A stretch of DNA of 43,234 nt from Hyphomicrobiales bacterium (GTDB lineage: Bacteria; Pseudomonadota; Alphaproteobacteria; Rhizobiales; Xanthobacteraceae), in NCBI GenBank assembly GCA_017305595.1, contig JAFKKL010000012.1, forward strand, positions 1 through 43,234. The letters run 5' to 3'. A program made the translations under genes and the position numbers. How positions within the stretch are numbered: position 1 is the stretch's first letter; the number at the start of each line of letters is the position of its first letter. Shown here piece by piece: positions 1-43,234 of the stretch. The notes below the pieces were generated by a model, which saw only the letters and a program-made list of their open reading frames with translations, was not told the origin of the DNA and searched no databases.

Positions 1-1
1 G

Positions 2-796
2 CATTTTCGTGATCTCACCTGGAAACGCATCCTCCGCATCGCGCTGCTCGATCTCGCCCTCCCCGTCGCACTCTTGTTGCTGACGCAGGCGCTGGCGCCG
101 ATGAAACTCGGCCAGCTCGCCAACATCCTGCTCGCCATCGCGCTGATCACGCCGATGGGGCCGATGATCTATCGCATCGCCTTCGAGCCGTTGGCGCATT
201 CCAGCGTACTGGTGTTGCTGATGGCGGCGTTCGGTGTGCACTTCTCGCTGATCGGACTGGGGCTGGTGTTCTTCGGCCCCGAAGGCAGCGGCACCACGCC
301 GCTGTCGTCGGCCTCGTTCTCGCTTGGCGATCTTGTCGTCACCGGCCAGAGCGTCGCGGTGCTGATCGTGACGGCGGTGCTGCTGGTGCTGTTCGCGCTG
401 TTCTTCGGCCGCACCCTGCTTGGCAAGGCTCTGCGCGCCTGTTCGTCGAACCGGATCGGCGCGCGGCTGGTCGGCATCCCGACTTCGGTCGCCGGACAGT
501 TTTCGTTCGCCATCGCCGCATTGCTCGGCGCGGTCTCGGGCATTCTGGTCGGCCCGCTGATGATGGTGTTTTACGACTCGGGCTTCCTGATCGGCCTGAA
601 GGCCTTCGTCGCCGCCATCATCGGCGGGCTGGTGAGCTATCCGCTGACGGTGATCGCGGCGCTCGGCGTCGGCTTCGCCGAGGCGCTGTTCTCGTTCTGG
701 GCAAGCAACTTCAAGGAGGTGCTGGTCTTCACCCTGATCATTCCGGTGCTGGCGTGGCGTTCGATCTACGCGCCCTATCATGAGGAATCGGAATGA
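2..796 (+). CDS. livH: Branched-chain-type ABC transporter permease LivH (5' end outside window)
   Basis: This is an inner-membrane permease of the HAAT (LivH/LivM) family. It pairs with the LivM part of the next gene to form the import channel for an amino acid or another small carboxylated substrate. The frame is open from base 2, with no ATG near the edge, so the N-terminus lies outside the window; the first in-frame start-like codon, a TTG at 74, is not convincing. About 264 residues are visible against a usual 290-340. The protein is almost entirely hydrophobic helices, with the family's Gly-rich end (AAIIGGLVSYPLTVIAALGVG). Its stop codon overlaps the next ATG (ATGA at 793-796), so the two are translationally coupled. 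The family is clear; the substrate is not readable from sequence. Confidence 0.9.
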   Translation, partial: HFRDLTWKRILRIALLDLALPVALLLLTQALAPMKLGQLANILLAIALITPMGPMIYRIAFEPLAHSSVLVLLMAAFGVHFSLIGLGLVFFGPEGSGTTPLSSASFSLGDLVVTGQSVAVLIVTAVLLVLFALFFGRTLLGKALRACSSNRIGARLVGIPTSVAGQFSFAIAALLGAVSGILVGPLMMVFYDSGFLIGLKAFVAAIIGGLVSYPLTVIAALGVGFAEALFSFWASNFKEVLVFTLIIPVLAWRSIYAPYHEESE

Positions 797-2565
797 TGAT
801 CACGCTCCGATCCTTCGCGCCGCCGATCGTCGCGGCGGTCCTGCTGATCGCACCGTTCACCGGCTGGCTGCCGGACTATTGGGTGACGCTGTTCAACTAC
901 ATCGGCATTTCGAGCCTCGTCGCCATCGGCCTGGTGCTGCTCACCGGCGTCGGCGGCATGACCTCATTCGGCCAGTCCGCCTTCGTCGGCTTCGGCGCCT
1001 ACACCACCGGCGTGCTGACGGTGCACTTCGGCATCTCGCCATGGCTGACGCTGCCGGCGGCGCTGCTGGTAACGATGGCGGTAGCCGCCGCCGTCGGTGC
1101 AGTGACGGTGCGATTGTCCGGCCATTACCTGCCGCTGGCGACCATCGCCTGGGGCATCGCGTTCTTCTATCTGTTCGGCAACATCAGTTGGCTCGGGGCG
1201 CATGACGGCCTGCCCGGCATTCCGGCGCTACGCGTCGGCACCCATCAACTGATCGACCCGAAGGAATACTTCGTCGTGGTCTGGATCGCCGTGGTGCTGG
1301 CCGTGATCGCGACACAAAATCTCTTGAACGGACGCGTCGGCCGCGCCGTTCGCGCGCTTCGCCGCAGCACACGCGCGGCGGAAGCGTTCGGCGTCAACAC
1401 CGCCGGCGCCAAGCTGATGGTATTTGTCTATGCCGCGATGCTCGCCGGTCTTGCCGGCTGGCTCTACGCACATTTCCAGCGCTCGGTGTCGCCCGGCCCA
1501 TTCGGCGTCGTCGCCGGCACCGAGTATCTGCTGATGGCCGTGCTGGGTGGCGCGGGTCGCGTCTACGGCGCGATCCTCGGCGCGGCTGGCATTACGGTAC
1601 TGCGCGACCAGTTACAGAACCTGTTGCCCTGGCTGTTCGGCCACACCGGCAATTTCGAGTCCATCGCGTATGGCGCGGTGCTGGTGCTGGTGTTGCAAAC
1701 CGCCAGCAACGGGCTGTGGCCGATCCTGTTCGGCCCGCCGCCACCGCCGAAGCCACCGACGCCGCGCGACGGCGATCAACTGCCGACCAAGATGCTGCCG
1801 GAGCCCGGTGTCCGCCTGCTGCAAGTTCAGGACGCGAAGAAAACCTTTGGTGGCCTCGTCGCGGTCAACGATGTCAACTTCGAGGTGGAGAGCAGCCGCA
1901 TCATCGGCCTGATCGGCCCCAATGGCGCAGGGAAAAGCACGACCTTCAACCTGATCACCGGCGCGCTGCCACTGACGTCGGGCGCAATCGCCTTCGAAGG
2001 TCATCCGCTTCAAGCGCAGACGCCGCAGCGCGCGGCGGCGCTCGGGCTCGGCCGCACCTTCCAGCATGTCGAGATCGTCCCTGACATGAGCGTGATCGAG
2101 AACGTCGCGCTCGGCGCCAACCTGCTCGGCCACGCCGGTGTGTTTCGCGCGATGCTCAAGCTTGATCGCGCCGAGGAAGCGCTGCTGTTCGCAACGGCGC
2201 GGCGGCAACTGGAGCGCGTCGGCCTCGCCGACGTCGCGATGCAGCCGGCAGGAACACTCGCGCTCGGCCAGTTGCGCCTCGTCGAGGTGGCGCGCGCGCT
2301 GTGTCTCAACCCGATCCTGCTGCTGCTCGACGAGCCGGCCGCGGGACTGCGCGTCGGCGAGAAGAAGGCGCTGGCCAAACTGCTGCGCGAGGTGCGCAGC
2401 GAAGGCGTCAGCGTGCTGCTGGTCGAGCATGACATGGACTTCGTCATGAGCCTCGCCGACCATCTCGTCGTGCTCGACTTCGGCACCAAGATCGCGGAAG
2501 GCGTTCCCGCCGATATCCGGAAGAATCCTGCCGTGCTGGAAGCCTATCTCGGAGGCGTGTCATGA
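793..2565 (+). CDS. LivM-LivG fusion: ABC permease plus ATP-binding domain
   Basis: This 590-residue protein joins a LivM-type permease (about residues 1-310, many hydrophobic helices, with the LivM-like stretch GVGGMTSFGQSAF near the start) to a LivG-type ATPase (about 340-590) through a Pro-rich linker (PPPPPKPPTP). The Walker A motif GPNGAGKST is at about residues 375-383. Walker B (LLLLDEP) has its Asp near 513. The ABC signature is the relaxed LivG form, ALGQLRLVEVARAL, rather than LSGGQ. LivM and LivG are usually separate proteins; here one chain gives one permease and one ATPase half. It starts inside livH with an AGGA ribosome site and overlaps livF by four bases. It completes the importer with LivH, LivF and the binding protein at 3317. 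Confidence 0.93.
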   Translation: MMITLRSFAPPIVAAVLLIAPFTGWLPDYWVTLFNYIGISSLVAIGLVLLTGVGGMTSFGQSAFVGFGAYTTGVLTVHFGISPWLTLPAALLVTMAVAAAVGAVTVRLSGHYLPLATIAWGIAFFYLFGNISWLGAHDGLPGIPALRVGTHQLIDPKEYFVVVWIAVVLAVIATQNLLNGRVGRAVRALRRSTRAAEAFGVNTAGAKLMVFVYAAMLAGLAGWLYAHFQRSVSPGPFGVVAGTEYLLMAVLGGAGRVYGAILGAAGITVLRDQLQNLLPWLFGHTGNFESIAYGAVLVLVLQTASNGLWPILFGPPPPPKPPTPRDGDQLPTKMLPEPGVRLLQVQDAKKTFGGLVAVNDVNFEVESSRIIGLIGPNGAGKSTTFNLITGALPLTSGAIAFEGHPLQAQTPQRAAALGLGRTFQHVEIVPDMSVIENVALGANLLGHAGVFRAMLKLDRAEEALLFATARRQLERVGLADVAMQPAGTLALGQLRLVEVARALCLNPILLLLDEPAAGLRVGEKKALAKLLREVRSEGVSVLLVEHDMDFVMSLADHLVVLDFGTKIAEGVPADIRKNPAVLEAYLGGVS

Positions 2566-3287
2566 GCGCGCCGCTGTTGGACGTCCGCGACTTGTGCGTC
2601 GCCTACGGCCGTGCAGAGGTGGTGCACACCGTCTCGATCAAGGTGACGCAAGGCGCGCTGGTGACGGTGATCGGCGCTAACGGCGCCGGCAAGACCACGC
2701 TGCTCAACGCATTGATGGGCTTACTGCCCGCGCGTGGCGCGATCGCATTTCGCGACAAGCCGATTGCGGCCGTTTCGCTCGAAGCCCGCGTGCAGCAAGG
2801 CCTGTGTCTCGTGCCGGAGCGGCGCGAACTGTTCGCCGACATGCCGGTGGAGGACAATCTCCTGCTCGGCGGCATCCGCCGTTCGCGCGCCGAGCGCAAC
2901 CAGACGCTGGAGCAGGTGTTCGCACAGTTTCCGCGACTGAAAGAACGCCGCCAGCAATTGGCCGGCACATTGTCCGGCGGTGAACGCCAGATGCTGGCGA
3001 TGGGCCGCGCCTTGATGGCACGCCCGACGCTTTTGATGCTCGACGAGCCGAGCCTCGGTCTCGCGCCGCGCATCGTCCGCGACATTTTCCAGATTCTCAC
3101 CGAACTGCGCGCGAGCGGCGTCTCGATCCTGCTGGTCGAACAGAACGCACGCGCCGCGTTGCAGGTCGCCGACTACGCCTACGTCATGGAACTTGGCGCG
3201 ATTACCACCGAGGGCTCGCCCTCAGAAATCGCACAGGACAACCGCTTGGTCGAAAGTTATCTCGGCCTCGGCGGCAACGACTACTAA
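2562..3287 (+). CDS. livF: Branched-chain-type ABC transporter ATP-binding protein LivF
   Basis: This cytoplasmic ATPase subunit of 241 residues has the normal LivF length. Walker A is GANGAGKTT at residues 38-46, the signature is a canonical LSGGERQ near 140, and Walker B is LLMLDEPSLGL, followed by the LLVEQNA switch region typical of LivF. It is expected to pair with the LivG half of the upstream fusion protein to power uptake. The start is supported by GGAGG six bases upstream and by the ATGA overlap with the preceding gene. The binding-protein gene follows after 29 bases, so the four genes look like one operon. Confidence 0.94.
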   Translation: MSAPLLDVRDLCVAYGRAEVVHTVSIKVTQGALVTVIGANGAGKTTLLNALMGLLPARGAIAFRDKPIAAVSLEARVQQGLCLVPERRELFADMPVEDNLLLGGIRRSRAERNQTLEQVFAQFPRLKERRQQLAGTLSGGERQMLAMGRALMARPTLLMLDEPSLGLAPRIVRDIFQILTELRASGVSILLVEQNARAALQVADYAYVMELGAITTEGSPSEIAQDNRLVESYLGLGGNDY

Positions 3288-3316
3288 ACTGGTAAAAACC
3301 ACCAAGGGAGGACGTC

Positions 3317-4465
3317 ATGCTACGAACGAAAACCTGGCTCATCGCATTGGCGACGACCGCGCTCATGGCCGGCAGCGCACACGCACAGCTCAAAGTCGGC
3401 ATCACCATGAGCGCGTCCGGCCCCGGCGCGGCGCTCGGGCAGCCGCAGAGCAAGACGGTGGCGATCCTGCCGAAGGAAATCGCCGGACAGAAAGTCACCT
3501 ATATCGCGCTCGATGACGAGTCCGATCCGACCAAGGCGGCACAGAATGCCCGCAAGATGATTTCGGAAGAGAAGGTTGACGTGCTGGTCGGCTCGTCGCT
3601 GACGCCAGTGTCGCTGCCGCTGATCGACATCGCCGCCGAAGCGAAAACCCCGCTGCTGACACTCGCTGCCGCCGCTGTGCTGGTGCAGCCGATGGATGAC
3701 AAGAAGAAGTGGGTCTTCAAGGTGGTGCCGAACGACGACATCATGGCCACCGCGATCCTCAAGCACATCGCCAAGACCGGCGCCAAGAAGCTCGGCTATA
3801 TCGGCTTCTCCGACGGTTACGGCGAAGGCTACTATAACGTGCTGAAGGCGGAAGCGCCGAAGGCCGGCATCGAGCTGACGACGCACGAGGTCTATGCCCG
3901 CAACGACGCCAGCGTCACCGGACAAGTGCTGAAGATCATCGCCTCCAAGCCGGACGCGGTATTCATCGCATCCGCGGGCACGCCTGCCGTGCTGCCGCAA
4001 AAGGCCTTGCGCGAGCGCGGCTACAAGGGTCCGATCTACCAGACCCACGGCGTCGCCACCAACGAGTTCATCAAGCTCGGCGGCAAGGATGTCGAGGGCG
4101 CGGAGTACACCGGCGAAGCCTTCACCATCGTCGATGACCTGCCGAAGGACAGCCCGTTCCGCGCCGCGCCGGAGAAGTTCATTGCGGCCTACAAGGCGCA
4201 GTACAAGGAAGAACCGGCTGCCTTCGCGGCGCACCTGTGGGACTCTATGGTCCTAGTGGAGAACGCCATGCCTGCCGCGCTCAAGGCCGGCAAGCCGGGC
4301 ACACCGGAATTCCGCGCTGCGCTGCGTGACGCGCTGGAAAACGGCAAGGAGATCTATCTCAACAACGGCCTCTCCAACATGAGCCCGACCAACCACAACG
4401 GCTACGACGAACGCTCGGCGTTCCTGATCAAGGTCGAAGGCGGCAAATTCCGGCTCGCCAAGTAG
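3317..4465 (+). CDS. Periplasmic substrate-binding protein of the Liv-type ABC importer
   Basis: This 382-residue type I periplasmic binding protein belongs to the LivJ/LivK (Peripla_BP_6) family. Residues 1-23 form a classical signal peptide (positive MLRTK, hydrophobic core, AHA cleavage site), and the mature protein begins QLKVGITMSASGPGA, the usual first strand and ligand-contact loop. A strong ribosome site (GGGAGG) precedes the ATG. It is the last gene of the operon and is followed by a terminator hairpin at 4513-4547. The substrate cannot be assigned. Relatives in Rhodopseudomonas and Bradyrhizobium bind aromatic or fatty acids as often as amino acids. The FCD-type regulator downstream fits a carboxylate-related ligand, but that is inference. 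Confidence 0.92.
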   Translation: MLRTKTWLIALATTALMAGSAHAQLKVGITMSASGPGAALGQPQSKTVAILPKEIAGQKVTYIALDDESDPTKAAQNARKMISEEKVDVLVGSSLTPVSLPLIDIAAEAKTPLLTLAAAAVLVQPMDDKKKWVFKVVPNDDIMATAILKHIAKTGAKKLGYIGFSDGYGEGYYNVLKAEAPKAGIELTTHEVYARNDASVTGQVLKIIASKPDAVFIASAGTPAVLPQKALRERGYKGPIYQTHGVATNEFIKLGGKDVEGAEYTGEAFTIVDDLPKDSPFRAAPEKFIAAYKAQYKEEPAAFAAHLWDSMVLVENAMPAALKAGKPGTPEFRAALRDALENGKEIYLNNGLSNMSPTNHNGYDERSAFLIKVEGGKFRLAK

Positions 4466-4512
4466 ACTGCCGGCTGAAGAAGCTGCCGGCTTTAACCATC
4501 ACGCATCATGGC

Positions 4513-4547
4513 AACGTCCGTCCCTTCGGGGCGGACGTTTTGTTTTG
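4513..4547 (+). terminator. Rho-independent terminator of the liv-type operon
   Basis: A 12-bp stem (left arm 4513-4524, right arm 4528-4539, one G-T pair, three-base loop TTC) is followed by the T-rich tract TTTTGTTTT. It lies about 50 bases after the binding-protein stop codon on the same strand. Confidence 0.85.
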
Positions 4548-4588
4548 CCCCCCTTTTGTCGGTCAAGACAGCGCCAGCCAGACATTAT

Positions 4589-4607
4589 CTGGTATACAAT
4601 ACTCCAG
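4589..4607. promoter_or_regulatory. Possible GntR/FCD operator (GTATAC-centred palindrome)
   Basis: The sequence CTGGTATACAATACTCCAG has the palindromic core GTATAC inside TGGTATACAA, close to the T-GTATAC-A type sites of FadR/VanR-subfamily GntR regulators, plus imperfect outer arms CTGGTA and TACTCCAG. It lies between the liv terminator and the GntR gene, about 145 bases before the likely start, so autoregulation is plausible. A second imperfect inverted repeat (TTTGG...CCAAA) lies near 4687-4710. No experimental site is known to me. Confidence 0.35.
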
Positions 4608-4749
4608 TACCGATGCTCTTCGAAACGGCCGTGAACCCGGTCGACTTTATAAGTGCATAATTTTCAATGATATTTATCGCGTTGACATTTTGGTATCTGG
4701 CATGCCAAATAAAATTGCAGCTTCAAACATGCGTCATGGGATCAACCCA

Positions 4750-5472
4750 ATGCCAGCCACCAGTCCATCGAAAGCCCGCACCGAGACCGAAATGGAGATC
4801 GTTCGTCTCGCCCCGGAAACCAGCTTCAAGACCAAGGCTTACGACGCGCTCAAGGAAGCCATCCTGAAGATGGACATCTACACCACGCCCGATCCCATCA
4901 TGCTCGACGAGCGGGCGTTGTCGGAGAAGCTCGGGGTCAGCCGCACGCCGATCCGCGAGGCCATCGCGATGCTCGAGCAGGATGGGCTGGTGAAGTCGGT
5001 GCCACGGCGCGGCATCGTGGTGGTGCGGCGGACCAAGGCCGAAATCGTCGACATGATTCGCGCCTGGGCGGCGCTGGAAAGCATGGCGGCCCGGCTGATC
5101 ACCCAGACCGCGCGCAAACGCGACATCACCGCGCTACGCGACTTCTTCAAGGATTTTCACAAGGATCGGCTGCCGCAGGACCACATTGAGGAATACTCGA
5201 AGGCCAACATCGCCTTCCATCAGGCACTGATCTCGCTCAGCGAATCCCAGGTGCTCATCAACATGACCGACGGCATCCTGCTGCACGTGCGCGGCTTCCG
5301 GCAACTGACCATCGGCCGCAACGAGCGCATCGCGGCCTCCCTGCCCGAGCATCTTGCCATCATCGGCGCGCTCGAGGAACGCAAGACCGATCTCGCCGAA
5401 AAGTTCGCGCGCGACCATACCCTCGGCCTCGCCACCTACGTCGAGACCCACGGCGACGGGCTGTTCGGTTAA
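4750..5472 (+). CDS. GntR-family transcriptional regulator, FCD (FadR/VanR) subfamily
   Basis: This is a DNA-binding, ligand-responsive regulator of about 240 residues. An N-terminal winged helix (about residues 25-95) contains the GntR recognition motif VSRTPIREAIAMLEQDGLV, then PRRGIVV in the wing. The C-terminal FCD domain (about 100-235) is helical, with the conserved Asp/His positions of a metal-dependent ligand pocket (for example AFHQAL and the region PEHLAIIGAL). The frame is open back to 4540, but that start would lie inside the upstream terminator. The ATG at 4750 has a weak GGGA ahead of it, and 4729 or 4702 are alternatives. It probably controls the neighbouring importer or oxidoreductase, in response to an organic acid; this is inferred from position only. 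Confidence 0.88.
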   Translation: MPATSPSKARTETEMEIVRLAPETSFKTKAYDALKEAILKMDIYTTPDPIMLDERALSEKLGVSRTPIREAIAMLEQDGLVKSVPRRGIVVVRRTKAEIVDMIRAWAALESMAARLITQTARKRDITALRDFFKDFHKDRLPQDHIEEYSKANIAFHQALISLSESQVLINMTDGILLHVRGFRQLTIGRNERIAASLPEHLAIIGALEERKTDLAEKFARDHTLGLATYVETHGDGLFG

Positions 5473-5528
5473 CATCGCCGTGAAGCGTCGCGGTAAGTGG
5501 CGCAGAAAATCGGAACATCCAAACGCAA

Positions 5529-5566
5529 AAAATCCCCCGGGCCGAAGCCCGGGGGATTTCGTTTTA
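5529..5566 (+). terminator. Rho-independent terminator after the GntR gene
   Basis: A perfect 12-bp GC-rich stem (5531-5542 with 5547-5558, loop CGAA) is followed by TTTCGTTTTA. It lies about 55 bases after the GntR stop codon. Confidence 0.8.
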
Positions 5567-5669
5567 TCGCATCGCACGCAACCCTGACCAACTATGGTTG
5601 GCATTGAAGTTCGTGCGCGCGCGTATGATAGGTTCGTTCGTCAATCATCCATAAGGGCGGAGAACTCCC

Positions 5670-6638
5670 ATGAAGGCCTTCATCTACGGAACGCATGGCG
5701 CGGAAATCAGCGACGTCGCGAAACCTCAGGTCAAAGGCCCGCAAGTTCTGGTCCAGGTCCGCGCCTGCGGACTCAATCGCGCCGACCTCGGCATGACCAA
5801 GGGCCATGCACATGGCAGCGCCGGCGGCGCGGGCACCGTGCTCGGCATGGAATGGGCCGGCGAAGTGGCCGAGATCGGTCCCGACGCGAAAGGTGTCAAG
5901 GTCGGCGACCGTGTGATGGGCTCGGGCGCCGCCGCCTTCGCGGAATATGCCCTCGCCGATTACGGGCGACTGTTTCACATCCCCGCCGGCATGGACTTCA
6001 GTGAAGCCGCGACGTTGCCGATCGCGCTGACCACCATGCACAACGCGCTGGTGACCAACGGAGACTTGCGGCCCGGACAATCCGTGCTGATCCAGGGCGC
6101 GAGTTCCGGCGTCGGCCTGATGTCATTGCAGATCGCCAAGCTGAAAGGCGCAAGGACCGTGATCGGCTCCTCGACCAATCCGGAACGGCGCGCGCGGTTG
6201 AAAGATTTCGGAGCGGATATCGCGATCGACTCGCGCGACCCTGCGTGGGTCGACGAAGTGCTGCGCGCGACCGGCGGCTCCGGCGTCGACCTGATCATCG
6301 ATCAGATCTCCGGCCCGGTCGCCAATCAAAATCTCGCGGCGACAAAAGTGCTCGGCCGCATCGTCAATGTCGGCCGGCTTGGCGGCAGCCACGGCGACTT
6401 CAACTTCGATCTGCACGCCGCGCGGCGCATCCACTATATCGGCGTTACCTTCCGCACCCGCTCGATCGAGGAGATCCGCGATATCTTCACGCAGGTGAAA
6501 AACGACATCTGGCCGGCGGTCGAATCCCGCAAGCTCAAGTTGCCAATCGATCGCACCTTCGCGTTCGCGGACATCATCAAGGCGTTCGATCACATGGAAG
6601 CCAACCAGCACCTCGGCAAGATCGTCGTCACGCTTTAA
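5670..6638 (+). CDS. MDR-family NAD(P)H:quinone oxidoreductase-like protein (zinc-independent)
   Basis: This 322-residue cytoplasmic protein belongs to the medium-chain dehydrogenase/reductase superfamily, quinone oxidoreductase branch, which uses NADPH to reduce quinones or enones. The N-terminal GroES-like domain covers about residues 1-130 (ACGLNRADLGM; VLGMEWAGEVAEIG). The Rossmann domain has the glycine motif IQGASSGVGLMSLQIAKLKGA around residue 150, then GSS(T/N)PERR, which favours NADPH. The C-terminal AFADIIKAFDHMEANQHLGKIVV is typical. The Cys/His set of a structural or catalytic zinc site is absent, as expected for this branch. GGAGAA precedes the ATG. It stands alone after a terminator; its substrate is unknown. 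Confidence 0.88.
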   Translation: MKAFIYGTHGAEISDVAKPQVKGPQVLVQVRACGLNRADLGMTKGHAHGSAGGAGTVLGMEWAGEVAEIGPDAKGVKVGDRVMGSGAAAFAEYALADYGRLFHIPAGMDFSEAATLPIALTTMHNALVTNGDLRPGQSVLIQGASSGVGLMSLQIAKLKGARTVIGSSTNPERRARLKDFGADIAIDSRDPAWVDEVLRATGGSGVDLIIDQISGPVANQNLAATKVLGRIVNVGRLGGSHGDFNFDLHAARRIHYIGVTFRTRSIEEIRDIFTQVKNDIWPAVESRKLKLPIDRTFAFADIIKAFDHMEANQHLGKIVVTL

Positions 6639-6757
6639 CGATCGGCATGATGCTGTTTGAAGTCGGAATAATTCGCATCTGCAAGTGGCTGAAAAAATAG
6701 CGGGAGCATCGCTTGCCCCGCTTTGCTGTTGACTGATGGGGCTGCTAAACCCCGCCC

Positions 6758-8146
6758 ATGAGCCAGCATGTCGACACCACGAAAACCCGCGTCGCGGCGA
6801 TCTCCGTCGTCGCCAGCGCAACCATGGCGGCGCTGAAGTTCGTCGTCGGCATCGCGATCGGCAGCCTCGCTTTGATTTCGGAAGCGCTGCACAGCTCCGT
6901 CGATCTCGTCGCCACCATCATCACCTGGATCGTGGTGCGTTTCTCCGACCGGCCTGCCGACGACGAACATCATTACGGCCACGGCAAGTTCGAAAGCCTG
7001 TCTGCGCTCGGCGTCATCGCCCTGCTCTATATTCTTGCCGGTGGCATCCTGGTCACGGCGGTCGGCCATTTGCGCGAGGGCGCGGTGCCACCCACGATCT
7101 CGCTCATTCCCTTCGTGGTCCTGCTGGCCGATATCGGCGTCAACCTGTGGCGGGCCTATGCGCTGCACCGCGCGGCGCACGCCACAAAAAGCCAGGCGCT
7201 TGCCGCCGACGCGCTGCACTTTGCCTCCGACGTGCTCGGCTCGGTGGCGGTCATCGTCGGCCTGATCCTCGCCGCGCTCGGCTATTCTTGGGGCGACGCC
7301 GCCGCTGCGATCGCGATCGCCGTCGTCATCTCGGTGCTCGGCCTGCGGCTCGGACGCTCCACCATCGAGACGCTGCTCGATCGCGCACCCGAGGGCGCGA
7401 CCGACAAGGTGCGTGCAGCGATCCTGAGCGTGCCGGGCGTGATCGGCGTCGGGCGGCTGCGGGCGCGCATGGTCGGCGCGAAATACTTCATCGATGCCGA
7501 CGTTCAGGTGCCGCGAACCTACCCGCTTGATCGCATCGACGCGATCAAGCGCAAGGCACAGGATGCTGTGACGACCTCGCTGGGCGATGCCGACCTCACC
7601 TTCACCGCCCTGCCCGTGGCACGCGACAACGAAACGGTTCGCGATCGGATCATGGTCATCGCGCGCAACGCAGCGCTCGCCATCCATCACGTCACGGTTC
7701 ATGACCTCGGCGGGCGATTGACCGTCAGCATCGACCTCGAAGTCGACGGCCAGCTCGACCTCAGCAAGGCGCACGATATCGCGCAAGGGCTTGAGCAGAG
7801 CATTCGCGATGAATTCGGCGCCGACGTCGAGGTCGATACCCACATCGAGCCGCTGGAGCCTGACGCGCCGTCCGGCATCGATGCCCCCGCGGCCCGCGTC
7901 GCGGAAATCACCGCGGCGCTCTCCAGCTTCGCGACGGGTCACGGCATCCACGACATTCACAACGTGCGCGTGCGCGACACCGAGGCAGGTCAGATCGTCA
8001 ACTTCCACTGCCGGGCTGCGCCGACCATGAGCGTGATGCTGGTGCACGAGGCGGTCGACGACATCGAGCGCGCATTGCGCCGTAACTTTCCGACGGTGAA
8101 GCGCGTCATCAGCCACGCCGAACCGGCCCGCAAAAACATCGACTGA
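6758..8146 (+). CDS. Cation diffusion facilitator (CDF) metal exporter with extended C-terminal domain
   Basis: This inner-membrane divalent-metal/proton antiporter has 462 residues, against about 300 for FieF-type proteins. Residues 1-200 form the six-helix transporter. Helix 2 carries the metal ligands as HxxxD (ALHSSVD) and helix 5 as HxxxD (ALHFASD), an arrangement associated with zinc rather than iron. Residues about 205-285 form the usual dimerisation domain (ZT_dimer). By eye the tail then repeats this type of alpha-beta module twice more (about 290-365 and 375-455), which explains the extra length. No good ribosome site precedes the ATG at 6758. It is monocistronic and shows no visible metal-regulator neighbour. 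Confidence 0.88.
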   Translation: MSQHVDTTKTRVAAISVVASATMAALKFVVGIAIGSLALISEALHSSVDLVATIITWIVVRFSDRPADDEHHYGHGKFESLSALGVIALLYILAGGILVTAVGHLREGAVPPTISLIPFVVLLADIGVNLWRAYALHRAAHATKSQALAADALHFASDVLGSVAVIVGLILAALGYSWGDAAAAIAIAVVISVLGLRLGRSTIETLLDRAPEGATDKVRAAILSVPGVIGVGRLRARMVGAKYFIDADVQVPRTYPLDRIDAIKRKAQDAVTTSLGDADLTFTALPVARDNETVRDRIMVIARNAALAIHHVTVHDLGGRLTVSIDLEVDGQLDLSKAHDIAQGLEQSIRDEFGADVEVDTHIEPLEPDAPSGIDAPAARVAEITAALSSFATGHGIHDIHNVRVRDTEAGQIVNFHCRAAPTMSVMLVHEAVDDIERALRRNFPTVKRVISHAEPARKNID

Positions 8147-8478
8147 CGCGTACCCGACAACGTTCCCGTTTCGGACTCGTCTTTGCGCGACCGTCGGCAC
8201 AAAAATCAGCGTTGGATAAAGATTTTTTCGCGTTAACGATTCGTTGACTCTCGACACGCCGCCGAATCTGGATTCAAATCGCATCATGATTCGAAACGGC
8301 CTGGGGGTCAGTTTGAATCGGCAGGAACTGCGCCCGTTCGCGAAACCCGATTGTCGAACTTGAACGATCATCGGATTTGAACCGGAGCGTCGGACTGACC
8401 TGTAGCAGTGCGTTGCCGCCACCGGAGCGAACGGTTTTGCCGGGGCGGCATTCCAGAGGAATTCCGAGGGGGCAAGGC
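8147..8478. other. Intergenic stretch before the PAS histidine kinase
   Basis: These 332 bases lie between the CDF exporter and the kinase start. The frame of the kinase is open upstream from a TTG at 8377, but the 34 extra residues look like non-coding sequence (Pro/Arg/Gly-rich) and the better start is 8479. A TTAA-N7-TTGA motif lies at 8233-8247. I see no hairpin with a T-tract and no small gene. Confidence 0.5.
8233..8247. promoter_or_regulatory. CtrA-box-like motif
   Basis: TTAACGATTCGTTGA matches the alphaproteobacterial CtrA consensus TTAA-N7-TTAA with one mismatch in the second half. It lies about 235 bases before the kinase start. One match to a short motif is weak evidence by itself. 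Confidence 0.25.
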
Positions 8479-10767
8479 ATGATGCGCGCGCGCACGCAAG
8501 GCGCATGCGTCCAATCCGATTCGATCAAAGGATTGGCGCAATCGATCGCGAAACCGGCCTATCACCGGTTGCTGAATGCCGAACCCGTGCTACGCCGCGC
8601 AGTCCCAACCCTCATCATCGCATTTCTTGTCACCATCTGTTTCGGCGCCTTCGTTCAGGTCACCGATCACGGCCGGCAGATGCAAGCCTCGGCCCAACGC
8701 GATCTGACAGCGCTCGCCGATCTGCTCGCCGAACGCCTCGACCGCAATCTCGCTGAGCGGCATTCGCCGGCGACGCCTACGCATTTGCAGAACCTGCTCT
8801 CGTCGTTGATCCCGACATGGGGCATCTCGGCAAACCGCTCGATTTTGATTGTGGGGGCCGATCAACGCCTCATCGCCGGTCTCTCGGCCGAGTGGATCGG
8901 TGACATCGATCGCGAATTGCTGACCACCCTCGCGACGACCGCGCACGCGACGCCCGTGCTCAACAAGGCCAACGATGTTATCGCCACAGCGCGCCCGCTC
9001 AAGTCGCTCCCGGGCCATCACCTCGTGATTGCTCAGAAGCATGGCTCGCCGTTGTGGCAATCGGATGCCGCACTCGCCATCACGCTCTCCGCCACCACCG
9101 GCTTTGTCGTTCTTATCCTCGGCTTCGCGTTTCATTGGCAATCAACCCGCGCCCGCGAGGGCGATCTGATCAACGACGCGGTGCGCGGACGGATCGACAC
9201 CGCGCTCAATCGCGGACGCTGCGGCCTATGGGATTGGGACCTCTCGCGCGGCCGCATCTTCTGGTCGCACTCGATGTTCTCCATCCTCGGCCTGCCCGGC
9301 CGCAGCGACCTGCTGACCTTCGGAGAAGTCAACGCCCTGGTTCGCTCGGACGATATCGACCTATTCGAGATCGCCGACCTTCTCATCTCCGGAAAAATCA
9401 ATCACATCGACCAGAGTTTTCGCATGCAGCACAGCAACGGCCACTGGATCTGGCTGCGCGTGCGATGCGAACTGAGCCACGGCGCACGCGACGGCGGGTT
9501 GCACCTGATCGGCATCGCCGTGGACGTCACCGAACAGAAGAGCCTTGCCGAACGCACCGTCGAAGCCGATCTTCGGCTGCGCGACGCCATCGAAACTGTT
9601 CCGGAGTCCTTCGTCCTGTGGGACGCCGAGGATCGCCTCATCCTCTGCAACTCGCACTTCCAGCGGCTACACAAGTTGCCCGACACGGCCGTCGCGCCGG
9701 GGACGTCGTATGAAACGGTCTGCGAGGTGGGGAAAATGCCGCGCATCCGCGCGCGGCTGCCGGCGAGCGATGCGCTCGCCACCGGCGCGCGCACCTTCGA
9801 GGCGCAACTTGACGATGGTCGCTGGCTCAACGTCAGCGAGCGCCGGACCAAGGACGGCGGTTACGTTTCGGTCGGCACCGACATCACGCGGATCAAGGAG
9901 CACGAGCAGAAACTCGTCGACAACGACCTGCGCCTGCGCGCCTCGGTGATCGATCTGAAACGATCGCAGGCGACGCTGGAGCAGCAGGCGCTCGAACTCG
10001 CCGACCTCGCCCAAAAGTACGCCGACGAAAAAGACCGCGCCGAGGAAGCCAATCAGGCGAAATCAAAATTCCTCGCCAACATGAGCCACGAACTGCGCAC
10101 ACCGCTGAACGCGATCATCGGCTTCTCCGAGATCATGGGCAGCGGCATGTTCGGAACACTGGGCTGCGACAAGTATCAGGAATACTGTCACGACATCCTG
10201 ACTTCCGGGCACTATCTGCTGGAAGTCATCAACGACATTCTCGATATGTCGAAGATCGAAGCCGGACGGATGCAACTCGATCTCGAGCCGCTCAATCTCG
10301 CGCAGACGCTGACGGAGTCGCTCCGCGTCGTTTCGGGCAAGGCGCAGGAAAAATCGCTGGTGCTTGACGCCGACTTCGATGACCAGGTACCGCTGGTGGC
10401 GGACCGGCGTGCCATCAAGCAGATCGTCGTCAATCTTCTGTCCAACGCAGTCAAGTTCACGCCGGACGGCGGCAGGGTGATCGTCCGCAGCCGGTTGGTG
10501 GATCATTCCATCGTGCTGATGATCGCCGACACCGGCATCGGTATTGCACGGCAATCCATGGTCAAGCTCGGCCAGCCGTTCGAACAGGTCGAAGGGCAAT
10601 TGACCAAGACGTATCAAGGCTCCGGTCTTGGGCTTGCGATCGCGAAGTCGCTGACCGGCCTGCATGGCGGCTCAATGCGAATGAAATCGAAGCCGGGAGC
10701 CGGTACCGTGATCGGCGTAACGCTGCCGTGCGACGGGCGCACGCGCCCGCTTTCCGTCGCCGCTTAA
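8479..10767 (+). CDS. Membrane-bound PAS-domain sensor histidine kinase (PleC/DivJ-like core)
   Basis: This inner-membrane sensor kinase has 762 residues from the ATG at 8479, chosen for the GAGGGGGCAAGG just upstream. TM helix 1 is near residues 41-58 and TM helix 2 near 197-219, enclosing a periplasmic sensor of about 135 residues. Two PAS domains follow (about 235-355, ending in DVTEQKSLAER, and about 365-475, ending in GTDITRIKEHEQ), then a coiled coil (about 475-530). The HisKA domain has the phospho-acceptor at His537 in SHELRTPLNAIIGF, a form shared with PleC, DivJ and other cell-cycle kinases. HATPase_c follows with DTGIGIA and GSGLGLAIAK. No partner regulator is adjacent. Its stop overlaps the convergent glnE stop (TTAA at 10764-10767). 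Confidence 0.9.
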   Translation: MMRARTQGACVQSDSIKGLAQSIAKPAYHRLLNAEPVLRRAVPTLIIAFLVTICFGAFVQVTDHGRQMQASAQRDLTALADLLAERLDRNLAERHSPATPTHLQNLLSSLIPTWGISANRSILIVGADQRLIAGLSAEWIGDIDRELLTTLATTAHATPVLNKANDVIATARPLKSLPGHHLVIAQKHGSPLWQSDAALAITLSATTGFVVLILGFAFHWQSTRAREGDLINDAVRGRIDTALNRGRCGLWDWDLSRGRIFWSHSMFSILGLPGRSDLLTFGEVNALVRSDDIDLFEIADLLISGKINHIDQSFRMQHSNGHWIWLRVRCELSHGARDGGLHLIGIAVDVTEQKSLAERTVEADLRLRDAIETVPESFVLWDAEDRLILCNSHFQRLHKLPDTAVAPGTSYETVCEVGKMPRIRARLPASDALATGARTFEAQLDDGRWLNVSERRTKDGGYVSVGTDITRIKEHEQKLVDNDLRLRASVIDLKRSQATLEQQALELADLAQKYADEKDRAEEANQAKSKFLANMSHELRTPLNAIIGFSEIMGSGMFGTLGCDKYQEYCHDILTSGHYLLEVINDILDMSKIEAGRMQLDLEPLNLAQTLTESLRVVSGKAQEKSLVLDADFDDQVPLVADRRAIKQIVVNLLSNAVKFTPDGGRVIVRSRLVDHSIVLMIADTGIGIARQSMVKLGQPFEQVEGQLTKTYQGSGLGLAIAKSLTGLHGGSMRMKSKPGAGTVIGVTLPCDGRTRPLSVAA

Positions 10768-13730
10768 TTCGTCTCGTCGACCAGCGCGAGAAATACACTT
10801 CTCACATCAGACTGCGTGTCGCGCACCCGCGCCTCCAGCGCCGAGAAGTCCGGTGCGTCTCCTGCCCGCGTCATGATCCGCAGCAGGTCCTCGCCGGCGG
10901 TCGCGGGATCGAATTTGCCGCTGACGCAAAGCCGCAAAATCTGCGTCAGGTCGTGATAGAGCCGCGCCGCGGGCCGCAACACTTCCTTGGTCGATTGCGG
11001 CAGGATGCCGAGGCGCGCGGCATTCTCCAGCACCTGCATGGTGCTGACGTTAAGAATCTCCGGCATCTCCGCCGCGTAAACAAGTTGCAGGTACTGCGCG
11101 ATGAATTCGATATCGACCGTGCCGCCGGCAGCATATTTGAGGTCCCAGATATCGTCCTCGCCCTTCTCGAGCGCGATGGCGCGACGCATTTCGGCGACGT
11201 CGCTGGCGATGATGCGGCGGTCGCGCGGACGCGTCAGAACCTCGCGGATGATCGCCTCGATCCGCTCGCGAAATTCAGGCGACGCCGAGATCACGCGGGC
11301 GCGCGTCAGCGCCATGTGTTCCCAGGTCCAGGCTTCATGATCCTGGTAATCGGCGAACGAATCCAGCCTTGACGCGACAGGACCGGCGCGACCCGACGGT
11401 CGCAAGCGCATGTCGACGTCGTACAACACGCCGTAGTTTGTGCGCGTCGTGAAGGCGCTGATCAGTCGCTGAGTGAAACGCGCAAAATACTGGCTGCCAT
11501 TCAGGGATCGCGCCCCGTCGGACTCGGGGTTCTCGTGATCGAAGTCATAGATCAGAATGAGATCGAGATCGGACGACGCCGTCATCTCCCGGCTGCCGAG
11601 TTTCCCCATCGCGAGGATGGCGGTCTCCTGATTCTGAACGCGGCCGTATTGCTCGACGAATTGCTTCGTCACCAGTCGATGCACCGTTTGCACGATGCCT
11701 TCAGCGACGTCCGCGAACGCCGTGCTGGCGTGTTGCGCCGACACAGTGCCGGACAGGATGCGCGCGCCAATCAGGAACAGGCTTTCCTGGCCGAACAGCC
11801 GCAGCCGATCGAGAAACTCTTCGTAGGAGTCCGCGTCCGCCAAAGTCACGGCCAACCGCTCCGACAGTTCCTTGCGGTCCGGCATGGCGCCGAAGAAGCG
11901 CGGATCGATCAGGCCGTCCATCAGTTGCGGCTGCCGCGCCAGCATCGCGCCGAGACGCGGAGCGGCACCAAGGATCAAAGCCACCAGTGCGACCAGATCA
12001 CTGTTCTGACCGAGCAGCGAGATCAACCGCCCGCCGCGCTGCAACGCCTGCAGGAAACTGTCGAATGCAGTCACCGCGTCGTCGGGTTCTTCGGCATGCG
12101 CCAATCCTTCGATCAACGCCGGGACGAATTCCTCGAACGCCTTCCGCGTCGCCTCGACCTTGAGGACGCGATATTCGCCCGACATCCACTGCTGCACGGT
12201 GGACGCTACCATTAGCGGCTTGGCGAAGCCGAGATCGGACAACCGCTTCACTACGCGCGGGTCGTCGGGCCCCGCGCGATAATCGACGTCGGGGAGTTTT
12301 GCCGTCCCGGCCGGATCGCCCTCGAACAGCTTGCTGTAGTGTCCCTGCACGCAATTCAAATGATGCAACAGGTCTTTGGCGAAGGCATCGCGGCTGTCGT
12401 AGCCGAAGAAGAACGCAAAGCGTTCGACCGCATCACGATCTTCCGGCAATGCATGGGTCTGCTCGTCGGCGATCATTTGCAGGCGATGCTCGACGCGACG
12501 CAGGAACTGATAGGCGTCGCTCAACTCGTCCCGCGCAGCGAGCGTGATCCAGTTGTTCGCCGCCAGAATATTCAGTGTCTCCAGCGTCGGGCGTGAGCGC
12601 AGTTCTGGATGCCGGCCGCCGGCGATCAATTGCTGGGTCTGCGCAAAGAACTCGATTTCGCGGATGCCGCCACGCCCGACCTTGACGTTATGCCCTTCGA
12701 CCGAAATATCGTTCTGTCCGCGGAAAGACTGCATCTGCCGCTTCATATCGTGCACATCGGACAGCGCAGCGAAGTCGAGATGCTTACGCCAGACGAACGG
12801 CGCGATCTCGCTGACCAGCGCCTCGCCCGCGACGATATCGCCGGCGCACGGGCGCGCCTTGATCATCGCGGCGCGCTCCCATGTTCGGCCCTCGCGCTCG
12901 TAGTAGTCGAGTGCGGCGGCGGTCGAGATCGCCACCGGCGTCGATGCCGGATCGGGCCGCAATCGCAGATCGACGCGGAAGACGTAGCCGTCGCCGGTGC
13001 GTTGCTGCAACATCCGCGACAGCCCTTGCGTGACGCGCACGAAGAAAGGCTGCGGCTCGATATCCGGCGCCAGCGTCGGCGCGGCAAGATCGAAGAAAAC
13101 GATGAGATCGACGTCGCTGGAATAATTCAGTTCGCCCGCGCCCATCTTGCCCATGGCGAGCACGACGAGGCCGCTGCCCTCCTCCGGCCGCTCGGGGACG
13201 GGCGGCGACAGCTTGCCGCGCGCCGCCTCCTGCAACATCAGAAAGCGCAACGCGCATTGCACCGAGGTGACCGCGAGATCGGTCAATGCTTGGGTCACCC
13301 GCATCACCGGCCAGACGCCGCCGATGTCGCACAGCGCTATCATCAATGCGGCTTCTGCTTTCAGTTGGCGCAACAACTGCATTGCTTCGGCCTGGTCGGC
13401 AGCGGTGGGGACGTCGGCAATCGCTTTCGCGATCAATGACGCGAAATGCACCTCCGGTTCGGATTGCAACAGGCGGATGAACCGGCCGGGATTAACTCGG
13501 ATCAGATCAAACAGGTATGGTGACGCCTCGGCAAGGCCTTCCAGCAGCGTGCGAATTTTTGGGAATTGTTTTGTGATGGCGGCGATCGCGGCGGTCTGCT
13601 CGGGCGATACATCGGCCAGCCAGCCGGCGAGCCGTTGCGCGGCTTCCGATGAAGCGAACACGACCGGACCGGCCACAACCTGCGCGGCCAGGGAAGACAG
13701 ATCCGCGTCATCCGTCGCGGAGGCGTTCAT
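10764..13730 (-). CDS. glnE: Bifunctional glutamine-synthetase adenylyltransferase/deadenylase GlnE
   Basis: GlnE adds AMP to, and removes it from, a tyrosine of glutamine synthetase under PII control, setting nitrogen assimilation. At 988 residues the protein is full length. Both nucleotidyltransferase halves are visible: the N-terminal deadenylase half has SSDVDLIVFFD and the C-terminal adenylyltransferase half has SSDLDLILIYD, each with the DxD metal ligands and followed by the conserved RxDLRLRP / DVDMRLRPSG strands. The start codon overlaps the stop of the upstream histidine kinase gene (13727-13730), so glnE is the last gene of a kinase-coupled unit. This position, after degP and a two-component pair, matches the order in Sinorhizobium meliloti. 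Confidence 0.96.
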   Translation of the reverse strand: MNASATDDADLSSLAAQVVAGPVVFASSEAAQRLAGWLADVSPEQTAAIAAITKQFPKIRTLLEGLAEASPYLFDLIRVNPGRFIRLLQSEPEVHFASLIAKAIADVPTAADQAEAMQLLRQLKAEAALMIALCDIGGVWPVMRVTQALTDLAVTSVQCALRFLMLQEAARGKLSPPVPERPEEGSGLVVLAMGKMGAGELNYSSDVDLIVFFDLAAPTLAPDIEPQPFFVRVTQGLSRMLQQRTGDGYVFRVDLRLRPDPASTPVAISTAAALDYYEREGRTWERAAMIKARPCAGDIVAGEALVSEIAPFVWRKHLDFAALSDVHDMKRQMQSFRGQNDISVEGHNVKVGRGGIREIEFFAQTQQLIAGGRHPELRSRPTLETLNILAANNWITLAARDELSDAYQFLRRVEHRLQMIADEQTHALPEDRDAVERFAFFFGYDSRDAFAKDLLHHLNCVQGHYSKLFEGDPAGTAKLPDVDYRAGPDDPRVVKRLSDLGFAKPLMVASTVQQWMSGEYRVLKVEATRKAFEEFVPALIEGLAHAEEPDDAVTAFDSFLQALQRGGRLISLLGQNSDLVALVALILGAAPRLGAMLARQPQLMDGLIDPRFFGAMPDRKELSERLAVTLADADSYEEFLDRLRLFGQESLFLIGARILSGTVSAQHASTAFADVAEGIVQTVHRLVTKQFVEQYGRVQNQETAILAMGKLGSREMTASSDLDLILIYDFDHENPESDGARSLNGSQYFARFTQRLISAFTTRTNYGVLYDVDMRLRPSGRAGPVASRLDSFADYQDHEAWTWEHMALTRARVISASPEFRERIEAIIREVLTRPRDRRIIASDVAEMRRAIALEKGEDDIWDLKYAAGGTVDIEFIAQYLQLVYAAEMPEILNVSTMQVLENAARLGILPQSTKEVLRPAARLYHDLTQILRLCVSGKFDPATAGEDLLRIMTRAGDAPDFSALEARVRDTQSDVRSVFLALVDETN

Positions 13731-15166
13731 GCAGAATGCGTTTCCGGTTGAGAGGATTGCTCCCCTAGTCCCTCGCCCGAAAGCGCCGGAAATGCAAGCG
13801 TCGCGCGCAATCCGGGTCCGGCGTCGTCCAGTCGCAACTCGCCACGATGCAGTTTCGCCACCGCCGAGGCGAGACTGAGGCCGAGACCGGATCCCGGCTG
13901 GGTCCGGCTGGCTTCGAGACGGACGAAGCGTTCTGTCGCACGTTTGCGATCGGTCTCCGGAATCCCGGGGCCACGATCGGTGACGCTCAGAAGGACGAGG
14001 TTCCCCTCCCGGCGCGCTTCGATCAGGATCGCCGGCGGCTCGGCATCCGGCACGGCCTGCGCCGACTTGCCGTACTTGATGGCATTCTCGACCAGATTGG
14101 CCAGCGCCTGGCTGACCAACTCGCGATTGCCATGAAGCGGCGCCGGGCTGGCGACGACACGCAAGACAAGGCCGCTGTCTTCGGCGAGCGGCTCATAGAG
14201 CTCGTGAATGCCGTTGGCAACGTCGGCAGCGTCGAAATTTTCGGCAGCGCCGCCCTGCCCCGATTCCGCCCGCGCGATCATCAACAGCGCGTTGAAAGTG
14301 CGGATCAACCCATCGGACTCTTCGATGGTGCGTTCCAGCGCGGCACGATAGTCCGCCTCATCGCGCGACATCGCCAACGCTTCCTCGGCGCGGTTGCGCA
14401 GCCGCGTCAGCGGCGTCTTGAGATCGTGCGCGATGTTGTCCGAAACTTCCTTGAGGCCGTTCATCAACGCCTCGATGCGCTCCAGCATCAGGTTGAGATT
14501 GTCGGCCAGACGATCGAGTTCGTCGCCGCTGCGTCCCACCGGCAATCGCTCGCTGAGGTCGCCTTCCATGATGCGGCGCGTCGTTCCTGTCATGGCATCG
14601 ATCCGCCGTAGCACGCGTCGCCCGACAAACACGCCGGCGGCAAGCCCCAGCACGATCACCACCAGCATCGACCATTGCGCGGCCTTGGCGACGATGCCGA
14701 AAATGCGCCGCCGCTCATCGAGATCACGGCCGATCAGCAGCCGAAAGCCGTTGCTAAGTTCGGAGATCTGGACCAGCGCGCGATGCGGCGCCTTGTCCTG
14801 CTCCTCGAGACGTTGATAGGCGGTCTCAAGCCAGCCGGAGCCGGTCATCGTTCCGGGCGGCAGCGCGCCGACATTGCCGGCCACTGCCTGCCCCGCGGGC
14901 GTGACAAGGAGATAAAGATTGGCACCCGGACGCAGCGCCCGGTTTTCGATCGCGAGCGACACGCCGCGCAGGCCGCGCCGGTTGAATACGCCGGTCAGGT
15001 CGGCGAGTTCGGCATTCACCGTGGTGGTGATCTGCTCGGTGATCATGCGGCGCGTATTCCAGGCGAAGAAGCCCAGCAGCGACGCCGCGAACAGTGCGAA
15101 CAGCAGCAAGTAAACCAGCGTCAGCCGAAACGCGGTGGTGCGGATCAGTTTACCGAATGCCGTCAC
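13727..15166 (-). CDS. Sensor histidine kinase of the degP-linked two-component system
   Basis: This EnvZ/CpxA-type inner-membrane kinase has 479 residues. TM1 is at about 14-36 and TM2 at about 165-182, with a periplasmic sensor between them. A HAMP domain follows (about 183-236, RRIMEGDLSERLPV). The phospho-acceptor is His247 in NIAHDLKTPLTRLRNR. HATPase_c has DRGPGIP and GSGLGLSLASAVAKLH. It overlaps its regulator gene by 17 bases and glnE by four, so translation of all three is coupled. The position beside the envelope protease DegP suggests envelope sensing, by analogy with Cpx; this is inference, and the signal is unknown. Confidence 0.9.
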   Translation of the reverse strand: MTAFGKLIRTTAFRLTLVYLLLFALFAASLLGFFAWNTRRMITEQITTTVNAELADLTGVFNRRGLRGVSLAIENRALRPGANLYLLVTPAGQAVAGNVGALPPGTMTGSGWLETAYQRLEEQDKAPHRALVQISELSNGFRLLIGRDLDERRRIFGIVAKAAQWSMLVVIVLGLAAGVFVGRRVLRRIDAMTGTTRRIMEGDLSERLPVGRSGDELDRLADNLNLMLERIEALMNGLKEVSDNIAHDLKTPLTRLRNRAEEALAMSRDEADYRAALERTIEESDGLIRTFNALLMIARAESGQGGAAENFDAADVANGIHELYEPLAEDSGLVLRVVASPAPLHGNRELVSQALANLVENAIKYGKSAQAVPDAEPPAILIEARREGNLVLLSVTDRGPGIPETDRKRATERFVRLEASRTQPGSGLGLSLASAVAKLHRGELRLDDAGPGLRATLAFPALSGEGLGEQSSQPETHSA

Positions 15167-15830
15167 GGATCATGTAACCTGCGCCGCGGATGGTATGCAG
15201 CAAGGGCCGCTCGAATCCCTTGTCGATCTTGGCGCGCAGCCGCGAGATATGCACGTCGATCACGTTGGTCTGCGGATCGAAATGATAGTCCCAGACGTTT
15301 TCCAGCAACATGGTGCGCGTCACCACCTGCCCCGCGTGCTTCATCAGATATTCAAGCAAGCGGAATTCACGCGGCTGCAAGGTGAGTTCTTCCTTGCCGC
15401 GCGCCACACGATGCGAGAGCCGGTCGAGTTCGAGATCGCCGACGCGATAGACGGTTTCCTCGGCTGGTCCGCCGTGGCGGCGCGACAGCACTTCGACACG
15501 CGCCAGCAACTCCGCAAACGCATAGGGCTTCGGCAGGTAGTCGTCGCCGCCGGCGCGCAGGCCCTTGATGCGATCGTCGACCTGGCCCAATGCCGAGAGG
15601 ATCAATGCTGGCGTGCGATTGCCCTTGTCGCGCAGGGTACCAATGACGGACAGCCCGTCGCGCTTCGGCAGCATGCGATCGATCACCAGCACGTCGTAAT
15701 CGCCGCCATCCGCCATGGAGAGACCTTCCTCGCCGTCGCCGGCGAGATCCGCGATATGGCCGACTTCGCGAAAAGCCTTCGCGAGATAATCCGCCGATTC
15801 ACGATCATCCTCGATAATCAGCAAGCGCAT
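15150..15830 (-). CDS. OmpR/PhoB-family response regulator of the degP-linked two-component system
   Basis: This cytoplasmic transcription factor has an N-terminal receiver (about 1-115; acidic pocket EDD at residues 7-9, phospho-acceptor Asp51 in VIDRMLPKRDG, Lys in KPYAFAELLARV) and a C-terminal OmpR-type winged helix (about 128-226; LTLQPREFRLLEYLM, VIDVHISRLRAKID, IRGAGYMI). The ATG at 15830 gives the usual MRLLIIEDD N-terminus. A GTG at 15857 in the same frame has a better-placed AAGGGA upstream and would add nine residues, so the start is not settled. It is cotranscribed with the kinase and glnE; targets are unknown. Confidence 0.9.
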   Translation of the reverse strand: MRLLIIEDDRESADYLAKAFREVGHIADLAGDGEEGLSMADGGDYDVLVIDRMLPKRDGLSVIGTLRDKGNRTPALILSALGQVDDRIKGLRAGGDDYLPKPYAFAELLARVEVLSRRHGGPAEETVYRVGDLELDRLSHRVARGKEELTLQPREFRLLEYLMKHAGQVVTRTMLLENVWDYHFDPQTNVIDVHISRLRAKIDKGFERPLLHTIRGAGYMIRDGIR

Positions 15831-16076
15831 CTGATTGTCTGTCTCACCTAACGTCACGGTCCGTTCCCTTCAACATGGCCTGATCGCATTCCCGACGCAA
15901 GGCAAGGCGACACCGCCTGGAAACAAAGAACGGCGGACGATGAAGCTGGGGGACTTCATCGCCCGCCAGGCCTTCCAACGGAGGGGGCTGATCCATTGGA
16001 AGCAGTTTTTGAAGAGCAATCCGCGATGGAGACGCGGCGGCGAGAGCACCGGCCACCACGCCCCATCGCGGGCGGA

Positions 16077-17648
16077 TCAGCCCTTGGCGAGCGGCACCGC
16101 GACGAATCGCAGCGAGCCGCCGGAGCGAATCCGCATCAAAACGCTGTTCTTGTTGTCGGCCTGAGCCGACTTGATGGCATCGCGCACCTCACCGGGATCG
16201 CCGACACTCTTGCCCGCGACTTCGAGAATGACATCGCCTTCCTTGAAGCCACGCTCGGCGGCCGCGCTGTTGGGATCGACATCGGTGACGACGACGCCCT
16301 CCTTGCCCGCGCCCGCGACCGATGCGGCAGGTGCGACAGTAAGGCCGAGGCGCGGCACGTCATCGCCGCGCGACATGTGGCCACGATCGCGACCGTGGCT
16401 GAATTCGGCGCGCGCATCCTTCTCGCTCGGCATCTTGTCGAGTGTTAGGGTCACGGTCTTGTCCTGGCCCTTGTGCAGCAGATCGATCTTGATCGAGTTG
16501 CCGGGCGAGTAGCCGCCGATGGTTCGGGCGAGTTCACGCGCGTCCTTTACCGGCTGGCCGTTGACGCCCTTGATGACGTCGCCGGATTGGATGCCCGCCT
16601 TGTCGGCCGGTCCATTCGGCTGCGGCTCGGCGACTAAAGCGCCTTCGGCCTTCTTCAAGCCGAGGCTATCGGCGATATCCTGCGTCACAGGTTGAATCTG
16701 TACGCCGATCCAGCCGCGGCTGACGGAGCCCTTGTCTTTCAACTGCGCGACGACGCTCTGCACCGTCGATGCGGGAATCGAGAACGCGATACCGACACTG
16801 CCGCCGGACGGCGAATAGATCGCGGTGTTCACGCCGATGACGTTGCCCTGCATGTCGAACGCGGGACCACCGGAGTTGCCCTTGTTGACCGGCGCATCGA
16901 TCTGGATGAAGTCGTCATACGGACCGTTGCCGATGTCGCGGCCGTTGGCCGAGACGATGCCGGCGGTCACCGTGCCTCCGAGGCCGAACGGATTGCCGAC
17001 CGCGAGCACCCAGTCGCCGATGCGCGCCTTGCCGGTGGAGAGCTTCGCGAACGGGAAATCCGAACCGCCCTCGACCTTGATCAAGGCGAGATCGGTGCGC
17101 GGATCGGTACCGATCACCTTCGCGGTGTAGGTCTTGCCGGCGTCGGTGGTCACTTCCACCTTGTCGGCGCCTTCGACGACGTGATTGTTGGTCACCGCAT
17201 AGCCGTCAGAGGAAATGAAGAAGCCGGAGCCTTGCCCCATCTGCGGACCGTGGCGACCACGCAGACCCGGCGGCAAACCATCCGGACCACCGAAGCGGCG
17301 GAAGAAACGCTCCATCGGCGAGCCAGGCTGGAACGGCGAACCATCCTGATCCGAATCCGCCATCTTTTCCTTGATGCGAACCTTGACCGAGATCACCGAT
17401 GGCTTCACCCGCTCGACGATGTCGGCGAAGCCGATCGGCGTTTGAACCTTGCTGACTTCGTTATTGACCTGCGCGTGGGCGGGCGTCGAGAACAGGTCGA
17501 AGTTGCCCGGCGACGGCGTGAGGCCGTAGACAGCGGCGCCAAGGCCCGCGACCACCGAGGCCATCAGCGCGAACTTGCGCAGGGACAGCACCGAACGGCG
17601 CGGTTGATAGATCGGAGCGGAGGTGAGGTCGGTCGGACGGTCGATCAT
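16077..17648 (-). CDS. degP: Periplasmic serine endoprotease of the DegP/HtrA family
   Basis: This periplasmic protease/chaperone degrades misfolded envelope proteins. It has 523 residues from the ATG at 17648, which has GGAGA five bases upstream; a start further upstream at 17687 would add 13 residues. An N-terminal membrane anchor or signal segment (about 24-45) is followed by an AHAQ site near residue 59. The trypsin-like domain has the catalytic triad His156 (TNNHVV), Asp186 (RTDLALI) and Ser259 (GNSGGP). Two PDZ domains follow (about 305-395 and 430-515; GIQSGDVIKGVNG and GFKEGDVILEVAG). The Gly/Pro/Met-rich LA-loop region before residue 140 is usual. It lies just downstream of ccmH and ahead of the two-component pair. 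Confidence 0.95.
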   Translation of the reverse strand: MIDRPTDLTSAPIYQPRRSVLSLRKFALMASVVAGLGAAVYGLTPSPGNFDLFSTPAHAQVNNEVSKVQTPIGFADIVERVKPSVISVKVRIKEKMADSDQDGSPFQPGSPMERFFRRFGGPDGLPPGLRGRHGPQMGQGSGFFISSDGYAVTNNHVVEGADKVEVTTDAGKTYTAKVIGTDPRTDLALIKVEGGSDFPFAKLSTGKARIGDWVLAVGNPFGLGGTVTAGIVSANGRDIGNGPYDDFIQIDAPVNKGNSGGPAFDMQGNVIGVNTAIYSPSGGSVGIAFSIPASTVQSVVAQLKDKGSVSRGWIGVQIQPVTQDIADSLGLKKAEGALVAEPQPNGPADKAGIQSGDVIKGVNGQPVKDARELARTIGGYSPGNSIKIDLLHKGQDKTVTLTLDKMPSEKDARAEFSHGRDRGHMSRGDDVPRLGLTVAPAASVAGAGKEGVVVTDVDPNSAAAERGFKEGDVILEVAGKSVGDPGEVRDAIKSAQADNKNSVLMRIRSGGSLRFVAVPLAKG

Positions 17649-17778
17649 GAAAATCTCCAAGGCCAGAATCACATTGCGAAGATGCATCGCATGGCCATGA
17701 AGATGGGATCTGTCGCCTTACAGCATGCTGGCGAGGGAATTAATCTTTTGTAATCTTGGGAAAAATGCCACCGAAGGC

Positions 17779-18285
17779 TTATTCCATCGTCTCCGAGGCT
17801 TGAGACGCAAGCAATTTTTGCAGCCGCGCTTCTTCCTCGGGCGTCAACGCGCCTCGCTCGTCGCGGCCATTTTCCGCAAGCCGGGAACGACGGCGATACT
17901 GCCACCACAACCCAAATGCGCCGCCGCCGAGCGCCAGCGGCGTCAACAGCCATAGCAACAGCGTCTGCCCTTCGAAGCGCGGCTTCAGCAGCACGTATTC
18001 GCCGTAGCGCGCCACCAGAAAATCGATCACCTGCCTGTTGCTGTCACCCGCGGCGATGCGCTCGCGCACCAGCAGCCGCAGATCGCGCGCCAACGGTGCT
18101 TCGGAATCGTCGATCGATTGGTTCTGGCAAACCATGCAGCGCAATTCGCGCGACAACTCTCGCGCACGGGTTTCCTTGGCGGGGTCCTTCATCACCTCGT
18201 CTGGCTGCACCGCAAATGCGGGCTGCATGACTGCGAAAGCAAAATAGAGAAGCGCGCCAAGAGCGCGCAGAGACTTGCCCCACAC
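17779..18285 (-). CDS. ccmH: Cytochrome c maturation protein CcmH/CycL
   Basis: This membrane-anchored periplasmic thiol protein reduces the apocytochrome c heme-binding cysteines and works with CcmF and CcmI in heme ligation. About 168 residues follow a GTG start at 18285. The signal peptide ends near AFA (residue 25). The family motif LRCMVCQNQSIDDSEA has Cys50 and Cys53. A C-terminal TM helix lies near 124-142 with a charged cytosolic tail. The frame is open to 18525, but that upstream part overlaps ccmF and reads through a palindromic repeat (18291-18403), giving a spurious RRRGP-type peptide, so I reject the longer start. The repeat separates the gene from ccmF. Confidence 0.9.
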   Translation of the reverse strand: MWGKSLRALGALLYFAFAVMQPAFAVQPDEVMKDPAKETRARELSRELRCMVCQNQSIDDSEAPLARDLRLLVRERIAAGDSNRQVIDFLVARYGEYVLLKPRFEGQTLLLWLLTPLALGGGAFGLWWQYRRRSRLAENGRDERGALTPEEEARLQKLLASQASETME

Positions 18286-18290
18286 ATGGA

Positions 18291-18403
18291 GTCGTCCCCG
18301 CGCAGGCGGGGACCCAGACTCCCTACGGTTCAATTGGAGATTAAACGCAGTGCCACGTGCCGCACGGACAGGGGGTATAGGTCCCCGCCTTCGCGGGGAC
18401 GAC
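18291..18403. repeat. Palindromic intergenic repeat unit (copy 1, between ccmF and ccmH)
   Basis: Two 23-base hairpin arms (18291-18313 and 18381-18403) are inverted relative to each other and differ at one or two positions. Each arm folds on itself (core TCCCCGCG...CGCGGGGA type). The middle about 67 bases are not repeated. The same unit recurs at 35934-36053 and 37898-38016. This is the REP-like family common in Bradyrhizobium-type genomes. Confidence 0.85.
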
Positions 18404-18436
18404 GACAATCTATGTGCCGCGTCACGCATCACAGCC

Positions 18437-20419
18437 CTACTCCGCCGGCTGCAAGCTGCGGGAGGCCTTCGCCGGCTTCGGCGCGCCAACGCGCAGGCGG
18501 CGATCCGACAGCGACAGCAGGCCACCGAACGCCATCAGCAGCGGGCCGAACCAGATCAGGAGAACCATCGGCTTGTGATAGATGCGCACCGCGATGGCGC
18601 CGCTGGCCGCCGTATCACCAAGCGAAATGTAAAGCTGGCTGACGCCGCGCGACATCAACGCGGCTTCCGTGGTCGACATCGCGCGCGTCGTGAAGCTACG
18701 CTTCGACGGTGTCATCGTGCCGATCACCTTGCCGCCTTCGCTGACAGTGAAATGCGCCAACATCTCGCCGAAGTTCGGCCCCTGTCGCTGGCTGATATCA
18801 TCGAGCTTCAACTCATAGCCCGCGACCTTGGCCACGTCGCCCGGCTTGAGCGTCGAGATCAGTTCGGTGTTCCAGGTGGTTTCGCAGACGATCCCGATCA
18901 GTGCCACGCCGACGCCGACATGGGCGAACATCGTCCCCCAGCTTGCGCGCGGCAGCCCCCGCGCGCGGCGCAGGGAAATCGACAAGGGCATCCGGAACAG
19001 CATGCTGCGTTCGGCAATATCGGTCAGCGCGCCAACGATGACGAACAGCGCGAGCCCGATCGCCAGCGGCGCAAACGCGCTGCCGCCGCGTACCCACGCC
19101 CACAGCACCGCAATCGACACCAGTGCCACGATTCCAGCCGCGTAGAGCCGCTGCGCCGCGCCGGCGATATCGCCGCGCTTCCATGCCAGCAGCGGGCCGA
19201 ACGGCAGCGCCAGCAGCAGCGGCACGAACAGCGGCGCGAAAGTCAGGTTGAAGAACGGCGCGCCAACCGAGATGCGCTCGCCGGTGAGGACTTCGAGCCC
19301 GAGCGGATACAGCGTGCCGATGAACACGGTGGCGCACGCCGTGGTCAACAGCAGGTTGTTGAGCACCAGCGCGCCCTCGCGCGAAATCGGTGCGAACAAC
19401 CCGCCCTGCTTCAACGACGACGCACGCCAGGCATAGAGCGAAAGACTGCCGCCGATGAAGACGCAGAGGATCAGCAGGATGAAGACGCCGCGGGTCGGAT
19501 CGGTGGCGAAGGCGTGCACCGAGGTCAACACACCGGAGCGCACCAGGAAAGTGCCGAGCAGCGAGAGCGAGAAGGTGAGGATCGCCAGCAGCACGGTCCA
19601 CACCTTAAGCGCGTTGCGCTTCTCCATCACCACGGCGGAATGCAACAGCGCGGTGCCGGCAAGCCACGGCATCAGCGAGGCATTCTCCACCGGGTCCCAG
19701 AACCACCAGCCACCCCAGCCGAGTTCGTAATAGGCCCAGTACGAGCCCATCGCGATACCGAGCGTCAGGAACATCCACGCCATCAAGGTCCACGGCCGCA
19801 CCCAGCGCGCCCATGCCGCGTCGATGCGACCTTCGATCAGCGCGGCGATGGCAAACGAAAACGAGATCGAGAAGCCGACATAGCCGAGGTAGAGCATCGG
19901 CGGATGCACCGCGAGACCGGGATCCTGCAACACCGGATTGAGGTCCCGGCCTTCGAGCGGCGGATTGGCGAGCCGCAGGAACGGATTCGAAGTGAGCAGA
20001 ATAAATAGATAGAACGCCGTCGAGATCCAGCCCTGTACGCCGAGCGCGTTGGCACGCAACGACAGCGGCAGGTTGTTGCCGAACACCGCAACCAGCCCGC
20101 CGAACAGTGCCAGAATGCTGACCCACAGCAGCATCGAGCCTTCGTGGTTACCCCATACGCCGGTGATCTTGTAGATCAGCGGCTTCATCGAGTGCGAATT
20201 CTCGTAGACGTTGGCGACGGAGAAATCCGACATCACGTTCAGCGCGATCAGCGCGCCGAACGACAATCCCACGAACAGCAATTGCGCCAGCGCCGTCGAG
20301 CGCGCGACATTCATCAGCGCCGGATCGCGCAGTCGCGCGCCGATCATCGGCACCGTGGACTGGATCAGCGCCAGCGCCAGCGCCAGCACCAGCGCATAAT
20401 GGCCCGCCTCCGCGATCAT
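18437..20419 (-). CDS. ccmF: Cytochrome c heme-lyase subunit CcmF/CycK
   Basis: CcmF is the central inner-membrane subunit of the heme ligation complex that attaches heme to apocytochrome c in the periplasm. It is full length at 660 residues, with about 15 hydrophobic helices. The tryptophan-rich heme-handling WWD motif [14 protein letters not shown] is at residues 235-248. Conserved periplasmic histidines are visible (for example VHPP at 171-174 and LLHS at about 260). The start overlaps the ccmE stop by four bases (ATGA), so the two are coupled. The symbol cycK is used in rhizobia. Its 3' end is followed by a palindromic repeat before ccmH. Confidence 0.96.
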
Positions 20420-20910
20420 CGCGAGGCTCCTTGCATCGGCTTCGTGGCGGTGTCCGGCTTCTTTCCGGCCTTTTCGTAGTCGTCCTTCCAGTGACCCTGC
20501 TTCTTCAAGGCATCGGCGACGTCCTTGGGCATGTAAGTCTCGTCGTGCTTGGCAAGCACGGTGTCAGCCTTGAACACCCCCGCGCCGTCCAGCGAACCTT
20601 CGGCGACCACGCCCTGCCCTTCGCGGAACAGGTCCGGCAGAATCCCCTTGTAAGCGACCGACAACGCATTGCTGCCGTCGGCGATCTTGAACGTCACCAT
20701 CATATGATCGCCACGCTTGAGCGAACCCGGCTCCACCAGACCGCCGAGGCGAAAGCGTTTGCCGGCGGGAATATGCTTCTCCGCCACCATCTGCGGCGTC
20801 GAGAAGAACACGATGGAATCGCGCAAGGCGTTGAGCACCAGCGCAATGGCAATGGCCAGCACGACCAGCGCGCCGCCAATCATCGTCAATCGCCGTTGCT
20901 TGCGTGTCAT
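20416..20910 (-). CDS. ccmE: Cytochrome c maturation heme chaperone CcmE/CycJ
   Basis: This periplasmic, membrane-anchored chaperone binds heme covalently and hands it to CcmF. It has 164 residues: one N-terminal TM helix (about 9-30), an OB-fold domain (about 35-130) and the covalent heme site His122 in the signature KHDETYMP, with Tyr126 as axial ligand. The C-terminal tail is charged and flexible. It overlaps ccmF by four bases and lies 46 bases after ccmI. The symbol cycJ is used in rhizobia. Confidence 0.96.
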
Positions 20911-20956
20911 TCCGCCCTATCCGCCGAAACGCTGTTCCCGCCGTGCAGGATCATTA

Positions 20957-22090
20957 TCATCCATCTATCCCGAGCGCCTTGAGGCCTTCGTTGAGCTTGC
21001 GCAAACCGGCCTCATTGGCCGCGAGCGCTCGTCGCGCATCATCTCGCGCCGCGCGTGCATTGTCGGGTTCCTTGAGCACCATATAGGCCCGCGCCAGCCG
21101 CAACCATCCCTCGACGTCGTCGCCGTTCTGCTTTAGCCGTGAGGCAAGACGATCGACCATGCCGCGGATCATCGCGCCGCGATCGCCCTCGCTCATGCCC
21201 TGCACCGAGGCGATGGTATCGTTCGACAATGCGGGCATTTTCGTGGACGCGCTATCGGTCGGCGTCGGAACCGCTGCGCCCACCCGCTTCAGCGCGGCCT
21301 CGATCACCGGCCGCCATGGCGCGTCCGGCTGCGCCTTGCTCAGCATATCCTGCCAGAGCGCGGCGGCCTCCTTCGGCCGCCCGTCCTGTTCGGCGGCCAC
21401 ACCGAGAAAGTAACGCGCCTTGGGTTCGTCGGCGTCGAGCGCCACCGCGCGCTCGAATTCCGCCTTGGCTTCGGTGGTGACGACGCCGTTGGCGGCTCCC
21501 GCCAGCGCCTCGCCGAGACCGGCCCGGCGTGCAGCATTATCTCCGTCGTAACGAATGGCGTTGCGGAACGCCTGCGCGGCATCGTCAAAACGACCGATGC
21601 GCCCGAGCACGGGCGCCAGCACGGCCCAGCCACGGCCATCCGTCGGATTTTTCTCCAGATGCGTCTGCACCTGCGCAACCAGTTGATCGAGCGATTGCCC
21701 CGTCGCCGGCGCGCGGGTGCGGCTCGCCAGCGGAAAGTCCGGCAATGCAGGCGAGCCGAGATGCAGATAGAGCCCCGCGGCGAGAACCGGCACGCCGATC
21801 AGCGCAACCATCGCTGCCGCGCGGCGCAGCCGCAGGCTCGAGGACACCGCGCTCGTCTCTTCGGCATCGGCGGCGGCCAGCAGGCGGCGGCTGATTTCGA
21901 CGCGGGCGGCCGCGCCCTCGGTCTCACCGATCAAGCCGTTGGCGATGTCGCGGTCGATTTCCGCCAGTTGATCCTGATAGACCGCCGATTCACGGCCCTC
22001 GCGCTTGACGGCCGTGCGACGGCTCAGCGGCCAGAGCACGGCGAAAATCGCTCCGACGGTCATCAACGCGAGCAGAAACCACAACGACAT
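20957..22090 (-). CDS. ccmI: Cytochrome c maturation protein CcmI/CycH
   Basis: CcmI is a membrane-bound chaperone that holds the apocytochrome C-terminus for the CcmF/CcmH ligase. It has 377 residues: TM1 at 1-22, a short cytosolic coiled segment with the family motif YQDQLAEIDRDIANGLIGETE (about residues 38-58), TM2 near 93-110, then a periplasmic domain with TPR-like repeats (for example RGWAVLAPVLGRIGRFDDAAQAFRNA near 150 and KARYFLGVAAEQDGRPKEA near 225). It is the first gene of the cycHJKL operon. The symbol cycH is used in rhizobia. Confidence 0.93.
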   Translation of the reverse strand: MSLWFLLALMTVGAIFAVLWPLSRRTAVKREGRESAVYQDQLAEIDRDIANGLIGETEGAAARVEISRRLLAAADAEETSAVSSSLRLRRAAAMVALIGVPVLAAGLYLHLGSPALPDFPLASRTRAPATGQSLDQLVAQVQTHLEKNPTDGRGWAVLAPVLGRIGRFDDAAQAFRNAIRYDGDNAARRAGLGEALAGAANGVVTTEAKAEFERAVALDADEPKARYFLGVAAEQDGRPKEAAALWQDMLSKAQPDAPWRPVIEAALKRVGAAVPTPTDSASTKMPALSNDTIASVQGMSEGDRGAMIRGMVDRLASRLKQNGDDVEGWLRLARAYMVLKEPDNARAARDDARRALAANEAGLRKLNEGLKALGIDG

Positions 22091-22170
22091 TCAGCACGAT
22101 TCCGGTGACAGCAGCGCGGCGTGAACGGTCCGCGCGAACGAGCGGGGTTACACCATGCCTGCGGCAGCGG

Positions 22171-22187
22171 CGCAATTGACAATTGCG
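22171..22187. promoter_or_regulatory. 17-bp palindrome upstream of ccmI, possible operator
   Basis: CGCAATTGACAATTGCG is a perfect inverted repeat around one central base. It lies 81-97 bases before the ccmI start, in the only gap upstream of the cycHJKL operon. The binding protein is unknown. It does not match an FNR site (TTGAT-N4-ATCAA) well. Confidence 0.35.
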
Positions 22188-22225
22188 GCACTGGAACCGG
22201 CGGAAAAATGCTGTGAAATCAGGAT

Positions 22226-22434
22226 AATTAGCCGGCGCGGGCGGATTTTCGCTCGCCGTTCAGGGCGGTCTCGGCGGCCCGCTCCATCAGCGCGGCATAG
22301 TCGCGACCGAACAGCACCTCGCAGAAGCGGATCGCGGCCTTGACCTGCATCTGGCGGAACGGAAGTACCTTGCTGTCCGCGCCGCGCAACGATTCCACCA
22401 GCGCTTCGGTGGTCGGCTCGAGATAGTGCTGCAA
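22226..22434. repeat. 209-base direct repeat, left copy (duplicated 3' end of the 24181-25575 gene)
   Basis: This copy aligns without gaps to 24179-24387 with four mismatches. All four fall within 22361-22389; the other 180 bases are identical. Both copies begin with AATTAGCCGG and end with GTGCTGCAA. Confidence 0.97.
22228..22434 (-). pseudogene. Detached 3'-terminal fragment of the hypothetical gene at 24181-25575
   Basis: The last 68 codons and the stop of the neighbouring 464-codon gene are repeated here without the rest of the gene. An internal ATG-led frame remains open, but it has no ribosome site of its own and corresponds only to the parent C-terminus, with one residue difference (VLPFRQ for VLRFRQ). 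It is best read as the remnant of the original gene end, cut off by the insertion of 22435-24178, or as the flank brought in with it. Confidence 0.85.
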
Positions 22435-22446
22435 TGTGCCTGAAAT

Positions 22447-22638
22447 TCAAGCATTTTGGGTAATTTTACGCAAAGTCTCTTGCAGCGCTTTTCGATGCTG
22501 ATTCATGACAGCGCGAACGTCGTCACGCGCGGCGTCAGTAGGGGATTTTTGGGAGACGTTAGAGGGAGAGACAATTATATCAATTTCTCGCCGCTCAGCC
22601 TCAGTTAAGCTAGCAACCCCTGCATGGTTCTTAAGCAT
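22447..22638 (-). CDS. Small protein, partner of the Ntn-hydrolase-like gene
   Basis: I do not recognise this protein of 63 residues. It is charged and probably helical, with Asp/Glu/Arg-rich segments (LTEAERREIDIIV; AARDDVRAVMNQHRKALQETLRK), no TM segment and no cysteine. The ATG at 22638 has GAGG seven to ten bases upstream. A GTG at 22650 overlaps the preceding stop (GTGA) and would add four residues. Either way the gene is tightly coupled to the upstream Ntn-hydrolase-like gene, so the products probably act together, for example as a regulator, inhibitor or adaptor. It ends 12 bases before the left repeat. Confidence 0.65.
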   Translation of the reverse strand: MLKNHAGVASLTEAERREIDIIVSPSNVSQKSPTDAARDDVRAVMNQHRKALQETLRKITQNA

Positions 22639-22646
22639 TTGGAACC

Positions 22647-23930
22647 TCACTTCTTGGGTTGATTGTAGTGTCTAACAAAAAAACGCGGATTCAGTTCCGG
22701 AGGGAAATAGTGCTTGCGCTTAGTCCAAACGAATCCCTCCGATTTGGAGAGTATCGCAACGTCAACATCGCCGCCTACAGTTTCCTGAGCACGCGACACC
22801 TTTCTTTTCAAGGATGTGATTTCAATAAGTGACGCTGCAAGAGTGGCAATCTCTTGGACCGGCATCGATCTAATCATCTCCTTTATCTGAGATGTAAACG
22901 CGCTATCGATATACTGATCCGCTTTGCTAGTAAAATCGCGTTGCATCTTATCGAAATCTGGCTGAAGGGCGGATAGCGCAGCATCAACCTTTGCTTTGTC
23001 ATTCAAAGTGACACCCAGCGTTAAAGCAGAAATATCCTTTATGACATCGCCCAGCAACCGCTTTACATAACTTCTAAAGAGTGGGTCAACTCCATGCAGA
23101 AAACTTTGAACCATATCGTCCTGTGCGAATCCCAGAATGTCCGCCGATGGCCCATTTCTACCGATATCAATCGAGGTCTTTTCAACAAACTTTAGTTTGC
23201 CGTCGACAATACCGTCTATCTCCACAGCCTCCAAAGATGGGCACAGTTCGTCCTCTCCAAATCCAGTAAACACTAGGCCAGACCGATAGGAGGAAAGCTG
23301 GGATTTTGCCAAAAAATAGCCAGCGTATTTGGTGGTTAGCTTCAGGGTAGCGCCATTTGGCATGTTGTTCTTCAAACAATCTTTCGCGACGTCCGCTATT
23401 ACACCCTCGAAGCGCGTGGGCACCTTTACTCTGTTAAAACTCGGCGCGAATGGCTTCGCTTTAAGATCAGCAATTTCCTTATTTAAAATGCTTTGTGTTA
23501 GGCCGTTGATTTTTCCGCGGCGGAGCCGTCCATGTGAACGAATATCGTCCAGGATCAGCTTATCGGCCCGGTTATGCGCTTTTGTGAAAAAATCAGTTGC
23601 GATAATTGCTACATTCGTAGCTTCATCCGCCGGTGAGTACGGAACGTCGCTCCGCAGATAGTTTAGGAAATCGTCTTTGTAACCTTTGACGTGGCTAAAG
23701 CTCTGATGTCCTAACTTGCGACGGTATTGCTTGATTATCGTCTCAATCGGAAGCCCCATAAAATCAAGGCGACCATAAATCATCACACCGACCGGGTGGA
23801 CGGTGCTCAGTTCGAAAATCTTATTTACGGTATTATAGATTTTCGTGTTTGGATGGCGACCAATTGTCACTGCGCTGTCAGCGGCCAAGGCTGCCGCCGG
23901 CTTATTCAAAATAGCTATTTCAGCTGTCAT
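22647..23930 (-). CDS. Proteasome-beta/HslV-like Ntn-hydrolase-fold protein, accessory
   Basis: This 427-residue protein has an N-terminus resembling the first strands of proteasome beta subunits and HslV: Met-Thr, then AEIAILN, then ALAADSAVTIG, then NKIFEL and PVGVMIYG. If Met is removed, Thr becomes residue 1, the Asp of AADS falls exactly at position 17, and the Lys of NKIF at 36, near the proteasome Thr1/Asp17/Lys33 triad. This favours the ATG at 23930 over a TTG at 23966. The remainder (about 100-427), largely helical to the eye, matches nothing I recognise and makes it about twice the length of HslV. No ATPase partner such as HslU is adjacent. Codon use is AT-richer than its neighbours. 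Fold assignment is moderate; activity and role are unknown. Confidence 0.65.
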   Translation of the reverse strand: MTAEIAILNKPAAALAADSAVTIGRHPNTKIYNTVNKIFELSTVHPVGVMIYGRLDFMGLPIETIIKQYRRKLGHQSFSHVKGYKDDFLNYLRSDVPYSPADEATNVAIIATDFFTKAHNRADKLILDDIRSHGRLRRGKINGLTQSILNKEIADLKAKPFAPSFNRVKVPTRFEGVIADVAKDCLKNNMPNGATLKLTTKYAGYFLAKSQLSSYRSGLVFTGFGEDELCPSLEAVEIDGIVDGKLKFVEKTSIDIGRNGPSADILGFAQDDMVQSFLHGVDPLFRSYVKRLLGDVIKDISALTLGVTLNDKAKVDAALSALQPDFDKMQRDFTSKADQYIDSAFTSQIKEMIRSMPVQEIATLAASLIEITSLKRKVSRAQETVGGDVDVAILSKSEGFVWTKRKHYFPPELNPRFFVRHYNQPKK

Positions 23931-24178
23931 CTTCCCGCCAACCTGATGCGGCGGCCTTACGAGCAATTTCTTGTCTTTATTCGGCTAGGAGCTTTTCAGC
24001 CCGCTTCCGCTCTCGCCCTTAAGCCCCCTGACCTCCCCAACTTTAACAGGGTATTTTTAGCCGACTCGCGGTCTAGTTGCGAATCCAATTTTAGCTGTGT
24101 CGACTGGACAAGCTATTTCTGGCCACGCGTGAGCCATAGCTAGTTGGACTGTCCTACAACTACCTGCGAGATTTTGCG

Positions 24179-24387
24179 AATTAGCCGGCGCGGGCGGATT
24201 TTCGCTCGCCGTTCAGGGCGGTCTCGGCGGCCCGCTCCATCAGCGCGGCATAGTCGCGACCGAACAGCACCTCGCAGAAGCGGATCGCGGCCTTGACCTG
24301 CATCTGGCGGAACCGAAGCACCTTGCTATCCGCGCCGCGCAGCGATTCCACCAGCGCTTCGGTGGTCGGCTCGAGATAGTGCTGCAA
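24179..24387. repeat. 209-base direct repeat, right copy (3' end of the intact gene)
   Basis: This is the counterpart of 22226-22434. The right copy is the natural end of the open reading frame at 24181-25575. After 24387 the similarity stops abruptly. Confidence 0.97.
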
Positions 24388-25575
24388 GTCGGAGAAGGTG
24401 CGCAGCGTCACCTCGTTGATCGCGAGTTCGCTGGCATAGGTGCGGCACACCGCGACGAAATCGATCAGCGCGGCGGTTTCATCGATATCGATCGGATCGA
24501 GCCGACTGGTGGCGGAAATGTCCTTGGCCGGGCGCTGGCGCAGCAAGCGGCGCACGCGGCCGGGCACGCTGTCGATCTCGGTTTGAAGCGCGTTGGAGAT
24601 ATCGACGCGGATGGAGGCGAGCTGGCGCCCCCATGCGGAGTCGTTGCGGATGTCGAGTTCGGTGCGCAGCCCGCGCACGCCATCATGCACGGTCTTGAGG
24701 CCATCGGGAACGTTGGCGAAATTGCCGCGCTTGATGTCGGCGCGCAGACCACCGGCGATCTGGACCAGATCGTGGATCGCCATTGTCACCGCCACACCGA
24801 ATGGCGTCGCGGCCACGCGGATTTCATCGTCGGAGCCGGCGGCGGCGATCGCCAGGCGGATCACCTGCCACGGCGCGACCAGACGCGCGACTACCAGCGA
24901 GAGCGCAAAGGGCAGCACCTGTCGGCTCTGCAAGGCGGGATTGTTCAGCGCACCGTTGACCGAGGCGATCTGGGACTCGCCGAACGCCCGCAAGGTCGCC
25001 GGCAGCCGGCCGTTGAGCATGTCCAGCGCCTCGCGCGCTTTCAGGACCGCGCCGATTGCCGGCAGATCCTCGATGGCCTGCGGCGATCCGAGGCGTGACA
25101 GTGTACGGCGGCTGTCGGCTCCGCCGGTGAGAACGAGATCGATCGCCTCTGCTGCGGCGGCCTGAAAAGCATTCGCCGCGCGATTGTGCTCCGAAGCGGA
25201 TGCTGTCTGCGCCGGTTGCGCCAGCGCGGCCTCGAACGCACGCGCGGCATCGGGAGCGCCGTCCCGGCACAGCCATTGCCAGACCGGCAGCAGCGAACCA
25301 CGGCGGATTTGTCCGGGCCGGATCGCGGCGTTGCCGTCGACCAGGAACGGCTCCAGCGGGCGAAAGGCCAATCGCGCCGGGTCTTCAGCCCGTGCGGTGA
25401 GGTCGTCACTGGGGCTGCGAGCGACCCGGCGCAGTTCCTCCAGCACCAGGGTGGCCACCGTCGCGTCGTCGCCACGCTCGATAGCGCGCTCGAACTCGCG
25501 CATCAGCAAAGCCTGCGCCTTGGGCGGAAGCTGCGCCAGATACTCTCTCAGCCGCTCGCTCGTGGTCTTGGCCAT
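24181..25575 (-). CDS. Hypothetical protein, unknown function, carrying the insertion site
   Basis: I do not recognise a domain in these 464 residues. The protein is Ala/Leu/Arg-rich and probably all-helical, with one moderately hydrophobic stretch (about 218-240, LPFALSLVVARLVAPWQVI). It starts MAKTTSERLREYLAQLPPKA and has no signal peptide. Codon use matches the host, unlike the insert behind it. It lies between feuQ and cycH, which are close neighbours in Rhizobium leguminosarum, so this gene is itself extra there. It is presumably a conserved protein of the Bradyrhizobium group; this is recollection, not a search. Its last 209 bases are duplicated beyond the insert. Confidence 0.8.
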   Translation of the reverse strand: MAKTTSERLREYLAQLPPKAQALLMREFERAIERGDDATVATLVLEELRRVARSPSDDLTARAEDPARLAFRPLEPFLVDGNAAIRPGQIRRGSLLPVWQWLCRDGAPDAARAFEAALAQPAQTASASEHNRAANAFQAAAAEAIDLVLTGGADSRRTLSRLGSPQAIEDLPAIGAVLKAREALDMLNGRLPATLRAFGESQIASVNGALNNPALQSRQVLPFALSLVVARLVAPWQVIRLAIAAAGSDDEIRVAATPFGVAVTMAIHDLVQIAGGLRADIKRGNFANVPDGLKTVHDGVRGLRTELDIRNDSAWGRQLASIRVDISNALQTEIDSVPGRVRRLLRQRPAKDISATSRLDPIDIDETAALIDFVAVCRTYASELAINEVTLRTFSDLQHYLEPTTEALVESLRGADSKVLRFRQMQVKAAIRFCEVLFGRDYAALMERAAETALNGERKSARAG

Positions 25576-25678
25576 GCCTCTGCATCCGCGGGCGGCAAGA
25601 CGCCCGTCGGCTGTCTTAGCCGATGCCTCGTTAAGAACCCGTTGAGGATAAACGATTACCGGCGCGGACGGCCGCGGT

Positions 25679-27073
25679 TTAGGCCGCCGGCAGGGTCAGT
25701 TCGGCGCGCAGGCCGCCGAGCGGCGCGGCGTCCAGCGCCAGGCGGCCGCCATAGAGCGCCGCGAGGTCGACCACGATGGACAAGCCCAGCCCCGAACCGG
25801 GCTTGGATTCGTCGAGGCGCTTACCGCGCCGCGAGACCTGCGCGCGTTCGTCGGGCGACAGTCCCTTGCCGTCATCATCCACCAGGATATGCAGCATGGT
25901 CTGCTGTTCCGGGACAGCGGCCGGTCGCACCTCGACCCGGATCGAGACCTGCGCCCGCGCCCACTTGCAAGCGTTGTCGACCAGATTGCCGACCATCTCC
26001 TCAAAATCCTGCCGCTCGCCGCGAAACTTCGCCCCGACAGGAGCGGCAGTCTCGATGTCGATACCGCGATGGATTTTCTCCATGGTACGGCCGAGCGCCT
26101 CGATCACCGGCTCAACTTCGGTGACGGTGGCGACAATCGTGGGCCGCGCGGCGATGCGGGCGCGCTCGAGGTGATGCGCGACCTGATCGCGCATCACCGA
26201 AGCCTGTTCGAGAATTTTCGTCGCGAACGGATCGGCGCCGCGCGCCGTCGCCTCGTTGACGATCACCGACAGCGGCGTTTTCACCGCGTGCGCGAGATTG
26301 CCAACGTGGGTGCGTGCGCGCTCGACGATCTCGCGATTGGCTTCGATCAACGCGTTGGTCTCGCGCGCGAGCGGCGCAATCTCCACCGGGAAGCTTCCTT
26401 CAAGCCGCTCTGCGCGTCCGGAGCGGATGTCGGCGATGGCGTCGGAAATCCGCTTCAATGGCGCGAGGCCGAACCGCACCTGAAACACCGTCGTCAACAG
26501 CAGCCCGATGGTGAGCGCCGCGAACGTGCCGAACAGGTAGTAATCGAAGGCGCGGGTTTCCTCATAAATCTCGGTGGCATCACCTGCCACCGTCACGAGG
26601 AATTTGCCGTCAGCGCCGAGATCGACCGGCCGCTCGACCATCCGCAAATCCTGCCCTTCCGGCCCGCCGACGTAACCTTGCCGCACGCCAGATGCGCTCA
26701 GCGGGATGTGTTCGTCCTCGAGCTTCGGCAGCTTCTTGTCCCACAGCGAACGGGAAGCGCGAACCTCGGGCTTGGGCGTATCCTCGCGGATGATCTGCCA
26801 ATACCAGCCCGACAGCGGCAGATCGAACAGCGGCTCGCCTAACGACTGGAACTGATGGTCGCTGCCCTCCTCCGGCGTCGCGACTTCCGCCACCAGCGTG
26901 CGCAGATAGAGATTGAGCCTGCGGTCGAACGCGCGCTCGGTGGCGCTGCGATAGACCGACGACAGCACGACGCCGGTGATCAACAGCACCACCACCACCC
27001 ATACCGTCGCCGACACGAACAGACGGGTGGCGAGCGAACTGGGGCGCGGATCTTTGGTGCTGCTATCTGGCAT
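25679..27073 (-). CDS. feuQ: Sensor histidine kinase, FeuQ/PhoQ-like
   Basis: This inner-membrane sensor kinase has 464 residues: TM1 at about 20-42, a periplasmic sensor of about 135 residues, TM2 near 180-197, HAMP (about 200-250), and His262 as phospho-acceptor in NLAHAVKTPLSVIVNEA, a form typical of FeuQ and PhoQ rather than EnvZ. HATPase_c has DDDGKGLS and GSGLGLSIV. It overlaps the regulator gene by 11 bases. The name rests on similarity and on synteny: feuPQ lies by cycHJKL in R. leguminosarum, where both affect high-affinity iron uptake, and in S. meliloti FeuPQ controls cyclic glucan export. The signal in this organism is not known. Confidence 0.85.
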   Translation of the reverse strand: MPDSSTKDPRPSSLATRLFVSATVWVVVVLLITGVVLSSVYRSATERAFDRRLNLYLRTLVAEVATPEEGSDHQFQSLGEPLFDLPLSGWYWQIIREDTPKPEVRASRSLWDKKLPKLEDEHIPLSASGVRQGYVGGPEGQDLRMVERPVDLGADGKFLVTVAGDATEIYEETRAFDYYLFGTFAALTIGLLLTTVFQVRFGLAPLKRISDAIADIRSGRAERLEGSFPVEIAPLARETNALIEANREIVERARTHVGNLAHAVKTPLSVIVNEATARGADPFATKILEQASVMRDQVAHHLERARIAARPTIVATVTEVEPVIEALGRTMEKIHRGIDIETAAPVGAKFRGERQDFEEMVGNLVDNACKWARAQVSIRVEVRPAAVPEQQTMLHILVDDDGKGLSPDERAQVSRRGKRLDESKPGSGLGLSIVVDLAALYGGRLALDAAPLGGLRAELTLPAA

Positions 27074-27734
27074 CGATCGGCGGCGTCAGCAGATAGCCAA
27101 GCCCCCGCACGGTCTGGATGATATCGACCTCGAGCTTCTTGCGGATGCGGCCGACGAACACCTCGATGGTGTTGGAGTCACGGTCGAAGTCCTGATCGTA
27201 GAGATGCTCCACCAGTTCGGTGCGCGACACCACGCGCCCCGCATGATGCATCAGATAAGCCAGCAGGCGATACTCGTGCGACGTCATCTTGACCGCATTG
27301 CCGTTGACGCTGACGCGTCCCGTACGCGTGTCGAGCACCACCGGCCCGCAGGTGAGTTCGCTCTGGGCGTGGCCGGTCGAGCGCCGCAGCAGCGCGCGCA
27401 GCCGCGCCAGCACCTCCTCCATGTGGAACGGTTTGGCGACGTAATCGTCGGCGCCGGCGTCGAACCCTTGCACCTTGTCGCTCCAGCGATCACGGGCGGT
27501 CAGGATCAACACCGGCATCACGCGGTTGTTGCGCCGCCAGGCTTCCAGCACCGAGATGCCGTCCATTTTCGGCAGGCCGATATCGAGCACCACGGCGTCA
27601 TAGGGCTCGCTGTCGCCGAGAAAGTGTCCCTCCTCGCCGTCGAAGGCGCGATCCACCACGTAACCGGCATCCGACAATGCGGCAGTCAGTTGCCGATTGA
27701 GGTCCGGGTCATCTTCAACGACAAGCAGGCGCAA
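27063..27734 (-). CDS. feuP: OmpR-family response regulator, FeuP/PhoP-like
   Basis: This transcription factor of 223 residues has a receiver domain (about 1-115; EDD at residues 7-9, phospho-acceptor Asp51 in VLDIGLPKMDG, Lys in KPFHMEEVLARL) and a winged-helix output domain (about 125-218; KMTSHEYRLLAYLM, TIEVFVGRIRKKL, VRGLGYLL). It is full length and starts MRLLVVEDD. It is cotranscribed with the kinase gene. The holin gene ends 101 bases upstream on the same strand, so a promoter is expected in that gap. Expected targets, from work in other rhizobia, are envelope and cyclic glucan functions; these were not tested here. Confidence 0.88.
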   Translation of the reverse strand: MRLLVVEDDPDLNRQLTAALSDAGYVVDRAFDGEEGHFLGDSEPYDAVVLDIGLPKMDGISVLEAWRRNNRVMPVLILTARDRWSDKVQGFDAGADDYVAKPFHMEEVLARLRALLRRSTGHAQSELTCGPVVLDTRTGRVSVNGNAVKMTSHEYRLLAYLMHHAGRVVSRTELVEHLYDQDFDRDSNTIEVFVGRIRKKLEVDIIQTVRGLGYLLTPPIDAR

Positions 27735-27800
27735 CGGCCATCTCCGTCATTCGTGCCGGGCAGCCGATGTGCCGCCCACGCCGCTATCAAACCGCATCAG

Positions 27801-27820
27801 GGTGAATGGCGGCTGAACGA
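27801..27820 (-). promoter_or_regulatory. Possible response-regulator box upstream of feuP
   Basis: On the minus strand the sequence reads TTCAG-CCGCCA-TTCAC, two similar pentamers with 11-base spacing, the helical period usual for OmpR/PhoP-family tandem sites. It lies about 75 bases before the feuP start and could be an autoregulatory site. This is a weak motif call. Confidence 0.22.
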
Positions 27821-27835
27821 TGGCAATTCCGCGGC

Positions 27836-28408
27836 TTACTTTTTCTTCGCCACCGCCTTGGCCAGCTTTTCCAGCAGGCCCGGCGCGTCCTGCCCGGTCG
27901 CCGCGCAGACTTTTTCGCGGGTCCGGCCGCTGATGTAGACGCCTAACACGCCGAATCGAAAGCCCCAATAGGTGACAAACAGCGCCGTCGCGCCGATCAT
28001 CGCATTGATGGTTGCGACATCGCCGGTCCAGAATTCGTGGACCAGCACGATCCACAAAGCGGCGCATTCGAACGTCAATTCGAAAGCATAAAGCGGCCGC
28101 CACCAGCGCTGCACAACGTCGTCGCTCGCGATCTCGGCACGGATCGTCGCCTGCGTCTCGCTGATCGCGGTGCGCTGCGTTTCGGCTTCAGCGCGGATCG
28201 TTTCGATCCAGCGTGCCTCCGCTTCCGCGAGCTTGTTCGAATCGGCGCCCGGCAATGCGGCCTGCACGGCTCCTGGCGTCGGCGTAGCGGTGCCCAACAC
28301 CGTTGCGAGAATTTGCCCGGCCGCGCCGCCGAGCGGACCACCGAGCGCCGTTCCGAGCATCGGCGCTCCGAGCCCAATCACCTGTTTGGCGAGATCGCTC
28401 CAGTCCAT
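27836..28408 (-). CDS. GTA-type holin (3 TM family)
   Basis: This inner-membrane protein of 190 residues resembles the family 'holin of 3TMs, for gene-transfer release'. It presumably makes the membrane lesion that lets the endolysin reach the cell wall during GTA release. A Gly/Ala-rich hydrophobic N-terminus (about 8-40), a charged coiled segment (about 58-95), then two clear hydrophobic segments (about 105-125 and 131-155; FECAALWIVLVHEFW and NAMIGATALFVTYWGFRFG) and a Lys-rich tail are visible. It follows the endolysin stop with a one-base gap, and its GGAGGA site lies inside the endolysin end. It is the last gene of the GTA cluster, 101 bases ahead of feuP. Confidence 0.85.
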   Translation of the reverse strand: MDWSDLAKQVIGLGAPMLGTALGGPLGGAAGQILATVLGTATPTPGAVQAALPGADSNKLAEAEARWIETIRAEAETQRTAISETQATIRAEIASDDVVQRWWRPLYAFELTFECAALWIVLVHEFWTGDVATINAMIGATALFVTYWGFRFGVLGVYISGRTREKVCAATGQDAPGLLEKLAKAVAKKK

Positions 28409-28409
28409 C

Positions 28410-29189
28410 TCATGTCCTCCCGAACAGCTTGGCAGCGGCCATAAAAAAAGCCGCCCAGACGGACGGCTGCGATGCGGTTGTCGAATTGACGGCAGGATCG
28501 GGCGGCGGCTTCACCGGCGCTGCAATCACCTCGCCCCACTCCGCCTTTTGCAGGATCGGCAGAATGCGTGCGAGCTGTGCTTGCCGTTCCGCAAGGCCGT
28601 TTGTGCCGCCGTTCCAGGCTTTGACGCAACCGATGAAATCGTCGGCGTCGGCAAAGTGATTCATGCCTTTCCAGTCCCAGAACGCTGCGGCGATATCGGG
28701 CTGCAGCGCGGGTTGCGACGCAAGTTCGGGATTGGCTTCGAGATCGACGCCGATGCGTTTGCCGATTTCCACATAACCGTCGCGGCCGGTAATCTGCGGC
28801 CCGCCACGACCGACATAGCGAGAGCCGTCCGACGTGCCCGGACGATTGCCCATCCGGTTGCCGTAGATGTCGTCGAACGCCTTCGTCTGCCAGCCCGACG
28901 CGGTGCCATACTTCGCCTGCACGGCGGCCGCCGACGCAAACCGGTTCGGCCACACCTGCGCCATCCGCGCCGCCGTGTAGTTGATGTTTTCAGCCAGGTT
29001 CCTGATGGTGAAACCACTCGTCTCCGCATGCAGATTGGCGAAGCAATAAGCCAATCGTTGCCGCGACCAATTCAGCCCCGCCGCCGACAGCACGCCCTGC
29101 TTCTCGACAAACGCCGCAACAACCGCATCCGACGCACCCGGAAAAGCCACGCGCATCGTCGCGAGCGAAAGGCGAACTCCTTCGGGCAT
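28410..29189 (-). CDS. GH19-like endolysin (chitinase-class muramidase)
   Basis: This peptidoglycan-cleaving enzyme of 259 residues has a lysozyme-like GH19 fold. A catalytic Glu is likely at residue 56 (HAETSGF) and a second at 67 (LAENINYTAARM). The family core DDIYGNRMGN and RYVGRGGPQITGRDGY at about 107-140 is well preserved. A Pro-rich linker and a hydrophobic C-terminal stretch (WAAFFMAAAKLF) suggest membrane association. The ATG at 29189 has AGAGGA upstream; the frame is open to 29243, but without a ribosome site. It forms a lysis pair with the holin and would serve particle release. Confidence 0.88.
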   Translation of the reverse strand: MPEGVRLSLATMRVAFPGASDAVVAAFVEKQGVLSAAGLNWSRQRLAYCFANLHAETSGFTIRNLAENINYTAARMAQVWPNRFASAAAVQAKYGTASGWQTKAFDDIYGNRMGNRPGTSDGSRYVGRGGPQITGRDGYVEIGKRIGVDLEANPELASQPALQPDIAAAFWDWKGMNHFADADDFIGCVKAWNGGTNGLAERQAQLARILPILQKAEWGEVIAAPVKPPPDPAVNSTTASQPSVWAAFFMAAAKLFGRT

Positions 29190-29311
29190 CCGTTGTCGTC
29201 CTCTGAAGTGGATCGCGTGGCCAGATGGCCCATTGCCCCCCAAATGGGGGACGCGCCTGGTTAAAGGATGGGCTAAAGACCCGTTTTTGAGGAATTTTTG
29301 AAAGAACTGTC

Positions 29312-29398
29312 GTGATTGAAACGTTCGAATTATTAATCACTGCCGCTGCGTTATATTTTATCGTCTCGGCGGGCCTCGAGTGGCGGCAACCCCGCTAA
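29312..29398 (+). CDS. Possible 28-residue single-TM protein
   Basis: A GTG-started frame encodes about 28 residues: short acidic head (MIETFE), one hydrophobic helix (LLITAAALYFIVSAG) and a charged tail (LEWRQPR), the layout of a small inner-membrane protein. Its TAA overlaps the ATG of the next small frame (TAATG), which suggests translational coupling. No strong ribosome site is seen. It is opposite in direction to all GTA genes. It could be a chance frame. Confidence 0.3.
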   Translation: MIETFELLITAAALYFIVSAGLEWRQPR

Positions 29399-29523
29399 TG
29401 CGGATGATCGGCCTGATCTTCCTTTCGGCGATCTGCGCTATTTTCTTTAGCCTTTACCAGGAGTCGGCGCTGGCATCCTGCCGATCCGCACCACTGCTGA
29501 CCGTATTTGGCATTTGCTCGTAA
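29398..29523 (+). CDS. Possible 41-residue small secreted or membrane protein
   Basis: An ATG-started frame encodes 41 residues: MRMIGLIFLSAICAIFF forms a hydrophobic segment, followed by ESALA-S, a possible signal-peptidase site, and a short tail with two cysteines. It overlaps the preceding small frame by one base and ends 42 bases before the convergent DUF4376 gene. It resembles no family I know. The hydrophobic pattern, the coupling and the lack of any gene on the other strand make it a candidate only. Confidence 0.3.
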   Translation: MRMIGLIFLSAICAIFFSLYQESALASCRSAPLLTVFGICS

Positions 29524-29565
29524 CAACGTTCAGCAACAAGCCCGGCAATGTCGTACACACTACGA

Positions 29566-29979
29566 CTACAGCCAATACTGGTCGTCTGTGACGTCGAGCG
29601 GGATCGGATTCATCGCCTGCAGCGCAAAGCTTGCGGTCCAGATCGGCTGGCGGAAGGCCGCGGCAGCGATGAGAATGTGTTGCCACTCGATCGCGGTCAC
29701 CTGCACCGGCCCCGCTTCGGTCACGATATCGATCGTTGAGACCGGGTCGTTGAGCGCCAGCATCGCGTTGGCGATTTTGGTCACTTCATCCCAGCCACGC
29801 ATATCCTGCTCCGACGTCGCGATACGATGCACGCCGCGCGTATCGCCGAAGTCGTGCGCGAACCCGACCCCCAGTCGCCGCTCACGCTCGGCGATAATCG
29901 CGGCAATTCGTGCCTGACGCGTTTGCGCGGCCTTCATGTCGGCGGTGACAAGCTTCGATAGATCAATCGTCGCCATCAT
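29566..29979 (-). CDS. DUF4376-like tail-associated protein
   Basis: This protein of 137 residues begins MMATIDLSKLVTADMKA, continues with a charged helix (TRQARIAAIIAERERRLGVGF), and has the pattern of DUF4376, a domain found beside phage tail-fibre genes. No enzyme motif is seen. The start overlaps the preceding stop (ATGA at 29976-29979), and the longer frame to 30126 has no support. By position it belongs to the variable distal end of the GTA tail module and is probably a structural or chaperone protein for fibre-like parts; this is inference. Confidence 0.65.
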   Translation of the reverse strand: MMATIDLSKLVTADMKAAQTRQARIAAIIAERERRLGVGFAHDFGDTRGVHRIATSEQDMRGWDEVTKIANAMLALNDPVSTIDIVTEAGPVQVTAIEWQHILIAAAAFRQPIWTASFALQAMNPIPLDVTDDQYWL

Positions 29980-30272
29980 GCTTCTCCCGGCAAGGTAATC
30001 GGCCCGTCCGCCGGATCGACGATGTCCGCCGGAAAGCGAACGCTCTCCGGCGCATCGGCATCGTGCGGCAAGATCAGCGTCAGATGCAGAACGTCGGCAA
30101 TCCGGCGCACCGTTCCGACGAGCCAATCGTTGGAGATGGCGTCGGCCGGCAATTCAGCGCCATCCGGGATCGCGCTGAGATCGATCGTGTCGCCATTGAC
30201 GATGAGGCGATCGCCGGCCCTGCTGAGCGACAGCGTATCGCCGCGCAATTGAGGACAGAACTGAATGATCAT
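29976..30272 (-). CDS. Hypothetical small protein in GTA tail module
   Basis: These 98 residues carry no recognised domain. The protein begins MIIQFCPQLRGDTLSLSRAGDRL and is rich in beta-type sequence (DRLIVNGDTIDLSAI; VLHLTLILPHD), ending in a Pro/Asp-rich tail. It overlaps DUF2793 upstream and DUF4376 downstream by four bases each, so it is translated as part of the chain. Similar small proteins often lie between tail-fibre-like and DUF4376 genes in phages. A structural role is likely but not shown. Confidence 0.65.
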   Translation of the reverse strand: MIIQFCPQLRGDTLSLSRAGDRLIVNGDTIDLSAIPDGAELPADAISNDWLVGTVRRIADVLHLTLILPHDADAPESVRFPADIVDPADGPITLPGEA

Positions 30273-31594
30273 GCTGCAAGACCCATGACGACGGCGTTGA
30301 TGGTGAAGGTGGACGAATCCGGCGAGTTCTGCGGCGATGACACATACAGGCTGACCGACGAGAACGTTGCGTAGATATAACTGGCATAGCCGGATCGGCT
30401 ACCGACCGCGCCGTCCACGACTTGTCCCCATGCGCCGTAGATCGCGGAGAAGTTCGCAGGCAGTGCCCACGATCCGCAGTCGCGATACGAGCCCCACGCC
30501 GAATTGGTGAACGCGCCTGCTGCAACATTGATCGACTGCGTGCAAATCTGCCAGCCATTGGGGTCGATCGTCCATTTGCCGGTGGCATTCGATCCGATGC
30601 GCATGAACTGTCGCGTCCAGCCGGTCCAAACGTTATTGAGCAGTTCTCCGGTATAACGCTTTCCGTCGGACGCATTGGCAAATTGAAAGATGCAGTAGTC
30701 CGACGCCAGTTGTTGAACAAACAGCCAGCCATTCCCGGCTGTCGGCATATTCGAGCATCCGTTGCAGTAATAGAATCCGGTCGGTCGAGAAGCATTCGCG
30801 CTTTGCGCCGCCGTCAGATTGATGACGTTTCCACCCAGTCCGAACGCCCCCGTCGTCATCACGCGGTCGGCGGTCGCGTCGGCGAGCGATACCTGCTTGA
30901 TGAGGCCAAGGCCGCTGCGCATCGCAGCGGCATCGGAGAAACCGTGAAACGCAACGTTCCCCGTGGATTTGTCGATAACGAAGGCATCCTGCCAGCTCGC
31001 CCCATCGGGCGAAACCTTGAGACGGAAATGATCGTCACCAGTGAGCCCAAACTCGGCGCGCCCCGAATAGTTGTCTGAGAAGAACACCGATGCGGTGTTC
31101 GCCGCTGCCTGCTTTGAAATCTGCAAGCGCGCATCGCCGCTGCCGCCGTCTGCCGTCGTGATCGCGGCAATAAGCGCGGCATTGGATTTGACGCTGAGCA
31201 GATTGGGCGTGGTCGCGGTCGTATTGACGCCGAGCTGGCCGACGTCGTTGGCCAACGGCGCCAGCGCCTGCCATGCGCCGCCGTCGAAGATGAAGATCGA
31301 CGTATCGGCCACCGACCACAGGCGCCAGCCAGTCTTTGGCGCGAGGAACACCCATGCGCCGTCCTGCCACGTCGCGATGGCCGCGGCATGTCCTGCCCAG
31401 GCACCGGTTGCGCCGCTGGCAATGACATGGCGCTGGCCTTCCGCGGGCGATGGCGGCGGCGCGGTGCGCGTCATGTCGTCGACGACGATCTGGATCACCG
31501 CGTCGAGAATCCGCAGCGCCTCGTTATGCGTGACGTGTTTCTGCGCCTGGCTGTCTTCGATGAAGGGCAGCCCCAAATGCGTGGTGTCTGTCAT
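30269..31594 (-). CDS. DUF2793-containing tail fibre-like protein
   Basis: This protein of 441 residues has an N-terminal DUF2793 domain (about 3-150; LGLPFIEDSQAQKHVTHNEALRILD, of which only the pattern QAQKHVTHNEAL is diagnostic). The middle resembles tail-fibre sequence with repeated short beta segments, and the C-terminal half has Trp/Gly/Tyr-rich blocks (GKRYTGELLNNVWTGWTRQ). DUF2793 follows the megatron gene in many alphaproteobacterial GTA clusters, where head spikes or tail fibres recognise capsule. It starts six bases after the megatron stop. A receptor-binding role is inferred from context. Confidence 0.82.
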   Translation of the reverse strand: MTDTTHLGLPFIEDSQAQKHVTHNEALRILDAVIQIVVDDMTRTAPPPSPAEGQRHVIASGATGAWAGHAAAIATWQDGAWVFLAPKTGWRLWSVADTSIFIFDGGAWQALAPLANDVGQLGVNTTATTPNLLSVKSNAALIAAITTADGGSGDARLQISKQAAANTASVFFSDNYSGRAEFGLTGDDHFRLKVSPDGASWQDAFVIDKSTGNVAFHGFSDAAAMRSGLGLIKQVSLADATADRVMTTGAFGLGGNVINLTAAQSANASRPTGFYYCNGCSNMPTAGNGWLFVQQLASDYCIFQFANASDGKRYTGELLNNVWTGWTRQFMRIGSNATGKWTIDPNGWQICTQSINVAAGAFTNSAWGSYRDCGSWALPANFSAIYGAWGQVVDGAVGSRSGYASYIYATFSSVSLYVSSPQNSPDSSTFTINAVVMGLAA

Positions 31595-31600
31595 GATCCC

Positions 31601-34600
31601 TCAGAGGGTGAGAGTGATTTCGGTCGGAAAGCCCGCGCCGACCGCGCCGGAGAGTTGCGCCACGCGCACGCGAAGGCTCGTCTGCGGCGTGCCAAAATCC
31701 GTCAGTTCGTCGGCATTGGCATAGAGCGCGTTCGGGCTCGCACAGGGGATGCTGCGCACCATCGCCCCGCTCGACAGGATGTCGAGCACGTAGGCCTCTG
31801 TATCTTCACCCAGCGGCACTTCTGCAGCCCAGCCGTCGCCGTCGACGCGCGTGCGACGAATCCACGACAGATGAATGCCGTCGCCTTGCCGCACGGCGAC
31901 GACATGCACCGGCGACAGCGGCCGCAACGCGGTCGCGCCCGGCGTCACGGTGAGAGCGATCGCGGCGGCATCGTCATGGCTGCGGTTGCTGGCGACGATG
32001 CGCAGATCGAGCGGCCGCTCCAGCGCATCGCGGCCCCGCGCCAGCGGCAGCAGGTGCTCGTCGAGCACCACGAACGGCGCGCCGGCGGGAAGTTCATCGA
32101 CGATGGCGTGTTCGCTGCCGCCCTGCCCGCGCAGCAATCGCGACAGCCGATAGGTGTTGGCTTCGATCAGATCGGCGCCGGCGAACTGGACCACCTCCCA
32201 CGCACCGGACGGATTGCGGATCGCCGCAGCATTGGCGCCTTCCAGTACGCGCGCGTCGGTCTTCGACGTCAACGCGCCGCCGTAGAGGCGAACACGGATG
32301 CTCGCACCGGTATTCCAGCACGCCGCCGCGCCGCGCGGCAGTGCATCGAGCGTTTCGCCGATGGTCGCCGGAGCAGCCGCCACCAGCATCGGCCGATAGC
32401 CGGCACCGTCAGCGGAGCGCCACACCGTCACCGAGCCGGGCCACGGATTGGCGAACACTGCGAGCCGCGTCAACACCGGCGGCTCGGTCGCATCGAGCGT
32501 CGGCAGATCCAGCGCCAGCGCGACCGCCGGGCCGAGCGCGCGCGGCATCGCGGGGACAGCGCGGCGCGGCAATGGCAGCGGCATCGCGAAGACATCGGGA
32601 TCGATGCTGCGCGCGGTGACACGGCGCGATTGCGTATCCACCAGACCGTCGATCTCGAACAGGCGGCGGCGACCGTCTACCGTCACCGCAACCACATCGC
32701 CCGGCGCAAGCGCGAGCCGGTCGATCCCGAGATCGAACGCGATGCTTTCGCGCCCGGCCCAAAGGTCCTGCAACCAGATTTCCGCGCGCCGTGTCGCGGC
32801 GGCATCGTTGTTCACCACCGCCAGATCGGATCGCACGATCCGGTTGGCGCCGCCGACCAGCCGCCGCGAGGTGACAGCGGAGCGCCGGTAATCGACCGAA
32901 GCATCGGTGAAGCCGAACGATACCTCGCGCGGCAATTCGGTTTCCTGCGCGCGCGTCAACCGCGCCGGCGCGGCATCGTTCGGCAGCACCAGATCGTCCT
33001 CGTCGAACTCCGCCACCGGCGCGCTGCCGCGTTGAATGAAGCGGAGCGTACCGTCCGCCGCCGACGCGTTGAACGTATAGGCCATTGCGAGCGGATCGAT
33101 CATCGCGCGCGGCGTCATCGGCCGATCGACGACATAACCCTCGCAAATCTCGCGCAACGCCGAACTGTCGGCGCCGGTGACATCGGCGTCTTCGAGAATT
33201 GTCGCCACCAGCGCATCGAGCGGCGCGCCGCCGAGCCGCCCCGTCAGCCAGTGCCCAGTTTGCCAGTTCGGCCCATCGCTCCACACCTCTTCCGCCGCGG
33301 GAAACAGCGGATAGGGCCGCGCATCCCAGGTCCACAGATGAATTGCGGATGCATCGATCATGCGTCCGCCATAGACCGACGATACCGGGTTGCGCGCATC
33401 ACTCGCGCCGAACGCCGGATCGAGTGCGCCGAGAAAGGCTTCGAGATAACGACGCTGCATCAAGTCGTCGCGCGCGCCGTTGGAAAAATACGGCGCGAAA
33501 TTCTCCGACGATTTCGGATCGGGAAACACGCTGGGCTGATTGGCGCCCTTATCGACCGCCGGACAGCCGACCTCGGTAATCCAGATCGGCTTGCTTTGCG
33601 GCAGCCATACCGTCGGCGTCGTCAGTTCGACACCGCCGACGCGCTCATAGTGCGCGCTCGCCCACCAATTCCAAATGTCCTTGACGCGGAACGTCCACGG
33701 TTTGCCGAGCCCGTCGGTGATCGGCAGACGCGTTTGCGCCGCGCGCGCGGCGTCATCGGCATAGTACCAATCGAATCCCTCGCCCGCGCTGACGTTGCCA
33801 GCGAGATAAGCAAGGTCGTAGGTCGAAGCGGCGGTCTGCGAATCCAGATGCTGTGCCTCGTCGCGCCAGTCGGCCAGCGGCGCGTAGTAATCGATACCGA
33901 CGACATCGATTGCCGGCGACGCCCACAACGCATCGAGCGGAAAGCGAACCTCGTTCGCATCGGCATCGACCACGTCGGAGCCGTACTCGGTCCAGTCCGC
34001 GCCGTAGGTCACTTTGGTCGCGCCGCCGACGATGGCTTTCACTTCTGTGGCGAGCGTCACCAGCGCGTCGACCGCCGGATAAACGCCCGCGCCCGAACGC
34101 ACCCGCGTCAGCGCCTTCAATTCCGAGCCGATGAGAAATGCATCGACGCCGCCACAGGCCTGCACGAGATTGGCGTAGTGCAATACCATGCGGCGATAAT
34201 TCCACTCGCCGCCGCTGAAGAAGTCCGCCACCTGCGTCGCCGCTGTTGCCGTGCCTTGCGGCGAACCCGGCTGTCCCGGCGCGGGATCGCAGGTGATGCG
34301 GCCGCGCCAAGGATAAGGCGGCTGCGACGCCGCGCCGGTCCACGGATTCGGCAACGCGTTATCCGCCGCGATATCCATCATCACGAACGGATAGAACGTC
34401 ACCTTGAGGCCGCGTGCCTTCAGCTCGGTGATGAGATGCGCGACGCTGTCGTCGGACGGCGTGCCGCCATAGGCCGGACGGCCATTCACCTGCGACACCA
34501 CGTAGGCATTGTCGCGCGTGAGGCTATCGACCGACCAGGTGCCGCCGTTGGTGGTCTTGTCGGCCGTCTCGACGCCCGGCTGCACGGTGCAGTGCCCGGC

Positions 34601-35455
34601 GCGCAGATCGTTGCCGAACCACGCTACCACCACCGCGACGCGTTCGAGATTGGGACACACGCCGTGCAGATCGTCGAGCGCCGCCTCGACGTCGGAGGCC
34701 GCATGCGCGACGTGGCGGTTCTCGTTGGCGGATTGTCCCGGCCCCAGCACCGCGACCACCGGCGACGGCTCGTAGCCGAATTCTGTGGTACCGGGGATCA
34801 GCGTCACCGCACGGACCATTTTCTCGAGCGGTCCGACCGGCCGCACGATCTCGAACGACAGTTGCGGAATGCGGTTACCGAAATCCGCCAGCGGCAGGCG
34901 CTCGAACACGATATAGGCCGTGCCGCGATAGGCCGGTGCGTTGCCCACGCCCTCGCGCGCGACGATCAGATCGTCGGCGGCCTGATCCTCGCGGCCGCGA
35001 TGCACGCGGATCGCGAGGCCGGTGGTGTCAAGCAGTTTGCCGTCGGCCCAGATACGGCCGACACGCGCGATTTCGCCGTCGCACAGGCCAACAGCAAAAT
35101 TGGCGAAGTAAGTATACGTCGTGGTCGTGGTGGTCGGCCCGCCGAGCATGCCGCCCTTGCCGCCCGACGATGTGGTGTCGGTCGAGACCATTTCTTCCAG
35201 AGGCGTCGCCCAGATCACCTGGCCCGACAACCGGGCACGGCCGTAGATGCGCGGCATCGGCGCGCCTTCGGTCGAGGCCATCACGTCGAGATCGGCGAGG
35301 CGCGGCCCGGTGGCGGTGCGATCGCCGGGGCCGAACACGGTGCGATCGATGACGTTGCCGACCAGCGCGCCGGCGATGCGCCCGGCAATCGCGCCGACCG
35401 GCCCGAACGCCGCGCCGAGCGCGCCGCCGGCGATGGAAAGAACGAGCGCGGCCAT
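31601..35455 (-). CDS. GTA tail hub-tip protein with TIM-barrel domain ('megatron', RcGTA g15-like)
   Basis: This baseplate-tip protein of 1284 residues is the largest GTA gene product. The N-terminus MAALVLSIAGGALGAAFGP is a Gly/Ala-rich hydrophobic segment, possibly a membrane-penetrating part. The middle (about 215-520) is the GTA TIM-barrel domain, glycosidase-like, with VTYGADWTEYGS and the nearby VWLPQSKPIWITEVGCPAVDK, where the Glu would be a catalytic position. A phage tail domain (phage-tail_3) and a C-terminal rcc01698-like region follow. The start overlaps the stop of the NlpC/P60 gene (TGATG at 35453-35457). It contacts the outer membrane of recipient cells in the R. capsulatus particle. 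Confidence 0.92.
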   Translation of the reverse strand: MAALVLSIAGGALGAAFGPVGAIAGRIAGALVGNVIDRTVFGPGDRTATGPRLADLDVMASTEGAPMPRIYGRARLSGQVIWATPLEEMVSTDTTSSGGKGGMLGGPTTTTTTYTYFANFAVGLCDGEIARVGRIWADGKLLDTTGLAIRVHRGREDQAADDLIVAREGVGNAPAYRGTAYIVFERLPLADFGNRIPQLSFEIVRPVGPLEKMVRAVTLIPGTTEFGYEPSPVVAVLGPGQSANENRHVAHAASDVEAALDDLHGVCPNLERVAVVVAWFGNDLRAGHCTVQPGVETADKTTNGGTWSVDSLTRDNAYVVSQVNGRPAYGGTPSDDSVAHLITELKARGLKVTFYPFVMMDIAADNALPNPWTGAASQPPYPWRGRITCDPAPGQPGSPQGTATAATQVADFFSGGEWNYRRMVLHYANLVQACGGVDAFLIGSELKALTRVRSGAGVYPAVDALVTLATEVKAIVGGATKVTYGADWTEYGSDVVDADANEVRFPLDALWASPAIDVVGIDYYAPLADWRDEAQHLDSQTAASTYDLAYLAGNVSAGEGFDWYYADDAARAAQTRLPITDGLGKPWTFRVKDIWNWWASAHYERVGGVELTTPTVWLPQSKPIWITEVGCPAVDKGANQPSVFPDPKSSENFAPYFSNGARDDLMQRRYLEAFLGALDPAFGASDARNPVSSVYGGRMIDASAIHLWTWDARPYPLFPAAEEVWSDGPNWQTGHWLTGRLGGAPLDALVATILEDADVTGADSSALREICEGYVVDRPMTPRAMIDPLAMAYTFNASAADGTLRFIQRGSAPVAEFDEDDLVLPNDAAPARLTRAQETELPREVSFGFTDASVDYRRSAVTSRRLVGGANRIVRSDLAVVNNDAAATRRAEIWLQDLWAGRESIAFDLGIDRLALAPGDVVAVTVDGRRRLFEIDGLVDTQSRRVTARSIDPDVFAMPLPLPRRAVPAMPRALGPAVALALDLPTLDATEPPVLTRLAVFANPWPGSVTVWRSADGAGYRPMLVAAAPATIGETLDALPRGAAACWNTGASIRVRLYGGALTSKTDARVLEGANAAAIRNPSGAWEVVQFAGADLIEANTYRLSRLLRGQGGSEHAIVDELPAGAPFVVLDEHLLPLARGRDALERPLDLRIVASNRSHDDAAAIALTVTPGATALRPLSPVHVVAVRQGDGIHLSWIRRTRVDGDGWAAEVPLGEDTEAYVLDILSSGAMVRSIPCASPNALYANADELTDFGTPQTSLRVRVAQLSGAVGAGFPTEITLTL

Positions 35456-35895
35456 CAGTCGGTCACTCCGGGAAAGGCGAAGACATAAGCGAGACGGCGC
35501 CGCCACCACGGCGCGAGCCGTACCTCGCACACCGCCGCGCCGTCATGGGCATGGATCATAGTGCTGTCGCGCGTGGCGATGGCGACATGCTTGGCGACAT
35601 ATCCGGCGCGCCAGCGAAACAGCAGCACATCGCCGGCCTCGAATTGATCGACGGGAACGGGAACGAGATGCCGCAGCGCAGCCTCCGCCAGCGCCTCCTC
35701 GCCGCGCGCCTCGGCCCAATCGGCAGCGTAAGGCGGCGGCAACTCCGGCTCGTCGCCGATGCGCGCGCGCCACACACCGCGCACCAGGCCGAGACAATCG
35801 CAGCCGACGCCTTTCACCGACGCCTGATGACGATACGGCGTGCCGATCCATGCGCGCGCCTCGGTAACGATGGCGTCGCGTGTGATGGGAGGCAT
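35455..35895 (-). CDS. NlpC/P60-family tail peptidase (RcGTA g14-like)
   Basis: This cell-wall peptidase of 146 residues at the tail tip opens recipient peptidoglycan for DNA entry. The catalytic Cys is residue 34 in GVGCDCLGLVRG (DC-LG in place of the common DCSG), the His lies at 103 in AKHVAIA, and a third polar residue is near IHAHDG. The ATG at 35895 fits the family N-terminus (MPPITRDAIVTEARAWIGTPY). The open frame upstream to 36075 runs through a palindromic repeat and is not coding. The gene overlaps the megatron gene; the gap to the hub gene holds repeat copy 2. Confidence 0.9.
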   Translation of the reverse strand: MPPITRDAIVTEARAWIGTPYRHQASVKGVGCDCLGLVRGVWRARIGDEPELPPPYAADWAEARGEEALAEAALRHLVPVPVDQFEAGDVLLFRWRAGYVAKHVAIATRDSTMIHAHDGAAVCEVRLAPWWRRRLAYVFAFPGVTD

Positions 35896-35933
35896 TGGCG
35901 TTTGTCCCTGGTTGTAACGATGACTCCACAGCG

Positions 35934-36053
35934 GTCGTCCCCGCGAAGGCGGGGACCCAGACCCCCTGGCGCTGGTTCTGATCAAATGAACTGGCCCAGG
36001 GTGACAGAGCCGAACCGCTGCGGCGTATGGGTCCCCGCCTTCGCGGGGACGAC
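35934..36053. repeat. Palindromic intergenic repeat unit (copy 2, between hub and peptidase genes)
   Basis: Arms 35934-35956 and 36031-36053 are perfect inverted copies of each other (core GTCGTCCCCGCGAAGG type), each able to form a hairpin. The unit is of the same family as 18291-18403 and 37898-38016. It fills most of the 220-base gap between two GTA tail genes that are normally adjacent. Confidence 0.88.
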
Positions 36054-36119
36054 TCTGTTCGAGTTGCAGATCCACCGACAGAACAAATTTTTGACTGAGC
36101 CCTCACGATACCAATCGCG

Positions 36120-37019
36120 TCAGTCGTACGCGCTACCGTATGTGGTGCCGGTCGTGCCGCCGCCCGGTTTCGGATAGCTCATGACGAAATCGTTGCCCGG
36201 AATGTGCGGGAAACCGCGGAAGTTGAGCGAGTTGGCGAAGCGGTTGCGACAGGTCGCGAATGTCTTGTCGCAACCGGCCGTCACCACGAAGGCGTCACCG
36301 ACGCCAATCGGCTCCGCCATCGCCTGCCACAGCGACAGCACGGCGTGGCCGCTCTCGACACGGTGCTGTTTAATCTCAACAGACAGCCCGGCGTTGGCAC
36401 CGGAACTCCAGGTCAACCGTCCGGCGCTGAACCACGTCGCGATGAAGCCATCGAGCTCGGAGGCGATGAACTGCGACGTGCCCGTCACCGTGCTCACCGC
36501 GCCCATGCCGCGATAGGCCGGATTCGACAGATCGATCCCGCAACGCGCATCGCCGAGATCGGCGCCGCATTTCGCGGTGTAGAAACGCCCGCTCTCCTGC
36601 GCCAGCAAATCGGCAAGGCCGCGCAACTCGGCGGTGAAAGCCGCGCCTTCGCGCTTGACCTCGCCAAGCGAGCCACGCGCGGTGAGAACGCGTAGTGTCG
36701 GTTCGCTCCAGTCGACCAGCCAGGTTTCGATTTTCGCAGCATCGTAGCGGCCTGCTGCGAGATCGGCTTCAGTAAGCGAGGCATCCGACAGTGCACCGGA
36801 AATCTCCGTGTCAGCCACCGATAGATCGAACCGGCTGCTGGCTTCCGACGCGGTGAAGCCTGTGCCGGCGCGGCAGGTGATTGCATCGATCGCGATGTCC
36901 ATATCGTGATCGGTAAAACCCTGCACGACACCGTCGCGGCGATGCAGCACCCAGCACCGCGCCAGTGTGGTGACACCGCTATCGAGTTTTGTTTGAAGCG
37001 CGGGAGGAATGGAGCGCAT
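36120..37019 (-). CDS. GTA tail hub protein, DUF2163 family (RcGTA g13-like)
   Basis: This hub of the baseplate has 299 residues from the ATG at 37019 (GGAAGGA upstream). The DUF2163 N-terminal domain covers about 1-160 (IPPALQTKLDSGVTTLARCW; GFTDHD) and the C-terminal beta domain about 190-285. Four cysteines are visible in two pairs, KCGADLGDARCGID and GCDKTFATCRNRF, the pattern expected for the iron-sulfur site known in phage and GTA hub proteins. The end GFPHIPGNDFVMSYP is typical. The gene is separated from its neighbours on both sides by palindromic repeats rather than being overlapped. Confidence 0.9.
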   Translation of the reverse strand: MRSIPPALQTKLDSGVTTLARCWVLHRRDGVVQGFTDHDMDIAIDAITCRAGTGFTASEASSRFDLSVADTEISGALSDASLTEADLAAGRYDAAKIETWLVDWSEPTLRVLTARGSLGEVKREGAAFTAELRGLADLLAQESGRFYTAKCGADLGDARCGIDLSNPAYRGMGAVSTVTGTSQFIASELDGFIATWFSAGRLTWSSGANAGLSVEIKQHRVESGHAVLSLWQAMAEPIGVGDAFVVTAGCDKTFATCRNRFANSLNFRGFPHIPGNDFVMSYPKPGGGTTGTTYGSAYD

Positions 37020-37043
37020 AACAAGTCCTTCCAACATGATGAG

Positions 37044-37134
37044 ACGTCATCACCGGGCTTGACCCGGTGATCCATCATGCAAAGAAAATGACGTAAGATA
37101 TCGATGGATGCCCGGATCAAGTCCGGGCATGACG
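37044..37134. repeat. Second family of palindromic intergenic repeat, between distal tail and hub genes
   Basis: Two hairpins, 37050-37070 (TCACCGGGCTTGACCCGGTGA with one unpaired centre) and 37108-37130, are related as inverted copies: both contain CGTCAT..CCGG.CTTGA..CCGG..ATCCA on opposite strands. The family differs from the GTCGTCCCCGC units. No gene lies here. Confidence 0.85.
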
Positions 37135-37179
37135 CTCAACTCGCTCGTGGCGTCCGCGTATCCTCAAACGTCGAAAGGA

Positions 37180-37821
37180 TCACGCCTTGATTTCCACCAG
37201 CGGAATCTTCGGAATCGCGCCGGCGGAGAAGGCTGACAGATCGACTTCGAGATAGTCGGTATCGAAGCGCACCGGCACGTCGAACTGAAACCCGGCGGTG
37301 ATCGCCTTGCCCGCTGCCGGGATGTGTCCGGGCAGAAAAGTCACGATGCCAGTGGCCGCATCGCAGGTGAACGCGACGCCGCTCGTCATCTCGACATGAT
37401 CGACCGCGACGCGCACGCTGCCCGCAGCCGGCTTGACGATTGGCCGCTGATACGGCGCGTAGCTCGCGCCATAGGTCTTCACCAGTTGAAACGATGTCGT
37501 CGCCCCGTCGCCAACGCCGATGCCCTGATCGAGTGGCGACACCGCCTCTCCACTCGAGGCCGAACTGCAGTCGAGCCGGTCGCGCCAGCGGAAGCCGTAA
37601 AGCTGGCCGCGTCGTTCCTCGAAGAACGCCACCACGCCGCGCAACGCATCGAGCGTCTTGACGCCGTAGCCGGCATCGTAACGCCGCCGCGAATGTGCCC
37701 AGCGCGCATTGCGCTGCTCGCGCCCGGAACCGAACGAGACGATATCGGTCCGCCGCTCCGGCCCGCCTGCACTCTTCAGCGCAACGTCGAGCGGAAACAG
37801 CACCTCATGAAATGCGGTCAT
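37180..37821 (-). CDS. GTA distal tail protein, DUF2460 family (RcGTA g12-like)
   Basis: This distal tail protein of 213 residues links the tail tube to the hub. DUF2460 hallmarks are MTAFHEVLFPLDVALKSAGGPERRT at the start (only FHEVLFPLDV is needed to recognise it), RRRYDAGYGVKT, FFEERRGQLYGFRWRDRLD, and the C-terminal beta-sandwich ending VPVRFDTDYLEVDLSAFSAG. The ATG at 37821 is chosen for the family start; the frame extends to 37890 without support. It is flanked upstream by repeat copy 3 and downstream by the second repeat family. Confidence 0.92.
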   Translation of the reverse strand: MTAFHEVLFPLDVALKSAGGPERRTDIVSFGSGREQRNARWAHSRRRYDAGYGVKTLDALRGVVAFFEERRGQLYGFRWRDRLDCSSASSGEAVSPLDQGIGVGDGATTSFQLVKTYGASYAPYQRPIVKPAAGSVRVAVDHVEMTSGVAFTCDAATGIVTFLPGHIPAAGKAITAGFQFDVPVRFDTDYLEVDLSAFSAGAIPKIPLVEIKA

Positions 37822-37897
37822 GGCGAAATCCAAAAATGATGTCGTTATCCCGCGTACCTGACTTGAAGTGTCGCGCGCGGGCTCAAACAACTTCGGC

Positions 37898-38016
37898 GTC
37901 GTCCTCGCGCAGGCGAGGACCCAGATTCCCTGGCGTCGGTCGTTATAAATAACCTCGCTTCAGCCGATCGAACCGAACCGCTGCGAAGTCTTGGTCCCCG
38001 CCTACGCCGGGACGAC
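37898..38016. repeat. Palindromic intergenic repeat unit (copy 3, between tape measure and distal tail genes)
   Basis: Arms 37898-37920 and 37994-38016 have the same architecture as the other two copies. In the left arm, paired changes (GTCCTCGC...GCGAGGAC instead of GTCCCCGC...GCGGGGAC) keep the hairpin intact, a compensatory substitution. The unit lies in the 230-base gap between two GTA genes. Confidence 0.85.
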
Positions 38017-38051
38017 GGTGATCGAGTTGCGGCTCCTCGTTTGAACCGCAC

Positions 38052-38639
38052 TCACAAGCTCCGCTGCCCGCGCGCGACGGCGCGGGCAATCTGGCCCGTG
38101 ATGTAGCTTTCCGAGCGGCGGAAGCTGTCGACATCGGGCGTCGCGATCTGCACGGTGATGGTATTGCCGCCGCCCGCGCCGCTGACGCCGAGGCGACCGT
38201 CCGGCCCGCGCTTCAGCGGCATAATCGCTTCCGGCCCTGCCTCGCCCGCAAGCCCGACGCCGCCGCCCAGCATCGGAAAATAGGTCGGCGTGCCGATGAC
38301 ACCGCCGGTCGCGAACGGCTTGATCGCGCCGGAGGCCGCGGCCATCGAGGCGGTCGACGTGCCGCCGCCGATCCCCGTGAGCCCGGACAGCAGACTTTCG
38401 ATGCCGCTGCCGAGCGCGCTGGTCAGCGGCTTGAACGCGAGGCGCACCGACAAGTCCGATAGCCGCAGCGCCAGCGACTTCAGCACGTCGTCGAACTGCT
38501 TGCCGCCGGTCACCGAGGTCGCAAAAGCCGAGGTCATGGCGCGCGCAAAGCTGTTGGCGCCGAACGACAGTTCGCGCGTCTTCAGCGTGAGGCTGTCCAA
38601 CGTGCTTGCGGTATCGAGCAATTCGGTGTCATCGACCAT
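38052..38639 (-). CDS. GTA short tape-measure protein (RcGTA g11-like)
   Basis: This tape-measure protein of 195 residues sets tail length. It is far shorter than in siphophages, as expected for the short GTA tail. The N-terminal half is helical (TLDSLTLKTRELSFGANSFARAM, in which LSFGANSFARAMTSAF is the family-like part), with FDDVLKSLALRLSDLSVRLAFKPL, then a Gly-rich hydrophobic region (GLTGIGGGTSTASMAAASG) and the conserved GGVIGTPTYFPM / GLAGEAGPEAIMPLKRGPDG segments. It overlaps the chaperone gene upstream by 11 bases. Downstream of it lies repeat copy 3. Confidence 0.9.
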   Translation of the reverse strand: MVDDTELLDTASTLDSLTLKTRELSFGANSFARAMTSAFATSVTGGKQFDDVLKSLALRLSDLSVRLAFKPLTSALGSGIESLLSGLTGIGGGTSTASMAAASGAIKPFATGGVIGTPTYFPMLGGGVGLAGEAGPEAIMPLKRGPDGRLGVSGAGGGNTITVQIATPDVDSFRRSESYITGQIARAVARGQRSL

Positions 38640-38853
38640 GGGGCATCTCCGTAGCGCGATCAGGGAATTTGTGCATCAGGACGTCAAGATCGGCGCGCTG
38701 GAGCGGCGCGGCGATTGGCCCGCGTACGGCAGCGATAGCGGCAGCCAGTTCGCGCGGCGTCATGCGCCAGAACGCATCCGGCGCAAGCCGCAACACGCCG
38801 AAGCCGAAGCCCATCGCCGCGCGCCACGGAAACGGCGCCAGCACCGGCGTCAT
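38629..38853 (-). CDS. Phage tail assembly chaperone (rcc01693/g10.1-like)
   Basis: This protein of 74 residues carries FPWRAAMGFGFGVLRLAPDAFWRMTPRELAAA, whose WRAAMGFGFGVLRL..FW.MTP pattern marks the small tail-assembly-chaperone family next to GTA g10. It is expected to keep the tape-measure protein soluble during tail assembly. It overlaps g10 by four bases and the tape measure by 11. It is small, but the motif and its place are specific. Confidence 0.88.
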   Translation of the reverse strand: MTPVLAPFPWRAAMGFGFGVLRLAPDAFWRMTPRELAAAIAAVRGPIAAPLQRADLDVLMHKFPDRATEMPHGR

Positions 38854-39179
38854 GGCGCAGCCCCGTTCTCCGTTTCCTCGAACGTCGCCGCGATCAGGTC
38901 GGCGGCAATGCGGACATAGGCGTTGACGCCGCCGGGCGCCGTCATCGCCGCCACCTCGTCGTCGCTCACCGTCTCGCCCGCGCCGCGCAGGCCGGCGGCG
39001 ATGATGCGCACGAGGTCGCGCGCGCGCATCCGGCCGCTGCCGAAACGCTCCGCCAGGGCCGCGAGATCGTCGGCGCCGAACGCGGCCTCCAGTTCGGCCA
39101 GCGCGCCGAGCGTCAGCACCAGCGTGCGGCGTCGGCCGCCCAGTTCGGCGGCGATCTCGCCGCGATATCGATTGGGCAT
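38850..39179 (-). CDS. GTA tail assembly chaperone (RcGTA g10-like)
   Basis: This protein of 109 residues belongs to the gene transfer agent family of tail chaperones. The N-terminus NRYRGEIAAELGGRRRTLVLTLGALAELE gives a beta hairpin (only RGEIAAELGG..R.L.LTLGALAELE is characteristic) followed by FGADDLAALAERF and RDLVRIIAAGLRGAG, then a short C-terminal helix. It acts in the cytoplasm with g10.1 in tail assembly. It starts 10 bases after the major tail protein stop and overlaps g10.1 by four bases. Confidence 0.9.
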   Translation of the reverse strand: MPNRYRGEIAAELGGRRRTLVLTLGALAELEAAFGADDLAALAERFGSGRMRARDLVRIIAAGLRGAGETVSDDEVAAMTAPGGVNAYVRIAADLIAATFEETENGAAP

Positions 39180-39189
39180 CGTGCTCTCC

Positions 39190-39597
39190 TTACAAAGCCG
39201 CGAAGGTCAGCGCGCTGGCGGACTCCAGCGAAATGTCGAATGTCACCTCGCCGTTGTGTTCGCCTGAAAACTCCAGGCCGGAGATCTGGAACGCGCCCTG
39301 AATGGTACCGAAGTCCGGCACGATCACCTGGCAGTTGTTGATCGCGCCATCGAAGAACGACTGCCGCAGCAGCGCGTCGGAGGCGGCATCCTTGAACAGG
39401 CCGCGCCCGGAAATCGAGGCACGCTTCACGCCGGCGCCGGCGAGCAGTTCGCGCCAGCGATCGACCGACTCGGCGTGGGTGACGTCGACCAGTTCGGCGT
39501 TGAACGCGATCTTGCGGCTGCGCAGCCCCGCGACGGTGGCGTAACTCGCCCCGTCGAACATCTTCACCAGCAGGTCCTTGCCTTTTTGCGCGCCCAT
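39190..39597 (-). CDS. GTA major tail (tube) protein (RcGTA g9-like)
   Basis: This protein of 135 residues forms the stacked rings of the tail tube. It begins MGAQKGKDLLVKMFDGASY and has the family core VAGLRSRKIAFNAELVDVTHAES near 20-42, SVDRWRELLAGAGVKRASISG, and the C-terminal beta strands FQISGLEFSGEHNGEVTFDISLESA. It is full length. It follows the tail terminator gene by 15 bases. It is normally the most abundant tail protein. Confidence 0.93.
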   Translation of the reverse strand: MGAQKGKDLLVKMFDGASYATVAGLRSRKIAFNAELVDVTHAESVDRWRELLAGAGVKRASISGRGLFKDAASDALLRQSFFDGAINNCQVIVPDFGTIQGAFQISGLEFSGEHNGEVTFDISLESASALTFAAL

Positions 39598-39612
39598 GGG
39601 CTCGTTCCTTCT

Positions 39613-40023
39613 TTAAACAACAGGTTCGGTGACGGCGCGGAAGCGCACGACGGCGTGGTAAGTGCGCCCGTCGTTCTCGCGACGGATATCGGCGACGGCG
39701 AAGCGCAGGTTGACGAGACGATGACCATCCGGCGTCAGCGGCGCATCGTCGAGCGCCTGCAACAGCGCGCCGGCGATCCCGTGCGCCTCCTTGTGGCCGC
39801 CCTGCCGCGACCATGCATGCAGCGTCAACAAGTGCTCCTGCGTCGGCCCATCGTCGGAAGATGCATCGGTGACGCGCGCTTCGCCCAGCGTGACATAGGG
39901 AAACGCCGCGCCGCGCGGCGGCGCATCGTAAACGCGCGCGCCGCCGAGCGCGGCGACAAGCCCGCCGTCAGTTACGAGCGCATGATGGATCGCGGCGCGC
40001 ATCGCCAGGTTGGCTGAGGTCAT
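39613..40023 (-). CDS. GTA tail terminator, DUF3168 family (RcGTA g8-like)
   Basis: This protein of 136 residues caps the tail tube and joins it to the head. It begins MTSANLAMRAAIHHALVTDGG; the DUF3168 pattern continues with GGARVYDAPPRGAAFPYVTLGEA, then HLLTLHAWSRQGGHKEAHGIA and LVNLRFAVADIRRENDGRTYHAVVRF. The ATG at 40023 is preferred; an ATG at 40065 in the same frame lacks a ribosome site. It lies between the adaptor and the major tail protein, as in R. capsulatus. Confidence 0.92.
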   Translation of the reverse strand: MTSANLAMRAAIHHALVTDGGLVAALGGARVYDAPPRGAAFPYVTLGEARVTDASSDDGPTQEHLLTLHAWSRQGGHKEAHGIAGALLQALDDAPLTPDGHRLVNLRFAVADIRRENDGRTYHAVVRFRAVTEPVV

Positions 40024-40080
40024 TGCGGCATCCCATGAAACGGATTCGAAGCGATCGATCGTCATTGCGCGCGAAGTGCG

Positions 40081-40401
40081 TCACTCCACGCGCAACTCCG
40101 CTTCGATCTCGATGAAACGTCCGCCGTCGCGCTCGCGAAACGACAGAATGCGATAGACGCGAGGACCGTCGACGAACCGATGCTGCAAGGTCAGCACGTA
40201 CCCGCACCGCGTGACGATGCGATAACGGACGGCCGCACCATCCGCATCGGCGGTCACGTTGGGACGCGCGCCGAGCGGGGCGACCTGCGCCCACACTTTC
40301 GCGAAGGTCGCATAACCGCGCGTGACGCCACCCTGCCCGTCGTCGGTTTCCACCGGTGCCTCGAGCGTGAGGCGCGTCTTCAATGCACCCGGATCGATCA
40401 T
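40081..40401 (-). CDS. GTA head-tail adaptor / head closure protein (RcGTA g7-like)
   Basis: This protein of 106 residues belongs to the phage head-tail joining family. The start MIDPGALKTRLTLEAP, then DDGQGGVTRGYATFAKVWAQVAPL, the mid RYRIVTRCGYVLTLQHRF and the end YRILSFRERDGGRFIEIEAEL follow the family pattern closely. It would close the portal channel and receive the tail. Its start overlaps the connector stop by four bases. The partner head proteins are not encoded upstream in this window. Confidence 0.92.
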   Translation of the reverse strand: MIDPGALKTRLTLEAPVETDDGQGGVTRGYATFAKVWAQVAPLGARPNVTADADGAAVRYRIVTRCGYVLTLQHRFVDGPRVYRILSFRERDGGRFIEIEAELRVE

Positions 40402-40967
40402 AGCGACAGCACCCGATAGGACGCGATCATGGCGCTGACGCTGCCGGGCAGCATCGCGACGCTCGCGCCGATCGCGGCCAGCCCGCGATTGTCATACCAA
40501 TGCGCCACCAGCGTCCGCACCGCATGGCGCAACAGGTCGGGCACATCCGCCGCGCTATCGCCGAAGCCGACGGTGACATCGAGTTCGATCCCCGCGATAT
40601 CGCGCCCCGGCATCGGCAATGACCACGGTGGCGCGGCGATGGTGTTTGTCGCCGCGTCGACAACGAAGCGCTCGACGTCGATCGCAACGATGTCGCCCGC
40701 CGCGTCATGGACGCGCGCCGCCGTCACGGCACGCAGCGGCGCAAGGCGCGGCGCGATGCGGCCGTCGCGCGGCCAGCCATCCAGCACCAGTCGCCAGGTC
40801 TGCGTGATCAACCCGCGCCGGGTTAGCGCTTCGACCTGCCCGCGCGCCGATGCAATCAACGCCGCGATCAGCACGTCGTCATCCTCATGCTCGACGCGCA
40901 AAAAGCTTTTGGCGTCGGCGACCGTCCACGGCTCGGCGGCCGGCGGCACCAGCAAGGTTGCGGCCAT
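40398..40967 (-). CDS. GTA head-tail connector (RcGTA g6-like)
   Basis: This protein of 189 residues has the gp6-type connector fold, which binds under the portal. Its N-terminal helix bundle reads WTVADAKSFLRVEHEDDDVLIAALIASARGQVE (family core L-x-x-AK-x-FLRV-x-HxxDD), with RGLITQTWRLVLDGWP next and the C-terminal VPDLLRHAVRTLVAHWYDNRG. The ATG at 40967 has AAAGGA six bases ahead; the open frame to 41084 runs into the divergent protease gene and is rejected. It is the first GTA gene here. Capsid and portal genes that normally precede it are missing. Confidence 0.92.
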   Translation of the reverse strand: MAATLLVPPAAEPWTVADAKSFLRVEHEDDDVLIAALIASARGQVEALTRRGLITQTWRLVLDGWPRDGRIAPRLAPLRAVTAARVHDAAGDIVAIDVERFVVDAATNTIAAPPWSLPMPGRDIAGIELDVTVGFGDSAADVPDLLRHAVRTLVAHWYDNRGLAAIGASVAMLPGSVSAMIASYRVLSL

Positions 40968-41029
40968 ACGTCGTTCCTTTCGATGCTCGGAAGTTGACAG
41001 GCGCGGCGCGGCGATGCTTTGTCGCGCGC

Positions 41030-41791
41030 ATGAAACAGGTTTTCGCTTATGCGCTTTGCGCGGCGCTATTCGGCGTAGTGCCATCCGCTGACGCCATGGT
41101 CGGCGGCGCGCCGTCGGCCGAAAGCGGGCTCGGCCGCGTCGTCGTCACCGTGGTCGGCTCGCGCGGCAATTTCTGCTCGGGCGCGTTGATCGCGCCGGAC
41201 ATCGTGCTCACCGCCGCGCATTGCGTGCCGGCGGGAGCCACCACCAAGATCGTTGCCTATGACGCGCAGCGGCAGCCGCAATTGCTCGACGTGCGCCGTG
41301 TCGCGGCACATCCGCGCTACAACAGTCGCGGCATTGCCAATCATCGCGCCAGCGCCGATGTCGCGCTGCTGCAACTCGCGGCACCGATGGCCGGTAAATC
41401 CATCGCGCCGCTCGGCAGCCCGCGCGAACCGATCGCGGCCGGCGCACGCTTCACCATTGCCGGCATCGGCGTCACGAGACGCGGCGACGGCAAGAGCGGC
41501 GGCACCGCGCGCGCGGCGACGCTGGTCGCCACCGGTCGCCCCGGCACGTTGCAGATCCGCCTGGTCGATCCCGCGAGCAACAACGCGCGCGAAGGGTTCG
41601 GCGCCTGCACCGGCGATTCCGGCGGCCCAGTGTTCGAGGATCAGAACGGCCGCAACATCGTCATCGGCGTCATCAGTTGGTCCACCGGCGCCAACAACGC
41701 GAGCGGCTGCGGCGGCCTCACCGGGGTGACGCCGCTGACACTTTACCGCGACTGGATCCAAAGCACCGTACAAAGCTGGCGCGGCCGCTGA
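41030..41791 (+). CDS. Secreted trypsin-like serine protease (S1 family)
   Basis: This exported chymotrypsin-fold protease has 253 residues. A signal peptide (about 1-22, ending ADA) is followed by MVGG, which resembles the IVGG N-terminus of activated trypsins. The triad is complete: His64 (TAAHC), Asp110 (SADVALLQL) and Ser197 (GDSGGP), with the Cys49-Cys65 disulfide next to His64. The start at 41030 has no ribosome site; a TTGACA at 40994-40999 could be a -35 element, so a very short leader is possible. It is divergent from the GTA connector gene across 62 bases and occupies the place where GTA capsid genes would be expected. Confidence 0.9.
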   Translation: MKQVFAYALCAALFGVVPSADAMVGGAPSAESGLGRVVVTVVGSRGNFCSGALIAPDIVLTAAHCVPAGATTKIVAYDAQRQPQLLDVRRVAAHPRYNSRGIANHRASADVALLQLAAPMAGKSIAPLGSPREPIAAGARFTIAGIGVTRRGDGKSGGTARAATLVATGRPGTLQIRLVDPASNNAREGFGACTGDSGGPVFEDQNGRNIVIGVISWSTGANNASGCGGLTGVTPLTLYRDWIQSTVQSWRGR

Positions 41792-41885
41792 TATTCGTGC
41801 GACATTCGCGCGCGCCGCGAAGGCTGACACGCGGGGTGATATTTCGTAGCCTCGAACGCGACTCGTTCATGCTGGAGGGATCGTC

Positions 41886-42635
41886 ATGCACTTCACCCGC
41901 CGCCACCTCGTCGCGACCATGGCTGCCTCGCTGCTGCCGACCCTGCCGGCGATGGCCGATGCGACCATCCTGCGCGGCACCGTGAACTACGTGGAGCGCA
42001 TGGCGCTGCCCGCCAACGCCGTGGTCGTCGTGCAGCTCGCCGACGTTTCGCTCGCGGATGCTCCCGCCAAGATTATCGCCGAAGATCGCATCACCGGCGC
42101 GAAAGGCAGCCCGATCCCGTATCGGCTTTCGTTCGATCACGCCGGAATCAACCTGCGGCATCGCTACGCGCTGCAAGCCCGCATCCTTGACGGCGATCGC
42201 CTGTTGTTCGTCACCACAAGGCACCACGCCGTATTCGCAGGCGGCCGCAACAACACCCGCCTGCTGGTGCAACGCGTCGCCGAGCACGCGCCTGTCGGCA
42301 CCTCGCCGGCCGGCAAGTGGCTGGCCGAGGACATTCTCGGCGGCGGCGTCATCGATCGGTTGCAGACCACGCTGGAGATCACGCCCGATGGCATCGTCTC
42401 CGGCCATGGCGGCTGCAATCGCTATAGCGGCCGGGTCAGCATCACCGGCCAGACCATCAGCTTCAGCCCGCTGGCCTCGACCAAAATGGCCTGTGCGCCC
42501 GCCGCGATGGCGCAAGAGCAGAAGTTTCACCAGGCACTGGAGCAGGCGCGCGGCTTCCGCATCAATGTGCGCGAGCGCAAGCTGATCCTCCGCGACGGCA
42601 CCGGTGCGACGGTGGCGCGGCTCGCCGCGATGTAG
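41886..42635 (+). CDS. Exported YbaY-type plus META-domain (HslJ-like) protein
   Basis: This periplasmic or envelope protein of 249 residues starts with MHFTRRHLVATMAASLLPTLPAMA, whose signal segment has twin arginines (TRRHLVA) and an AMA site. A YbaY/YscW-type beta domain follows (about 26-130; LRGTVNYVERMALP, VVVQLADVS, ISFDHAG-like strand, LLVQRV). The C-terminal META domain (about 140-249) has the hallmark GHGGCNRYSG and the Cys pair partner in STKMACAP, as in HslJ. The role of such fusions is unclear; they are linked to envelope or osmotic stress. It follows the protease by 94 bases on the same strand and has GGAGG before the ATG. Confidence 0.85.
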   Translation: MHFTRRHLVATMAASLLPTLPAMADATILRGTVNYVERMALPANAVVVVQLADVSLADAPAKIIAEDRITGAKGSPIPYRLSFDHAGINLRHRYALQARILDGDRLLFVTTRHHAVFAGGRNNTRLLVQRVAEHAPVGTSPAGKWLAEDILGGGVIDRLQTTLEITPDGIVSGHGGCNRYSGRVSITGQTISFSPLASTKMACAPAAMAQEQKFHQALEQARGFRINVRERKLILRDGTGATVARLAAM

Positions 42636-42644
42636 TCGCGCCGG

Positions 42645-42685
42645 CACGGCGTTAAGGTTTCTTAAAGACACGGCGTTACGTTAAG
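42645..42685. promoter_or_regulatory. Direct repeats with TTAA motifs before the small secreted protein gene
   Basis: CACGGCGTTA occurs at 42645-42654 and again at 42669-42678. TTAA tetramers lie in and between them (TTAAGGTTTCTTAA, spacing six rather than the seven of a CtrA box). The segment is 20-60 bases before the start at 42705, so it may be a regulated promoter. The binding protein is unknown. Confidence 0.25.
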
Positions 42686-42704
42686 CGAATCATTGGAGCG
42701 CCCC

Positions 42705-43016
42705 ATGTTTCGCCTGTTTATCCTGTCGCTCGCATGCATCGGCTTCACTGCTGCGGCGCAGGCCGCGGACCTGCCGGTGCACAGCCGCCTCGGCGCAATC
42801 TTCGCCGAGCCGCCACCGATGCGCGTGGCCGCGCCACGCGTTGTCGTCGAAGAGAAATACGAAACCGTGTTCGCGCCGGAGGTCGATATCCCGCCGCTGG
42901 TCAACGGCTATTACGGCAAGCCGAAATCCTTCCGCTACCGTTCCTACTACGGCACCTCGCCGGACATCATCTTCAGCCGCCTGCCCTATGCCTGCGGCGA
43001 ATACGGTTACTGCTGA
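42705..43016 (+). CDS. Small exported protein of unknown function
   Basis: This protein of 103 residues has a clear signal peptide (MFRLFILSLACIGFTAAAQA, cleavage near residue 20). The mature part is Pro/Tyr-rich (EPPPMRVAAPRVVVEEKYE; GYYGKPKSFRYRSYYG) and ends in CGEYGYC, two cysteines that could pair. I do not recognise the family, although short Tyr/Pro-rich exported proteins of this kind are frequent in Bradyrhizobium relatives. The ATG at 42705 has GGAG nine bases ahead. It is followed by a terminator at 43033-43059. Confidence 0.75.
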   Translation: MFRLFILSLACIGFTAAAQAADLPVHSRLGAIFAEPPPMRVAAPRVVVEEKYETVFAPEVDIPPLVNGYYGKPKSFRYRSYYGTSPDIIFSRLPYACGEYGYC

Positions 43017-43032
43017 CGATCGGCGGTAAAGG

Positions 43033-43059
43033 AAAGCCCCGCCGAAGCGGGGCTTTTTG
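43033..43059. terminator. Rho-independent terminator between convergent genes
   Basis: A 10-bp stem (43033-43042 with 43047-43056, loop CGAA) is followed by TTTTTG on the plus strand. It lies 17 bases after the small exported protein gene and directly against the stop of the convergent CsbD-like gene, so it may serve both. Confidence 0.85.
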
Positions 43060-43234
43060 TCACCAGGTCTGACGACCATACCAATCGTCGATCTCTTTCT
43101 TCGTCTGGTCTTTCTGATAGCCGTAACGCTCCTGGATCTTGCCTTCGAGCTGATCTCGTTTGCCGTTGATGACGTCGAGATCATCGTCGGTGAGCTTGCC
43201 CCACTGCTCCTTGATCTTGCCCTTGAGCTGCTTC
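43060..43234 (-). CDS. CsbD-family stress protein (3' end only)
   Basis: The last 57 codons and stop of a minus-strand gene run off the right edge. The translation contains KGKIKEQWGKLTDDDLDVINGK and LEGKIQERYGYQKDQTKKEID, the two-part motif of the CsbD/YjbJ family of small hydrophilic general-stress proteins (usual length about 60-70 residues), so only a few N-terminal residues are missing. The end is DDWYGRQTW. The role of CsbD proteins is not established beyond stress induction. The stop codon TGA is at 43062-43060, next to a shared terminator. Confidence 0.88.
   Translation of the reverse strand, partial: KQLKGKIKEQWGKLTDDDLDVINGKRDQLEGKIQERYGYQKDQTKKEIDDWYGRQTW

Follow-up and report, generated by a model that had tools for sequence, protein, structure and literature searches.

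A proteasome-like hydrolase of the multiple-insertion type and a conserved small partner gene on an AT-rich insert in a Hyphomicrobiales genome

How a protein with the amino terminus of a proteasome beta subunit or HslV comes to lie on a short foreign insert, and what it might do there, is the question raised by gene 1 (P0001) of a Hyphomicrobiales bacterium (assembly GCA_017305595.1, contig JAFKKL010000012.1). The stretch that was analysed, referred to below as the window, is 43,234 nucleotides long; its features at this locus are collected in Table 1. The original prediction, made from the sequence alone, read the product as a self-standing proteasome/HslV-like Ntn hydrolase on an accessory insert. 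It proposed that the fold be checked by structure prediction and Foldseek, and that Thr2, Asp18 and Lys37 be followed through homologues.

Table 1. Features of the locus, in window coordinates
Feature	Position	Strand	Basis
Gene 1, proteasome-like Ntn hydrolase of PMI type (P0001), 427 aa; ATG at 23930, stop codon ending at 22647	22647..23930	-	ORF, alignment, predicted structure, phrog_5990
Gene 2, small partner (P0002), 63 aa	22447..22638	-	partner profile, model
GAGG, a Shine-Dalgarno-like sequence for gene 2 that overlaps the gene 1 stop codon	22645..22648	-	sequence upstream of gene 2 ATG
Foreign insert with both genes, GC 0.477	22435..24178	.	composition, relatives
Direct repeat copy A: 3' end of flanking gene and native downstream bases	22211..22434	.	
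Direct repeat copy B: 3' end of the intact flanking gene; near-identical part from 24179	24164..24387	.	
Host gene, 464 aa, no Pfam match, insert at its 3' end	24181..25575	-	
Host gene, CcmH/CycH-type TPR protein, on the other side of the insert; adjoins the 464-aa gene in relatives	20957..22090	-	

Gene 1 lies on the minus strand, which the original prediction left unstated. After methionine removal the mature protein would begin with Thr1, which is followed by Asp17 (in ALAADS), Lys36 (in NKIF) and VGVMIYG, as had been claimed; the catalytic lysine of the family falls 3 residues later than Lys33 of the proteasome. Full-length enzyme ORFs numbered 118, of which 96 are distinct and 80, the window's copy included, remain at less than 80% identity; 19 partial ORFs were dropped before counting. 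Threonine occupies position 2 in all 96 distinct sequences, and T2, D18, S19 and K37 are each kept in 80/80 aligned members, a diverse set, so that the proposed catalytic residues are conserved throughout. A16, P61, G218, G223, V385, D390, G399, W402 and K406 are likewise invariant at two decimals (n=80). Position 53 is glycine in 47 of the 80 and asparagine in 27, its equivalence to Gly47 of the oxyanion hole being a reading of the alignment. The window protein is 26–52% identical to the full-length relatives used. Together with the structural model, the alignment and these invariant residues show an intact active site in the gene 1 product, a putative hydrolase.

The AlphaFold2 model of the gene 1 protein, built on 61 sequences, has a pLDDT of 92.9 and a pTM of 0.89, and the Ntn alpha-beta-beta-alpha fold was found in it. 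Foldseek returned 571 PDB matches up to E 10, 54 of them with E <= 0.001, and the best 50 of these 54 are all proteasome entries or Anbu. The TM-scores are low (0.28 by query and 0.55 by target for the top match) because of helical insertions in the gene 1 protein. With VIA-align, applied to the Foldseek top 1000, the best Z was 17.4, at which eight rows are tied; all are yeast beta5-type chains K or Y (rmsd 3.0–3.5, 179–187 residues aligned), and in them model residue 2 lies on Thr1. At this Z, residues 1–195 of 5d0v_Y (yeast beta5) are aligned with model residues 2–410 (rmsd 3.4, 185 aligned). In a viral structure library the top match is a phage 'Proteasome beta type-2 subunit' (E 2.8e-6). 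It is nearly certain that gene 1 belongs to the proteasome-like Ntn family, and the predicted likeness to the proteasome and HslV is borne out by the model.

One part of the original prediction has to be revised. The protein had been given a long C-terminal part of no known family, yet in the model the C-terminal segment, ETVGGDVDVAI...GFVW, supplies the last strands (389–395 and 399–404) and so closes the Ntn core. The extra length consists instead of helices at about 100–208, after H1/H2, and of a helix at about 312–354, between H3 and H4, where the numbering H1–H4 is the present authors' reading of the predicted model. An actinobacterial copy of 328 aa (L008:10001-10984), in which the first helical insertion is almost wholly absent while T2, D18 and K37 are kept, represents a natural minimal form.

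At the level of sequence, the link to HslV and the proteasome is weak. Searches of Pfam, NCBIfam and the PDB (phmmer) with P0001 gave nothing relevant, and PF00227 (Pfam Proteasome) has no match to it up to E 10. When the family was compared by hhalign with a shallow HslV profile of seven sequences, the probability was 0.8% (E 0.071); a PDB search with the family profile gave archaeal beta subunits as its top matches, at E about 0.002 and over 17 residues only; and a relative from a Providencia phage matched phrog_1040, 'peptidase HslV family', at E 0.0033. In PHROGs v4 one family, phrog_5990, covers residues 1–420 of P0001, nearly end to end (E 3.7e-94), and is given no function there. Neither hslU nor any other recognised ATPase lies beside gene 1, whose flanks are gene 2, the CycH-type TPR gene and the 464-aa gene; the earlier statements that the protein is not HslV and has no ATPase next to it agree with these results. 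The host genome has a separate HslV-type gene, matched by PF00227, on another contig. Gene 1 resembles 20S beta subunits and HslV in its fold, its N-terminal threonine and the order of Asp and Lys, but its product is about double their length, as predicted (427 aa vs about 200 in the matched beta chains), it carries two helical insertions, and it has a small partner gene in place of a recognised hslU.

Proteins of this kind have been catalogued by Fuchs, Alva and Lupas (2021), who described 22 groups of proteasome homologues with few clues to function (PMC8665760). The 'multiple insertions' (PMI) groups among them have insertions at the two sites seen in gene 1; PMI-3 and PMI-4 have both, and no PMI group other than PMI-4 is marked as occurring in phages (PMC8665760). 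By the published group description gene 1 is probably a PMI-4 member, and its insertions also fit PMI-3. It resembles the PMI groups in its Ntn core with Thr1, Asp17 and Lys, in both insertions, in its occurrence in bacteria, Euryarchaeota and phages, and in having no AAA+ partner. For these groups no genomic context or co-occurrence suggestive of function was found in that study (PMC8665760); what is new here is that such a gene follows nearly every copy of the enzyme. No report of the partner gene, or of a function for a PMI protein, was recognised in the literature searched, outside which subscription papers and preprints mostly fall. In PMC9122126, PMC12373910 and PMC12487901 no 'proteasome' passage was found, and in PMC13022661, which cites Fuchs et al., none on 'phage' or 'connectase'.

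The evidence for the partner comes from the DNA downstream of the enzyme in 78 of the 80 members, two with less than 150 nt there having been dropped. An ATG-initiated ORF of 40–100 aa, starting no more than 30 nt from the enzyme stop, is present in 66/78, against a mean of 6.75 and a maximum of 10 in 20 dinucleotide shuffles; when GTG and TTG starts are also allowed the count is 68/78 (shuffle mean 16.15, maximum 22). On viral contigs a short adjacent ORF of this kind follows 47 of 51 enzymes, against 23 of 102 further ORFs on the same contigs that are 300 aa or longer (Fisher p 2.6e-17). A Shine-Dalgarno-like tetramer precedes 50 of 72 partner ORFs, where 25.7 would be expected. Short genes are annotated after the enzyme in the satellites Javan468 and Javan103, a Providencia phage, a Porphyromonas phage and an E. 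faecium plasmid. A profile of the downstream ORFs of L001, L002 and L026 ranks gene 2 first among the 842 ORFs of the window (E 2e-6; next 0.97).

Twelve of the 78 members fail the strict ATG test, and 11 of these have a candidate partner by eye. In L005, L007 and L010 an ORF of 75–97 aa lies 40–53 nt away from the enzyme stop; in L057 the candidate has a GTG start; L023, L078 and L081 have mutually similar ORFs of 34–37 aa; and in L038, L109, L112 and L125 the candidate overlaps the enzyme in another frame. The sole usable full-length member with no candidate is L116, in which the enzyme C-terminus is degenerate. The partners are diverse: by BLAST, 88 partner ORFs form 15 clusters and 30 singletons, and alignment across clades is hard. 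For each of the 27 within-family pairs that pass a filter favouring conserved pairs (at least 8 changes, pN <0.35), pS is higher than pN, and dN/dS, computable for 10 pairs, is 0.06–0.52; this codon pattern shows purifying selection on the partners within families. Given the excess over shuffles, the excess of pS over pN and of Shine-Dalgarno-like tetramers, and the first rank of the window's copy in the profile search, gene 2 is very probably a real conserved gene. The description of gene 1 as self-standing does not survive, a conserved small gene following it, and the enzyme family and its two-gene cassette are well supported.

Other accounts of the small ORF were tried. A chance ORF is ruled out by the shuffles, the pS/pN comparison, the profile rank and the contig comparison. 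Programmed frameshifting that would join the two genes is ruled out by start offsets spanning -62 to +53 nt. It was also considered whether the partner had become fused to the enzyme in L038, L109, L112 and L125, which have long C-tails; by eye, these instead contain an overlapping frame with partner-like sequence. A phage search for orphan copies with one 51-aa partner gave two matches, with E 6 and 7, which is chance level. In its predicted structure (pLDDT 70.5) the gene 2 protein has a low-confidence N-terminal part and one long confident C-terminal helix, residues 33–62.

When pairs are compared at a given enzyme identity, partner and insertions vary to about the same degree, and both far more than the core; at enzyme identity 0.6–0.7, for instance, the values are 0.77 for the core, 0.48 for the insertions and 0.42 for the partner. 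This pattern of sequence variation is compatible with a contact between the partner and the insertions. The rank correlation of partner variation is 0.73 with the enzyme core and 0.64 with the insertions, and, since it is no higher with the insertions than with the core, the insertions as docking site are a guess. Fourteen loci in which the enzyme gene is broken or unusual were examined. The partner ORF is open in five of these (L006, L011, L111, L124 and L190), doubtful in L117 and L118, and not found in L009 (with 90 nt left before the end of the contig), L015, L164 and L116; L168 and L191 have no C-terminal enzyme match, and for L169 the match (E 0.39) carries no meaning. Open partners beside broken enzymes, set against a single full-length member without a candidate partner, are faintly antitoxin-like, and some of the breaks may be assembly errors.

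In the window both genes lie on an insert of 1.7 kb whose GC content is 0.477 vs 0.637 for the window as a whole, and GC3 of gene 1 is 0.49 vs 0.79–0.86 in four neighbour genes. Beyond its two genes the insert has about 260 bp, which leaves no room for a recombinase, in keeping with the AT-rich, recombinase-free accessory insert first described. It is bounded by a 224-bp direct repeat, 95% identical, the core of which is the last ~209 bp of the 464-aa gene; in this core the two copies differ at 4 positions. Copy A differs by 9–11% from the three nearest genus relatives and by 21–23% from three others. Six of seven genus relatives match both flanks, and in five of them the gap between the flanks is 23–40 bp, where 25 bp corresponds to no insert; in G007 the gap is 145 bp and the alignment ends early, and in G002 the 464-aa gene is unmatched. 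The insert sequence was not found in the stretches from the seven relatives. The cassette therefore arrived with, or created, this long near-identical duplication of the 3' end of the gene. A few kb from the insert, at 27836-41084 on the minus strand, lies a gene-transfer-agent-like cluster with matches to GTA_holin_3TM, DUF2793, GTA_TIM/Phage-tail_3/Rcc01698_C, Gp84/BR0599 and Phage_connect_1.

Relatives of the enzyme are found in many kinds of replicon. They include 11 loci in bacterial and archaeal (Methanobrevibacter, Methanosphaera) contigs, 10 plasmid records (9 with at least 80% of the query) and 13 phage or satellite records (7 with at least 80% of the query in one place). A single-sequence scan of viral contigs detected no relative; a profile scan found 153, and 80 of them were retained. 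The enzyme is uncommon and patchily distributed (4/200 relatives, 13/397 in the order and 10/398 in the phylum, in overlapping samples that include the window's own genome and some broken or partial matches). In Streptococcus satellites the enzyme is far from the integrase: a single gene comes after it in Javan468 and in Javan103, whereas in Javan421 RelBE and other genes do; in prophage Javan85 it is the last gene. It lies no more than 3 kb from a contig end in 9 of 27 representatives (4.0 expected, p about 0.013), and no more than 2 kb in 6 of 27 (2.7 expected), a modest enrichment. The 27 derive from 40 of the 80 viral contigs, picked by hand as isolate prophages and without near-identical copies; 35 of the 40 are at least 20 kb long.

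In E. coli prophages two forms of the enzyme are seen. One is on the opposite strand beside antiterminator Q, while the other lies in Rac-type prophages between an HTH repressor-like gene and ydaE, in the same direction as the HTH gene; of 5426 E. coli genomes, 13 have it at a query coverage of at least 80%. In K-12 Rac the same interval holds sieB, a 'phage superinfection exclusion protein' gene, with ydaF and ydaG; elsewhere it holds HicAB (strain AR_0118) or unknown genes (two other strains). SieB and HicAB share this interval with the enzyme but are unrelated to it, sieB is reversed, running against racR, and the common position does not show a common function. In strain ET881, 56% of the repressor region is matched (at 84%), against 99.8% identity across the enzyme region, a contrast that would be expected if the enzyme is exchangeable cargo.

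A match to known defence systems was sought as well. With a limit of E 1, P0001 has no match to any family in PADLOC-DB 2.0.0; for one satellite relative the sole match is PDC-M49B, at E 0.17. The neighbours of 20 loci were searched in an uncontrolled survey of 140 proteins, drawn from 222 ORFs; L164, L168 and L169, of 23 loci, were left out as they had no enzyme ORF match. Matches were obtained to 47 PADLOC families, and the best 25 of these 47 appear nearly all once each and include a TIR effector and a type IV restriction enzyme. Among the best 25 families of each search the neighbour proteins are diverse, with scattered defence-like and phage matches and several housekeeping genes.

The explanation preferred here, though held to fall somewhat short of an even chance, is that the two genes form a mobile accessory conflict module in which the partner controls or aims the enzyme, in the manner of superinfection exclusion or of a toxin-antitoxin pair. 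A defence or effector role is consistent with the phage-satellite, prophage and sieB-interval locations, and one trait of toxin-antitoxin systems, a small, adjacent, co-encoded partner, is present. In a more specific form, held to be slightly less likely still, the module would be an undescribed phage-borne one, a proteasome-type threonine protease whose small hypervariable partner detects or tags rivals, and it would be passed between phages, satellites, plasmids and the chromosomes of bacteria and of methanogenic archaea. With its methionine removed by methionine aminopeptidase, the enzyme would start at Thr1, so that no propeptide would be needed; the ribosome-binding site of gene 2 on the gene 1 stop would lead to co-expression of both. 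The partner would most likely bind the gene 1 protein, perhaps at its helical insertions, and may hold the protease inactive until a rival phage disturbs the pair, or present targets to it; it may be an inhibitor, an adaptor or a substrate, all three remaining candidate roles. Prophages, satellites and plasmids would carry the cassette as cargo and thereby gain an advantage over rival mobile elements. The lack of a PADLOC model match, the merely scattered defence-like matches among the neighbours, the opposite orientation of sieB and the modest enrichment at contig ends all count against a conflict module.

A different role for the partner is suggested by connectase, a monomeric proteasome homologue without H1-H2 that is a ligase and not a protease (PMC8665760). 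By this analogy the enzyme would be a specific protein ligase or processing enzyme, the partner its substrate, and the pair would modify a host or phage protein instead of degrading targets. Gene 1, like connectase, encodes a proteasome homologue that may work outside a ring; unlike connectase, it keeps H1-H2, with a helical insertion after them. Insertions such as those of PMI-3 and PMI-4 have been suggested to be able to block ring assembly (PMC8665760), and a tiny, near-universal protein encoded beside the enzyme could be a substrate. A dedicated substrate would, however, be expected to keep a motif for cleavage or ligation, and inspection by eye showed none common to partners of different clades; this account is considered unlikely. 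Unlikely, too, is a regulator of lysogeny or phage development, a protease whose target would be a repressor or virion protein of the very phage that carries it: occurrence in temperate phages and prophages, in E. coli next to antiterminator Q or to a repressor-like gene, speaks for it, but plasmids carry the cassette too, as does the chromosomal insert of the window, which contains no phage genes, and the place of the enzyme in phage maps varies from record to record.

ATP-independent protein quality control, as proposed for uncapped 20S or BPH, would account for the fact that no AAA+ partner is recognised beside the enzyme, and such roles have been put forward by Fuchs et al. for homologues without unfoldases (PMC8665760). 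That an enzyme so rare and patchy in the phylum sample, carried on mobile elements, should do this work in a host that already has an HslV-type gene seems distinctly improbable. Finally, the cassette might be a decaying selfish remnant, now functionless in this host, given that several relatives are broken and that the window's two repeat copies already differ; with both window genes open, the catalytic residues kept and partners elsewhere with pS > pN, this is considered very unlikely. The near-universal second gene offers a handle on PMI function, so that what PMI homologues do becomes directly testable. Should the two genes prove to serve defence or exclusion, proteolysis of the proteasome type would be added to the means by which phages and satellites compete, and the system would bear on how proteasomes arose.

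Two further observations concern the surroundings of the enzyme in other replicons. A multiubiquitin/ThiF operon lies near it in 5 of the 10 matching plasmid records; it was seen in four of nine sequences (L022, L124, L125 and L189) and, by coordinates only, in NZ_CP017104, and tblastn found none in the other loci among 191. The four Rhizobium plasmids with this operon are one lineage (about 80% identical or more), the operon in the Rhizobium sequences that were seen comes with ClpP and, in two, DUF6527, and the arrangement in Mesorhizobium differs. At L161:7631-11858 there is an apparent tandem duplication of the enzyme and its neighbours, the copies lying 2.8 kb apart with identical scores.
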